DNA from: Rhizophlyctis rosea
Taxonomy: Eukaryota; Chytridiomycota; Chytridiomycetes; Rhizophlyctidales; Rhizophlyctidaceae
Assembly: GCA_027596075.1 (NCBI GenBank)
Contig: JADGJC010000043.1
Span: 1 to 64,000, forward strand
Length of the DNA stretch: 64,000 nucleotides
Direction: 5' to 3'
Under the pieces are notes generated by a model, which was not told where the DNA came from, did no database searches, and was given only the letters and a program-made list of their open reading frames with translations. A program made the position numbers and the translations under genes. Shown here piece after piece: positions 1-64,000 of the stretch (positions are counted from its first letter, which is position 1; each line of letters starts with the position of its first letter).

Positions 1-1329
1 CGTACCGAGGTTAGGAGTAGACATACACCGTGCAAGGCGAGCTCTTCTGATCTCCGGTTTATCATAGCTATGAGAGAATCTCGACAGACAGCAGTATCAA
101 CCTTCAGCCTTCAGCCTGAGCTGTGGTGTACACAAATGGTGACACTCTTCAAATATGGACCGCCTTTCACTGTCGAAACCTTGAGATAGTCTCCCACCAT
201 GCCTGCCGCAGTGATTCTTGCAGCGTTGCAGCTTGTCCTTCCTAGCAATCGGCGTGTAAATCATATCGATTTTGGGATCACGCCAACTTGAGAGCTTGGC
301 CTTTCTCTAGCAGGTTCCACATCATAGTTCGAAGCGGAAACCGCTTGGAGCAGGACCAATGTGCACTTTTGAGCTGCTCTGTGCCATGAGAGCTGCATGC
401 TGCTTCCACATAGCTCTGCAAAGCCTAAGCCTGTTCAAATCAGTAAAGCTGAGTGATCACGGCGATTTGATACTGGGCGCAGAAGATTTAAGATATGGAA
501 AGACTATTGATCGTCAATAGTTTTTGCTCGGAGGATGTTGGATGTTGGTGGCGGGTAAAAAATGTATCAGCGAGAGCAATTAGGCTTCTGTCAACTATGT
601 ATAATGCGAGAGAACTCGTTCAGGTGGCCAATGTTCGATGTAAACAAACATTGGACGCTGACCAATGGCTCCAATGGTGTGTCCGAACTCTCGATCTGCC
701 ATTGCATCAGTGTGGCGCATGCACCCAATAGACCCATTTTAGGTTGCATTGCGTATATCCGAGTGGATGGTTTCAGTGGGCTGGCGCGATCGAATTGCCG
801 ATAGAAGTTTGCTGCGCCCCAGTCTTGACTCTGCCAACAGGGTTCTGCCTCCCTCCCTCCGCGCATACAGATAGATACCTTCGCAACTCTTCCCACGCCT
901 TTTCTACTTTCCACGTCACAACCGAGTATAGAGCATAGCACTACTCAACCACTCCCTGCATAGAAAAGCCCGTAGGTTTCATGAACATTGCCATGGTTTA
1001 CGGGTATGGCACTAATGCATTAGATAACATTGCTAACAAGTTTTCCCTTTCCTTCATATGATTGTTTTCGGTGAACGATATTCCCGACGCACATAAACAT
1101 ACTTCAAACTAGCAGTAATAACCCGGACATAGAAACAGGTATGTAGCACACCAATATCGCGCGCCATGCAGTATGCCGGCAGCTGCATGCGTCATATGTT
1201 CACGAACTTGGACACTGACATATGCTTTTGCCTCCACACCCTTAGCTAATAAAGGTCATAACTCGAAGTTCTTTATTCAAAGCAGCCTTCGCTTTCTGAC
1301 TTGGAAGCATTGATTTGCAGATTTGTCAT
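1..1329. other. No gene seen in the left flank
   Basis: The open frames here are short (up to 116 codons), overlap on opposite strands, and match no family I recognise. No tRNA, repeat array or clear promoter stands out. An ATG at 1330 opens a 17-codon frame that could be a first exon of the next gene. Confidence 0.4.
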
Positions 1330-1464
1330 ATGGGGGACGATACCGAAGAGGACACTGCCGCGAGAGCGGCTCAGCCTGAGGTGAAAGCGCAGTGCACAAA
1401 CGTTATACAATCAATCACACTTCTTAGCAGCTCCATGCAATGATACTACCGACAGGTTGCTCTT

Positions 1465-4400
1465 ATGTCTGAGAATGAGTGGAAGGAATTTTGCGAGGCG
1501 CAGGCGCAGCAGCTGATGGTATGTGGCCGTGTTGTCTTTACAAGATTATCTTCCAATTGCCATCCGACCTCACAGAGACCCCTTTCTCTGATGGCAGCTT
1601 CAACGCAAAACAAATTCCCTAGAAAACAAGTTGAAAACACGCGTATCCGCCCAGCAACTCGTTCAAGCGGGAGCAAAAGCAGCCAAACTTGCCTGCATGA
1701 TTGTTACGTCCAGCGAATTCCGCAGCACTTTGCGCGAAGTCAGTTCGATCATTCAAGGTTTGTTTACATTCCTTCGCCAATTCGTGCACTTCTACCATTA
1801 ACAATGGAGCCTCGCACCATCAGAGGTCCTCCGAAGTAACGTTGAGAACGCCAGCGACGATCTTGCCAATGACCCCAACGTTTCCGAGAGTGTTCGTGCT
1901 GCTGCCGCAAAGACTTGCGATGCCACCGCCAACAACGACCTTCACGGTGCCGCACAACAGTTAAAAGGAGAGGTGCAGGGGCAGGAGTACAAGGAGCAAG
2001 CCAAGCAGCAAATCCAGGGCGCAAAGGAGCAGGCACAAGGTCAAGCACAGCACGAGCAGCACCTCCCTGAGGACAAGGTCAACAAGTTCTCCGACGTCAC
2101 CCGCAACACCTCGGCCAAGTTGTACACCGGCGAGCAAACTCCCGGCCAGATGGCCAACGACGCTCTCAGCCAGCTTTCTGGCCAGGCCAAGGGCAACGCG
2201 CAACCCTTGACCGGACAAGCCAAGGGCACCGCACAAGCCGGCGCTCAGCAGGCCAAGGAACAGCTTGCGCCCCTCAAGGACACCGCCGCCCGTGTCGGTC
2301 AAAAGCTCGCTGACATGCCGCCCGAGGAGCGGGACGAGATTATCCGCCGTTTCAAGACAGTTGCCAAGGTATGCATCTTGAATTCTACTTTCAATGAGGA
2401 TTCGCTCTAATTTATGGATTTCGAATAGACCCTGCAAAACAAGCCCGAGTTCCAGCGCGCCTTCGGTGATCTCACCTCCCTTCTTTGCGAATTGAGCACC
2501 AAGGCTGATACTGCCGCCGACACCGTTGTCGAGAAGGTCACTGATGCTCCCATGGACCCCAAGAAGTTGGACACCACTGAAGAGGCTACCTTTGCCGCTC
2601 TCAACGCCAAGAAGTTGATAGAGAACGTCGCCAACAGCAGGTCCCTCGATCCCCTCATCCGCTCCGTCACCGACTTCGCCGACAAGGCTCGCTCTGATGA
2701 CGAGCTGACTACCTTCTGGACCGATCTCAGCAGCTTCATCACCCGCTCCTTCACCGACCCTGCCTACACCCACCAATCCGACTACGAGAAGACTGCCCAA
2801 GACCTCGTCGTCCCAGGTCGAAAGGGTCTCTCCAAGTACGATTACTACACCCAAAAGATCACATACGAGGCCTCAACCTTCGCAGACGCCTTGGCTTCCC
2901 ACCGTGCCACCGCAAACCTCGCCTCAGAAGTAAACATAGCCTTTTCCGAATTGTCTCTGGACAATAGGGCACCTACATTCCATCCCGAGTTGCTCCGCGA
3001 CCTCGCCAAGATCGCTCCCGCCATTGCCGACAGGTTGGCGTGCGAAACCGAAATCAACGATGGTATCTACCACATGACCTTCGACAACATCGTTCTGCAC
3101 TCTACCATCCTTCCCGAGTACATACGCGTTGTAGCCGACACCACCGTCGACGACGCGCGAAATGGCTTTAAAGATCAGCCTAACTCCAACATCTACTTTG
3201 AGATGTAAGTCTTGTGCAGTACGTGTTAGTTCACCCGTTTAGCACAAACTCATTCATTTTCCCTTCCCCAGCTCCCACATTGAGGCCTCCGCCCGTGATG
3301 TTGCATGGCTCGTTAACAAGCACTCCAATTTCTTCAAGGCCGGCGACGTCGGTCTCGCCGACTTCGACATCAAGGACCCGGGGTTGACCGTCCGGGTAGA
3401 AATATCCGCCAGCGCCTTGTCTGACTACACCGGAGCTCGGTCCGCGGAACATTCCTCCTTTCTCCCACTCTCGTGCCAAGTAATATTGTCAGACCTAGAC
3501 CTCCATCTCCACAGCTCCGACAACGACTTCCTCTACAAGGTTGCCAAGTCCGTCATGGAAGAAGCATTCAGGAACCATGTCGCGGATAGTGTGAAGAGTG
3601 CACTTGGGGATGTGGTGCTGAAGTTGAATAAGGACGGGATGGATTTGGTAAGGTGTTAAGACATCTGACCCACAGCAATCTCACACAAACCTATGATGGC
3701 CATTGCTTCTTGCAGGAGGAAGTGTGGGCAGAACGAAAGGCGGCGCTGGTAGCAAGGGCCAATGTGAATATGAAGAAGGCTTTTCAGCGGAGGAAGGAGC
3801 TATTGGAGGAGGTGCAGAAGCTGTCCAATGAACTAAAGGAAAGCAGGAGTAGTCTACAATCACTCCAGGACGAGGCAGCAGCTGCTGAGGTTGAACAGAA
3901 GGAGAAACAGAAAGAGATTGAAGGTTTGCGTCCTGCTTTGCTGACGTAAGGACAAAATGCGAGGGCTTGGAAAGAGCACTGGTGGAGGTGGAGCGTCGCC
4001 TGAAAGAGGTAACAACAAGGATCAATTTGAGACGTTGGTTGGGTGAGTGACGTGCAGAAATCCAACATTTACCTGGAACTAATATGTTGCACAGAGGGTT
4101 TTGCTGAAGCCATGAACACTCGTAAGACGACCATTACCGCAAGGCTCAAATACATCATGGAACGACGAGGCCGCTACACCCTGATCGACACGCTTCTGAA
4201 TCAACTTCATCGTGATAAGAAGTTCGACTCAGACCTGTGCAGAGACGAGTTCCTCCTCCTCTTCCCGGCATGTTGCAAAGCGGTCCACTTGGACATGGAC
4301 GCTACCCCTGGTAACGCGTTTGACTTTTCCGAGATTGATGGTGCTACCTCGCTCGATGGATACTTCAGGAATAAAGACGCATTGGAAGAACTCTACATCA

Positions 4401-4755
4401 ACAAATATCAAGCGTCGGTATTGAAAGGTCTTCAAAGAACGTATGGAAGCTTTGATGTCGATTTGGACCGTAAGTCAGGAATTAACATGACATGATGCCT
4501 TAAGTGTTCCAGACCTTATTTTTGTTATATATTTACTCACTAGCTGATGTACTGCTCAAAGAGACCTGGCCCACCTTTTCGAGGGCGGATGAGGAGGCGT
4601 TGAACTCGGAGGCAGATGGGTTTCAGAGAGGGATCCGAGAGGCGCGTCGAGTCGACAGGGCCAGGCCGGCGGACAATCGTATGAATTGTTACGAACCGTA
4701 TCAGCAGACAGGCCCAGCTAGGGGTGGGGAGTATTATCGACCAGGAAGGCGTTAA
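1465..4755 (+). CDS. HAM1-like protein with BPI/LBP-like lipid-binding domain, 9 exons
   Basis: The proposed join is 1465-1518, 1598-1757, 1824-2368, 2429-3204, 3272-3647, 3716-3923, 3977-4042, 4095-4469 and 4544-4755. It stays in frame and gives 923 residues. The first third is rich in Gln, Lys and Ala, with repeated GQAKG/QQAKEQ motifs like LEA proteins. Residues of about 512-640 contain RDVAWLVNKHS, VGLADFDIKDPGLTV and LHLHSSDNDFLYKVAKSV, the pattern of fungal HAM1-like proteins whose core resembles the BPI/LBP lipid-binding fold. A charged coiled coil follows at about 637-735, then an unrecognised C-terminal region. An upstream exon 1330-1380 joined to 1456 is in frame and would add 20 residues, but its donor (GTGAAA) is weak. 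The 53-nt intron 3924-3976 is the least certain, so the tail could belong to a separate gene. A role in lipid binding or membrane stress is inferred from the family only. Confidence 0.75.
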
Positions 4756-4969
4756 AGAATGGACTTTACTTTGAGATGATACAACTTGCTGTGAACGCAA
4801 CTACTCAATTGTGGAAGGCTACGTTACTTCTCAGTAGTGCCCGGGCAACCATGCACTTCCATGAGTAAAGGGCAGCAAGGCAAACCTCTGCAAAAACTTC
4901 GCAATGTCTTCTGTCGCAACACAAACAAATTCGTCACCATGATTTGTATTAAGAAGAATCTTTACATGG
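4756..4969. other. Short spacer between the HAM1-like gene and repeat copy 1
   Basis: This spacer holds the 3' flank of the HAM1-like gene. I see no feature in it. Confidence 0.4.
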
Positions 4970-5711
4970 GTGTTATGGAATGGGGAACAGGTTGGCTCTG
5001 TCTTTATAGAAGCTTGCCACCCTCATGATCAAAGTCATGGCGACATTACAGCCTTCCCCAGACTGCCCTACACGAACTGAGGGTCGTACGAACAAATACC
5101 GAGAGGAGGCAAGAAAGCGATTATGGGCGTCCGTTGCAACTATCACTACCACCCGGCTGTGACATCTCCCCCCGTGAAACGGCTAAGAGAGTGCTCTCCC
5201 ACCAAGAACAAGGCCCTTATCCTCCCCTAACGGCTCAGAGAAGTGCCTTGCCTCGCGAGCATAGTGAATCGTTGGTCTTGAAACTTGAATCTTGATGTGC
5301 GGGCGAAAGACCGTAAGGGAATGCGAAAAGTGTGGACGTGACCGTCCATGCGAGACTGTTTCGAATACCGTAGACCAAACGACGGCCACTTTCGATGTTG
5401 TAGGTGCTATTGTCATGTGAAGTGGGTATCGCAATCAACCAAAGGAATACACCGTTACTGCCGAAGGCCCCCTCTATCCACAAATGGACAGAGTTCAAAC
5501 CGGAGTGGGGAGACAGTAACATCTCGGCCGCAAAAGCGGTGTGCGAGCAAAAAGCTCGGACGTCGGGGCCCAACTTCGAGACGATAGCCGACGTGGGGAG
5601 CCGGAATCTCGAAGCCTTGTCGGGAGGCCAAATGTTTCACCCGGGGGTCGAACCCGGTCAATGCCCAAAAGCAGTGAAACGTGTTAGGAGGCCTGACAAG
5701 GACACCGAGAA
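4970..5711 (-). mobile_element. Structured dispersed repeat, copy 1 (inverted relative to copy 2)
   Basis: Read on the minus strand, this stretch aligns with 20561-21315 along its length. It begins with CTCGG-TCCTT and a mini-tRNA fold, followed by a stem CTTCGAGA/TCTCGAAG, a T5-loop hairpin, a CCGC/GCGG hairpin and an outer stem GTTACTG/CAGTAAC. The blocks at about 5042-5088 and 5163-5200 are nearly identical to copy 2. It ends near a TATA-like motif (plus-strand 5003-5008). It encodes no protein that I can see. The distance from mini-tRNA to TATA-like motif (677 nt) matches copy 2 (680 nt). A SINE-like or other non-autonomous element is the likeliest class, but neither the boundaries nor target-site duplications are established. 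Confidence 0.6.
5634..5680 (-). ncRNA. Mini-tRNA-like fold, copy 1 (acceptor stem, small hairpin, T-arm)
   Basis: On the minus strand GTTTCAC pairs perfectly with GTGAAAC. Between them lie a TGC/GCA mini-hairpin and a T-arm CCGGG/CCCGG with loop TTCGACC. There is no room for both a D-arm and an anticodon arm, so this is not a normal tRNA. Expression is not shown. Confidence 0.55.
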
Positions 5712-5739
5712 ATGACTAGTAGGATGAATGATGCGTGGT

Positions 5740-5839
5740 CGAGTCAAGATGGATGATGGATGGTCGAGTTGAGATGGATGATGGAATGAATATGGATGGA
5801 TGGATGGAGGGAGGGATGGATGGATGGATGGATGTATGG
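5740..5839. repeat. ATGG/TGGA microsatellite
   Basis: Imperfect GATGGA units give way to a cleaner tetranucleotide run at about 5791-5839, with a GGAGGGAGGG interruption. It abuts the mini-tRNA end of repeat copy 1. A similar ATGG run sits just before copy 3. Confidence 0.85.
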
Positions 5840-6336
5840 TATGAGGAGGAGAGTAAAGAGATGAAGGAAGTGTCCGAGGTCTGGGGTTGATTTGGCGGGT
5901 CCAATGTCCAATCTCCATGATCACGTGGACCATTACATAATCCATTACCGTGCCACTAGGAGGTCTGTGACAAACGACGGCCCCTGATGCCATTTGACAG
6001 TGAACCTCCTTGTGAAGTTGTTCCCAATGCGCTCAGAATGATTGAAAGCAAATGCAAATATTACAGGTATTTACAGGGGGGAATCCCCTCTGAGGGGAAA
6101 GAAGGGTACTACTAATCCGTGCAAGTAAGCGTATTCCCGTTCCCCACCAGAAACTTTTTATATGATTTTCTTTTATGTCAATTATTTTTTTGGTATTTCG
6201 TTTTGAGTGTTGCTGTTCTTCCGTGCGTTGATGTTTTATACGTGCCCATGCCATGCAAAATGCAAAAATACCCATCCTTCCATGCAAAAAAAGTGAAGTA
6301 AAGCATCACCGTCCTCCACACTCCACCCCAAGCCCC
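5840..6336. other. Spacer, no gene seen
   Basis: AT-rich sequence downstream of the XPB gene. The open frames are short and I see no recognisable feature. Confidence 0.4.
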
Positions 6337-9335
6337 TCACCTCCCACTCCTCCACTGATTCATCAACTTCTGCCCAGCAGTCTTGATCTTCGTCCCCTCC
6401 TCCTCCTTCTTCTTCGCCGCCCCACCATCCCCCCTCCCCTTCCCCCGTCCCGCCCCACCACCCCTCCCACGTCCCCACCCCCCGCCGCGTTTCAACAACT
6501 GTCCCGCAATATCATCAATCGCAGCCGTCACTTCCTCCTCATTGCCATCATCCTCTCCAGCCCGCAACACCTGCTGGAGGAGCTCTTCCTGCTGTGCGGG
6601 CGTGGAGTAATGCAGTTTGGTGCGTTCTTTGGGCGAGATGAGTTGGTCCAGTGTTGGGATCACCTGTGAGATGAGAGGTACGAGTGACGACAACCCGATG
6701 TGTAAGAAGGAATGGACAAAAGCAACCATACACCAGGTGAGAAGCACAAGAGAAAAAACAAACCTTATACTCATACCCCTGATCAATCAAAAACGTCTTT
6801 CTCTTCGCACTAAACTGCACCTCATCCGTATCCCGACTCACAAGCGTAAAGAACCGACTCCTGAACCCTTCCTCATTCCTCCTCTTCGCTCGCAAAATCC
6901 GTCCCATCCGCTGCGCTTCCTGCCTCCGACTCCCAAACTGACTGCTGATCTGGATCAGGCACGTCGCTTCCGGGAGATCCAGACTCGTGTCTCCGACTTT
7001 GCTCAGAAACACCGTGCGGTACGCCGGGTTTTGCCCCGCGCGGAATTGGTTCAGGACCGCGGTGCGTTCTTGGTGGGACGTGCCTCCGAAGATGTAGGGG
7101 CGGCCGAGCTTTTTGGCGTAGTGCTGGCAGCGAGAGTATATGAGTGATTTGCTGCATAATACAACATTGGAACGAATCCAGCATACCTCAAGCGAGAAGA
7201 CATTGTCGGAAAAGACAATGATCTTGTCCCCCAACCTCTCCCGCTCTCGAATGAGATACTCGCACGCCATGAACTTGTTCGGATTCATCGCGGCCAACAG
7301 ACGCTTGTGACTAGTGAGGGAAGATAAGCCAAAGCCATTCGTGAAACCTCTTCCACCAAAACCTACCCAGTTTTTGCCCTCATGTACTCTTCGTAGAAGC
7401 TCGAAGTCATGGGACACCATATCTCCGTCGCCTAGCAATCAGAAAGAATCAACGTCAACTCCAATCGGACAATCACTTTCACACCCAAAGAGCTGAATCT
7501 CAGACAAGGAGAAAACCCCTCCCAAAAACTCACCTCAACCTTAGCAATATGCCCCCGATTCGCCAAATCCATCCAATTAGCCTCATAAAGCTTCGGCCCA
7601 ATCAAGAAATTCAAATCCTCAATCTTATCATCCTCCCTCAACAGCGTCGCCGTCAATCCCAACTTCGTATGCGCCGCCACCGTCGTAATCACCCTCCGAA
7701 ACACATTCGCCGGAACAACATGCACTTCATCGAGAATCAGAAGCCCCCACTCCCGGTTCCGGATGAAGTTGAGCATCTTGTCGGTTTCCGCGGCGCGTTT
7801 GCCGGAGTGCGAGATCATGGTGTAGGTTGAGATGAGAATGCCGGCTTCGCCTTGGAACTGTTAATTATGATTATCGGGAGAGATTGAGAGTTGATTGAGG
7901 AAGGGTTGTTCTCTGCAAAAAAAAAAAAAAAAAGTGCCATACAGTGTATCCCTACCTTCTTCTTCTCATCCGAAGTAAACTTCGCAATCTGCGGATCCTT
8001 CACACTACTCCAATTCTTGAACTCCTTCGCCCACTGCTCCACACTCAACGCACTAGTACACAACACCAACGTACTCTTCCTCACCGTACACGCCGCCGTA
8101 ATCCCCACAAGCGTCTTGCCCGCCCCCGTCGGCAAAACAATAATCCCACTCCTGGCCCGCCCGCCACCACCACCAAACATCTTGCTCAAACTCTTCTCCT
8201 GGTAGTCCCGAATGACCGTCTTGGGACTCAGGTCAATCTCCAAGTTCGGGTTGACCTCGTCATGGCGGAAGTCGTATTCTTCCATCAGGGTCTGTTGCAT
8301 TTCTATGCATCGTTTTTTCACTTCCTCGACTTTCGTTTTGGAGATTTCGAAGGAGTGCGTGAAGTCGGATTCGGCGTCCGCATCATCTTCTTCGTCTTCG
8401 CGGTCGAGGGTGATGATGGTGGAGAACTCGTCGGGGGCTGATGATGCGGCTGAGGCGCCGTTTGTTGCGGTGGTTGTGGAGGTGCCGTTGGTGTGCACGC
8501 CCGCGGGGAGAAAGTTCTGACGCGGTCGGCCGTTGAGGGCAAAGGTGTCAACTTCGTTGTCGCGGACGATGCGCGAGCCCGAAATGATGGGGTCGCGGAG
8601 GAGGTCACGTAGGATGTCGGGGTAGCTGGACTCGATGAAGTAACTGTATCAACGGAGCGGAATACATCAATACATGGTTTATAGGTCCGTATTTCACAAC
8701 TGATTGTTCATTGACTCCCACTTCGCGAGAGAGTATACACACCTGTTGTGCTTAAGCACCAACTTCACCTTCCCATACGCCTGGGTATACTGCTTGATAG
8801 CCCTAATAACCTTCTCCGGAACTTTCACCTTCGAAAACCTCTCTAAAACATCCAAAATCGTATCCTTTTCCATCCCAACCGACACCGCCGCATACAACGA
8901 ATAAGGCGTCAACTTGAACTCATGCATCCTCGCCGGCCGACTCACGGGCTCCGCAATCGTGATCAAGAAGTCCTGCGCCTGTGCGGCATAGGGGGAGAAC
9001 GCTTCGAGGATGATGCGGCCGTCTTCGCATACCCACATTGGGCGGACTTTGTTGTCGGGTTTGAGGGTGAGGTAGGAGAAGTCGTTGTGGTTGGCGGATT
9101 GGAAGATTGAGGTTGCTTCGTCGGTTATGGTGCGGTGTTCGGAGGTGTCGGTTATGTCTTTGAAGTCGAGGGAGGCTTGGTGGGGGAGGAGGACGGGACC
9201 GCCATCGTCGTCTGAGGCGTCGTCCTCCTGGGGAGGTGGGGAGGGGATGTAGTTTGATGTGTCGGTGTTGAGGACTTTGAATCTTTTTGGAGGTGGGGTT
9301 TCGGTGGGAAGAGCTGGAAATCGGTTGAACGACAT
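6337..9335 (-). CDS. SSL2: TFIIH DNA helicase/translocase XPB (Ssl2/Rad25)
   Basis: This is the ATP-dependent 3'-5' translocase of TFIIH, acting in promoter opening and nucleotide excision repair in the nucleus. Seven exons fit in frame: 9335-8743, 8643-7956, 7857-7534, 7431-7367, 7310-7187, 7123-6764 and 6663-6337. They give 826 residues, the usual family size. The N-terminal domain includes [17 protein letters not shown]. Walker A is LPTGAGKT with its Lys near residue 373. The helicase box is DEVH near 469. Motif III is [10 protein letters not shown]. Later motifs include [24 protein letters not shown] and [15 protein letters not shown]. The C-terminus is Lys/Gly-rich. Intron 2 (7955-7858) contains a long homopolymer A/T run. 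The assignment is firm; only splice details are inferred. Confidence 0.95.
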
Positions 9336-10280
9336 AACACAATTTCGAGGTTTGAAAGGGCGTATGGTGCAATTAAATGTGAAAAGTCAATTCAAGAAGA
9401 CAGCAACATTGTAACAAGTCGTATGTATCACATACGTCGTTTGAGAACAATCCTATTTGCACTCATTCTTCGCCTTATCGCCAACCGTCGGACTACCGAA
9501 GGCAAGTGACGGGGCGAGAACAAGACAATAGGGACCGAGCCGTTACACAAATAGGTTGGTGTTCAGATATACTTATTCCAAGAACTTGTACTGTGTATAT
9601 CTGTTGAACAAAGTTTGTCAACCTCACTGTTCACGACAATTGGATGGGAGTGGTTGATGGAGCTTTCAAACAACAGCAGATGGATGACTCAAAACACTGT
9701 TCTCCTGTCATCCAACCGAAAGTAACAGTTGCTTCATACAGGCAAGGGCTTGCAGGTACCTCTCAACCAAAGCGCACAAGCGGTTACTCCCACCGTGTGT
9801 TACGCACCCACCTTTTATCAAAGTATATTGGACCACTTTGACATTCAAACCCAAAATTGTAGCGGAGAGAGTGGAGTCTGAAAAGAAGCTGCAGGAAATC
9901 TGGTGAAACCAGATATAGCAATCGCGAAGCCACTTCTAGAGGCACAGCATGTGGCACGGCTTGTGGCTAGCATGGCCATGCGTGGTGTTGCCAAGGATTC
10001 AATATCAAAATATCATTGAAGTTGTCATTATGGACTTTTGCGCAGTCAGAACTAGCGAAGAATGCACCATGTCATGCTTATTCATATACATTTAATGTGA
10101 GACGCAAAGATGCGATACTGCAAAATCGGACTACCATCCGCATGCCGCCAATTGCATCCCACCTACCGATTTCTATCTACCTAATTTGTACAAAGCTCCA
10201 ATCTCACTATCTCAGAGCGCTCGCGTCCCTACCCATTCACATGGCCCTTGCAATGCCAAGAAAACGCCTCGGCCCACCCC
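9336..10280. other. Intergenic, no gene seen
   Basis: It lies upstream of XPB and downstream of the E2 gene. The open frames are short and unrecognisable, and I see no RNA gene. Confidence 0.4.
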
Positions 10281-11360
10281 TCACAACCTCCGAAGGGTTC
10301 TCTTCTTGTCCGCCCTCGCCAGTTCAAGCTTGCTCATGGCGGACGCGGGCCTCTTGTTACTGACAGGTTTGCTCTTGGGGCTCGTAAACCCGCCGTTGCT
10401 GGCCCCGAGAACTTGATCCCCGGGTTCGCCACTCCCCGCCGGGGGCGATGATCCCCGAACCGACGCTGCAGCCTGCGGCCTCACTCCCACCAACACACTC
10501 GCCCCGTTGCTCCCACCAGCCTTCGACGACGCCGACGCCGACCCACTCCCACTGAGGATAACTGCCGGGGTCTTGAACTGGACTCTTGCGGCATTCGACA
10601 CGGCATGGACTTGGGTATAGACCGCGGCTCTCGCTTGGAATCTTGCCATATCCTCATGGAACAGCTTTGCAGCCTCCTCGTTCAAGGCCGAGTCAGGGTT
10701 TGGTGTGAAGAGGAGGGATTTGATGGTGAGGAAGACGTATTCTAGGGAGGAGGTCGAGGTCCAGTCCTTTTTGAGGGTGTTGACACATATTTGGCCGGAA
10801 GGGGAGATGTTTGGGTGGAAGATTTTGGTGAGGAAGTAACCTGGTGGCGCGCGATTGTCAGCATTCATTCATCTTGTTTGTGAGACAGCCAGTAACGCTT
10901 CCCATCCTTTACGTACCTTTGGGAGGAGCTTGAGGAAAGTGAGGGCCGAGCTTGAGTTGGACGCGGAAGACGCCACCAGCGAAGGGTGTGCCTACGGGAC
11001 CCTGGATCCAAGCCTGCACGTCACCAATGTTATCTTCATTGATGATCGGTTGGATGCCTTCTGGTGGTGATTGGTCCAGGTGGGTGAGTTCTGTTGAATG
11101 AATAATGGGTAGGACACCTGCTTAGTACGATGTTTGGAAACCGGCGGCAGTGTTGATAGCGAAAGGCACAAGTTGCAACTAAACCATATAACGACCTAGC
11201 GCCTAAGCAAGACTTTTACTCACCTTTTGCAATGCGTTTGAGAACTGATGAGGGAGTCAGGTTCTCGGTTCCAGACTGCGAAATGAAGATTACTTAGCTA
11301 TCAATGTCTGTTTGCATAGACGCAATCAGAAGGCAAGGCTGCAGCAGACAAACTCACCAT
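10281..11360 (-). CDS. UBE2S: Ubiquitin-conjugating enzyme E2 S (UBE2S-type)
   Basis: UBE2S is the E2 that extends K11-linked ubiquitin chains with the anaphase-promoting complex (APC/C). Four exons join in frame (11360-11358, 11275-11224, 11090-10917, 10840-10281), giving 262 residues. The start MSGTENLTPSSVLKRIAKE parallels the N-terminus of the animal enzyme. The UBC core has GPVGTPFAGGVF, PPKGYFLTKIFHPN and the active-site Cys in GQICVNTLKKDW. After the core comes a Ser/Ala/Gly/Pro-rich linker and a basic tail ending KKRTLRRL. In human UBE2S the same LRRL ending docks on the APC/C. The start codon forms an exon by itself, followed directly by GTGAGT. The 262-residue length exceeds the animal protein because of the linker. 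Confidence 0.93.
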
Positions 11361-11958
11361 GATACCCGTGGATGGTGAATGAAGGGACAACGATGTGCAG
11401 ATGGCGGATGGTGGTGAGTTTGATACTAGCCAAAGACAGAAGCGAGGTGCGAACGGCCAAGTGTGAGTGAGGACACTTAGTACACTTCGAGGAGGAAGGT
11501 TTGAGATGAGCGGGAGTGTCCCAGGAGTGACATGATGGTCGGCGCGGGTTGATGATTCGATGAAACTGCAAACTGCACGCTGAACTGCACGCGGCCTCGT
11601 GATCGCATTTGTCATCATGAGAGCGCGCTGACGTAATAATAGGTTAGATGCTTATGCATGGCGCATGATATATAGTCACATCCAAGCCCCACCAATGAGT
11701 GAAGCCTCGTGGCTGTGCATTCAGATTGACGCAGATTGACTCCCACCCTCTCTCTCTTGGCTGGCTTGTTTACGCGTCAATCCTCCTGGCCACTGTTTTC
11801 CCCTCACCAAAGGAAACACCTGTCAGAATTGCATCAAGAAGGAGATCCCACCTCCATTTTCTCACGGAATCGGCGAGCCCTAGATCCGCGGAAGCAGAGC
11901 TCTCTGACAACCAACCTACACACCGTGCCAAAGTCCCCTCCCTTCGGTGTCATACACG

Positions 11959-14697
11959 ATGGAAAACAACATTGTCACCTCCCTCCTCTCCTCCCTCTCC
12001 CTCCAAGGTGACGGGCAAGACAATGGGTTCTTGCCTCACTGCCCTTACGACTTCATCATCGCTCTCGACTTGGAAGCCACATGCGACGAGAACCACGCTG
12101 ACCCTTCTTCGCTGAAGGTCGCCCGTGACAGGGGAGAGATCATCGAGCTCTCTTATGCCGTTGTGTCGGTGCCAGAACGTCGCATCGTCCACCAGAAACA
12201 GTGCTTTGTCCGCCCTCAGGAGACTGTCATTACTCCCTTTTGCACTCAGCTCACCGGGATCACAGAAGAGACCGTCGCCAGCGCTGGTGAGTGTGGTGAG
12301 GTGGATTTCAGAGGGTGGATGTGAAAGGGGTGGGATGAGGTGGGAGGACGGGGAGCGTAGCGCTCTGCGATGATTAGCGCGAAGCGCGTACGGCATGCCG
12401 AAGGCATCGATGGACCGATGTTTTGGCATGCCCAAGGCATGGATTGGGCTGACGCGACTTTGAGAGCATTCGTGAACTGATATTCTGGAAGGCTGCTAAG
12501 GGTTCGTATGCGAGCGGTTAGAAGATGGGCTGAGCAGGGATGGAGGATATGGGATGCTTGAACTATGAAGTTCGCTTACTGATGTCAACTTGTTCAGACA
12601 CTCTCCGGGCAGCGGTGGAGGATCTAGTTTCATTCATCCAAACCCACCCACAAAGCACCTTCTGCCTGATGGCGCACGGAGAATGGGATCTCCGATACCA
12701 ACTCCCGCGCGAATGCAGAGAAAAGGGCATTGCTCTCCCCGCTCAATTCAGCGTCTTCTTCGACGCCATCCGCGAAACCAACCGCGTCCTCTCCCTGTCG
12801 GCAGGTGTCCCGCGCCATGTGACCAACACCTCCATTCCTGGCTTGTGCAAGGCCCTTGGCATTCAACATGAAGGGCGCCTGCACTCTGGATTGGACGACG
12901 CGCTGTCGGTTGCGCGCATTGCTATCGCTTTGCTTCAACGGGTGCAGACGTGGTTTGCGGAGAAGGGTGATGGGGCGGTCCCACCTGGATTGGAGTTGCC
13001 TATGTCGGTGCCCGTGGATCTGGCGCAGGAGATTGATGATTTTGCTGCCTCGCGGTCGAGGGTGTTGAAGTTGATGGGCATTCCGTACAGGCTTACGGAC
13101 AGGTAACACATTGATATTTTCGACAATTTAGCCAATTCATTTGCTGATGTTTTGTGGATAGTCAAGTGCTGACGTTCATTGGGCAAGCTGGTGTGGAGCC
13201 TGAGGAAATTTTCGTTGTGAAGAACTCGGAGGGTCGGTCTGACGGGTGGGGCTTGATCGTGTGCCGTACTCATGAGGATGCCAAAAAGGCTTTGCCGTTG
13301 AACGGACGTATTTTGGCCGACCGCACCGTCCAAGTCAGCCCTGGAACTGAGCAGGATCTGGAGGACACGACTGCAACTCGGGCTCCCTTCATGGTATGCT
13401 TACCGTGATTGTGCGCTGTGCTTGTTTCGCATTTGCTGATATTTTGATCACATCATTTTGCAGACCGAAGCGGAAGTGCAACAAATCACACCTCAGCAAG
13501 TCATGAAACCCGGAGACTGGCTTTGCCCCATCTGCCAATTCCACAACTTTGCCTCGCGGCGTAACTGTTCCAAGTGCAACATCCTCAACCCCAACCCTAC
13601 TCCCTATGTCCCCACGCAACCCTTGAAGCCCGGAGACTGGATCTGCACGGAGCCCACTTGCTCATTCCAGAACTTTGCCTCTCGGGTGCAGTGCATGCGC
13701 TGCAGGTCTCACCGCCCCGCAGGCGTGGTGCCGCCCGGATATGGACAGGATGTGCAGCGGCCGCAGGAGATCCGGCCTGGAGACTGGTGGGTTGAATGGG
13801 AATGACACTACTCAACATGGTAGATCACAAGGGACTGATGCATATTTTTCATTGCTTATATTATGTGTAGGTTCTGCCCTCACTGCAACTTCCACAACTT
13901 TGCATTGCGCCGGAGCTGTGCCAGGTGCAACCTAGCGGTTAGCATTCCGCCGCAACCGCGTCAGTCTATGCAACAGGCCAAGCCTGGGGATTGGTAAGTG
14001 TAATGTCAACTTTTCGATCTACGTTGGACGTAACTTAGCCATTAATTCATGGTTCTTGCTGGGATATAGGCAATGCGCCAACCCAAGCTGCGGCTTCCAC
14101 AACTTCGCCTCCCGCAGCGAGTGCAAGGTATGCAACACCGCCAAGCCGCCGGGCACTGAATACCAATCCACGGGACCAACGGGAGGCCCGTCCGCCGCCG
14201 TCGGCGCTGGCAACAACACCGCCAGCCGCCCCATCCCGCGCCCCACCGAGACCCGTCCCGGCGACTGGATCTGCCCAACCTGCCAAACCCACAACTTCGC
14301 CTCCCGACGCAGTTGCCTCAAATGCCACGCCGGCTCGACGGCGGCGCCCGGAGCGAACGGCGGGTTCCGCAACAACGGGGTGGGCAAACCCATCAATGGT
14401 TCCGGAAGCGGGGCCAGCAAGGCGAACAACCTCCGTCCTGGGGACTGGTTGTGCCCGGACCCCAACTGTGCGTACTGGAACTTCAGGAGCAAGACCAGCT
14501 GTACGCGGTGTGGGAGGGGGAGCGAGGGAGCGCAGGTTGTTCCTGAGGGGTATGCGGGTGGAGCGGGGCAGGGAGGATATGGTGGGTCCAGGAGGGAAGG
14601 AGATTGGGATTGCCCGAATGCGGAGTGTGGGTTCCATAATTATGCCAGTAGGGAGGAGTGTTTCAGGTGTGGAGCTGGGAAGCCTGAGGATTATTGA
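11959..14697 (+). CDS. ERI-1-type 3'-5' exonuclease fused to an RRM and seven RanBP2 zinc fingers
   Basis: Six exons (11959-12286, 12598-13102, 13162-13393, 13464-13786, 13871-13993, 14070-14697) join in frame to 712 residues. Residues of about 30-275 form a DEDDh exonuclease: ALDLEATC supplies the first Asp and Glu, AHGEWDL another Asp, and HSGLDDALSVARI the His and final Asp. This is the signature of ERI-1/3'hExo RNases, which trim small RNA and histone mRNA ends. Residues of about 278-350 look like an RRM. The rest carries seven RanBP2-type fingers, each opening with GDW and carrying two Cys pairs. Such fingers usually bind single-stranded RNA. Introns at 13787 and 13994 both split the Trp codon of GDW as TG|G, so finger 3 occupies one exon. 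The first intron is unusually long (311 nt). RNA trimming with multivalent RNA binding is inferred from the domains. Confidence 0.88.
12392..12444. repeat. Short direct repeat with palindromes inside a long intron
   Basis: Two units of about 20 nt start at 12392 and 12425. Each opens with the palindrome GGCATGCC, continues with AAGGCAT, and they flank ATCGATGGACCGAT. The sequence lies in the 311-nt first intron of the exonuclease gene and could form a hairpin. No function can be assigned. Confidence 0.6.
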
Positions 14698-15594
14698 GGG
14701 CGGTTGATGTGAGGCGGCGTGTGGGAAGGAGGTAGGGGTGAAGGGCTCCTTTTTTAGGAAAACTTATTCTTTTTTTATTCGGTTGACTTTGCCATGGGAC
14801 TTTTGACGGATTGTGAGGTCGACGATTGTACTCCTCACTTTTCTTTCCTGATTGGCCTCCGAGGCATTTTCCTTTTTCCTCTACATATGTACGTAAATTA
14901 ACAGAATCATGAACTTCTGCCATTCCTTCATCATGTCGTGCTTTGGTGCTTGTGAAACTTGTCAAAGGTTGTGATGTGAGGTCAGAGGAAGGAAAATGGT
15001 GTGGTAAACAAACATGAACAAGCCACACCCCTTCAGGGTCCCTTCCCGAGGACCCCCACGCGTCAGGGTCCGGTCCCATGCTGAAAACCATGGAGCTGGC
15101 ATTTAGCCCGCATCATTCTGGAAACCGTTTCTAAATTCCATGCATCCCCCCAACGCCCCCACTACCACACCACCCCTCCAATAGGGGCCTGGACCGGACC
15201 TGGTAACCCTCCGTGATCGTATGTGTATTATGAAATCTATCGGACGTTGCCGGCGGTCTTTCATGGAAATGAGGCCTTAGGTCCCGAGACACGCCGATCA
15301 GTATTAGGTCTAACACCTTTGGACCCGGCATCCCACCTAGTGGTATTGTGCCGATCATTCTGTCCCCTATGCCTTACCATACCAAATGATTTCAATAGAC
15401 TCATGAAGGCTGGATCCGCAAAATCCGGCTACTCGGGACTGATATAAAGACCGAAACCAGCACCGTGTATGTCCCTCAACGGTGTACACACATCAAAACA
15501 CGATACCTCGGTTTGTCAACGCCATCACATGCAATAACACTTTACCAAACACTCTTCCTCTACGCTCATCATCAGTAGGAGCACCTACACAGCA
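14698..15594. other. Intergenic region, no gene seen
   Basis: The first part is the 3' flank of the exonuclease gene, with T-rich runs. The second part is probably upstream sequence of the small gene at 15595. I see no RNA gene or clear repeat. Confidence 0.4.
15441..15449 (+). promoter_or_regulatory. Candidate TATA box before the 15595 ORF
   Basis: GATATAAAG lies about 150 nt upstream of the ATG at 15595. A TATA role is inferred from sequence and position only. Confidence 0.35.
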
Positions 15595-16068
15595 ATGTCA
15601 TCAAACGAATACACCCACCTAATTGAATATTACATCCAAAAAGGCTTTACCCACCAAGACGCACTCCGCGCAGCACGAACAGCATGGCTTTGCACACACG
15701 ATCCACACCTCCTCCCGGCCGATGTTGAAGTTGCGCACCGTGACAGTATCATTGCTACTTCCCGCGTCATGGAGGAGCAAGATCAACAACAGGAGCAGGA
15801 GAAGCATTATCGGAGGGGGGAGACGTTGATGAGGAGGGTTAAGCGGCGGGAGGAGAGGAGAAGGAAGGAGGGGAGGCGGGGTTTTGTGGGAGGGGGTGGG
15901 GGGGAGGGTTTGGTTGTGGGGGGTGGGGAGGAGTTTGGGGGGAGTGGTGGGGGGGCGGGAGTTTCGGTTGGACGGTCATTGTGGATGTTGCGGGAGGATG
16001 TGAGGTTGTTATTTGTTTTGTGTTGTCGGCCGACGCGGAGGACGGAGGGGTTTGTGCGGACTATTTAG
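15595..16068 (+). CDS. Small hypothetical protein, 157 aa
   Basis: This single open frame follows a candidate TATA box. The N-terminal half is ordinary protein-like sequence (EYTHLIEYYIQKGFTHQDALRAARTAW), possibly a short helical module, then an acidic/Gln stretch and a basic Arg-rich segment. The second half is Gly-rich, encoded by G-runs, and ends in CRPTRRTEGFVRTI. I do not recognise a family. The change to GGG-rich composition near residue 90 leaves open whether the real protein ends or splices earlier. The gene call rests on the open frame and the upstream promoter-like motif. Confidence 0.4.
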   Translation: MSSNEYTHLIEYYIQKGFTHQDALRAARTAWLCTHDPHLLPADVEVAHRDSIIATSRVMEEQDQQQEQEKHYRRGETLMRRVKRREERRRKEGRRGFVGGGGGEGLVVGGGEEFGGSGGGAGVSVGRSLWMLREDVRLLFVLCCRPTRRTEGFVRTI

Positions 16069-16443
16069 AATGTCAGATGTTGTTGTTTGGTGGTGTATAT
16101 ATGACAAAGAAGTTTGTGAAGATTGTATATATATGTAAAGTAGTTTGTAAAAACAAGCATGTGTAAAATCTATCTGCTTTTTTTTTTGACCAGAAGAAAG
16201 GTTTCCTTGTGTTGGCCGCTTTGGGCTTTGGATTGCGGAAGCTTGGAAGGGGTCCCAAGCTGGCCAACCTGGCCAAGCTGGCCGACAAAAATAAAACATC
16301 ACGGTTTCAACGCGAGTCCATAGCAAAGCAAGAACAGCTAAATCTTTGATAAGCCCCTTGAATCATCAGCAAGTGATTCCATCCTATATTCAGAACCAAA
16401 ATTTACAATCCCCAGCAGTCCCCAGCGCCCAACACATCAAAAT

Positions 16444-19328
16444 CTACAACTCATCATGCTCAACTTCCTCCGCCTCTTCCTTCTTCTCCTCTTCCTCCTC
16501 TTCCTCCTCTTTCTTCTCCTTCTCCTTCTCCTCCGCCTTCAAAACCTTAACATCAGCCTCAACCTCCAAATCAACCCCCAAATTCTCCCTAACAACCCGC
16601 TCGATCTTCTTCGCAAAGTCCGCAGGCTTCCGTACGGTGTAACCGGAGGCGACGGCCGTAGACTCGAAGAGGACGTAAGCTGTGTCACGAATTTCGGCGC
16701 CTTGGCCGGCTTCGACTTTCTTGAGCATGGCTTGGATGACGGGGTGGTCCTAAACATGTGCATGTCAGCAACTTCAAAAAAGGGACGAAGACCCCAATGT
16801 CGAAGAACACAATAAAGCAAAGACTTACAGGATTAATCTCAAAAATCTTCTTAAACATCATAAAAGCATTCGTCCTCCAATCATCCTTGCGCGCATAACT
16901 CTGCGCCGCCATCAACTTCTCCATATGGCCCGTTGCACCATACTCGGAACTGAACACCGCGCACGGGGACTTGGTGAGTTGTTTGGAGATTTTGACTTTG
17001 TCAACCCATTCTTTGAGTTCTTCTTGGAGGTATTCGACGAGAGGTTTGTAGGTTTCTTCGTGGTTTAGATGGGATTTGTCGTCTGTAGAGGGGATTATGG
17101 GGTGATTAGTAACTTGGTGAAACAGAAAGAGCAAGCTTCTTACCTTCGTCACCGTATTTCACACCGGGCTTGGCGATGTTTTGGAGTTGGTGGCCTTCGA
17201 AGGTGCGGATGTTACCGGTGAGGTATTCGTCGATGGGGTCGGTGAAGTACTAAAACGTGGAACAATCAGTATTTCATTCCAAGATGCACAAAATAACCCA
17301 TCCCTTCGCATCAACAAAAAAGCAAAGACACCTACCAAAACCTCAAAACCCTTCGCAACCAACTTCTCCACAAACGGCGAACTCTCAACAACCTCCCTCG
17401 AATCCCCCGTAACATAAAAGATCTGCTTCTGCCCCTTCTTCATCCTCTCCACATAGCCCGCCAAACTAGTAAAGTTCTTCTCCGCACTCGAATCCCACCG
17501 CAAAAGCTTCAAAAGCTTGTTGCTGTTCGTCCGGTCCTCAATAGCTCCAACCTTCAACGCCGCAGAGTACCGGTCGTAGAACTTCTTGTATTTCTCTTCC
17601 TCCTTGTCAGCCAACTCGCGGATCATTTGGAGGGCTTTGCCGATCAGCTTCTTGCGGATGGCGCGGTATTGGGAGTTGTGTTGGAGGGTTTCGCGGGAGA
17701 CGTTGAGGGGGAGGTCGTCGGCATCTACTAGGCCTTTGATGAAGGCTAGGTAGCGGGGAAGGAAGTCATGGAATTCATCAATGAAGACGCGGCGGACGAA
17801 GAGTTTCATGTTACGGATGACGGTTTGGAGGAAGTTTTCTGGGGGTGTTTCGGGGACGAAGAGAATGGCTTTGAATTCGATGTCGCCTTCGGCCCGGAAG
17901 TGGGAGTAGGTGATGGGGTCGGAGGAGTCTCGGGCAAAGGATTTGTAGAATTCGTTGTATTCTTCGGGTTTGATGTCTTTTGGAGAGCGGGTCCAGATGG
18001 GCTTGTTGGTGTTCATGAGTTCCCAGTCGGAGACAGATTTTTCGACACGTTTGGTTTTGGGCTTCTTGTCCTCCTCCTTCTCCTCAGACACGTCCTCAAC
18101 TTCTTCGTCAGCTTCTTCATCCTTGGGCTTATCCTCCTCCTCTTCGATGGGCACTTCCTCATATTCGGTACGGGTGCTCCACAAGTAGATAGGGAAGTTG
18201 ATGAACTCACTATACTTCTTGACAAGTTCGTTGAGTTTGTGGGTCTCCAAAAACTCAGTTGCATCATCCTTCAAGTGAATGATGATCTGAGTGCCGCGAC
18301 CAAGAGTGTTGCCACGAGGGTCCTCAATGATGCTGAAGTCTGTCAACACGGGTCGGTTAATAAAGCTCTTTATCAAACTTTACTTCGGTTGAGCTACTCA
18401 CCAGTTTCAGAAGTGGACTCCCAGATGTATTGCTTGTCACCATTTGCCTTGCTGATGACAGTCACGCGGTCAGCAACCAAGAACGCAGAGTAGAAGCCAA
18501 CACCAAACTGGCCGATAAGGTTTGATGTGTCGGCAGTTTTGTTCTTTTCGAGAGACGTCAGGAACTCCGATGTGCCAGACTATGCGGATCAACATTTTAG
18601 CATATAAATCTCGATCATGTTTGTCTGCAGTTCAATCCTTCATACCTTGGCAATAGTTCCCAAGTTCTCTTTCAACTGCTTCTTGGTCATACCAACACCG
18701 GTGTCGGCAATCGTCAATGTCTTCTTGTCCTTGTCAGCAACGATGGAGATTTTGAGATCGGAGTTGGACTCAAGGGCGGTTTTGTCAGTTAGGGATAGGA
18801 ACCGAATCTTGTCCAATGCGTCAGAAGCGTTCTGTTATTTGAGAATGGCCCAAAGAAATGTCAGAAGCTGCGTGTCCCAATATGAGCAATAGCGCGTCAG
18901 ACAAACCGAAATCAACTCCCGCAAGAAAATTTCTGCAACAACAGGATATGAATTAGTGACTTCGTCTATGCAAAATCTGCGCCTATTTCTCTCCCCAACG
19001 ACCCCGTGAACTTCACAAACCAACCTTTAGTCTTGTACAAACTGTTGATAATAATCTTCATCAATTTGTTAACCTCCGTCTCGAACTGGAACTTCTCCCC
19101 AGTCTGATGAATTTTGGTCTCATCTTCGGCGGTAAGGACGAATCCCTCTGGAAGCTTGGCTTCAGGGGCTGTCACGGCAACAGGCAAAGTGTCGGGTAAT
19201 GGGATGGAAGGCAAATCGGACGCGTCGGCGTTGACTTCTGCTGACGCTTCGGCGCGGACTGCGGGGAGGGAGACGAGGAGGAGGGAGAGTAGAAGCGCGA
19301 CCAGCGCGAGGAGGTTTGGTCTTCTCAT
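16444..19328 (-). CDS. Endoplasmin (GRP94), ER-lumen HSP90 chaperone
   Basis: An ATP-dependent chaperone of the ER lumen that folds secretory and membrane clients. Eight exons (19328-19025, 18932-18907, 18831-18646, 18579-18402, 18339-17336, 17249-17145, 17083-16829, 16749-16444) give 787 residues in frame. The protein has a hydrophobic signal peptide (about 1-26), the HSP90 ATPase motifs [15 protein letters not shown] and [15 protein letters not shown], an acidic charged linker, a middle domain with [11 protein letters not shown], an acidic C-terminal stretch and a terminal HDEL retrieval signal. Signal peptide plus HDEL separates it from cytosolic HSP90. The first intron has an unusual GTTGGT donor. 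Exon 2 is only 26 nt long. GRP94 is generally missing from Dikarya but kept by many other eukaryotes. Confidence 0.95.
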
Positions 19329-20560
19329 TTTGGGAGAAGCTCGCTCGAATGAATTCAGTGGAGGCTAGTGGGTGGGTGGGGGGGAGAATGGTGCGGGAAT
19401 GGAGGGGGTTCGGGGTTGGGCTGGGTAAATAACAATGTTGCAAACCCCACCTGCGAAACTGGAGGAAACCTGTGGAAAAGCCAGCGGCGGTGGAGCCGGG
19501 GGTACCGTAAACAATTTGGGTTGGATTAATTTGATTGGACATCGTGACGAAGGATGGTCACTGTGCCATCTATGCTGAACGCAAATCGCTTTGGCTCCCA
19601 AAAGAGATAAATCACCAATTCAATCACACTTCATCAGTCACGCGTCTTTTCCCTGTGGTGTCATTCAACAAGGTCAATATCGAGACGTTGATATAGTTGG
19701 TCCGAGTTCCCAGACATTTCGATAGATCCGCCGTACAAGTAGTGGTATGCACTCCGCTTTCGACATTGATATCGCACTGTCATCGTAGCGTCAACTATTA
19801 ATGAGGAATCATGAAGAGAAGCCCCGAAGGCTTAATGTGAAAGCCAAATGAATAAATTCAGCGTTAGAGTTAAACGAAGCACTGGACGCTTTGGATCGCG
19901 GCAGTTGCCAGTGTTCATATAATATAGTCAGTTGTGAATGGCCAGGTTCCACTCACGTTGAAACACTTGATCCGATCCTGACGATCCGAATCTCCGATGA
20001 TTATTGTTTGGCTGACTGAAGTTTGCGCTGACTTACACCCTAATATGTGTTTCACATTAGAAACTGATGCGGTCACTTACATATTCCTGGTCTTATCCGC
20101 GCAAGATGTAAGTGCCAATTGCTTGCGCGATTTGCGTTGGCCTTTGTGGGAACGAGCATTGGTAATGAAGGCGGCGTGCTGTTCCCAGACTTGTCGATAG
20201 TTCGTGCACCTTGCGAGCATGATCTACTCTTGTGCTGGGCACATTGATCACACTCAAGGTAAATAGGAACATGAATTTCAATTTCTCACTTGGTATCTGG
20301 CAACCGGGCTGAGCGGGCCAGCGGCACAGCACAACATTGTGTAAGCAATTGATGTGGCTTGTGATATGGCACAAGCCCCTGGTCGGAACAGTCCTTTCCC
20401 ATGAACCCCAATCCTTTCCCCACTTCTTCTTTTGTTCCTTTACCTTCCCATTTGTCTTCACATTATGAACATCTACCTAACCAATAACCATCGTCACCAT
20501 CAAGATCACATTCCACCATCCACCGTCCATCCCTTCTCTCCAACGTCAAAACCTCCTAGC
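19329..20560. other. Intergenic, no gene seen
   Basis: It covers the upstream region of GRP94 and about 1 kb of unassigned DNA before repeat copy 2. Open frames are short. Degenerate ATCC-type sequence (about 20500-20535) lies just before copy 2. Confidence 0.4.
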
Positions 20561-21315
20561 TCGGCATCCTTCTTAAGGCCTGCCCAATACGTTTCACTGG
20601 TTTCGGCCATTGGACTGGGTTCGATCCCCGGGTGAAACAATTTGGCCTCTGAGCAGGCTTCGAGATTCTGGCTCCCCACGCTGGCGTCCGTCTCGAAGTA
20701 GGGCCCCTATTGTCGACCGTCGAGCTTTTTGTCTCGCGAACCGCACGCTTGCGGAAGGTACTGCTTCCCCCTTCCGGTAGGAGCTCCATCCTTTCGGGGG
20801 TGGAGGGGGGCGTCAGGCAGTCGGAGTTTTTTTTGGTTCCGTAATAGGTAAGTATCAACAACGGCATCAGTACACGGCACGAGTACGGACTCCGGCACAC
20901 GATTCGGCGGCGCTCTTCTTCGGTCAACGGCATCAACAACGTTTTCGTCTCTCCGCTAAACGACTCGCTAAACGGCTTGGCAAGATTCAAGACCAATAAT
21001 CACCAAGCTCGCGGGGACCGAGTGCTTTTCTGAGCCGTTAGGGGAGGAAAAGCATTTCTGTTCTCGGTGGGGAGAGCACTCTCTTAGCCGTTTCACGGGG
21101 GGAGATGTCACATTTTTGTGATGGGGAAAGTTGCAACGGACGTCGGTCTACTCAGCACTGGATACTTTGAAGGCTATGAGCATATATCATTTTCGACCCT
21201 CAGTTCGTGTAGGGCAGTCTGGGGAAGGCTGTAATGTTGCCACGACGTTGGTCGTGAGGGTGGCAAGCCCCTGTAAAGACAGAGCCCAACCTTCATCCTT
21301 ATCGCATTCCCAAAA
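20561..21315 (+). mobile_element. Structured dispersed repeat, copy 2
   Basis: This is the counterpart of the minus-strand copy at 4970-5711. In order it holds CTCGG-TCCTT, the mini-tRNA fold (20591-20638), the stem CTTCGAGA/TCTCGAAG, a T5-loop hairpin CGAG/CTCG, a CGC/GCG hairpin, a hairpin CTCCA/TGGAG inside an ACTGC/GCAGT stem, and the conserved 3' blocks containing GAGAGCACTCTC. It ends near TGTAAAGACAGAGCC (21271 onward). There is no coding capacity. Stems are preserved where bases differ from copy 1, which suggests selection on an RNA fold at some stage. Exact boundaries are not established. Confidence 0.6.
20591..20638 (+). ncRNA. Mini-tRNA-like fold, copy 2
   Basis: GTTTCAC pairs with GTGAAAC as a perfect 7-bp acceptor-like stem. 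Inside are a TGG/CCA mini-hairpin and a T-arm CTGGG/CCCGG with loop TTCGATC. A B-box-like GGTTCGATCC is present. No second arm exists, so it cannot be a decoding tRNA. Confidence 0.55.
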
Positions 21316-21718
21316 TACAGATCGTACCCGTCAATATATTTTATTCATCATCTTTGCCGTGTGTTGCCCGTTTGCATGCAAATGTAAGCGGACTCTAGTG
21401 TCATGTCTGATCAACCAGGAGCAATGCGTCGCGCAGTACTTCCAGTGGTCCCAACCAACTGTTATTCTATGGGGGCAGACCTGGAACCATTGGTGGAACA
21501 AGGACCCATGCACAAGATGATGAAATGCCAAACCCCCTTTTCCGTTACCTGCCAAATCTCCTTGCCTCCATCCCCCGCAGGTCAAAGGTGTCATCGATGC
21601 TCTATCATCAGAACCCCGGACGCGTTTTCTCCTATTTTACAGTCTATTCACTATGGTATATCCTTCTCCTCCCTATAAATCTCCCCACCTCTAAAACCCC
21701 CCTCCCCCCAAAACACCC
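21316..21718. other. Spacer, no gene seen
   Basis: Sequence between repeat copy 2 and the 3' end of the TAM41 gene. I see no feature in it. Confidence 0.4.
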
Positions 21719-23200
21719 CTACTTAGCCGCCCACCTCTTCTGCAACTTCTCCCCAATATAACTCAAACTCCTCCCCGGTCCCGCCGTGATAAACCCCTTC
21801 AGCGTTTGCGCTATCGCCGGCCACCGCGATACATCTTTCAAACTCTGTTCCACCAGTGGCCCCACTCCCTCCTCCGTTGCTATTCCCTGACTCAAAAGTG
21901 GCTCTTCACCCGCCTCGCCGGTTAGTTGGGATATTTTCCCCGCTGTGACCATGCGCGCGCGATAGTTTGTTAGGACTTGGTTGTACATCTTTTTGGGCAG
22001 TTTTTGGATTAGGGTGCCGCGGAGGCGGGGGTGGTCGTCTTGCTGATGGTTGGTGAGAGTAACGTTGGCAGGTGGGTGGAAGAAGGTCAGAGTATTCTCT
22101 TTTGTGTTGTCTGCGAGGTTTCTACGTACCACTATCGTTGTTCCGTCAGCTAGGTAGTTGGTGTTTGGGAGATCCTCAATAATAGGTTTATAGATTTCTC
22201 TAAATGCATCCATTTGCGTATGTACAATGTTGTATACTTTATGTGGGTTTTCTCCGAAAGACATGCGAACGTCGCCTGCATGGCGGGTGAGGGGTACTCC
22301 ATCAGGACATGCTGGTATTGAATATGAGTCCCAGATCATTTATCGACGCACCTTTATAAGATAATCCTGCAACAGTCAAAAACAATTCCTCCTCCGTAAA
22401 TTGGTTGGGAAGTAGTAATAGTGCAGTCCGAACGGCTGAACGGAGGTTCTTCCGTGCTGCGATGGTGATTCTAGCGTCCTCACGGATGGTACGGACTGGT
22501 TTATGGAGGCGGCCGGCCAAGTAGAAGGTCTCCCATTCTGTCAAGTCGTGAAACAGTCGGTCCATAGATACCACTCCATACTTTATGCGCTGCGATCGAG
22601 TGCAGTGTAAGAGTTCTGTTGCACATGGATTCAAGACATAAATCGATGCCGCATTCAAAGACCTTGCTCAACTTACCATTCCATCGACAACAACATTTGG
22701 ATTGTAATACATGCCGGCCCCGATCTTATCTTGTAATAGATACACTCCTCGGCTTCCGAGAAACCCTGCTGCGGAATAGTGACTTCGGTTTTGTCGGAGG
22801 TTCAAGGAATGCCAGTGCTCTGGATGTGTTACTCCAAAGATGAGATCGATCATTGGTGCTTTCTGTGGAGTTCGTGATAGCGTTTCAATGAGCGACTGAA
22901 CTGAACAATGCCATGAAGAAGCTTTGAGGCCACTCTCCGCACCTTTCCATTGCCCGTCTCATAACCGCGCTGTTTGAACACGCCTGACCCATATGCAACC
23001 GCATATCGTACTGGGGCGTTGAAGTGAGATAATATCGACTGCAAGCGGTCTTCCGTCTCTTTGTCTACTGAAACTGAAGGAGATGGAGTATCCGCGCGCG
23101 AGTGAACTGTTGAAGACAAAGCCCGCGATGGCGTTGGAACGAGGAAAAGTGCGGTACGTTGGGGTAAGGACGGAATGCGGTTACAGAATATTCTGGTCAT
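21719..23200 (-). CDS. TAM41: Mitochondrial phosphatidate cytidylyltransferase TAM41
   Basis: Tam41 makes CDP-diacylglycerol from phosphatidic acid and CTP on the matrix side of the inner membrane, the first step toward cardiolipin. Four exons (23200-22943, 22862-22677, 22589-22352, 22275-21719) join in frame to 412 residues. The N-terminus is Arg/Ser/Thr-rich and lacks acidic residues, as expected of a mitochondrial presequence. Family motifs follow: VAYGSGVFKQRGY (nucleotidyltransferase GSG), MIDLIFGVTHPEHWHSLNL, QNRSHYS, KYGVVSMDRLFHDL and EWETFYLAGRLHKPV. It lies near two other mitochondrial genes, the presequence protease and bL27. Confidence 0.95.
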
Positions 23201-23620
23201 TTCTAAAACCTAAACTTGGAGGCTAGCGAAACGGCTGATAGACTGAAAGACCCGCTTCAGGGTCAACCGCTATGCTTAAAATATTCACGAAGATGAAGGT
23301 GTCGTGATGGCAGGAACAGTTGATGAGTTTGAGGGGACAAATATCACCGGAACAACTTCGCGGCCAAGGAAGATTATTTTTGGCAACCCACAGACTGATG
23401 GGGCCGATGTGAACATACGGCAAGGGTCCTTCAAGGACAAGTTGAACAGTAAGGACCCTGACAAAGATATTGATGGCTAATAATGCGCCACACGGTGGGG
23501 AAATATGTGGGCGCACCATTCACGCAGCGTCACTCCCTTCTTCCTCTACACTTCAACTTTCCCATGTGTTCAACCAACTAACCGTTTTGCATTTTTCTTC
23601 CTTTAGACTTGCGGCGACCG
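23201..23620. other. Upstream region of TAM41, no gene seen
   Basis: Likely promoter region of TAM41. The minus-strand open frame at 23223-23519 has no recognisable motif. Confidence 0.35.
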
Positions 23621-23665
23621 GATGAATGGATGGATGGATGGATGGATGGATGGTTGGTTGGATGG
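23621..23665. repeat. ATGG/TGGA microsatellite before repeat copy 3
   Basis: About ten TGGA-type units with TGGT variants at the 3' end. It lies about 30 nt before the mini-tRNA fold of copy 3, mirroring the run beside copy 1. Confidence 0.9.
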
Positions 23666-23691
23666 GCAGATATCTGTCTCTTAGCACTTTC

Positions 23692-23741
23692 GGTTCATTG
23701 GGTTCTATGGCCCATCAACGGGTTCGAGTCCCGTATGAATC
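23692..23741 (+). ncRNA. Mini-tRNA-like fold, copy 3, followed by a T6 run
   Basis: GGTTCAT pairs with ATGAATC (one G-T wobble). Inside are a TGGG/CCCA hairpin and a perfect T-arm ACGGG/CCCGT with loop TTCGAGT. The 3' strand is followed at once by TTTTTT, a typical Pol III stop. An A box is not clear. There is one arm too few for a decoding tRNA. Confidence 0.5.
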
Positions 23742-23989
23742 TTTTTTAGGGCTCGAATGGGAATGTCTTCGCTTCAAACCCGAAGCTTCCTAAGCGAGTT
23801 CTGGGGAGCTTTTTGCTTCCGAATCACAACTCGCGCTGGGCGTTCATTCCTACGGGGGTGAACCGGTCTTCACTTGGCGGTGGGGATTACCGGTGAAAGC
23901 GAGCACAGGTAAACGGTCCCTGGAGTACGGTTCCACACTACCTATCCAATGTCACGCCCCACTTGAGTCCTTCGGGAGGAGAGTGGATG

Positions 23990-24026
23990 GATAGTGCTCG
24001 GTTGGCTAAAGAGCCAAGGCACTATC
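23990..24026. repeat. Strong inverted repeat (hairpin)
   Basis: GATAGTG and CACTATC form the outer stem, and TTGGCT and AGCCAA the inner stem around AAAG. It lies inside repeat copy 3. It has no T-run after it, so it does not look like a simple terminator. Confidence 0.75.
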
Positions 24027-24217
24027 ACCCAAATCCTGCGGGAGGAGGGTCGACTTCAGCAACCAACGCCAACCTGCCCGAGTCCAATCACGGAGGAGGG
24101 CATTCTGTGATCCTCGCAAGAGGGGAGCAGGATTATTCCAGGCGCACATTGGAAGGGGCAAAACCGTTAGCTAGTCTGCCTCTGGCCTCTCTTTGTGCGG
24201 CCTTTCCTTGTATAAAT

Positions 24218-24765
24218 CCCCTTCACCCTTTGTGCAGACTAGTCTTGTATGCCTTACAGATACTCTGCAAATTGTGTAAATTAATTTTCCAGCCAGGGCA
24301 TATCACAACCTCGACGACAACAACCTCGACGACGACAACCTCAACAACCGCAACCTCAACGACCGCAACCTCAACGACCGCAACCTCAACGACCGCACTT
24401 TCAATGAAGACAGCCACTCGACCCCTCCCCAATCGCCAACACACGTCTACTTATCCCTCCTCCTCAAAAACCCCGGATATACAATTTTTTGCGAACACTG
24501 GACTGCTTGTTCTTAGGTCCATTTGTATGTATGGAGCCACCACCACCACGTGGTGAGACGTGGGAGCTTATTTGAGTCTCCAGTCTTCAAAGAGTGGCAC
24601 CCCAAATATTTGTTTGTGGATACTTCAACTGGCTGATATTGATCAGTGAAATATATTCCTCCTTACCCGTGCTACTAGATTATGCCGCCATCGTGCAGGT
24701 GATGTGATAAAATTTACATTGTGGAAAAGTGAAATAATAAAGCAACTCATACACTGGTCTAACAA
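24218..24765. other. Spacer with a minisatellite, no gene supported
   Basis: It contains the 15-bp tandem repeat listed separately and then the 3' flank of the presequence protease gene. A Thr/Ser-rich open frame crosses the repeat, but it comes mainly from the repeat itself. Confidence 0.4.
24305..24394. repeat. 15-bp minisatellite, six units
   Basis: Units such as ACAACCTCGACGACA grade into GCAACCTCAACGACC, the last three being identical. In one plus frame it reads as TSTTT/TSTTA repeats. Confidence 0.85.
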
Positions 24766-27700
24766 TCACTGCGCAAACTCGACCACCTTCCATCCTTCTC
24801 CTAACCCTTCTCTCTCCATCACATCGCCCAAAACCGCCTCTCCTCTTGCTTTTCCAACGAAGTACTTCTTTGCAACTCGTTCAACATCTTCCAACGTAAC
24901 AGCAAACAAGCACTCTCGGCGACTAGAAGACCAACGAATATGAGTTCCGATGGAATGCAATGCTACAAGACGCACACTGATGCAAATACTCACGCCTGCC
25001 GCATCTCATCTGTAATCCCCGTTTCAAATCTTGTCATCCCCTCACTACCAGCACTGATCGGCTTATCAATGCTCTGGAAAACGCTCAGCTTTGCCTCCTC
25101 CAACTCCTGCGAATAATCGTACAAGGCTTCAACAATTATGGCTGACACTATGGCCTAACAGAACACCAACAAAATGAACAAACATACCCTCTTCCCAACC
25201 CGCTCCCTGATCTTCTCCGCCCACTCCTCGCTCCTATTAAACGTATCCAACGTCCTCTTCAACCCTGGTGGATCCCGGTACGAATACAGGGACAAAACGC
25301 CGTCCGCTGCAGAGTATCTCGCTCCACCGCCATACGCTCCACCCTTCTCGCGGATTTCCCGATGGAGGAAGTGGTTGGTTAGGAGAGAGGCTAGGATCTG
25401 TGTTCGAAAGCAAGATGGAGGTTAGACACGTGCATCGTAGATTGTGCAAGGAACATCGAGAAATGTAATGGAAAAGGTGAATGGTGCAGACATACCTGAA
25501 GCGCAGCTCCATCTTCATGCGTGTACGGTACACCTAGAAATGATCGTGCGGCAAAGTTGACGCCGAATGGAAGAGGGAAGAAGGTTTTCTCGGGTTGAGG
25601 TGGTGTCGTCGACTGCGAAATTGGGATTCGTGTCGTTAGAAAATATATTATATTAAGAGTGCATCAGTGTGAAAAGGCAACAAACCTCTGCTGATACTGA
25701 TGACGAGCTGCTCCACCCCAGCCTTCCCACAACACCCTCCAACGCCTTCTCATGTCGCTGTTGCATCTCACTCTCCGATATAACCGCCGCCTTCGTGCTA
25801 GTCGGAGACTTCAGCACAAACTCGGATATTTGCTACATTGGGTGAGGGGGTCCGAATGAGCATTCCGAAGGCCGGAATGTTTGGAAGGGGAAATTCACCT
25901 TCAACTTCTCACTTATCCCCCTCAACTCCTCCTCCCCATCCTCCTTCGCCAACCCATTCATAAAAATAACCTGCTCCAACCCACTCACTCTCTCCTCCTC
26001 CCTCCCAGCCCCCGTCAACCCCCTACTAGCAGCACTCATAGCATACTTATGCCCCATTTGCGCAACCGAATTCGTCCCATCACTCGCACTCCCCAAAATC
26101 ACTGTTCTCAATTTTTCCAAATCGTCCCATTTGGCTTCCTCGATGACTTCTCGTAGGAGCTCGTAAGCTTTGTCGACGTTGGTGTCTAATGCGTTGGTGC
26201 TGAAGTGAAGGGTTTGGGATGTTGTGTGGAGGTTTTGAGGTGAGGATGTGATGGAGGGGGAAGCGGATATGCCGCCGGTGTGGAGACGGATGGCTTCGTC
26301 TAATTCGGCAAGGGGTTTGGATTTGGTGCCGAGGGAAGGGAGAGCCTAAAATATGTGCAAGGGGTCAAGGAATTGTCCATAGTGCAGAAGCACAACTGAA
26401 CTGAATACTTACACTGCAGTACAAAGGAATGTAAGCTTTCAATTCATCAGGCAAGCCTTCGAGGGATTTTGCCAGCGTAACATAAGACACGCCATTCGTT
26501 GCCGTTGCGCGGAACTGAACAGAGGTATCTTTTACATTCCGGTCCTCCACTGGATATTCTTTCCCTCTCTTCAAGATATCCTTCTCCGTCAGGGTCGGTA
26601 GACAGGACAGGTCTAGCACGATGAAAACAGCATAGAATCTTGTAAGCGTCATAAAACGCCACCAGTTCCGTAACGGACACAAACTACAAACCTTCCTTCT
26701 CCTCCTGATTCTTCACCAACTGCAAACCCTGCTCATAAATCACTTTCCGATCCTCCTCCGTCAAAGCATCAACCTTCTTCTTCAGCCTCTCCTGTTCCTT
26801 CTGTGCGAGAATCTGGTTGTAGCTGTTCTCAGGCTCCATCACAAAGGTAAGTCGGTGCTTGTTTTCCAAAAACTGCTTGTGGATCATTTTCTGGAAGTAG
26901 GCGGGATCTTGTTGGAGGTCGGTGCGGAGTCGTGCGATGTACTGCAGAGATGGTTTTCTTCAATATGTGATACCGTAAGAAGAAACGAGAGACCTTTGCA
27001 GCGTCGCTTTTGACCCACCTTAGACATCTCCAATGCATCCAGGGGGTCTCCACCGTGTACCCAATGGCTCATCACACCTTGACCAAGTGTCATCCCAAAG
27101 TTGGCTTTGCGCTATTCCAATGGAGTGAGTTATGGTCGCGAAATTACAATATCATCAGCCCTCTAGGTAACCAACATGTTTCAACCCCAACTCCATCTGA
27201 TGAATAACGCTCTCAACACGGCGCGAATCGAATCCAGTCTCTGCCGCCTGCTGCAACACATTCATGATCTTCTCCTCCACCTGAAACCCAAATACGTCAA
27301 TAGCGAATTCGAGATGAAGGTGCAGCAGCTTTTTCATACCATATCCACATCCTCTGAACGGATGCCTTGGAGACCGAAAGAAACGTTGGTTCTCCTGATG
27401 TAGAATGTTGGTTGGCCATCCTCGGAATGTTTGAATAATCAACAGACTCCCAACCTTGTATGACTATTGTATCCCGTAGTAGCCGCATAATCAGACCCTA
27501 TGTTGCTCTCAATGAGGGCCTTGAACATGGGTGATGCAGCGCCCTCCAACAGGAGCGAGGATAGAACCCGCATGGCAAAAGACTCGTAAACTTCCTGCAA
27601 CACACGTGACATATCGGGTCAGTCGGCAATAATATGTGAGCAAACCTCGGGAACTCACAATATCGCGATTGGTGACAAAGCTGACCGCCATTTTGGTTTG

Positions 27701-29218
27701 CTTTTCGGGGTTGCCCACTTTTAGGCGATTAGCTACAGGCGCGTGCGGCAATAATAAACAATGCTTTCCGTACTTGGATCAGGTGGACAAGTAGCCGTTA
27801 TCCGCTGCGGAGAATCAAAGAACTGAACATCGCCCACAGTTTCCGTCGCAATCGGTTCAAACGACGCAATCTTCTCATTGACAGCCTGCAGATGATCAGC
27901 AAGTGGGAAAGTCCCTTTGCACCAGAATCAGCCCAAACACCAAAATATGTCATGTATTGGTACATCAAAAAGTTTTGACATATACCATATGTGAAGAACC
28001 TAGCATTACTAGGGTGATAGTTCCGTGCATGGAAATCGGTCAACTGCTTATGAGTTAAGTCCGTGATTGCTTCTGGGTCTCCGCCGCTGACGTGGGAATA
28101 GATGGTTTTCGGATACAGGCTTTGTTGGTTACGGTAATAGAATAAAGCACTTTGGTCGGCCTGTGACAACGAATTCAGTAATGCACAAATGAGGGGTGTT
28201 GACATTGCATGCTTACAAGTGCGCCCTTCATCTCGTTGTAAACGACTCCCTTGAAGATTAAGGGGGACTTTGTATCTGAATAGGTACGGTTTAGCAACAT
28301 TGCTTGCAGCCTCGCCTGAGAGGTAGATGTTACCTTACCTTTGGGGTCCTCATGCTCTAACCGCCACCCTTCCTGCCTAACCGTCGTCATGAGTCAGCAT
28401 TGCGCTCCACAAACCAGGAATTCTGTGTCGCTCACTTGAAGTCCAGCTCCCGCAGGCGCGGAGAGAAAGTTGAGTCCATATATACGTCCATAAGATTCTT
28501 GAAGTCCGTCGGATTTTCGGTGGAAAAAGGGTACATGGTGTAGTCATCGCCTGCAAAGACGCATGAGATTTTCAAGGTACTGCTGTCTCATGTCATTGAC
28601 TTTGTACCTGTCAATGCGTTCATGAATGTAGCCATGGTTCTGTTGAGCATTTTGAAGAATGGATCACGAACAGGATATCTTATTGATCCGCAGAGAGTGG
28701 TGTGCTCTAGAATGTGCGGAACTCCGGTGCTGTCATGTACAGCAGTCTGGAAACCAACACTGTTCAATGTTCGATCCGGATCAGTTCCCCGCAGCGACTG
28801 GTCCAGAGAATGATCGACGATCGTACTTGAAAACGTTGTTTGCATCCTGCTTGAAGACGTGTACATAGTCTGCCCCCGTTTTCAGGTGTTTTAGCTGCAC
28901 GGCCGTTAGGTCAAACTCTGGGATATGTCGACTCTGCTTATGTGTAAGGACTCCATACAGGAAGTAAGCAGTTCAAAACTTCATACCCGCTGAACTTCAA
29001 ATCCGTGCACTTGTGTGCCGGGTTCGTACTTTTTGGTTTCTAAGAAATTGAGAGTAAGCGTGCCGGTATGGAAAACCGAGTTGCGGGTTTGTTTACTCAC
29101 CATTCACAACCGACGCAAACCCTCTGGCACTGTTTGCCCACCGCCGCCCTGGTGTCCCATGCCTTTCACACCCTACAAGGGTGCTCCAAGTGCGTCCGCT
29201 TCGCACAGGGAGGACCAT
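24766..29218 (-). CDS. CYM1: Mitochondrial presequence protease (Cym1/PreP, M16C metalloprotease)
   Basis: A matrix zinc metalloprotease that degrades cleaved presequences and other short peptides. The start at 29218 opens an exon (29218-29101) reading [14 protein letters not shown] and then [15 protein letters not shown], an Arg-rich presequence. The next exons read [14 protein letters not shown] and [20 protein letters not shown]. The inverted zinc motif HILEH lies at about 28703-28717 in [16 protein letters not shown]. Further family motifs include [38 protein letters not shown] and [13 protein letters not shown]. The C-terminus ends [17 protein letters not shown] then WKVVEFAQ. The gene has many short introns; not every junction was fixed, so the exact length (roughly 1,000 residues) is approximate. 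The start is 290 bp from the divergent bL27 gene. Confidence 0.93.
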
Positions 29219-29508
29219 GGTCTTGATATACCGTCCGATCTAATTTTGGGACAGCTTGGGAAGTGTGAAGGATGGGAAAGTTCAAAGTTGACTCAACGCG
29301 AAATCGAGAGGACGCGACAGCGGTGGCGATGTTCTGTGGCTTGTATGGGCACTCAGCCACAGTTGTAAACAACCCAAATTTCGCGACTGGGAATTTTCTA
29401 GTCCGTTTCTGCCTGCATTTCACTTGACGAAATTTACAATCTCAGCACGTCCTGCCAATCTACCAACAAAGACATCCCCAGAAGACATCTCACCCCGAAA
29501 CGCGCAAC
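29219..29508. promoter_or_regulatory. Bidirectional promoter region for CYM1 and mitoribosomal bL27
   Basis: 290 bp between two divergent genes for mitochondrial proteins. No TATA box is obvious. A shared promoter is inferred from the spacing only. Confidence 0.4.
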
Positions 29509-30156
29509 ATGTTGTCCTCAATACGCTTCACCGCATCAAATCTACGACGAACGGCATCCACACAACTCCTCGCCGCCGCGTCCTCCCCTCTCCTCTCCAT
29601 CCCCATCCGCACCACACCCACAATCCCCTTCCCCACCACAACCCCAACACACCACCACCAAGTCCGTCACGCCACCAAAAAAGCCGGAGGCTCCAGTAAA
29701 AACGGCCGAACATCACAACCCAAATACCTCGGTATCAAAATCGGCAACAACGCACGCTGCCACCCCTCCGACATCCTCGTCCGCCAACGAGGATTCAAAT
29801 ACCACCCAGGCAAAAACGTCACATGGGGTCGCGACCACACGCTGCACGCCTTGGTTGAAGGAAGAGTCGTCTTTCATTACGACTTTGCGCGGAATAGGAG
29901 AATAGTTAGTGTAGATGACGGGTCGTTAGATAAACCATACTTGCCGACGCAGCCGTATATTAAGGAGAAGATTATCGAGAAGGTAGATGTAGAGAAGTAT
30001 GTTTTCATGTCGGAGGTGGAGAAATTGGATTATATGGAGGGGAAGGTTAAGGAGTTGATCAAGGATGAGAAGGTGCGGGCGGCGGAGAGGCTGAAGGAAC
30101 GAGTAAAGTTGCCGAATACGAGGAAGTTCCATTTGATCGACTTGACCATGTTGTAA
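29509..30156 (+). CDS. Mitochondrial large-subunit ribosomal protein bL27m
   Basis: An intronless 215-codon gene. The N-terminal 50 residues are Arg/Ser/Thr-rich without acidic residues, a typical presequence. The L27 core follows: HATKKAGGSSKNGRTSQPKYLGIK, then RQRGFKYHPGKNVTWGRDHTLHALVEGRVVF, where bacterial L27 reads TRNGRDS and GRDHTLFA. L27 sits near the peptidyl-transferase centre. The roughly 100-residue C-terminal extension is typical of fungal forms (Mrp7 in yeast). Confidence 0.95.
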   Translation: MLSSIRFTASNLRRTASTQLLAAASSPLLSIPIRTTPTIPFPTTTPTHHHQVRHATKKAGGSSKNGRTSQPKYLGIKIGNNARCHPSDILVRQRGFKYHPGKNVTWGRDHTLHALVEGRVVFHYDFARNRRIVSVDDGSLDKPYLPTQPYIKEKIIEKVDVEKYVFMSEVEKLDYMEGKVKELIKDEKVRAAERLKERVKLPNTRKFHLIDLTML

Positions 30157-30670
30157 TGTACATCAATGTGGATTTAACGAGACGCTACAAAGTCTTCTTG
30201 TAAAGTCGCTGCTCGCGCGCATGGGCATTCCTATTTAAGTGGGGATTGCGAAAAGGATGGGTCTTGGCAGGCTGCAATAAGGATGGGCTTCACATACATT
30301 ACTGAAATGGGGTTTGCAAGGTCGAGATCTGATCCGGATGGCATTCCTAGCCTTCGGCCCTTCGCCGACCGCTTTGCAGTCCAAACATCTGACCCTTCAC
30401 CCTTGAAACTCAATCACCTCTCACACTCGAAAACTTCAGCTGCCGATATGCGAAATCATACCAGAGGGTTAGACGATGGCATTTACACGCAGCCTCTACA
30501 TAATAGTTATTCTACTCCTGCCATGACGTCTTATGGCAACACCTCGGAACCTACTACCTAAAAACAAAATTACAAAATTACTATATAAAACTTGGTTCCC
30601 GACCTGTCTAAACGTCCTCCCATTCACCAATAGATGCAGGGTACCTCAAGCCCCCAACACGTGAAAAACT
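30157..30670. other. Convergent intergenic region, no gene seen
   Basis: Shared 3' flanks of bL27m and the MARVEL gene, with an AT-rich stretch near 30560-30600. I see no gene here. Confidence 0.4.
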
Positions 30671-31657
30671 CTAAGCCTGATTCCATGGGTTTTGGGCCGG
30701 TGCACCTGTTTGGGGTGGGGGAGGAGCGATCGGGTTGCCACCAGCAGGGGGTGCAGGGTAGCCAGCTGCAGGAGCCGGGTAGCCAGCTGGAGCGGGGTAA
30801 CCGGCAGGAGCACCAGGGGCAGGGTAGCCCGCGGGGGCGGCGGGGTATGCAGCGGGTTGCGGGTAACCTTCGGGGTAGCCGGCAGCGGCGGTTGTGGCGG
30901 GAGCACCAGACCGGGCGACTATAATTGCATTGCTAACACTGAAGAATGCGGAGGCGATGAAGGCGAAGAGGGCAAAGAAGGCTGGATGAATGGAGAGAAG
31001 TGGGATCAGTCATAGTGATCTCTTATCCTTTATCGCAACTCTTATCCTCCACCACAAAGCTTATGTAGCCTCTTCGACGCGGGTCATTCCGCAAAACCCG
31101 GCTAACTACCCTTGTCACAGGCATGAAGGCCATCCGCATTCAGCGCACCTGGAATCGAATGCAAATCCTCCCAACGAAACTTCCGAATCATTTCTTTGTA
31201 CTAATGTAATAAGCACGATCCTTGCTGCTCGACTCATCCCCTCGTCCCCCACACTTCGCGTCCACGCAAAAAACTCACCAAAAGCAGCAGCAGCTCCCCA
31301 AGCACCACACCGAGTGAACCAAAAGCTACTGCAATTAGCGCTGTCGGTAGCCAAAAGACAAGCCGCAACCAGCCAGAAGAAAGCCCAAAGAGTATCATAA
31401 GCAGCTTCCGAGAACGCGTTCACCCTAGCAGGAACAGCGTCATACTGAGCCTTCAAAGGCGCGACGAAGAAAATGATAATGTCGACGATGGAACCGAGGA
31501 TAGTGGTAATGGCAACGAAAGCGTGGAAGCCACCAAAGATGTATCCGGCACCACTGGAGATTGCTTCGATGAGGGCAAAGATGAGTTGGAGGATGCGGAG
31601 GAAGAGGTGGAGGGAGACGCCGCCGAAGATGGGGCGTTCACGAGGGTTTAGTGCCAT
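30671..31657 (-). CDS. MARVEL-domain four-TM membrane protein (Nce102-like) with PAGYP-rich tail
   Basis: Two exons (31657-31279 and 30981-30671) give 229 residues. Four hydrophobic segments are visible: LHLFLRILQLIFALIEAI, HAFVAITTILGSIVDIIIFF, AYDTLWAFFWLVAACLLA and AFFALFAFIASAFFSVSNAI. The pattern of Trp and Cys residues before the last segment (SFWFTRCGAWGAAAAFAFF) is typical of fungal MARVEL proteins such as Nce102, which organise plasma-membrane domains. The last 75 residues are repeats of GYPAP/PAGYPAP, a disordered Pro/Tyr-rich cytosolic tail like those of other membrane-trafficking proteins. It lies in tandem with an opsin-related gene on the same strand. Confidence 0.8.
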
Positions 31658-32285
31658 GTTTGTTCGTTGGGCGTTTTGTGAGGTTCTATGAAATATGTTC
31701 AGTCTTGCTGCGAAGCTAGTTTGGATTCGTGAAAACAGACGTGCAACAGGGTAAACAGCAGGAGTTGGACTTTTTATTTGTTTTTTGATGAGGCGGAGTG
31801 GCAGTGGACATAAGGAGTCGTGGAAGGCAGCATGAATCATGCGGGACTGCGGTTGGGCGGTGGGGGCGGCGGCAATTGGACCTCCGATCATTCCTAGTGG
31901 CCCCGGTCTGTGGGCCACCTCCAACTTTGTTTGAGCTATTTTTGGATCCGAGGTCATTTGTACACGTAAGCAACACTGTGTCACTATGATTCATGTACAG
32001 GGTCCTTGTTATCAACTGGGCTCCAACCCCCCTCCCATCAGAAACTATCAGACAAAAACCAAATGCCGCACGGACAAGATACAACTGCGTACTCAAATTT
32101 GATGAAGAAGCCACATTAGGCAGTCTCAACAATTATACAATGAACATTGACTACTTGAACCACTTATCAATGCTGTATTAATCAGTAACTTTTAAATTTA
32201 CAACCACAATACGCGATCAACGTTGGCATGGCGAAAAAGCAGTACGCGAATCAATAACTTGTTGAGCCCAAACTTCACGGATTGT
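31658..32285. other. Upstream region of the MARVEL gene, no gene seen
   Basis: It separates two genes on the minus strand and probably holds the MARVEL promoter and the 3' flank of the opsin-related gene. Open frames here are short shadows. Confidence 0.4.
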
Positions 32286-33554
32286 TCAAACTGTCTGAGC
32301 CGGAATTTGGTTCATGTTTTCGTTCGACCGGAGGTTGATTTGTCCGCGGGCGACCCGGTCAACCTTACGCATAGTCCATACCATGAGCATTTGGTAGAAG
32401 CTGTGGATGATCTTATATTTCAGTTTGATGCGAAAACGAACGCAGGAGATGACAGCACTTACACAATGGCGGCCAGATCTGTCCCGGCGTACCAAGCAAT
32501 TTCAGCGGAAAGAGGGATGGTGTTCCCGCCTTCGGCGAAACCCCAGATGATACCGTACATTGTCTACGAATAGTGCAAGAGCGTCAGCAATAGTCCGAGC
32601 ATCACATTCACATACTAAAATCACGCCCTGAAACAAACTCTTATGGTGATATAGCATGAACTTACCCAACCACAAATGAAAACACTCGCCAAAGGTCCAT
32701 ACAACTTTGCATGCACATATCCGCCTTGCACAAGCTGCTGAGCCGCCCTCCTCCCCGTTCCCGCCAACTGATGCACCACGGGAATGAACCACAGCCAGCT
32801 CAGAATGAACCATCCCCATCGATAGTTCATGTTGTCCAATGCTCCAACAAGCCGGCATGTGATGACCGCCATCGAGCAGTAGGTGTAGAATGCAGTGGAG
32901 TAGAAGTCGCAGGTCGCGAGGACTTGGAGTTGGAAGTATGTCAGGGGAGTCACGATGAGGTACATGATGTAGCGGACGCTGTTCATGTGATGTGTTAGAG
33001 ATCAAGAGTTCGTTGAAGATGTGATCGATCAAAAGTGCTGATACCCACTAGAAGAATTCACGGGTGCCTCCTTCATTGTCATTCGGCCCTTGGTTGACCG
33101 TCACTTGACCTTCTGCGGCCTGGGAAGGTGGAATGTAAAAGCGGTCAGATTCCCAATTGTCGTTGTCATCGGGCGATGAAGTGAATGCTCATGTCCGGGT
33201 TTGAGACATATCCACTTACCGACATTGCCCAGTAAGCGGTCGCACAGGTGCCGAGAATGGCAACGGAAAGGTCTGTTAAAGTTTGATGAAGAATTAGCCC
33301 TCCATCAAACTCAAACTGCAAATCTCAATGCCCAGCACAATCAACTCACAACTCTGCAACTTCTGAACCGTCACTGTAGTCACCGCAAAGGCCGCTGCGC
33401 CAGCAATCGCCGTGCAGACGATGAACGCCCCAAACATCGCCCAGTAGATGCCCAGCACATTGTTGGGCGCTTTCTCCTGCGCGTCGGAACGATCAAGCTG
33501 GTAGCGGGCAGTAAGGTGGAGCGCTGAAACGAGGGCGTCCGTGACTGGAGGCAT
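32286..33554 (-). CDS. Opsin-related seven-TM protein lacking the retinal-binding lysine
   Basis: Six exons (33554-33350, 33272-33220, 33119-33049, 32978-32666, 32563-32463, 32400-32286) join in frame to 285 residues with seven hydrophobic segments. Helix C reads VRYIMYLIVTPL (Arg112), matching the microbial-rhodopsin pattern RYADWLFTTPL. Helices F and G read WTMYGIIWGFAEGG and AEIAWYAGTDLAAIVF. The helix-G Asp is kept (Asp243), but the Schiff-base Lys position four residues on is Ile247. The proton acceptor and donor positions of bacteriorhodopsin (D85, D96) are Met115 and Gln126. It should therefore neither bind retinal covalently nor pump protons. Yeast Yro2/Mrh1/Hsp30 are known opsin-like proteins that also lack the lysine. 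A membrane stress or chaperone-like role is inference. Confidence 0.82.
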
Positions 33555-33967
33555 GGTTGATTTTGTTGTTCGGGGTATGTGAGTTATGTGGTGCAAAGAT
33601 AGATGTCGAGAGGAGTATGGAAGCGATGATGATGACAATTGTGATGGGGGAAAAGGTTGTGAGCGCGAAAGTTGCGTGTGAGAACAGCAGGAGGGGTTTA
33701 GCAACTCTGATCATGAGTCCAGGGAAATCAGGGTCCTATGCTATCACACGTCATCGCAAACTTGGCCTCCCCAGCAATCACTCATAGGTGATCGGTGGCA
33801 TGATCACCCTTTTACGTAAGCGGATTCCTGTGCCTTGGGGCAGGAACTTCGCCATCCAAAACTGTTTCCTCCCCTTTTGAATCCCTAAGGAGCTGCTTCG
33901 TCCCACTTCAGGCCCTTCATTCTTTCACACTTACACTCATCACCCAAATCCGCAGCACATATCCTCA
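33555..33967. promoter_or_regulatory. Divergent promoter region, opsin-related gene / IFT54
   Basis: 413 bp between divergent start codons. I cannot point to specific sites. It is assigned by position. Confidence 0.35.
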
Positions 33968-36194
33968 ATGTCAACACAAAACCTCGCACAACCAAATCTC
34001 GATGACATCACAAAAAAGTCCATCGACCTCCTCGGACGAATAATCAAAGACAACAAACCGCCCCTCACCGCGAAACTTCTTGCTAAACCTCCATTTCGCT
34101 ACCTTCATGACTTGATTACAGCTGTCATTCACGTTTCCGGATTTGCGGAAGGGTTGTATAATGAGACGGAGACGAATTCTGCGAATGTCCAGGTTCGATG
34201 ATGTCACTTTGCTGATTTTTCCTTCAAAATGCTGATACAAGAGTGGTGTACTGCAGGAGAAAGACGCCAAGCTTGCGTACCTAACGAAGCTAGTGGATGT
34301 GGTGGGGATGTCAACCGGGGTGTTCGTGCGCATGCAGCCCGCTAAGGTCATTGCTGGGTTGGAGCCGGAGGAAACGAATGCATTCCTGCAATTGTTTGCA
34401 AAAGCAGTTTTGAAGAAGGTTTGCTTTCATGAGCTGTGGCATTGATTTTTGCGCCGCTTCTTGAAGCATCTCCGTGCTAACATGACTCTGCACCTGATAA
34501 ACTGCAGGTTGACACAACAGAGGTTGTAAAACGTGTTCTGGCTGGGGAACATCAGCAACCAAAGAAAACAGCTGCACCACCGCCTGCTGGTCAACCAGCA
34601 GCACAACAAAGTGCCCCAGCAAAGGCATCATCGAAGGAGAATCTTAAACAGTCCCAAAAATCTACGTAAGCAAGTACCCACGTTGGGTTTGATGTAAACG
34701 TGCTAACATATACAACCAAGTTCATCTTCCAGGGAGAATTTGGCGAAACAAAAATCCACGGAAAATTTGGCGAAACAAAAATCCACCGAGCTTGGGTCAA
34801 AACCCAAAGCACAACTGCCTCCACCACAACCAGCAAAACCACCAGCACCGCAAGAGCAGCCGCAGCAACCTCCAAAGCAACCAGCTCCAAAACCTGCACC
34901 ACCAAATGATGTAGCGGCACCCACTGCACCACCAGCTCCCCAACCAGCACCGCAGCAGCAACCTCAACCTCAACTGCAGTCCACAAAACCTCTTGCACCA
35001 ATTGCAGCACCACCACAACAACCACAACCACCTCAACAACAGGCCCGTCCACAAACAGAAGAACCACCCGCAGCCCCAGCACCTCCAGAACCGACAGATC
35101 AACCAGAACCAACAGCCGAACCTCCAGAACCAGAGTCAGATGAACAAATACGTCGTCACCCTGAACCAGTCCTTGTCAAACGCCGCGAACGACCAACGAC
35201 TGCTCGTCCTCCCCCACCTAAACTACGCACCGGGGAGGTGGCTATGGAGCCACGTGTTGCTGCTGCATCGACCGCTGCAGCACCTCCTGCGCCTACAATC
35301 ATTACAGAACGTGGGAAGAGTGCTGCTGGTGGTGCTGCCGGTGGAGGAGGTGATGAGGATGAAGAGGATGATGGGTTTGTGGTTGTTCAGCCTGGTGCTG
35401 AGGAGGACTTTTTTGCATCTGCTGGTCGAGCGGGGGTTGGGGCGGGGGAGGAGGTTGTTGGTGGACCTGGAGGTGTGGGGGATGGGTCCGAGCAGCATGG
35501 TGGGTTGGTTTCGAAAATTCTTGCGACTAGGAAGGGGGGAGAGGAAGGTGGGGAGAAGGGGAGAGAAGGGGAGGNNNNNNNNNNGGCGGCGGCCTCCCCA
35601 CGCCCCCCGCCGCGCCCGGGGGGCCCGCCCGGTGGGGCGACGGGGAGAGAAGGGGAGGGGAAGGATGTGGGTGAGAGCGCTAAGGATCGGATTAGTGCCA
35701 AAAAAGAGGTTGGTGCCCGCTGCAATCATTAGTGCAACTGTAGTGTTGATGGATTTCTCCATCAGACACACCACCTGCGAACCCTCATCCAACACCTCTG
35801 CCGCTCGACACACCCGCTGGGCAAAACATTGGATTACATCCAAGAAGATGTGGACAGTATGAACAAGGAGCTTGACATGTGGCGGAAGGAGTGCTCTCGT
35901 CTTCGGAAGCTGGAGGAGGCTGGTGCAATGGGCGGAGCGGGTGGGGAGGAAGATGTGAGTAGGATGAATGGTCAGCTGAAGCAGATTGAAAGTCAGATTG
36001 AGACGCAGATGGAGAGGATTGCGGAGTTAAAGGCTGGGATTATTCAGGTGAGGAGTGAAGAGCACAAGTGGTCTTGGCAAAGGAATGACGAGACGTGGAA
36101 TACTGATTGATCGCTCTCTTTGATTGGTCGGGAACATCAGAACGACGCCAGTATTCAGAAGCTGATTCGCAATGTTACACATCCTGTCAAATAA
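33968..36194 (+). CDS. IFT54: Intraflagellar transport protein IFT54 (TRAF3IP1/MIP-T3), with assembly gap
   Basis: IFT54 is a subunit of the IFT-B complex that carries cargo and tubulin along cilia. Exons at 33968-34192, 34256-34418, 34508-34665, 34733-about 35670, 35766-36047 and 36141-36194 are proposed. The N-terminal calponin-homology-like domain reads TKKSIDLLGRIIKDNKPPLT, PPFRYLHDLITAVI and YLTKLVDVVGMSTGVFVRM. The middle is a Pro/Gln/Ala-rich and acidic disordered linker. The C-terminus holds the conserved HHLRTLIQHLCRSTHPLGK, LDYIQEDVDSMNKELDMWR and a coiled coil ending IQKLIRNV. Ten N bases at 35575-35584 interrupt the linker, so frame and length across the gap are unknown. Its presence implies a flagellated stage. 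Confidence 0.92.
34736..34785 (+). repeat. Tandem duplication of about 27 bp inside IFT54
   Basis: GAATTTGGCGAAACAAAAAT is followed by a near-identical second unit, giving ENLAKQKST twice in the protein just after a splice acceptor. Confidence 0.8.
35575..35584. other. Assembly gap (10 N)
   Basis: Ten N bases. GGGAGAGAAGGGGAGG occurs just before the gap and again about 55 nt after it, with a very GC-rich stretch in between. Confidence 0.95.
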
Positions 36195-36654
36195 AAGGGG
36201 TTGAAGATATTGTCGTTCCAGTGCGAAGTATGGTATCGTCATGCGTTTGCTTTTGTGAATTTAAGACAATGGGTGGTACCTACTTTCTTCGGATGGTTGT
36301 CTCTGAGTGTGGTCACATCCAGCCCAAGTTTTTAGCTATCTTTTCCTCAAAAGCTGCAACAACTGCAATTGGAGGAGGCCAGCAAAACTTGATGTCATTA
36401 ATGCATGATTTTGGTAGGACGCAATCTATGAGGGCCTGCAAAATGGACTTGATTTAAAAGGTCAAACATCAGGGCATGGTTGGACCCCAGCTTCGGTGGA
36501 GGACCCTGATACCTGGGGCTCAGCCCCATGGGCCATAGCGAGGCCGTCAAAAGCCGACTCCGCAGCTGAAGTTTTTCCCACGCTTCATCTCCAGATCAAT
36601 CTCTCTCCGACATTAGCTTGATGAAGACTTACTAAGAGTACCTGGAGGCCATCT
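36195..36654. other. Intergenic, no gene seen
   Basis: 3' flank of IFT54 and the upstream side of the ankyrin gene. A small palindromic stretch (TGGGGCTCAGCCCCA, about 36514-36528) is visible. The true first exon of the next gene may lie here. Confidence 0.4.
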
Positions 36655-36888
36655 GTGCACCCTTCTTGTTCGAGTCCTCTCTCAGACTCCGACGAGACGA
36701 CCCCAGAAGAACAACACATCCCTGACCTACCGGTGCACCCCGCAGCGTCAGACACTCTCTCAGAATCCGACGCGCTGATCACAGAAGAACAACACATTCC
36801 CGATCTACCCGTGCACCCTTCCTTGTCGAATCCTCTCTCAAATTCCGACGAAATGATCACAGAAGAACAATACATCCCCGATCTACCT
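36655..36888 (+). repeat. 78-bp tandem coding repeat, three units
   Basis: Units beginning GTGCACCC start at 36655 and 36733 and 36811. Each encodes 26 residues of the type VHPSxSxPLSxSDE then TEEQHIPDLP. The third unit merges into the F-box-like segment, so the repeat seems to have grown from its first strand. Confidence 0.85.
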
Positions 36889-38814
36889 GCCGAAATCCTA
36901 GCCTCAATCGCGCAATACGGCGACAGATGCTTCGAATCGTATGACACCGCCCGCAAGCTCCGTATATCCTGCAAAGTCCTCTACAAGCTCATCCACGAAG
37001 GTGACATCCGACGCTGCTTCCTTGGAACGCGTGCAGCATGGCTTTGGGGATCGTATTTTGGGCATATCAGAGTTCTGCGAAAGATTTTCGGTGATGGGAA
37101 ACGAATGATGTTTGCGGATGGACGGTTGGGAATGTTCAGTATGGCGTTGCGGTTGGCGGCGACGAACAAAGGGGCCGAGGTTGTGCGGTGGGCTTTGGAG
37201 AATGGCGCTGCAATGGGTATTATGCCCGATATATGTGAGCATGATTTTCTCAACTCGCTGCGGACGGCGCCGGATGTTCAGCAATTGGTGGAGGATGTGG
37301 ACCCGCGTATGGACCCGTTCTTGCGAGCTATCAACAACGGCCATTTGGAAACCGTCAAAGCGTTTGTCGAGATTGGATCGGCTTTGGAGGGAAGGGATTT
37401 GGAATGGGGTGATCGACCATTGAAGCGGAACGGGAGGGACAGATCAAAGTCACCGGACAGTAATTGGTCCATTTTAGACCATTTGGCGGCAAACAAAAGG
37501 AAATCGCAAAGGCTCTGGCCGATTTACAGAGCCATCCAGTTGGGACATAGGGACGTGTGTCTCTATCTGCTCGAACGGTTGCCGTGGCTCACGTGCGGAA
37601 TGCTGACGATGGCAGTAAAAGTCAGACAACGGGACCTCGTTCGAGCTCTACTGCAGCGTCAGGAACTGCAGGATATTTCCAAGAGGATTTTGAAGAAGGC
37701 TCCTGTGATAGCGGCGGTCAATCATGATTTGCCGATGATGACGATTCTTACAGAGGCTATCGGAGACGAAGGTTTCGACGCACACGACATCAGTAGTGTT
37801 CGTGAAATCACCAGCCATGCGGCAGGACTTTTGTTTCCCTACGTGACGGATCCAGCGGTATTTTCTCTCTGGTTACATTTTGCGTTGCGTATGCGGGAAC
37901 CCAGTTTGGCATACGCAATCCTGTTCCACTGTGCTGCTCATGGTCATTCCATTCGGTTTGATTTGGATTATATCCTTGAATCGGCTGCATCATCTTCCAA
38001 TTCGCTTGTGCTGGCCTTGCTCCTCAACGGAGGCATCCGTCGACCCGCTCCCACAACATATAACCCGTCTTTCGATTCTTCTGAATCAGCAACTATCACC
38101 CAACGTCTTCCTTGGATCAGGAATTGGGCAAGAGAAGTGCCACTGTTGGCCGCGGCGGGCTCGTCTTTGTGCATCAGCTTACTCCTTCTTCACGGTGCGG
38201 ACGTGAATGAGGGGAACGGCATTGCGCTATATGAGGCTGTCGAACAGTATCAGAAGGAGGCCGTCATGACATTGCTCGAGGCGGGGGCGGAACCACAAGC
38301 AGCACTCTTTGTTGCTGCTGTCAAGTGTAATATGGAGCTGACGGCGGTGCTTCTTGGCGCCGCGACGGACAAGGACGTACACGAAGTTCTCAATTACGCT
38401 ATCAGGCAAAATGCGGCGGTGGCGGTTCATAACCTGCTGGGAGTGATAGACTATCATAATGACAGGCTGGAACGGGGTCCTGAAGCTATATCTTTCGACA
38501 TCAACAGTATCACGGATAAGACATTCTATGGATGTCACGAAGTTGGGATGAGTTATTCCCGGGATTATGAAGCTTGGCCGCGGACATATTCGATTGGGGG
38601 CAACGCAGCTTGGCCACGGACGGGTGCAATCGTCCTCCCGGTCTTGACGATGATCACGCTTGCAGCCGAAAGCAACTGTCCCGATATCATCCAACAATTC
38701 ATGAATCGTTTCTATCCCAACTCTATCGTTTCGGTTATTCGGACCAAGGAGTTGCTGAAGCAGTGCACAATGCCGCGGAGAGGCATCATTTGGGAGTTGT
38801 TCAGGAAATATTGA
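36655..38814 (+). CDS. F-box-like/ankyrin-repeat protein, 5' part of a disrupted gene
   Basis: The open frame runs from about 36625; its first ATG is at 36853. The in-frame sequence before that starts at a GTG, so a spliced first exon or a start at 36853 is likely. The N-terminus holds tandem 26-residue units ending EEQHIPDLP; the last runs into an F-box-like segment (YIPDLPAEILASIAQYGD then RKLRISCKVLYKLI). About 550 residues of degenerate ankyrin repeats follow (for example GHIRVLRKIFG, NGHLETVKAFVEIGSALEG, LLLLHGADVNEG, AVMTLLEAGAEPQAAL). Near 38695-38715 the homology moves to the next frame without an intron-like signal, so the last residues of this frame (to 38814) are probably out of frame. 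F-box/ankyrin proteins usually serve as SCF substrate adaptors. The target is unknown. Confidence 0.65.
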   Translation: MHPSCSSPLSDSDETTPEEQHIPDLPVHPAASDTLSESDALITEEQHIPDLPVHPSLSNPLSNSDEMITEEQYIPDLPAEILASIAQYGDRCFESYDTARKLRISCKVLYKLIHEGDIRRCFLGTRAAWLWGSYFGHIRVLRKIFGDGKRMMFADGRLGMFSMALRLAATNKGAEVVRWALENGAAMGIMPDICEHDFLNSLRTAPDVQQLVEDVDPRMDPFLRAINNGHLETVKAFVEIGSALEGRDLEWGDRPLKRNGRDRSKSPDSNWSILDHLAANKRKSQRLWPIYRAIQLGHRDVCLYLLERLPWLTCGMLTMAVKVRQRDLVRALLQRQELQDISKRILKKAPVIAAVNHDLPMMTILTEAIGDEGFDAHDISSVREITSHAAGLLFPYVTDPAVFSLWLHFALRMREPSLAYAILFHCAAHGHSIRFDLDYILESAASSSNSLVLALLLNGGIRRPAPTTYNPSFDSSESATITQRLPWIRNWAREVPLLAAAGSSLCISLLLLHGADVNEGNGIALYEAVEQYQKEAVMTLLEAGAEPQAALFVAAVKCNMELTAVLLGAATDKDVHEVLNYAIRQNAAVAVHNLLGVIDYHNDRLERGPEAISFDINSITDKTFYGCHEVGMSYSRDYEAWPRTYSIGGNAAWPRTGAIVLPVLTMITLAAESNCPDIIQQFMNRFYPNSIVSVIRTKELLKQCTMPRRGIIWELFRKY

Positions 38815-40064
38815 GGCTTGGATATCAGGAGACGGAACGGGCAGCTACGTGGCTGAGGGGTGGGACTGATGTCTTTGAGGTTTTGCGAAAGTTGGGACTT
38901 CGGAAGCCGAATGGGAAATGGGGAAGGTGTGCAGGTTGCTTTATGGGAGGAGAGTTTTATTTAGGTAGACCTGTCCGGGCTTGCAGTTGCAATTACGAAA
39001 GATGTGAACACCATTCTGAGTTCAAGCGCTCAGCATCGCATGATCCGGATAGCCCCGTCCTCTCTTCTTCCCGATTGCGTTCTCGCTCGCGAACTCCACG
39101 ATCCTCACGTTCGCCAAGTCCAAGGACACCGCGGAGCGCACGTTCAAGTCATCGTTCACAGAGTTCACGGTCAACTTCTCCACTGAACTCATCGCCAAAC
39201 GGTTCTGACTCCCTTGACATCCATTTGCCAAGTCAAGCTTCCAGTCATGACAGTCCTGTTCAGCGCCAGTCACGCTCGCCATCGGACTCACCTTCACGCT
39301 CCCCACACCACACCGATCCTTCGTTGGAAGATGGTGACAGGCTCGATCATCGGAATGTGCAACGTCGTGATGGACACAGGGTGCATGGGTACCGTAACGA
39401 CTCCGACTCCTCGTCCTACCATCGTCGCCACCGACAAAGCTTTGGCATCAGGTCAACGCGCAGCCATGACGTGGACTCGGATCCTTCCTCCAATCCAGCG
39501 ACTTCCAGCACGTCTTACAGTGACAGTGACAACAGCAGTACGTCCTTCAATCAGAGGTACAGGTCGCGCCAAAGACGTCGCGGGCGAAGTTCAACACCAT
39601 CTTCAAATCACCGCCCCAACTCAGCGACTCCCAGCATACCTGACAGTGACAGTGAGACCCGCAGTCCATCCTTCAACCGGAGATCCAGGTTGCGCCGAAG
39701 ACGTTCCGGGAGTTGATCATCTGGTTACAGCAAAATCTCCGACTCACTGGATTACCGGCGTGGCAAAAGACGTCGTATTGGAAGCTCTCCGTCCAGTCCG
39801 GATTCCGTATCCTCCAACCAGCGCTCCCCTGTTCCATCAATGAGTGATGGCTCCGCCTCCGCGACTTCCATCGAGTCCTACAGTCCACAGCATGGCTTGC
39901 ACCCCAGGCGGCGCACCGGCTCCGAAACACCACCACCTTACCATCGGCATCAAGGCGACCATGCCAACCTGGACTCGTCAGCTGGCAGCGCGACGCTTGG
40001 TGAAAGGCGCCGTGCTTCCTCACCGTCTTACAGCCCGCCTTACAACCCCGACAACAGCTTGTGA
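38700..40064 (+). pseudogene. 3' part of the ankyrin gene: SR-rich tail, off-frame and with an in-frame TGA
   Basis: From about 38700 the protein-like sequence continues one frame over: LYRFGYSDQGVAEAVHNAAE, then HHLGVVQEILRLGYQETERA, another ankyrin-like unit. A Cys-rich stretch (GRCAGCF, RACSCNYERCEHH) and a long Arg/Ser domain with many SRSRTPRS-type motifs follow. This frame hits TGA at 39714-39716, but the same composition (RRGKRRRIGSSPSSPDSVSS) continues in the same frame to a TAA/TGA-type end at 40064. One frameshift plus one nonsense codon indicate a recently broken gene. Sequencing errors, stop-codon readthrough or allelic variation are alternatives. I do not recognise an intact relative. 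Confidence 0.6.
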
Positions 40065-40534
40065 CCCGAAAAATGATGCAACAGATGAAAGTAGTCCGAA
40101 AGAACTTGCAGTAAAAGATTGCGAAACTACCCCTTGCTGTAATAGCCAAATACAGATTGCATTTAAACATGACGTTGCAGGACATGCGTGATATTTAGCT
40201 GAGCCGTTATTTTCCGGATCGGGATGGGGTTTGGGATCAACAATTTGTGGTTCTGTTGTAGGAGGGCACAGCTGAAAAAATTTGTCCCATTGCATTTTGG
40301 AAGCTCCTTATGCCGCAATCAAGCCATATCCAAAGGAGAAAGTGTATCAATCGGCTACTTTCATTTCCACCGTTACCAACCAAGATGCCGAACTGATGCC
40401 GAAGGCCGGTCCTACTGCTCTCAATGACTAAACAGATGCGACGGAAAGCGGCTAGAAATCACCATTCCAACTTGGTATTAAATTCGGTAAATACATAAAA
40501 CGAAGTGTAAATTTTGGGAGTCGAAGGTGTGCCA
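40065..40534. other. Intergenic between the broken SR-rich gene and RSP3
   Basis: Convergent 3' flanks. No gene, repeat or RNA is recognised. Confidence 0.4.
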
Positions 40535-41945
40535 TCAACGATTGGGTTGTTGTGGTAACCGTCCATCGTTACGGATTGTGCGGACGGCGTTGCGAAGGAG
40601 GTCTGCAATGTGATTGATGGATTAGTGCTCGGTGTCATTGCCCCAGATTCCGAGAAATCCTGCATATGTCCAGGACTCACCATCCACCAAAGCACCCGCA
40701 ACAGCCCGTACACTCAAAGCCTTCTCCACCTCCTGCGACAACCAAGGCAAAAACACCGTCTCGACTTCCTTCTCCACCACATCGTAGAAATACCCGTTTG
40801 TGGAGAGTGAGTCAAAGACTGATGGAACGAGGTTGCCCAAATATGCTTGAGCGAAGGCACGAGCAGCGATTTTCTCAGCGACTTCTTGTTGCTCCTTGAG
40901 GATTCTGATTTGTTCCGCAAGCCGGCGTTCTTTTTCTTCGGTGCGACGGCGTTCGGCGTCTTCTAGGCGTTGGACTTCGGATAGTTCGGCTGTGCGGCGT
41001 TGTTCGTGGTCGAGCTTCAATTGTGGTTAGGGTTAAAGTTCAATATGTGCTCCTCTCTAAACCCTCAAAGGCATATGCCATATGCCAAAAGCCATGAATT
41101 GCTAAGATTCACCCACCTGATGCTTCCTCAAAATCTCCAATTCCTCCTCCTCATGCACCTCCATCAAAGCCTGCTCAATTGTCTTCCCAACAATAACCTC
41201 CAACACAGGCGCAACCTCATAATCAAAATCAAACAGCTCCCCTTCATACACCTGTGTCGCCACATCCACTCCACTCTGCTGCGGAATATACAACGGACTT
41301 GGCGCTCGGTCTAGGAACGCGTCGGTTTGTGTTGCCGCAATGGCTTCGGGAATTTTATCGGATAATTCTTCGAGGTAGAGATCAGTTTGAACGTCGATGT
41401 GTTTTCGACCTTCTACGGGGTCGGGGGTGCGGACGCGGCGTTGAGCTTCTGCGCGTCGTTTTGCGCGGAGGCGGCGTTTGAGGTCGGCTTGGCGTTGGAG
41501 TTCTACGGGGTCTGGTTGGGCGTGCTGCATTGTCAGATGAATGAGAATACTGGCTGGTCAGAAGTGCAGATATGGACATGAATGGGGGCCTTGTATTGCA
41601 ATGGTAGATGGATACTTACCAAAGGTATTGTAGGGCTAGCATATGTGTTTCCGCGATGAATGCGACGGTCATACATGATATTCACATGTCTTCAAAATTT
41701 TGCACACATGTGTTAAAAATAGATACTACACAAGAACAATGTTGATCAACCCCGTTGAGGACTTACTGTTGCCCCTTGTCTTTCTCATACGGATCCCGGT
41801 ACTTCTTGCGGGCAGCCATAGCTGCTTGCACAGCTCGTGGCTCTGCTGCGAAGCCATATGCATCTTGACCATCAGCAGCAGGGGCGAACGGCTCTGGAGT
41901 CTTTCCCGCTGCTGCGGGGAGCGTCGGTGGAGCAGACGCGAGCAT
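40535..41945 (-). CDS. RSP3: Radial spoke protein 3 (RSPH3)
   Basis: RSP3 is the dimeric backbone that anchors radial spokes to doublet microtubules in motile 9+2 axonemes. Five exons (41945-41767, 41689-41620, 41524-41117, 41014-40681, 40602-40535) join in frame to 352 residues. Family motifs are FAAEPRAVQ, ARKKYRDPYEKD, NIMYDRRIHRGNTYASPTIP, VELQRQADLKRRLRAKRRAE, RTPDPVEGRKHIDVQTDLYLE, KTIEQALMEV and the C-terminal coiled coil with AYLGNLVPSVFDSLSTNGYF. The start at 41945 is the first ATG in the conserved exon; open sequence upstream leaves a short additional N-terminus possible. It stands 322 bp from the divergent calponin gene. Confidence 0.93.
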
Positions 41946-42267
41946 GGGAGGTTGTTTTGTGGGCTTGACTGCTGTGTGATGATCCTTGTTCGGAAATTGA
42001 TTCGCTTCGTATGCTATGTAGTGCGTACTAGTTTGTGGGAATAGAATCGAACAATTTAGCTTTCAACGAGCAATTGTTTCTGGGACCTCAAACCCAAGCT
42101 TACCTAATCCCACCCCTGTGCCCCCGCATTCATGATCGCCACCCAAGATGCGTGCCTCCCCCATGTGGAAGTTCGCCAGTCTCAAACCTCCTCTCCCCAG
42201 GTGTTTTGCATCTGCCTTTCAATCCCCTTCTCGTAGATCAAAGCTCTCTGTTGTACAGAAGCCCAAC
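41946..42267. promoter_or_regulatory. Divergent promoter region, RSP3 / calponin
   Basis: 322 bp between divergent start codons. It may contain a short upstream exon of either gene. No specific site is identified. Confidence 0.35.
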
Positions 42268-43953
42268 ATGACGGGCAACACAGCGGTCCCAATCTATGGC
42301 CTTGATCGAGAACTAGGTAAAATGCGGAAGTCTTGCGTCGTCCGCCGTCAGCTCTGGTTATGTAAACAACAGAAGGGAACCCCAGACTCACGCAACTGCA
42401 CCTCTACAGCTGAAAAAGCACAAGCAAAGTATGACCCGGAGCGGGAGCGCCAAGCGCGCGAATGGGTTGAGAACGTGACAGGGGAGAAGATCGAGGATCC
42501 GTCACTACAGGAGGGGCTTAAGGATGGTGTTTTGATATGCAAGTGAGTCGATGAGGGCGGAATTAGGCATTGAAGCGTGTGACGTATTTAACAAATGTGT
42601 GCCTTGATTCCCAACAGGCTAGCAAACATAGTTATTCCGAACTGCTCCATCAAAGTTAATACGTCGAAGATGCCTTTCAAGCAGGTTGGTATCGTTATTG
42701 CAAGCTTACAATCCGCCATCTGGTCCTCTGTCACCTTTTGACACGACTCCTCACTTTGTACCGCAAAACCTCAGATGGAGAACATCAATAACTTCCTTTC
42801 CGCTCTGACCAACCTTGGCGTGCCAAAAGCGGACCAGTTCCAAACTATTGATCTGTATGAGGGGAAGAACATGAATCAGGTCCGTAAAAGCCATCTCCAG
42901 GGTTTGCATTTGAGATAATGTCGCTTTCTTTGTTCAGATCCTGTAATACTCAAACATATATGGTTGCCGCCTTCTTTGATGATTAGGTAGTCGACACGAT
43001 TTTCGCTCTGTCACGGAATGCGGTGAAAGCTGGGTTCGAAGGCCCGCTGCTGGGGCCTAAGCTAGCTGATAAGCATGTGAGTCTTCAAATTGAAGATGCG
43101 TTGATTGTGTTTACTTCGCCGTTATCAAATGATACTCACAATGACACCCCATTCACACTGTAGGAAGTTAACTTCAGCGATGAAGCTCTAGCGCAGGGGA
43201 AAGCTGTGATTGGACTTCAAATGGGTTTTGCTGGTAAGTGCCTTCAGTATGCCATTTGGTGTAGAAATTTCAACCGAATGTTGCCTCACGGTAATGCCAC
43301 AGGCGGCGCTAGTCAGTCTGGGATGACGTATGGAGGAAGGAGGCAGATTCATGACCCGAACATCTCGTGAGTATACAATCATCCTGTCACTCCATTGCAA
43401 GGGGCGGTCCGAGGTATAACGTCCTAATCATAATCGATGTCAATCAATGACAGCAATAAGCCCTCTGAAGTGCCTTCTCAGCAGATGGGATTCAGTGGTG
43501 GGGCAAGTCAGTCCGGCATGTCGTATGGGACACGGAGACAGATTCATGATCCTCATGTTTCGTGAGTGTCGGTCATAGCGGAACGATCCCTGAAACCTTG
43601 CTCCTAATCAGCTACTTGCGCACATGTCAGAAACGCACCCACAAACGAACCATCCCAACAAATGGGCTTTACAGGAGGAGCAAGCCAAGCCGGCATGTCC
43701 TACGGAACGAGAAGGCAGATTCAGGACCCGAATGTTTCGTAAGTATACGCAAGGTATCTTCTCCTGCTGCATTTGTGACGCATGCTGAATTGGTAAAATT
43801 TGCACCAGCTCCCTCACACCATCGGGTGAGCCATCACAGCAGATGGGATTCACGGGTGGGGCAAATGCGAGTGGGATGTCGTACGGGGGCAGGCGAGAGA
43901 TTGGTGGGAAGAAGTCTGCGGTGGGGTCTACGGAGTCATTGGACTCGAAATGA
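42268..43953 (+). CDS. Calponin/transgelin with CH domain and four calponin repeats
   Basis: This is an actin-binding protein. The start MTGNTAVPIYGLDRELAEK joins by splicing at 42316/42410. The single CH domain reads YDPERERQAREWVENVTGEK, LKDGVLICKLAN, MPFKQMENINNFL and LYEGKNMNQVVDTIFALSRN. Four calponin-family repeats follow, each of the type QMGFxGGASQSGMSYGxRR. Each of the last three repeats sits in its own exon, and the introns fall between repeat linkers (NIS, HVS, NVS). Yeast Scp1 has one such repeat and animal calponins usually have three, so four is more than either. Actin bundling is inferred from the family. Confidence 0.92.
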
Positions 43954-45122
43954 AGTATTGTATTGAATGAGGATTTGCATCACGGATTGTAAGGGGGTTT
44001 GTGCAGTACTTATAGTTCCCTAAAATGTTATGTTGTGCTCATGGTCCCTGAGCAATTGTCCTATTGAGGGTAAAAAGTGCGCTAGACTGATGGGACACCA
44101 TGATACCAAGAACGTGCTACTCGGTGCACTGGCTCCTTGCATTGATGTCTTTTCATGTCTATCATTACCTATCCTTCGCTCCTCAAGCATCTGAATGTGG
44201 CGATCTGGAGGCTTTGTAGGCTTCCAACAGCTGGGTCCTACGAAAAGAAAATGGAGATTGGTAGCCCCGATTACTGTTCATTTTGAGGGACTGGATGCCA
44301 TCTCTTTTGGTCAAATAGGTAGCATCCGACTTACGGAGCAATTGAATAGTCCGCATACTTTGATCGAGTGATCCTTGATCTGTGAGAGGCGTATGACGAA
44401 TAGCTTTACAGGCGTCTCGGACCCTCCGATGGTCGTCTTCCTCATGTCAATTCTGCTCCTCACCCACATTTTTCAGAACTTGTTCAGGACTGACCGCAGT
44501 TTCGCAGACATCATTTTCGAATGGGTGCGGGGAGTTCTGTCAATCGGAGTCGGCGGGACAGCTTGTCAAAAGCATCTCGGAAAGGAGCATCCAAGCAGGC
44601 GAGCTTGGTAGACATTGGTGGGTGAGTCTTCTGACGCATCGGTCTTCTAGTTGGTGGTGAAGGGCCGAGAGTGGAAAATTCAAACTCTAGCGGTATGCGG
44701 GTATCGTAAGACTGGCGGGGTTTGGACATGGGAGGGATGGGAGAATAAGTCAGCATCTCCTTCATAGGAGAGATGACCCTCGCGTTAGAGTTCGGAATCT
44801 CCCATCGGAATGACTCAATTTGCGCATGTCAGGCCCGTGCCACCGCTATCCGTCTCCAACTGTTTCGCGCAAGGTTACACAGTTGCAAGCGCAGCACTTT
44901 GGAAATGATGATAGCGCCTGCACCCTACTCCCATTTCCGCTATGACGCTTTCCTAATACGGGGGCCATAGATCATCATTTTGATAATCAAGTCGGGCCCG
45001 TTGTCAAGCATCCTTCATCTCCCCAATGACTGTGCCGTCAAATCCGGGCCGGGATTTGCAATGAGGGGACATTTTGGGGTGTGATAAGTCGAACTCAATA
45101 GAAAGGAAGCGGAGAAATTGAC
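43954..45122. other. Intergenic, no supported gene
   Basis: About 1.2 kb before the peroxiredoxin promoter. An 84-codon minus-strand frame (44511-44765) is the best candidate but has no recognisable motif. Confidence 0.4.
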
Positions 45123-45123
45123 C

Positions 45124-45130
45124 TATATAA
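45124..45130 (+). promoter_or_regulatory. TATA box of the peroxiredoxin gene
   Basis: TATATAA lies 93-99 nt upstream of the ATG at 45223, followed by a CT-rich leader, as expected for a highly expressed gene. Confidence 0.6.
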
Positions 45131-45222
45131 ATCCTACCATCCTTTGCAGGCCGCCCCTACCGCCCCGTCTCCAACCACAACCCTCATCTGATCTCCTCTC
45201 ATCACTTCCGCCAACCGCAAAT

Positions 45223-46327
45223 ATGAGCCTCGCCCGTGTTCAATACCCTGCCCCTCACTTCTCTGCTGACGCCGTCGTCGACGGTGACTTCAAGGTTGTT
45301 TCCTTGGACGACTACAAGGGAAAGTACCTTGTGCTTTTCTTCTACCCCTTGGACTTCACCTTCGTTTGCCCCACTGAGATCTGTGCCTTCAGGTAAGGAT
45401 GGGGTCGTCTATCGTGTTATTGAAGTGTTTGGGTGAAAGTGGTGATCTTGGTGGAGAGATCTGTTTTTGGTTTTTGAGTTTGTTTACTTTCGATCGTCGC
45501 TAACCTTCCGATTCCCCCCCTACTCCGACTATCTCATTCCTATACCTTATCATATCGCATCTTCCCACCATAATCCATCACCCTCTCCCTTCATATTGAA
45601 ACCCTCCCTCACATAAAAACCCATCCAGCGACCGCATCGACGAATTCCGCGCCGCAGGCGTCGAAGTCGTCGGCTGCTCCGTCGACTCCAAGTTCTCCCA
45701 CCTCCAATGGACCAAGCAAGACCGCAAGGAAGGCGGTCTCGGCGCCATGAAGATCCCCATCCTTGCCGACATTACCAAGAAGATCGCCCGTGACTACGGT
45801 GTCCTCGTTGAGGAGGGACCCGACGCCGGTGTCGCTCTCCGCGGTACCTTCATCATCGACCCCACCGGCAAGCTCCGCATCTCCCTTATCAACGACCTCC
45901 CCATCGGTCGTTCCGTCGATGAGGTCTTGCGTTTGATTGACGCTTTGCAGTTCAACGAGAAGTACGGGGATGTTTGCCCTGTTGGGTGGAAGAAGGGGAA
46001 CTCCGGGATGAAGGCTGACCCCGTTGGATCTAAGGAGTACTTCTCTCAGGTAAGCAGTCGATCATCGTCATTTTATTGCGTGGTGCTTGGTTTTCTTTTT
46101 TGGAAAGGATTGTCTGTGTATACTTTGCATAATCGCTCAATCAGTCCTGGTGAACTCTATGACTCAACCCTACTTGCAAAACAAAACTCACAGGCCAACG
46201 CCAACGGCTCTAGGTAAATGCCTCCACAACCCCCGCCGGAGAAGAGGGCACCAAGAAGCGAACTCGCGCACAGGCCGCCGCCGAGAGTACTGCCTCTCCA
46301 GAGTCTAGCAAGAAACGTAGACATTAA
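45223..46327 (+). CDS. Typical 2-Cys peroxiredoxin with optional basic C-terminal tail
   Basis: This thiol peroxidase reduces H2O2 and alkyl hydroperoxides using thioredoxin. Exons 45223-45392 and 45629-46049 encode 197 residues in frame. The peroxidatic Cys lies in [17 protein letters not shown], the resolving Cys in [15 protein letters not shown] and a C-terminal YF (KEYFSQ) mark the sensitive type. The last exon has two possible acceptors. CAG at 46191-46193 gives ANANGSR and a stop at 46217. TAG at 46211-46213 gives 37 more residues with KKRTRAQ and SKKRRH, ending at 46327. The second tail looks like a bipartite nuclear signal. Which acceptor is used cannot be told from sequence; the coordinates cover the longer form. 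Confidence 0.9.
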
Positions 46328-46607
46328 ATTAGTATTATGTTGTCGGAATATCCTATTATTTGTGTAAATTACAACCATTTGTGTGCCTATGCAAAGTCTC
46401 GGTGTGCACTCCGACTTTCATATTGGAGGAATTGTTACATCCATTAATCGAGAGGTGTCGATGCATGCTAGCCTGTACTGGTCGGAATCAGACCTTGAAC
46501 GATCAATCAAAATATTTACAAGGCAAACTACATCAAGAGCTACATTTACGCAAAAGATTATGGTATACTACACTAACACGTTAGAAACTATTTCTCCAAC
46601 GTAAATC

Positions 46608-48785
46608 CTAAATCAAACTCCCCTCTTGGTTCGGTGCTTCTTTCGATGCTTCACCACTACCACTCCCTTCCGCTTCCTCCTCAAGTTTAGCATATTCTAC
46701 ATCCTTAATCGAACCCGTCTCTGGCTGTTCCACCGACTCTTTCACATCCTTCAACTCCTTCGGCTCCTTCAGCCCATCCTTCTTCAACAACGGTTCCTCA
46801 TCCTCAACATCTTCCTCCCCACCCGCATCTTCAACACCTACAGCCACCAATCTCGCCTCCTGAGATTTACCCTCGACCGGCCTGCCGCCCGCAGCCCCAC
46901 TTCCAGGAATCAACGGCACCTCCTCATTAAACTGCATCAGACTCCCCTCCCCATCCCCACTCGTCCCATTCTTCGACTCCATAGCCGAAAGCGACAACGC
47001 CAACGCCAGCTGCAGCTCATAATCTTCCTGTTCCGCCCTCTGCTCGGGTGTCATGTCCGCGTAAGGTGGATGTCCCGTCGCCGGTGTGAACTGCTGTTGC
47101 CCTTGAGGGGAAAACACCACAACGGGAGACCTCCCACCCTCCGGTCCCCGCCCCGCCCCGGCGGCCAAACTTGACTGTCTGGCCCCCACGGCAGAAATTT
47201 GGCCAGGATATCTCCAATCATGTTCGTTTCCGCGACGTGGCGGCAGAGGCGGACCTCCAGCGGCGGGATAGCCCTGCTGCGGCTGATTTGGTGGTGGTGG
47301 GGAGTCTGGACCCGTCAGTGATGTTACTAGTCCGTCCACTGTTTCCGCCGCTTGTTCGCCGAACACCTTCGCCTCCCTGATGAAGTTACTGAACCATCCA
47401 GAGGTTGTGCCGTAAACTTTTGATACGAATTGACCAATTTCCGGACTTGATGCCGTGGCGGCGGTATCTTGCTTTGGTAGTTCTTTGGCGCTGTAATGAT
47501 GAGTGCGTTGGTGAGATAGTTCCACAACGGGACACTCCTTTTTTGAGGGAACTCACTATGTTGCTTTTTCTCCGTCCGTCAGCGTCAGAGATTTGGTGGA
47601 TAAGTTGTAGATGTACGAAATCGCCCCCATCTGCATGTGTATGATATGGTCGTTAACAATCTCATATCAATCAGACCTGAATTGTTCAAGCCGGACTTGC
47701 CATATTAGTTAGACAAAATTGCGTGGCACCCTCCTCGAGCTCCGTCTGATTTCGGAAGCGCATGATGTATCTACCGAGTTAACAATCAGCTGATGTGTAA
47801 ACAAACGCTCGCCACTTTTCCTCACTTCACGTTGCTAATTAGATTGGAGGGATTTGCCCGAATGATGCAAAGAATCAGGGCAGGAAGAAGATGATCGTTA
47901 CCAGCGTTCTCGTGTCCATTTTGAATCAGCCCTGTGCAAAGTTCATCAGTTTCGACTTGTCTGTTCGGGATTTATCTTCTCCTTTCGGCATCACGTACCC
48001 ACTACCAATTGAGTGGTATTTAGCAAAATTGTAAGTTTATCTTTCGGCGCCCTATATCCATTGATTTTCAACAATTCTGCTTGCGCAACTTCCAATGTAT
48101 GCTGAAATTCAAAAGGGAGGTCCAGATGTCTTTCCTGAATCATGCGTTGATTGAGTTCATCAAACAGGGTTGTTGCAGCGACAAGGACTACTAAACGCAC
48201 CTGCACCCAATGGAAGCTCTCAATTTTCCGTTGCAGATGCGCATTCATCTTGTGCTCTTCCGTTCCCGGCGCACCAAAGACGGAGTCGTACAATTTGATC
48301 ATAACCAACTGGAAGGAGGACGGAAAACCCGTCAGTCAGGCACGCTCACATCAAGTGAAACCGTGAACGTAGCACTGCTTCGCATGGGCAGCAGACCAAC
48401 CTTCTCCCATCCTTCCCGGACGCTTTCTTTTTCCGCATCTTCGCTTATTCCAGAGAATACTGGGTTCTGTATAATGCTTTGGTGAGTCTCATAACTTTGA
48501 GGGTTTGCAAGGTGTAACGCGATCGAAATCTCCCATACGTGTAAAGACTCGGTGTAGGCAAACTGCAAGAACTGAAGGACGAGCTTTCTTTGTTGGACCA
48601 CCGGTCGCTTCTCTGACGTGAAGTGGGCTAGAAAACTGTGGGAAATGCGAGCCTGTGAGAAATAGCACGCGTGGACGCGAAGGTTTTGGGCACCATGTGA
48701 GCTTCACTTACCCTTTCAGATGGTTGGTTAGCGGGACTGCTTCGGGCAGTTTCAGTTTTGTGAGAAAGTCTTCGTAGGTCGTCAT
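46608..48785 (-). CDS. VPS9-domain Rab5-type GEF with C-terminal ubiquitin-interacting motif
   Basis: VPS9 domains load GTP on Rab5-family GTPases on early endosomes. The start MTTYEDFLTKLKLPEAVPL is at 48785; the next exon gives FLAHFTSEKRPVVQQRKLVLQ. The helical bundle and VPS9 core follow: NGYRAPKDKLTILLNTTQLV, GNDHLLPALILCIIRANPSN, YIMRFRNQTELEEGATQFCLTNM and ISYIYNLSTKSLTL. The tail is Pro/Gly-rich (PPPPNQPQQGYPAAGGPPLPP), then EQEDYELQLALALSLSAMES, which fits a UIM, then an acidic end. Rabex-5 and yeast Vps9 also pair VPS9 with ubiquitin binding, though by other modules. Not all splice junctions were resolved. Confidence 0.85.
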
Positions 48786-49164
48786 CCTTCCTCCTTGCTG
48801 TATATAGCTCGTGGGAAAAGATGATGTTTGGAAGCATTCTGCAGCAAGGGAGGTGGAAGCCAGGTGGAAGCCAGGGGGAAGGGTTGGCGGCCATTCACAT
48901 CAGTCATCGTGTGTCAGACAAGCAACGTGGTTGAAAGACATTGTCGTATGGCGCAGCACACGCGTTTTCAGGGATCCGCGCAGCCCTCCGATATTCCGCA
49001 GCACCACAAACCACTTTCGTCATTCTGAGTTTCCTGGTTCGTGGCGTGCTATTTTTGACATCTGTAGCCCCCCTTCTACTTTCGAATCATATAAAAAGGT
49101 CAGGACCATCCATTCGCTACGCTGTCGTTACGTTACCGGCGTCCGAAAGCACATCACTACACAT
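48786..49164. promoter_or_regulatory. Divergent promoter region, VPS9 gene / hypothetical protein
   Basis: 379 bp between divergent starts. A TATAAAAA (49090-49097) faces the plus-strand gene. Confidence 0.45.
49090..49097 (+). promoter_or_regulatory. TATA box of the 49165 gene
   Basis: TATAAAAA lies 68-75 nt before the first ATG (49165), a plausible fungal spacing. Confidence 0.5.
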
Positions 49165-50409
49165 ATGCTGTCTGCCTATACAAATGTTACAATGCCTCAT
49201 AGCACAAAACCTACCCCAACAGGAGCCCATGGCGACGAAGCGGAACTCGAAATAGCGTCGACCTCAACCCCTCCCTCCGCTCCACCCATCATAATCGTCG
49301 CGGCTCATGAAGGTGAGGCATCTCATTTCTCACATTCATGAATTCACAAACCTATAATACTGACATGAAATGAAGACGATATCACAATCGGGATGGCCGG
49401 CACCCTCCACCGTCTCTGCCAAGGCGACCAAGAGGACGTATTGAACATTCTAGGCGGCATCCACCACAAAGAAGACACCAAAGAGCACTTCGGCGTTCGA
49501 CGTTTCTTCAAAAGCCTCATGCACTCCACTCCTACCACGCATCGACGACCTGTCTACGTTCTGTTGACTTCCAACGGTTACGATGAGAAGTTGATCCATA
49601 TTTTCAGTGGGAAGCAAGAATGCACGTGGCATAAGGAGAAGCATAATTTTGGATTCTCGCCTGAGCAGGTAACCTTGGAATGCTTGCTTGCAGCAAATGC
49701 GAGATCTGAAGGCGTCCATTTGACACACTCTTGAATCTTAAATATCAGACAAACTGGGCACGAAAGATCGAAGTCAGTGCGCTACTGCAGCGCGCGGGAG
49801 TAGACAAGACTTTCATTGCAAATGACGGAGAAGGACTGGACAATCGTCTCGCCGAGACAAATGCTACTGTAGGTCTATTGTCACCTCATCATCCTCCGAT
49901 ACAACCCTAACCCACCCCACCACCAAAACAAAAAGAAATACACCAACGAAATGGAACGCATCCTCCGAATCTACGCCCACCAATTCCCCGGCGCAACCTG
50001 GTTCCTCATCTCCGGAGCCTACGACCCCATAAATGGCGACGCCTCCCAAGGGCCCCACCCAGCCCACAAAGCCCTTTGGGACGTAGCCCACCGCCTCCGC
50101 GTCACTGACGACCCATCCTCCCGGGGCTTTGCACCTTCCCGAACATTCTTCTACCGCGTCTACGAGTACATGCGCGGCGAGAAAGCCGGTGAAACGGCAC
50201 GTATACCTGTGGAGCTGGATTCTGAGACTTTGTTGGCAAAGCAGAAGCTGTTGGATGAGCATAAGTTGTATGTTCCGGAGGCGTATCGGTTGGCGACGGG
50301 GTATCATAGTTATCCGGAGTTGATTGATAAGAGTTATTTGACGGCGATGGAGTGGTTTGATCGGATGGAGGTGGGTGAGACGGTAGTGGCTCCTACTGTC
50401 GCGAAGTAA
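49165..50409 (+). CDS. Conserved-looking hypothetical protein, 344 aa, four exons
   Basis: Exons 49165-49312, 49376-49668, 49749-49868 and 49936-50409 join in frame. The internal ATG at 49192 has a better context (A at -3) and would drop nine residues. The N-terminus is Thr/Pro/Ser-rich and disordered. The body contains MAGTLHRLCQGDQEDVLNIL, RRPVYVLLTSNGYDEKLIHIF, MERILRIYAHQFPGATWFLI and YEYMRGEKAGETARIPVEL. The mixed hydrophobic/charged pattern and clean splicing support a real folded protein. I do not recognise a family. It has no signal peptide or membrane segment. Confidence 0.7.
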
Positions 50410-50609
50410 ATCTGTATTTCCGAACGTTATGTATATATTGTACTGTATAAATGCAGTATGTTTGAACAGCCTCACAGTAACTGCAGCGGAGGATTTCAAA
50501 ATGTATGTGCAAACTAAAGGCAATGCCTCCGATTTTGTATTGAAATACATAAAGCAAGTACGCATCCATTTCTAATCTACCGCACCCACAAACACCAACA
50601 ATATCGCGA

Positions 50610-51959
50610 CTACCGAGGCCACCACCGCCAATAGAACCGATTGACACCTCCAGCCCCCGTCCGCCTCCCCGCCCCATCAACAGGATATTCAACAGTGCTG
50701 AAGACATATCCCGCTCGCTTCCGATGCGCCCGTCTGCGTGTTGATATAGGTATCTTCATCCCATCAGGAATGCACATCAACAGCTGAGACTTTCCAATTC
50801 TCGGATCGACCACAACCGCCACCCCGTCCCGTCCCCAGTACAACAAATACCAATCATCCTCACACCAGCAAAATGTGCACTCCATCCTGCTGGTACCGTT
50901 GCACATGGTGATGACGTGCGGGAGCTTGTAGAGAAGGTGCAAATTGAAATCAAAGACAAGACAATCTTCCTGGTATGGAAGTCGTAGGATGACGTTGAAT
51001 CTGGTGATTGCGACTTTGCTTCCCATTGGACAGCGGTTGTGACGGAAATTGTGAGAGGCAATCTGTGCTCCATCCTTCAGGCGAACGAGGACTAGATTGG
51101 CATTGACCCACGAGCCAGAACTGAACTCGACGACGTAGGCGACAAGACTTTCGTTGCTGGCTTGAATTGGAGTTGGGAGCCCATTATCGTACGGATGGAT
51201 GGTGCCAGCAAATGCTGGATCATCCAGTGATGTAATTCTGACTTCCCGTGGTATGGAGATGTCTTGCCTAATGTTTGCGTCTCTATCTGCTACATAGGTC
51301 ACATGTGAGCCGCAGATAGTTTTGTAGCACTTAGAGAAAGGCCTGAGGTGCGCTACAGTATTGTGGGTGTTCCAGTCGACCAGTGTGATATTGCCGTCAT
51401 GCAAGTCGAGTGCTAGTATGTTGGCTCGCTTGTAATGAATGCCAGTTGCAACGTTCTGGATAGGATTGACAGTAACTCGGGTGTCTGTGAAAACTGTGTC
51501 GATCGTTGTCGCGATCGTGTTGGACGGCCTGGACTCGTCTTCTTTGAGTATAATTTGACCGTTGGGGCGCACACCGTGGGGATCAGGAGACGCAAACATG
51601 TAGTATGCGCCGGTTACGTCCCGCACGAACCCATCACCCCTCCTTGCCAGCGTAGCCGTGTCGCGTACTCTTTCTTTGATTGTTCCTTCGTAGACGTTCA
51701 GCGCCTCGCAGACTGGTCGCAAGCACCTCCAAGCCCACCATAGGGTTGCCACATCACGATATGTCTCCTGCCCGTACAGCACCGGCGTGCAATCTTCTGG
51801 GAACCCCTCAGTGACTTTCGGTTTCCAGACGGGGATGTGGTTGAGGCGTATGACGGTGCACCAATCGTGGCAAACTTGTTCAAAACGCAGGAGGTCAAGG
51901 ATGGAAAATTCGGGTAGAGAGAAGAGGAGAAGGAGGATGTCGGGGACTAATGGTGCCAT
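50610..51959 (-). CDS. F-box-like protein with beta-propeller-like body, 449 aa
   Basis: A single-exon gene. Residues 4-40 (LVPDILLLLFSLPEFSILDL then FEQVCHDWCTVI) resemble an F-box, the Skp1-binding part of SCF ubiquitin ligases. The next 350 residues have repeated short hydrophobic strands (ILALDLHDGNITLVDWNTHN, VVEFSSGSWVNANLVLVRLK, CWCEDDWYLLYWGRDGVAVV), as in WD- or kelch-like propellers, but no repeat signature is clear. The basic C-terminus ends YWRWWPR. The substrate is unknown. It lies 306 bp downstream of the VOC gene on the same strand. Confidence 0.65.
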   Translation of the reverse strand: MAPLVPDILLLLFSLPEFSILDLLRFEQVCHDWCTVIRLNHIPVWKPKVTEGFPEDCTPVLYGQETYRDVATLWWAWRCLRPVCEALNVYEGTIKERVRDTATLARRGDGFVRDVTGAYYMFASPDPHGVRPNGQIILKEDESRPSNTIATTIDTVFTDTRVTVNPIQNVATGIHYKRANILALDLHDGNITLVDWNTHNTVAHLRPFSKCYKTICGSHVTYVADRDANIRQDISIPREVRITSLDDPAFAGTIHPYDNGLPTPIQASNESLVAYVVEFSSGSWVNANLVLVRLKDGAQIASHNFRHNRCPMGSKVAITRFNVILRLPYQEDCLVFDFNLHLLYKLPHVITMCNGTSRMECTFCWCEDDWYLLYWGRDGVAVVVDPRIGKSQLLMCIPDGMKIPISTRRRAHRKRAGYVFSTVEYPVDGAGRRTGAGGVNRFYWRWWPR

Positions 51960-52265
51960 TGTTCGACGTGGTTGAGGGGCGCTGTTTGATTGTTGGTTCA
52001 GTTGACAGGCAGGAACGAAAGAAGTTGTGAAGCTGTTGCATGTTGGTTGATGGCCACATGATGGGGGGACAGAGGCTCAGCTTGTGGCTTGCTGCAACAT
52101 GGCTGTGCCAACACGAACTGATGATGACTGTGCCCTCCACAGGGTCCTCCCAAAACTTCACATTCGGTTGCGAAAGAGGCAACCAAAATCAATAAGAGAA
52201 TCGATTTGGATAGAGATCTCCCAAAGAATATGCTACAAATCATAAGCAAGTTTGACCAGCCAACG
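51960..52265. other. Spacer between the VOC and F-box-like genes
   Basis: Likely upstream region of the F-box-like gene. I see no specific feature in it. Confidence 0.35.
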
Positions 52266-52712
52266 TTAAACCTCATGCGACGCATCATCCTCTTCTCCAT
52301 CGTCCAAAAACGCAAAGAACATGATCGTATTCCCATCGCCATCCTCCACCTCAAACTGCCTACACCCCCAATCCTTGTCCGCAATCTCATCTATCACTTT
52401 CACTTCCTTATCTGCCACCAGCCCACCATAAAAAGCATTCAACGAGTCAATGGAATTGAACATGATCATGCAAGATGCCGGCCCTTTCTTGGACGCGTCG
52501 GGCTTTGTGGGATCGGAAAGGAAGAAGTAGATGTTTGCGTCGGCATGTGTGCCCATCCAAAAGGATGCGAATGTCGGCGCATCGGGGGAGGGATGGAGGC
52601 CGCCAAGGACGAAGTGGAGGTGGGTGGTGTAGAATTTGACGGTGTTTGGAATGGAGGTGGACGTGAAGATTGGGATTATCTTTTTGGCGGGGATAGTTGA
52701 TTTTGGCGGCAT
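52266..52712 (-). CDS. VOC-superfamily (glyoxalase/PhnB-like) protein, 148 aa
   Basis: An intronless gene. The fold pattern is clear: IIPIFTSTSIPNTVKFYTTHLHF (beta-alpha opening), FASFWMGTHADANIYFFLSD, CMIMFNSIDSLNAFYGGL and the final WGCRQFEVEDGDGNTIMFFA, where D.DGN is typical of the family. Members include glyoxalases, dioxygenases and antibiotic-binding proteins. The substrate cannot be told, and the metal ligands are not obvious. A TATAAA lies about 55 nt upstream. Confidence 0.8.
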   Translation of the reverse strand: MPPKSTIPAKKIIPIFTSTSIPNTVKFYTTHLHFVLGGLHPSPDAPTFASFWMGTHADANIYFFLSDPTKPDASKKGPASCMIMFNSIDSLNAFYGGLVADKEVKVIDEIADKDWGCRQFEVEDGDGNTIMFFAFLDDGEEDDASHEV

Positions 52713-52766
52713 TTTTAGATATTATACCGAAGTGACCATGAAGGGGATGAGGAAGCAGCGGTGATC

Positions 52767-52772
52767 TTTATA
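52767..52772 (-). promoter_or_regulatory. TATA box of the VOC gene
   Basis: On the minus strand GATATAAAG lies about 55 nt upstream of the start at 52712. Confidence 0.5.
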
Positions 52773-53517
52773 TCCTTTGTGACCGGGAGTCAGTGACTGC
52801 GGTCGGCTGGAGAGGTGCGTCGGAGCACGATAAGAATGCATGAAGTGCATGTAGATGTCCGTTTCGAGAGGCATTGAGTGCCCCTTTCTCTCTGCATGGA
52901 CAACGCACACCGGATCACCTCTGCCAATTCACCAGTCCATCTCAGGAACAAGTACTGGAAAGTGCCAAACCCTGTTAGAGGACAGATATGGACCCTGAAC
53001 GTTGAAACCTTTCGGATGCAGACTGAACGGGCTGTGCAGTCGGTGGCCCTGGCACTGTTGTACCAAGTTACACGAGGGGGTCCCAACCGCCACGTCGTTT
53101 CCAGCCACCCCCGCGTCGTGGGTTGTGTGCGCGGTGCTCGGGTCCTCCCCCAACTTCCTCCCACTCAACTCCAAAGTTCCTTCTCTCCACCACAATTCCT
53201 CCATTAGCAAGCAACGGATTCGCCCGGACGCACTCCTCAACACAAGGAGGCAGACAACTGGGTGGTCCATAGAGACCGCTTGGGAAGCATAAGGGAATCG
53301 TCAAGCTGGTCTCCTCCCACCTGTCGCTACGCCTCGCGTTTGTTTACAGCAGTTTTGTTTACGTTACGACAACCCTAATATTGGTGGACTCTGTACCCTT
53401 CAAGTACGGAATAATAGTGACCAATAGGTAGGTAACTTCGACTAGAGGTCTCTGCACCTCAAGGTTAGCTGCAAAGGCGTTCAAAGGTTGACTCGGTGCA
53501 TTTTTTTTCAGGCAGAA
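52773..53517. other. Divergent intergenic region before the P5 ATPase
   Basis: No gene recognised. A T8CAG (about 53501-53511) just before the ATPase start resembles a splice acceptor, so its 5' UTR may contain an intron. Confidence 0.4.
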
Positions 53518-56500
53518 ATGGTTGCTCTCTCCGCCATGGTTAGGAAAGGGTGGTTTGTAACATGTTTGATTCTGGGCGCCACTGTTGTAGACGGCAAGCC
53601 TACATTGCATACACGTATGTACACCAATCAATGCATGCATGCTTCAGACATGCGGCTCTAAACGCACTTGTGATATAGCGAACCTTTTTGATTTACACGG
53701 AGCCAACTGTACGGCACCATTACGCCAGAACGTCCCATGTCCCGTCGTCTGCGTCACCTCCGTCGACCAATGCCCACAGCTTGTCCGTCCCGACGCATGC
53801 CCATCAGGCCAATTCTACTGTCAAGATGGACAATGTCACGCAGGCGACTCTCTTGTTTCGGCGTGTGAAGACGCCACACCAAAATGCTCCTGCCCCTTTG
53901 GATTCCTCTCCACAAACTTATTGGACCGCCAATTTCCGAAGCAGGCCCTCTTTCCTTGCAAAGAAGGTTTCGCGACGGACGTCTTTGGATTTGATGATGA
54001 TCCGGCGGACGGGGATCAACCTCTTTTGAACAGATGTGCCCAACAGTTGAACGTGCAGGCCAACTTCACCACGGGCACCGACCCATTTTTGAAAGAATGT
54101 TTACCGAGGGCGGTGCGGGCGTTCTCTTTTGGTGATGATGAGTTTGTTGCGTTTTACGGTATTTTTGGTGCGGAGGTGTTCTTGTTGATTGTGTATTGGA
54201 TCTACAAGCGTGTTTGGGAGTCGGTGAGTGTTAGACGTCGATATCCGGCATGCGACATCCGTTGATCAATACCCACCAGTTCCACCGAGACACCCACCAA
54301 TTCGAACCCCGCCCTCTAAACATGACCCGCCTTTCCATGGACCCCGAAATGGAACTCCAAGACATACAAAACCTTCCCCAAGAACCTCCACTCCGCTTCA
54401 CCGGTTACCGCCCGGACCTATTCGGCAGCTTCGTCGGCATATCGATCTTCCTCTCTTCCCTCACCTACCTCTGCCTCATGGGCATCATCATCGGTGACTA
54501 CTACGGCATGTTCGCTGGGTGGCATTACCGTGACGAGCAGATGATTTTCGTCAATCATGATAATCTCTCGAAAGTGTTTGTGCTCATGTGGCATATTTTG
54601 ACCTTGTGGTTGTTGGCGGTTAAGGTCATGGCGAGTGGGAGTAGTCCGTATTTTAGGATCAAGTGTGGATTGGAGCAGGCCAGTTTTGTGATGATTGAGA
54701 AGAGGAGGGAGCCGCCGGTTTATATTAGTGGGATGGGCAAGTTGGTTGAGTTGGTTAGGAAGGTTGAGACTTGGTTTAGGAAGGTTACAAAGTGAGTTTT
54801 TGGAACATATTTGAAATGGGAAATTTCGCACATGTCACTGATCTCGCATGAACACAACAGAACTGACGTCTCATCCGAAACTGTCACCGTTAACAAAACC
54901 TCCACCGGCCGTCGATATGTCGAGCACGAATGCGTTCGCTATGTTTTCGACGACCAAACGCGCAACTTTGAACCGACGAAATTCAACGTTGGACCAAAGT
55001 ACACGGATTTGTTGCGCCAGGCGGATGGGTTGTCGACTGCTGAGGCGTATAGGAGGGAAGAACTGGTCGGGGCGAATGAGATTTTGTTCCCGGCGGATAC
55101 GTTTGCCACGATGACGGTCAAGGAGTAAGTTATGAATCATGGGGGCATATAGCATATGTTCACGCAGGCTAACACCTATTCAATCAGGTTTTCGGGCATA
55201 TTTTATGTTTACCAGTTGATGTCGCTCTTGATTTGGTATTATTATGCTTACTACTGTCCGTATCAATCGCGTTTACAGCAGAAAACACGGAATGATACTG
55301 ATTTTCTTCCTTTAATAGACATGGGTATCGTATTGACGATTGTGATCATCTCTGCTGGATTCTCCAAAGTCTCTGTCGGGCTGCGATCACAACGCAAGGT
55401 CTTGGAGATGGCGGCTTTCGAGGGGTCTTGCCGGATATTGCGCGATGGAGGTTGGACAACGGTCAGCACTAAAGACGTTGTGCCGGGTGACGTGATCGAG
55501 GTACAGACTTCCGAGCATGTCTTGCCTGTGGACTGTGTGTTGGTTGATGGTGGAGCTGTTGCGGATGAGAGTAGTTTGACTGGTGGGTTGCCATATGCGA
55601 ATTGCGACTATGGTGTCTGTTGATCTTGACTGTATCCATATGAAACAAAAGGCGAGGCTCTCCCTGTTGCTAAATTTGCAATCAAGAACGAAAACGTTAC
55701 ATACAGTCCTGACCACGCACGCGTGCACTCTTTATTCGCCGGCTGCCACATCCTCCAAGTACAACCTTCCGACAAACAACCCGTCAAAGCCATCGTCACC
55801 TCCACCGGAGCCAACACCTCTAAAGGCAAACTAGTCAGAGACATTCTCTACCCGACTCCCGTATCCTTCGTCTTCACCGAACATCTTAAGCTCGTCTTCC
55901 TTCTCCTCATGGTTTGGGGTGTCATCATGTTGGGTTTGTCGGTGTTGATGGTTGGGAGTAGTTCGATTGACAGTTGGTTCTACGGGATGTTTACGATCAG
56001 TCAGATTTTGAGTCCGCTTTTGCCGGCTGTGCTGGTTATTGGACAGTCTGTTGCTGCGGATCGGTTGAGGAAGTTGGGGATTTTGTGTATTGATTTGCAG
56101 AGGATTACGTTGGCGGGGAAGGTTAAGGTGTTTTGTTTTGATAAGACTGGTAGGTTTGGTATTTGCTTCAAGAATATTTTTTGAGAAGGAAGTGTATTCA
56201 TCTCGTCCCACTTTGCAGGCACGTTGACAAAGGAAGGTCTTAACTTCTTCGGCGCCCAATCGACCACTCTCACGCCTACCCTCACTGCGACGCCGAAGTT
56301 CAAAGACGTCCAATCTCACTACTCCGCCTTTGACGACAGCATCCAGAAGGGCATGATGGCGTGTCATTCTGTTACGATGGTTGGCGATACGCCTGTAGGG
56401 AACTTTGTCGATGTGGAGATGTTCCGGGCGACAGGGGCGAGCTTGGGAGAAGGCAATGGGACGGTTATTCCGGCGGGGTCTGGAGCGGCGCCCGTGCATA

Positions 56501-58418
56501 TTGTGAAGAGATTTGAGTTCGTGCATGCGCATGCTTATATGAGTGTGGTTATTAAGGATGGGAGGACGGAGGCTGTGAGCGTGTTTTTGAAAGGTGGGTA
56601 TTGGAGTGGTGATTAGATTCCCGTAAGCCATGGTTTCCTCTAACACTTTCTGCTTTTGTAGGTGCCTACGAAAAGATCAAAGACCTCGTCGACCCATCCT
56701 CCATCCCCGCAGACTTCGACAACATCACACGCGCGCATGCCTCGCGCGGGTGTTACGTTCTTGCTCTGGCGAGAAGGGATTTGCCGGAAGGTGTTAGTGC
56801 GCAGGATGCTGCACGATGGGAGAGGAAGGAGCTAGAGTCTGGAGCTAAGCTTGTTGGGCTGATCATGTTCCGGAACGAGTTGAAGGAAGATACAGCGAGG
56901 GCGTTGGATGAATTGAGGGATGGAGGATGTAGGGTTGTTATGATTACGGGGGATAATGCGAATACTGGCGTGCATATTGGGAAGGCGAGTGGGATGTTGA
57001 GGAAGGATTGGCAGGGGAGGGATCCGATTGTTATTTTGGGGGATGTTGCTACTGAGAAGGTGTGTGGTTTTGGACTTCGGTGAGACATTAGGTATTGTTT
57101 GTTTACTGATGGGTTTTCTTTTGTTTACAGGGTGTGATTTGGCGCAATGTGGATGATAACTCGGTGGTTTCGCATAGTGTTTTGGAGAACTTGTTGGATC
57201 TTAGTCATAGAGGGGATAGGCCGGTTGAGTTGGCGGTTACGGGCAAGGCGTTTAATATTTTGCTTGCGGATGGATGGATGCGCAGGCATTTGCTTGGTAA
57301 GTTGAAAACTTTGGACGTAATTGTTGCTTAAGTTTCAATATTATGTACATGTTATAACTCCTTCTTCTGCTACAGACACCCGCATCTTCGCGCGCATGTT
57401 ACCCGAAGATAAAGTCCGATGCGTCCGGCTTCACATGGAACACGCTGTAACCGCCATGTGTGGAGACGGTGGTAACGACGCCGGAGCCTTGAAAGCCTCT
57501 CACGCCGGTATCGCACTCTCGGAAGCTGAATCATCCGTCGTCTCCCACTTCTCCTCTCGAAACCGAAGCGTCTTCTCCTGTGTGGAGCTATTGAAAGAAG
57601 GACGATGCTCTTTGGACGTCAGTTTCGCCAGTTACAAGTACCTACTCATGTACGGCGAGGTACTGGCGTTCGTCGGGTTGGTGCAGTACTACTTTATGGT
57701 CAACCTGTCGCAACCCATGTGGATCTTGATTGACGGTAGTACGGTCCCATTGAGTTGGGCGTTGACGATGGCGAGACCAGCTTTGAGGTTGAGCCCCCTA
57801 AGACCCACGGCAAGATTGTTGGGTGCCGAGACAATCATCAGTGTAGTGGGACAGATCATCATCAACCTCATCTTCGTGATCGTCCTGGTCGTCGTCCTAT
57901 TCCAACAAGAGTTCTTCCGCTGCCACGAGTTTGACGGGAACAAAGCGGAACCAGCACGGTGGTGGGAGTTGGCGGACAATTATGAGGGGGAGACGACGGG
58001 GATTTTGGCGGTGTTCCAGATTTTCCATGCGGCTGCTTGTTTCAATGTTGGGAATAAGTTCCGGAGGGGGTTCTTTAGGAATTATGTGTTTGTTCTTACG
58101 TATTCGGCGTTGTTCGTCATCCTTTCGTACATCCTTCTTGCGCCCCCTAACGCGTTGGGATGTCTCTTCCACGTTAATTGTGGGACGAGTGAGGCGTTGG
58201 CGGGGGCGAACTATGGGGTTCCGGTTAATGCGCCGTCGGAGTACTTTAGTTCTCAGGGACATAATGTCATGCCGAGCGGGTTTAGATGGGTTGTTTGGGG
58301 GATTTGCGTGTTGAATTTGGTTTGTTTGATGGTGTTTGAAGGGGTTGGTGTGTTGGGGATTGGGAGGAGGTGGGCCGCTAGGAGGTGGCCGTTGAAGAAG
58401 GAGGTGTTTAGGAGTTAG
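53518..58418 (+). CDS. P5-type P-ATPase with signal peptide and Cys-rich luminal N-terminus
   Basis: P5 ATPases are endomembrane pumps: P5A removes mis-inserted helices in the ER, P5B exports polyamines from lysosomes. Eleven exons (from 53518-53614, 53679-54223 and 54280-54791 through 57376-58418) join in frame to 1,409 residues. The N-terminus has a hydrophobic signal (WFVTCLILGATVV), a roughly 150-residue Cys-rich region (CPSGQFYCQDGQC, KCSCPFGF) and a TM segment. The ATPase core follows: ADESSLTGE (actuator), DKTGTLT (phosphorylated Asp), MITGDNANTG, and AMCGDGGNDAGALKASHAG, the P5 hinge form. The TM4 motif is SPLLP instead of P5A PPELP or P5B PPALP. The 63-nt intron 55256-55318 keeps frame if retained. 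The overall assignment to P5 is firm; the subgroup is not. Confidence 0.9.
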
Positions 58419-60140
58419 GTCTAGGGGGATTAGTTGGGCTAGTTGTAGGACCTGATTTTGTTGTTAGTTTTTGCATCATGGGATGATTCTTTGTTTATAG
58501 TAGTATGATAGAGCTTTCCATATAGCTGACATATTGTTTTCCTGATTACTTTGTTGTCCCATTGTCTAGTGGTGCTCATAGATCGGTGTTGCTGAATGGT
58601 ATCCATTTGGAATGCGATGACCCACAATCTGACATTTGGAACGCTGCGGGTGTCCTGTTTTCGTCTAACTTCGCGCCTGAACTTGGGATAGTTTTCCGCT
58701 CAGATATCGCAATAGGAGTCCAGGTATGTTTGCATCTGAGTGCTTTCGATCGTGTAAGGCGTCGTCGTGCATGCATTTTGCGAATTTCGTATTCTGCCTG
58801 TGAGAAGCTCTGTGCTCTGCTCTGCTTGGTATCGTGGTCTCGGGTTGTCTTCCGACTTTTGCCGAGTGGAGGCAACGGAGGGCGGGAGCTGCATGACAAG
58901 CGCAGGCAGTGAAAGTGACGCGCTTCGAATGTGCGTTTGATCCCACCTGCAACTGTGTATCTTCGAGTTTCGGATAATGTACTTATGCTGCTATTCATTG
59001 TAGGTAATTTGATGCTACCGCATAGAAAAACTTTCTCAATGACCGTCATCAACCTAGTTCTAGGATAGGTGTCAAACACATATTGGAGAGTCCAGAGCTG
59101 GACATGTAGTACTCACCCCACCAGGGGTCAGGACGTCTCCCAAGTTTAGAAGTTTGGTTCGTTCCCTGCACGTGTGCTGACACATTCTTGATCTTGTCGG
59201 AAAGCAGAACGGAATGTTGCACCATCCTTGGAGGCGATGGGAGACGTATGGAATGAAATCGACCAATCGCAGAGCCGTGCCACCAAATTCGGAGGCTCCG
59301 CGGTCAACAGGGATTGATATCCTGACGAGAAGTTGGGACGCGATGTCGCCAACCTGCTTGTTGGGCAAACCTTGTCACCTAACATGAACGCGTAGGAAGT
59401 GTAGGACGCATCCCAACTCTCAATCGAAAGCAATGAAGGGTGCACTTCTTGCCCAAGCCACATATGGCATCAGTCCGTCTCATGATTTCTCTGTTCCTGC
59501 TTCGCTGCTGCATCCTACTCCTCCTGTCTTTCCCTCCCGTTGTGTTCCCTACCGGCATCCTGGCTCGAAGCCTTCCATCGTTCACATGACTTCCTGCAGA
59601 AGTTTCACAAAGAAGATTCCACCACCCGGACAGTTCTTCAAAGGATCCCGGCGGGATTAGGTAGCATCTGCGCTGTGCCCGGGCTGGATGTGCTGATGCT
59701 GCAGTCTCAAGCTTACAAATGCCTTTACCTGCTACAATGCTGCAGGCGCACAGAGTTGGGACGTGTCAGCAACAGAGAGCCCACAGCAATGGTCCTTGCG
59801 CAAAGATGGGATGTGTTTGCGAGTGACCGTCGAAGTTTGAGAGTGTATCTCGCAATTTGACACGCGGAGCATGGCTTTTGCCATTGATTGTTGAGGTTGC
59901 GAAGCCAGAAAGACCGACGTCCTGATGCACATATCTCTCAGCATAGAGTCATGGAGCCTTTCGAAAAACTTTAAAAGGCTAGGCACGGTAGCCCCTCGTC
60001 TCCCTTTTTGTCTCCCACCTCGTGACCTGCCCGGCCCCAAATACCTTCATTGTGAAGGTCGTCGCCTTGTTCCCAACCCATAGTAGACGGATTAGATACC
60101 TTGATACGATTGTCAACCCGCACCTCCATAGCAAGTCGAC
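58419..60140. other. Intergenic, no gene seen
   Basis: About 1.7 kb. Open frames on both strands overlap and lack recognisable motifs. No tRNA, repeat or TATA box was found. Confidence 0.4.
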
Positions 60141-62028
60141 ATGTCTAACAACGACGAGGCCGTGGGTCCCACGGTAATCCGCATTCCTGAGTCAAACAAA
60201 TTCGAAGACGACCCATCTCCAGCATACCGCAAAACTGAGCGATCAGGCGACAAAGTCAACTTCTCAGATGTCAATGTTTTCGATGACAGCGAACTTGCGG
60301 AGCATTACCAACCCCGAGCGGATTATGAAGGTCGCCATCGCTTCGATCCGACTTTGACGTGGGAACCGGAGGAAGAAAAGAAGTGAGTTGCTGTCGTTTC
60401 TAAAGTTGTATGAGCTTTCAGATGCTAATCATGATCCCCTTGAAATAGGCTTGTACGCAAGATCGATATCAAGATTATGGCGTTTGTGTGCCTCATGTTC
60501 TTCGCCTTGCAGCTCGACCGTGGGAACATTGGTATGTTTACAAGTCTTGCATTCCCTCCATGCCATGCCATCCACTCATGACCGCCTTTCCCAACTTCTC
60601 GCCTGCAGGTCAAGCACTGGCCGACAACTTCCTGACTGACAACGGCTTCAACACCAACGACTATAACTATGGCCAAACCATCAACTTGCTATGCTTCTTG
60701 TCGGCTGAACTTCCTTCTCAGATGATCTCGAAGCGTCTCGGTCCCGACGTCTGGATCCCTATTCAAATGGTCTTGTGGAGTGCGGTTGCTACCTCACAAG
60801 CGTGGATTAGCAGCCGGCCGACGTTCTTCGTCACTCGTGGGCTTCTTGGCTTGTTGGAAGGCGGTTTCATCCCCGATGTGGTGCTGTACTTGACTTACTT
60901 CTACAAGGGCTCTGTAAGTATTCAGCTGAAATGGCCCGTGTAATGCACTTCATCATGCGTAGCCTTGATTTGATCGCTCATCTACCTTGCTCCTCCAATA
61001 CACAGGAACTCCCCGTTCGCCTGAGTTGGTTCTGGTCAGCCTCCACCATCACAAATATCATCTCCGCCTTCCTCGCCTTCGGTCTTTTCCGTCTCCGCGG
61101 CTACAACAACTGGGCTGGCTGGCAATGGATGTTCGCTCTGGAAGGCATCCTCACAGCTCTCATCGGCGTCGTCGCATGGTTCTACCTGCCTCCCTCACCC
61201 ACCCAAACCGCTTCCCGCTGGCGAGGCAAAGCCGGGTGGTTTACGGAACGTGAAGAATACCTTATGGTCACCCGTGTCCTTCGCGACGATCCTTCCAAAG
61301 GAGACATGCACAACCGTCAAGGGCTTTCCTGGCGTAAGATTTGGCTTACCGTCAAGGACTTTGACTTGTGGCCTATTTACCTCATTGGCTTTACCTGGCT
61401 GGTACCATATTCCCCACCGTCCTCTTACCTGACGCTTACCATCCGCGCCATGAACTTCGACACGTACACTACCACCCTCCTCACTGTCCCATCCTCCATC
61501 CTCTTTATCCTCCAACTCCTCTTCTGGACCCGCATGTCGGAACGGTACAACGACAAGACCTACTTCCTCATGTTCGGCCAAGTGTATGCTATTGTCCTCC
61601 TCACAGTCTTGACGCTCTTGCCGCATGACATCAACGTCTGGATCCGGTGGACAGTCTTGGTTCTCATCGTCGGACACCCATACTTCCACGCCGTGGTTGT
61701 AGCATGGACATCTCGTAACGCTGGGTCCGTCCGTTCCCGCACCATCGCCTCTGCGCTGTACAATATGTCTGTCCAAGTTGGTGGTATCATTGGTTCAAAC
61801 ATCTACCGGGATGACGACAAGCCTTACTATCCGCGAGGCAACCGGGTCCTGCTGGGTATCGCTGTCATGAACTTGGTGTTCTTCGCATTGATCCGGTTGT
61901 ATTACGTGAAGAGGAATGCATGGAAGAAGGCCAAGTGGGTGGCGATGTCTCCTAAGGAGCAGGGGGATTACCTCAAAGCCAACAAGCACTTGGGCAATAA
62001 GCGGTTGGATTTCAGATTTGCGTACTAG
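60141..62028 (+). CDS. MFS transporter of the anion:cation symporter (Dal5-like) family
   Basis: Four exons (60141-60382, 60449-60531, 60609-60913, 61006-62028) give 550 residues in frame. A soluble acidic N-terminus precedes about 12 TM segments. Family motifs include RKIDIKIMAFVCLMFFALQLDRGNIGQA in helix 1, NLLCFLSAELPSQM, LGPDVWIPIQMVLWSAVA, TRGLLGLLEGGFIPDVVLYL and GNRVLLGIAVMNL. This is the fungal ACS/Dal5 group, which takes up organic anions and vitamins such as allantoate, nicotinate or pantothenate. The substrate cannot be told from the sequence. No metabolic neighbour in the window points to one. Confidence 0.9.
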
Positions 62029-64000
62029 TGACCGGACGACGCGATGGAGTAGTATGTAGGGTGCAGTGCGTGTGGCATTGGGAACTCAAAGAGTCAGAGG
62101 TCGGGGCAGGGTCCAATGTAAAATGAGGCAAGTAAGTAGTAGTAGAACCATGTAATAACTCATATATGCACCGTATAATAGTCTACTATTTCTATGTATT
62201 ATATTCAAAATCAAATATAGTCTGTATCTGCATCATGATTCTTTGCGACTCTGCAGCATCTCGTGGTGGACCGGTGACATTGATCACTCTAGCCGGGAAT
62301 TTGGACTTTGGGCAGGTTAGGGCATGCGACAAAGTGATGCGACAGTGTGTTCGAGGTTGGTTCTCTGACATTTTACAAAACTTTTTAGTACATCGGTTGA
62401 ATGTCACTGTGCTCATCTTGACGCGCGTGGCTTTGACAGCAACCACCTGCGGACAAGGCAAACTATTCTCAAACTAAGTGCGGAGCAGTAGGGATGTTGA
62501 CTTGTTACGGCGGTATTGTTCCCTATGTACGATATTTCCCGGCACTTTACCAGAGAAGTGCAGCTGGTTGTTGATGAGTCGAGAGAAAGGGGGAAAGACC
62601 GGCACTATGCGAGACTTCATCTTGCGTGGACATTACAGCAGGAAACACCAATTCAGTTGCTTGGTGGGCAGCAGGGTCAGATGCGGCATGTCTTCCTCTA
62701 GAGTTAGTTACCAATCTCTGGTAAGTGCCTTGATATTTTGACCTTACTTGTTTTATTTTTCCTCTTAGTCTTGGTCTTTCATTCCAATACTAACTTCCAA
62801 CAATGGTGGTGGTATTGCAAATTAGCATTCTATCACTCTAATCCATGTGTCAACAATAATAGCATGTTGGGGAGCAAGTGAGCCCTAAGCGTGTTTATTG
62901 TTCGCACAATTCAGTCCGCCACGAATGATTGTACCACTTCTTGCAAGGTACACCGGAAAGTGTGGCATGCGTGATCTACAATGCCGCGCTTATGCCGTAT
63001 CGTTGAGACGATCTTGAAGGATTATCGCTCCACACTTTACCAGGAAGCACCGAACTGATGATGTAGAAACTAATTCATCGAAAGGAAAACCATGTGCATA
63101 CATATGATATGGAATTCAATTACGAATAAGCAGCAGTGGTGGAGGCGATCGTAGCTTCCTTCATGGATTTTGTATGCCCCGGAAAGGCTATGGGTTTATT
63201 AGTGCACTTAGCGATGAGAGGACCTCTCTCGGCCAAGCAATGCAACACGGTCAATATATCATCCAATGAATCTCATCGCGCATCCGATCAATTCCGTGAA
63301 ATGAATGCTGACCAATCCGCTGAGCAACCTGCTGAGCGACTTGACCTCAACGCGCTCCAAATTTCTATAAATATCGGGTACCCTCCCTCACCCCCCGTTG
63401 CTCACCATTCGGCCTGGTGTGCTCGCAAACTTATAGACCCATCGCCTTTTACTATGGATCTCAGTGTGAACGCATCACTAAGGGCCTTTATCCAATTTTT
63501 TCCATACCCTTCACTCCTGAACGGGAGTTGAGAAGGAAATTTTATAAAAAATGAAGAAGAAAATGAATGTGTTTTGATGGTCACAAGACTTGAACTCTCG
63601 TTGTTAGTAAAACTGTTATTTGGAGTTTTTTGTCCATCTATCTGATCCCTTCCGGGACCTTGGCTGCGCGAATACATCAAACAAGCTAACCCCGTCAGCG
63701 GCAACACACGTTTTTTGTGGTACAGCAGTTGGCACAGATATGGTATAACAAGGCACAGTCAAGTACGCAGCAAATTTCCGGCCCGCGGAGGGATAGACAT
63801 TGACCCATTGCAGTCTTTGACCCACAAAATAGCAAACCGATCCATCACCTTTCCCGACAAGTGTGGACTGAAGTGTTCCTTTCGTGCTTTGGTTTGGTCC
63901 TTTGACTCCCATCTCAAGGGGATGGATCATTTTTACTGCCGATCTCGAATGCGAATGTATTCATGGACTATCGAAAATGATGAAGTTCGAAATTCAGATG
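62029..64000. other. Right flank, no gene seen
   Basis: Short open frames only. A TATAAATA at 63366-63373 precedes a CT-rich stretch, but no convincing coding sequence follows within the window. Confidence 0.4.

Follow-up and report, generated by a model that had tools for sequence, protein, structure and literature searches.

What are the three small tRNA-like folds in a 64,000-nt stretch of the chytrid Rhizophlyctis rosea (the whole of the DNA analysed, hereafter the window), and what part might they play in the RNAs that contain them? A preliminary description of the window had reported three sites with one common layout. The letters are as claimed, and a strict scan for 7-bp acceptors combined with 5-bp T stems closed by a TTCRANN loop returned exactly these three sites, here called mini-tRNA copies 1 to 3, against a mean of 0.033 and a maximum of 1 match in 60 dinucleotide-shuffled windows. 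They are not canonical tRNAs: ARAGORN called no tRNA gene, the cloverleaf with an anticodon, anywhere in the window. The protein-coding genes of the window include XPB, Hsp90 and Tam41, and a U5 spliceosomal RNA gene lies at 63409-63527 on the plus strand (60.5 bits). For the one protein searched, the best match (69%) is a protein without a name, and the only match with a name, from Cladochytrium tenue, is weak (52% over 32% of the query). Two repeat tracts were also observed, namely three 62-nt repeats at 13519-14328, where by eye a reading frame resembles repeated zinc-finger units, and three copies of a 78-bp repeat at 36655-36910. The genome searched was the R. rosea assembly (44.1 Mb, 634 contigs), and all family counts given below come from this one genome. 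Features of the window are collected in Table 1.

Table 1. Coordinates of the mini-tRNA folds and associated modules in the window. R1 and R2 denote covariance models.
Feature	Position	Strand	Remarks
Mini-tRNA copy 1	5634..5680	-	R1 66.4 bits, E 5.6e-15; R1 training sequence
Mini-tRNA copy 2	20591..20638	+	R1 62.1 bits; R1 training sequence
Mini-tRNA copy 3	23692..23741	+	R1 58.2 bits; R1 training sequence
T6 run directly 3' of copy 3	23742-23747	+	other loci lack such a run
Element 1, mini-tRNA to twister	4990..5680	-	
Element 2, mini-tRNA to twister	20591..21290	+	
Body downstream of copy 3	23748..24250 (end approximate)	+	single copy by DNA search
UUUUU-loop hairpin CGAGC(UUUUU)GCUCG	5544..5558	-	CUUUUUG starts 79 nt after copy 1
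UUUUU-loop hairpin CGAG(CUUUUUGU)CUCG	20721..20736	+	CUUUUUG starts 86 nt after copy 2
UUUUU-loop hairpin GGGAGC(UUUUU)GCUUCC	23804..23820	+	CUUUUUG starts 67 nt after copy 3
CAAGACC motif	20988..20994	+	near start of second conserved block of element 2
Hairpin CCCUCAG..GGG + CAGUC directly before twister 1	5053..5086	-	
Hairpin CCCUCAG..GGG + CAGUC directly before twister 2	21194..21227	+	
Twister-P1 ending element 1	4990..5052	-	Rfam 35.9 bits, E 6.4e-5; R2 53.4 bits, E 7.5e-12
Twister-P1 ending element 2	21228..21290	+	Rfam 48.6 bits, E 1.5e-8; R2 57.4 bits, E 6.6e-13

Copies 1 and 2 share the acceptor GTTTCAC/GTGAAAC; copy 1 has the hairpin TGC/GCA and the T-arm CCGGG TTCGACC CCCGG, and copy 2 the hairpin TGG/CCA and the T-arm CTGGG TTCGATC CCCGG, which includes one G-U pair. 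Copy 3 is built from the acceptor GGTTCAT/ATGAATC (one G-U), the hairpin TGGG/CCCA and the T-arm ACGGG TTCGAGT CCCGT. Compensatory change had been proposed from these letters, which are correct; however, copies 1 and 2 lie within homologous inverted elements and are not independent of each other, so that few compensatory changes come from the window alone, and the strong covariation evidence is genome-wide. Minimum-energy folding recovered the tRNA-like shape for copy 1 and not for copies 2 and 3; across seven sequences it gave four tRNA-like folds, one with a shortened acceptor and two that were not tRNA-like, which is not decisive. Microsatellites of GATG/GGAT type lie just upstream of copies 1 and 3, at 5748-5839 and 23620-23665, and CATCCATC is also frequent upstream of twister ribozyme sites (20 loci in the sense and 3 in the antisense orientation, of 73).

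The three window folds belong to a larger family, with about 30 mini-tRNA loci in the 44-Mb assembly. A first covariance model, built from seven copies, gave 24 matches at E ≤ 1, 22 of them distinct, in 86 sequence sources. Genome-wide, one mini-tRNA pattern matched 17 sites (2 when reversed), a second, in which only three acceptor letters were fixed, matched 25 (2 when reversed), and a third matched 9 sites, every one already known (0 when reversed). All 13 new sites of the second pattern were fetched: seven have 7/7 acceptor pairs and 4-5 of 5 T-stem pairs, five are chance matches, and one, C146, is homologous but has its stem shifted. A site of the first pattern, C1, was discarded as an exon-like chance match that received no score from the covariance model. 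The 30 loci counted comprise 29 at E ≤ 0.01 and a thirtieth, C32, at E 0.076, and 26 of the 30 were found by the mini-tRNA pattern alone. The exact pattern had no match in viral contigs, and no literature on such a family was found among open-licence papers as judged from titles and the beginnings of abstracts.

Both main stems of the fold, the acceptor and the T stem, covary, and the same holds for 20 loci on which no model was trained. In alignment A6 (29 rows, fitted to the covariance model), 91.6% of cells are paired and 10 of 15 pairs show double changes, with a covariation score of 0.347 compared with 0.167 for shuffled and at most 0.100 for slid alignments; the second acceptor pair occurs as GC, UA, AU, CG and GU, and the number of further pair types was reached by 5 of 500 shuffles. 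Because A6 leans towards its own structure, alignment A7 was made from untrained loci, that is, from the 29 rows without the seven training copies, C146 and C101a. These 20 sequences were aligned by sequence only, and the acceptor and T stem were counted: 96.3% of cells are paired, double changes affect 6 of the 12 pairs, and the score of 0.324 exceeds those of shuffled (0.147) and slid (at most 0.097) alignments. Two A7 measures are weaker, since shuffles reach them, namely further pair types (72 of 500) and pairs with changes on both sides (12 of 500). The preliminary description had named a lack of covariation among genome-wide copies, or of related folds elsewhere, as grounds for refutation; within this genome its claim withstood that test, with about 30 loci and covariation well in excess of the shuffled and slid controls.

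Judged by its sequence features, the fold is consistent with an acceptor, a D arm and a T arm without an anticodon arm. T8 is present in 29 of 30 loci and C at position -1 in 25 of 30; the discriminator is A in 21 of 30, and an encoded CCA occurs in none. Hairpin and linker were counted in 27 of the 30 loci (all except C146, C101a and C32). The small hairpin may represent a reduced D arm: T8 is conserved and a D-loop-like GG lies near its 3' side in 21 of the 27 copies. The hairpin itself is statistically weak: stems of at least 3 bp occur in 25 of 27 copies, compared with a shuffled mean of 18.9 and maximum of 25, and 67.1% of its cells are paired on A6, less than in the acceptor and T stems, in part because the register shifts between copies. 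The decoding arm had been reported as missing, and this is borne out throughout the 27 copies, where only 13-19 nt separate the acceptor from the T stem and thus leave no anticodon-like arm.

The proposed resemblance to mascRNA holds for the layout, but not for model scores. The Rfam mascRNA-menRNA model (RF01684, cut-off 42.5 bits) scored copy 2 at 21.8 bits (E 1.1) and copy 3 at 19.5 bits (E 0.39), far under the cut-off and non-significant, and did not list copy 1; its best score in the genome, 26.8 bits, fell on a site with a tRNA-sized linker. The same search bears on whether the folds could be decayed tRNA genes or products of chance, as it returned mostly tRNA-like sites in this genome and, at a lax threshold, matches in 14 of 14 control genomes; the resemblance to tRNA in two arms points the same way. 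Decay or chance would nevertheless have to produce double changes that preserve pairing and to outdo the shuffled controls of both the scan and the covariation analysis, and ARAGORN called no tRNA in the window. We consider this explanation extremely improbable.

A further question is whether the tRNA-like part acts in transcription rather than in RNA processing. Nearly invariant in the family is GGTTCGANNCC, which we take to be the core of the B box from its consensus, and the fold might accordingly be an internal RNA polymerase III promoter that binds TFIIIC. The T6 run after copy 3, already noted in the preliminary description, would suit such a promoter; it is present, but it is not a feature of the family, with T5 or longer within 20 nt of the fold in only 1 of 30 loci. 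A promoter does not require acceptor pairing, yet the second acceptor pair exists in five different combinations, and locus C16a carries GGGTCGA in place of the box. The sequence downstream of the folds also argues against it. RNA polymerase III is expected to stop at or near T5, whereas a T5 here sits in the loop of a hairpin with covarying arms, the UUUUU-loop hairpin, defined as a CTTTTTG word whose flanking arms form 4 pairs or more. The window holds only three such hairpins on both strands, one per mini-tRNA, among 15 occurrences of the word. Over the 22 loci that preceded the last eight found, a UUUUU hairpin lies within 900 nt downstream in 15 (about 790 nt were read in 10 of the 22) and on the antisense strand in 0. 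Of the 22 upstream segments, shorter than the downstream ones, 3 also contain it, namely those of C89, C16b and C101a, where another unit's twister sits just upstream. Among 47 CTTTTTG words from mini-tRNA and twister loci, the arms pair over at least 4 positions in 30, compared with 5.1 on average and at most 13 for shuffled arms. Such pairing across T5 suggests that the RNA continues through it. The promoter explanation therefore appears rather unlikely to us, and RNA polymerase II is tentatively favoured because the hairpin arms covary across T5. Splice signals gave this choice no support: they are not enriched before twisters (5 of 73 sense, 4 of 73 antisense), and introns were dropped as proof of RNA polymerase II, the candidates having been seen by eye in a few relatives with a pattern that is not enriched.

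The UUUUU hairpin is one of several modules that follow the mini-tRNAs. Elements 1 and 2 are homologous units of about 700 nt that form an inverted pair 15 kb apart, each headed by a mini-tRNA, and alignment with their relatives C16a, C135 and C89 resolves them into conserved blocks separated by variable linkers. Downstream of mini-tRNAs, CAAGAC occurs 37 times in the sense and 4 times in the antisense orientation (17 of 22 loci versus 4 of 22). The RNAs appear to be noncoding: three open frames across elements 1 and 2 had no Pfam match, and an open frame across the copy 3 body matched Pfam only below the cut-off. GTAAC, shared by element 1, C16a, C135 and C89, was set aside as a splice site: further upstream lies a GTTAC or GTTAT with which, by eye, it pairs, and structure is the likelier explanation.

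Individual loci show further repetition. At L095 (C605), CAAGACTCCCTC is repeated many times after the mini-tRNA, forming an array of the CAAGAC motif. At L086 (C15) and L093 (C442), repeats of about 100 nt, recognised by eye downstream of the mini-tRNA, contain AAGGCAC, GGAAGGGACT and GAAGTGCCGCTGG, with GTATG or a variant next, and resemble repeated small exons with short introns. At L027, L087, L088 and L093, GGTCTGAGG is repeated after small hairpins (13 sense, 0 antisense, 4 of 22 loci). A long hairpin, GTGCCTGGTGTGG..CCACACCAGGCAC, follows the mini-tRNA at L014, L034, L038 (imperfectly) and L092, and its loop holds a possible 5' splice site; a possible 3' splice site comes after the hairpin.

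Elements 1 and 2 both end in a twister-P1 ribozyme. The two window copies score below the Rfam gathering cut-off of 67.2 bits (RF03160), and both are training sequences of our own genome model R2, which was searched without filters. The Rfam model has matches at at least 61 places in the genome, four of them above the cut-off (61 of 3377 candidates were scored), and R2, built from 35 sites, gave 73 matches in the loci examined, 35 of which are its training sites. Against a manually defined structure based on the twister fold, the 35 sequences have 97.1% of cells paired and double changes in 17 of 24 pairs, a number reached by 4 of 500 shuffles, and a covariation score of 0.520 compared with 0.165 shuffled and at most 0.143 slid. 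Each of the six helices, the pseudoknots T1 and T2 among them, shows double changes. A hairpin of at least 5 bp precedes the twister at 26 of 34 sites of the window subtype (type B) versus 18 of 39 other sites, and CAGTC precedes it at 25 of the 34. In the body of copy 3, neither Rfam twister-P1 nor R2 detected a twister. The exact twister pattern had no match in viral contigs or prokaryote genomes, and one weak R2 match in the window, at 54463-54531 on the minus strand (E 0.67), was rejected because on inspection it resembles chance. A large twister subtype is preceded by CACGAGTTCCTTCA.TGGGATACAGCAGAGCC or variants (L043, L044, L046, L048, L051, L053 and others), and several twisters of this type share contigs C624 and C61.

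Mini-tRNA and twister are associated, but the association is not obligatory: for 19 of the 30 mini-tRNA loci, the search of 1 kb to each side detected no twister, and at most of the 73 twister sites the flank examined lacks a mini-tRNA. In 8 of 30 loci the mini-tRNA is followed, after 406-604 nt, by a twister; several of these loci were fetched because of their twister. Among the 26 loci found by pattern, 5 have a twister within 1 kb downstream, or 3 of 24 without the two window elements that supplied the query; the chance of 5 in 26 is about 1e-10, a rough figure that assumes 104 twisters. None of the 73 twister sites has a canonical tRNA in the flank examined. Four loci instead have a twister 25-88 nt before the mini-tRNA, an order more in keeping with neighbouring or tandem units than with one simple layout. 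At L042, a further twister (3451-3537, plus strand) lies about 600 nt away from the twister upstream of the unit and on the other strand. Poly(A)-signal-like words, typical of fungal poly(A) sites, are present in the 150 nt that follow the twister at 28 of 73 sites, compared with 6 of 73 before it, which fits a tailed precursor that is trimmed.

This arrangement raises the question of mobility. Twister and hammerhead motifs occur in retroelements (PMC7761336), the C16a unit has a twister on both sides, and elements 1 and 2 are inverted 15 kb apart, so that the loci might be remnants of SINEs with a tRNA-like head or of retrozyme-like elements bounded by ribozymes. Such elements would be expected to have many similar copies and a reverse-transcriptase partner, and neither was found. 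A 451-nt query matched three places in the genome, two besides itself at 79% and 75%, and copy 3 found only itself; at least 12 reverse-transcriptase matches exist in the genome, the nearest, among the matches listed, about 5 kb from a listed twister. Moreover, the bodies differ while the structural modules stay, and covariation in mini-tRNA, UUUUU hairpin and twister indicates selection after duplication. Remnants of mobile elements are on these grounds a very unlikely explanation.

The reading that we favour, to which we give about an even chance, is that the mini-tRNAs stand at the head of structured, apparently noncoding RNAs, from which RNase P and RNase Z would remove the leader; in those that have a twister, this ribozyme would remove the tail. 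What the genome shows is the modules, the order in which they lie and the selection on them; the cutting, and the release of an RNA free of cap and tail, are predicted. The primary transcript would fold the mini-tRNA near its 5' end, RNase P would cut at the 5' side of the fold and RNase Z after the discriminator base, and the leader would be lost together with any cap. The twister, where present, would cleave itself near its own 5' strand, removing everything downstream, including any poly(A) tail. The products would be a defined uncapped, untailed RNA and a free mini-tRNA of about 46-50 nt. In the most speculative step, tRNA ligase could in principle join the ends of the product and circularise it.

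Alternatively, the mini-tRNA might stay uncut in the mature RNA as a tRNA-mimicking module that serves in 5' protection, export or binding by a tRNA-binding protein. The elbow features are kept in the family, and the shape of mascRNA depends on the elbow formed by its GG and T-loop (PMC11693755). A stable hairpin (z < -1) directly 3' of the fold in 13 of 30 loci, compared with 4 of 30 at 115-160 nt and 6 of 22 upstream, would likewise suit a retained module. The lack of CCA together with the frequent discriminator A, however, suits a processing substrate at least as well, and retention seems to us rather unlikely.

Extending the processing model, and with less than even confidence, we propose that these loci constitute an undescribed class of eukaryotic noncoding RNA gene in which the mini-tRNA sets the 5' end and the twister the 3' end, yielding uncapped, untailed and possibly circular RNAs. 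Such RNAs would be assembled from shared modules (mini-tRNA, UUUUU-loop hairpin, CAAGAC motifs, pre-twister hairpin and twister), of which each uses a selection. According to a plant review (PMC10226581), it remains unknown what twister ribozymes do in rice and what ribozymes do in plants, "as in most organisms". If the proposal is true, twister would have a regular cellular role as a maker of RNA ends. In this genome dozens of twisters recur in one kind of position, at the tail of structured RNAs, and some of these RNAs have a tRNA-like head; the question of what twister is for could thus be answered by end mapping of a few RNAs. The mini-tRNA, for its part, would be a natural minimal substrate encoded in a nuclear genome, with acceptor, T arm and elbow under selection and the decoding arm gone.

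Several known systems are comparable. Like the tRNA-like domain of tmRNA, the mini-tRNAs combine an acceptor, a T arm and a D loop without an anticodon arm; tmRNA is bacterial and consists of two halves joined through a long insert, whereas the mini-tRNA is one compact unit of 44-50 nt. Retrozymes, which are hammerhead-bounded retroelements (PMC4918200, PMC7229834), are likewise noncoding units with a self-cleaving ribozyme; the present units have a different ribozyme and a tRNA-like head, and neither recent copies nor a sign of mobility was found. The twisters share with twister-P1 (RF03160) the conserved core, the helices and both pseudoknots, with covariation, and differ in that the window subtype has a swapped pseudoknot T1, with GGC/GCC for CCC/GGG, and that they serve as the tail module of structured RNAs. 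Closest in design are mascRNA and menRNA (RF01684), from MALAT1 and MEN-beta, which RNase P and RNase Z cut out and to which CCA is added. With mascRNA the mini-tRNAs share a 7-bp acceptor, a T arm, perhaps a reduced D arm with GG, the lack of codon reading and, probably, an origin as part of a longer noncoding RNA. In mascRNA, as its structure is outlined in PMC11693755, the acceptor (nt 1-7) and D arm (8-18) are followed by an anticodon-like arm (19-33) and the T arm (34-50); the mini-tRNAs dispense with that anticodon-like arm. Furthermore, mascRNA lies at the 3' end, whereas the mini-tRNAs head a conserved body and occupy about 30 loci in one genome.
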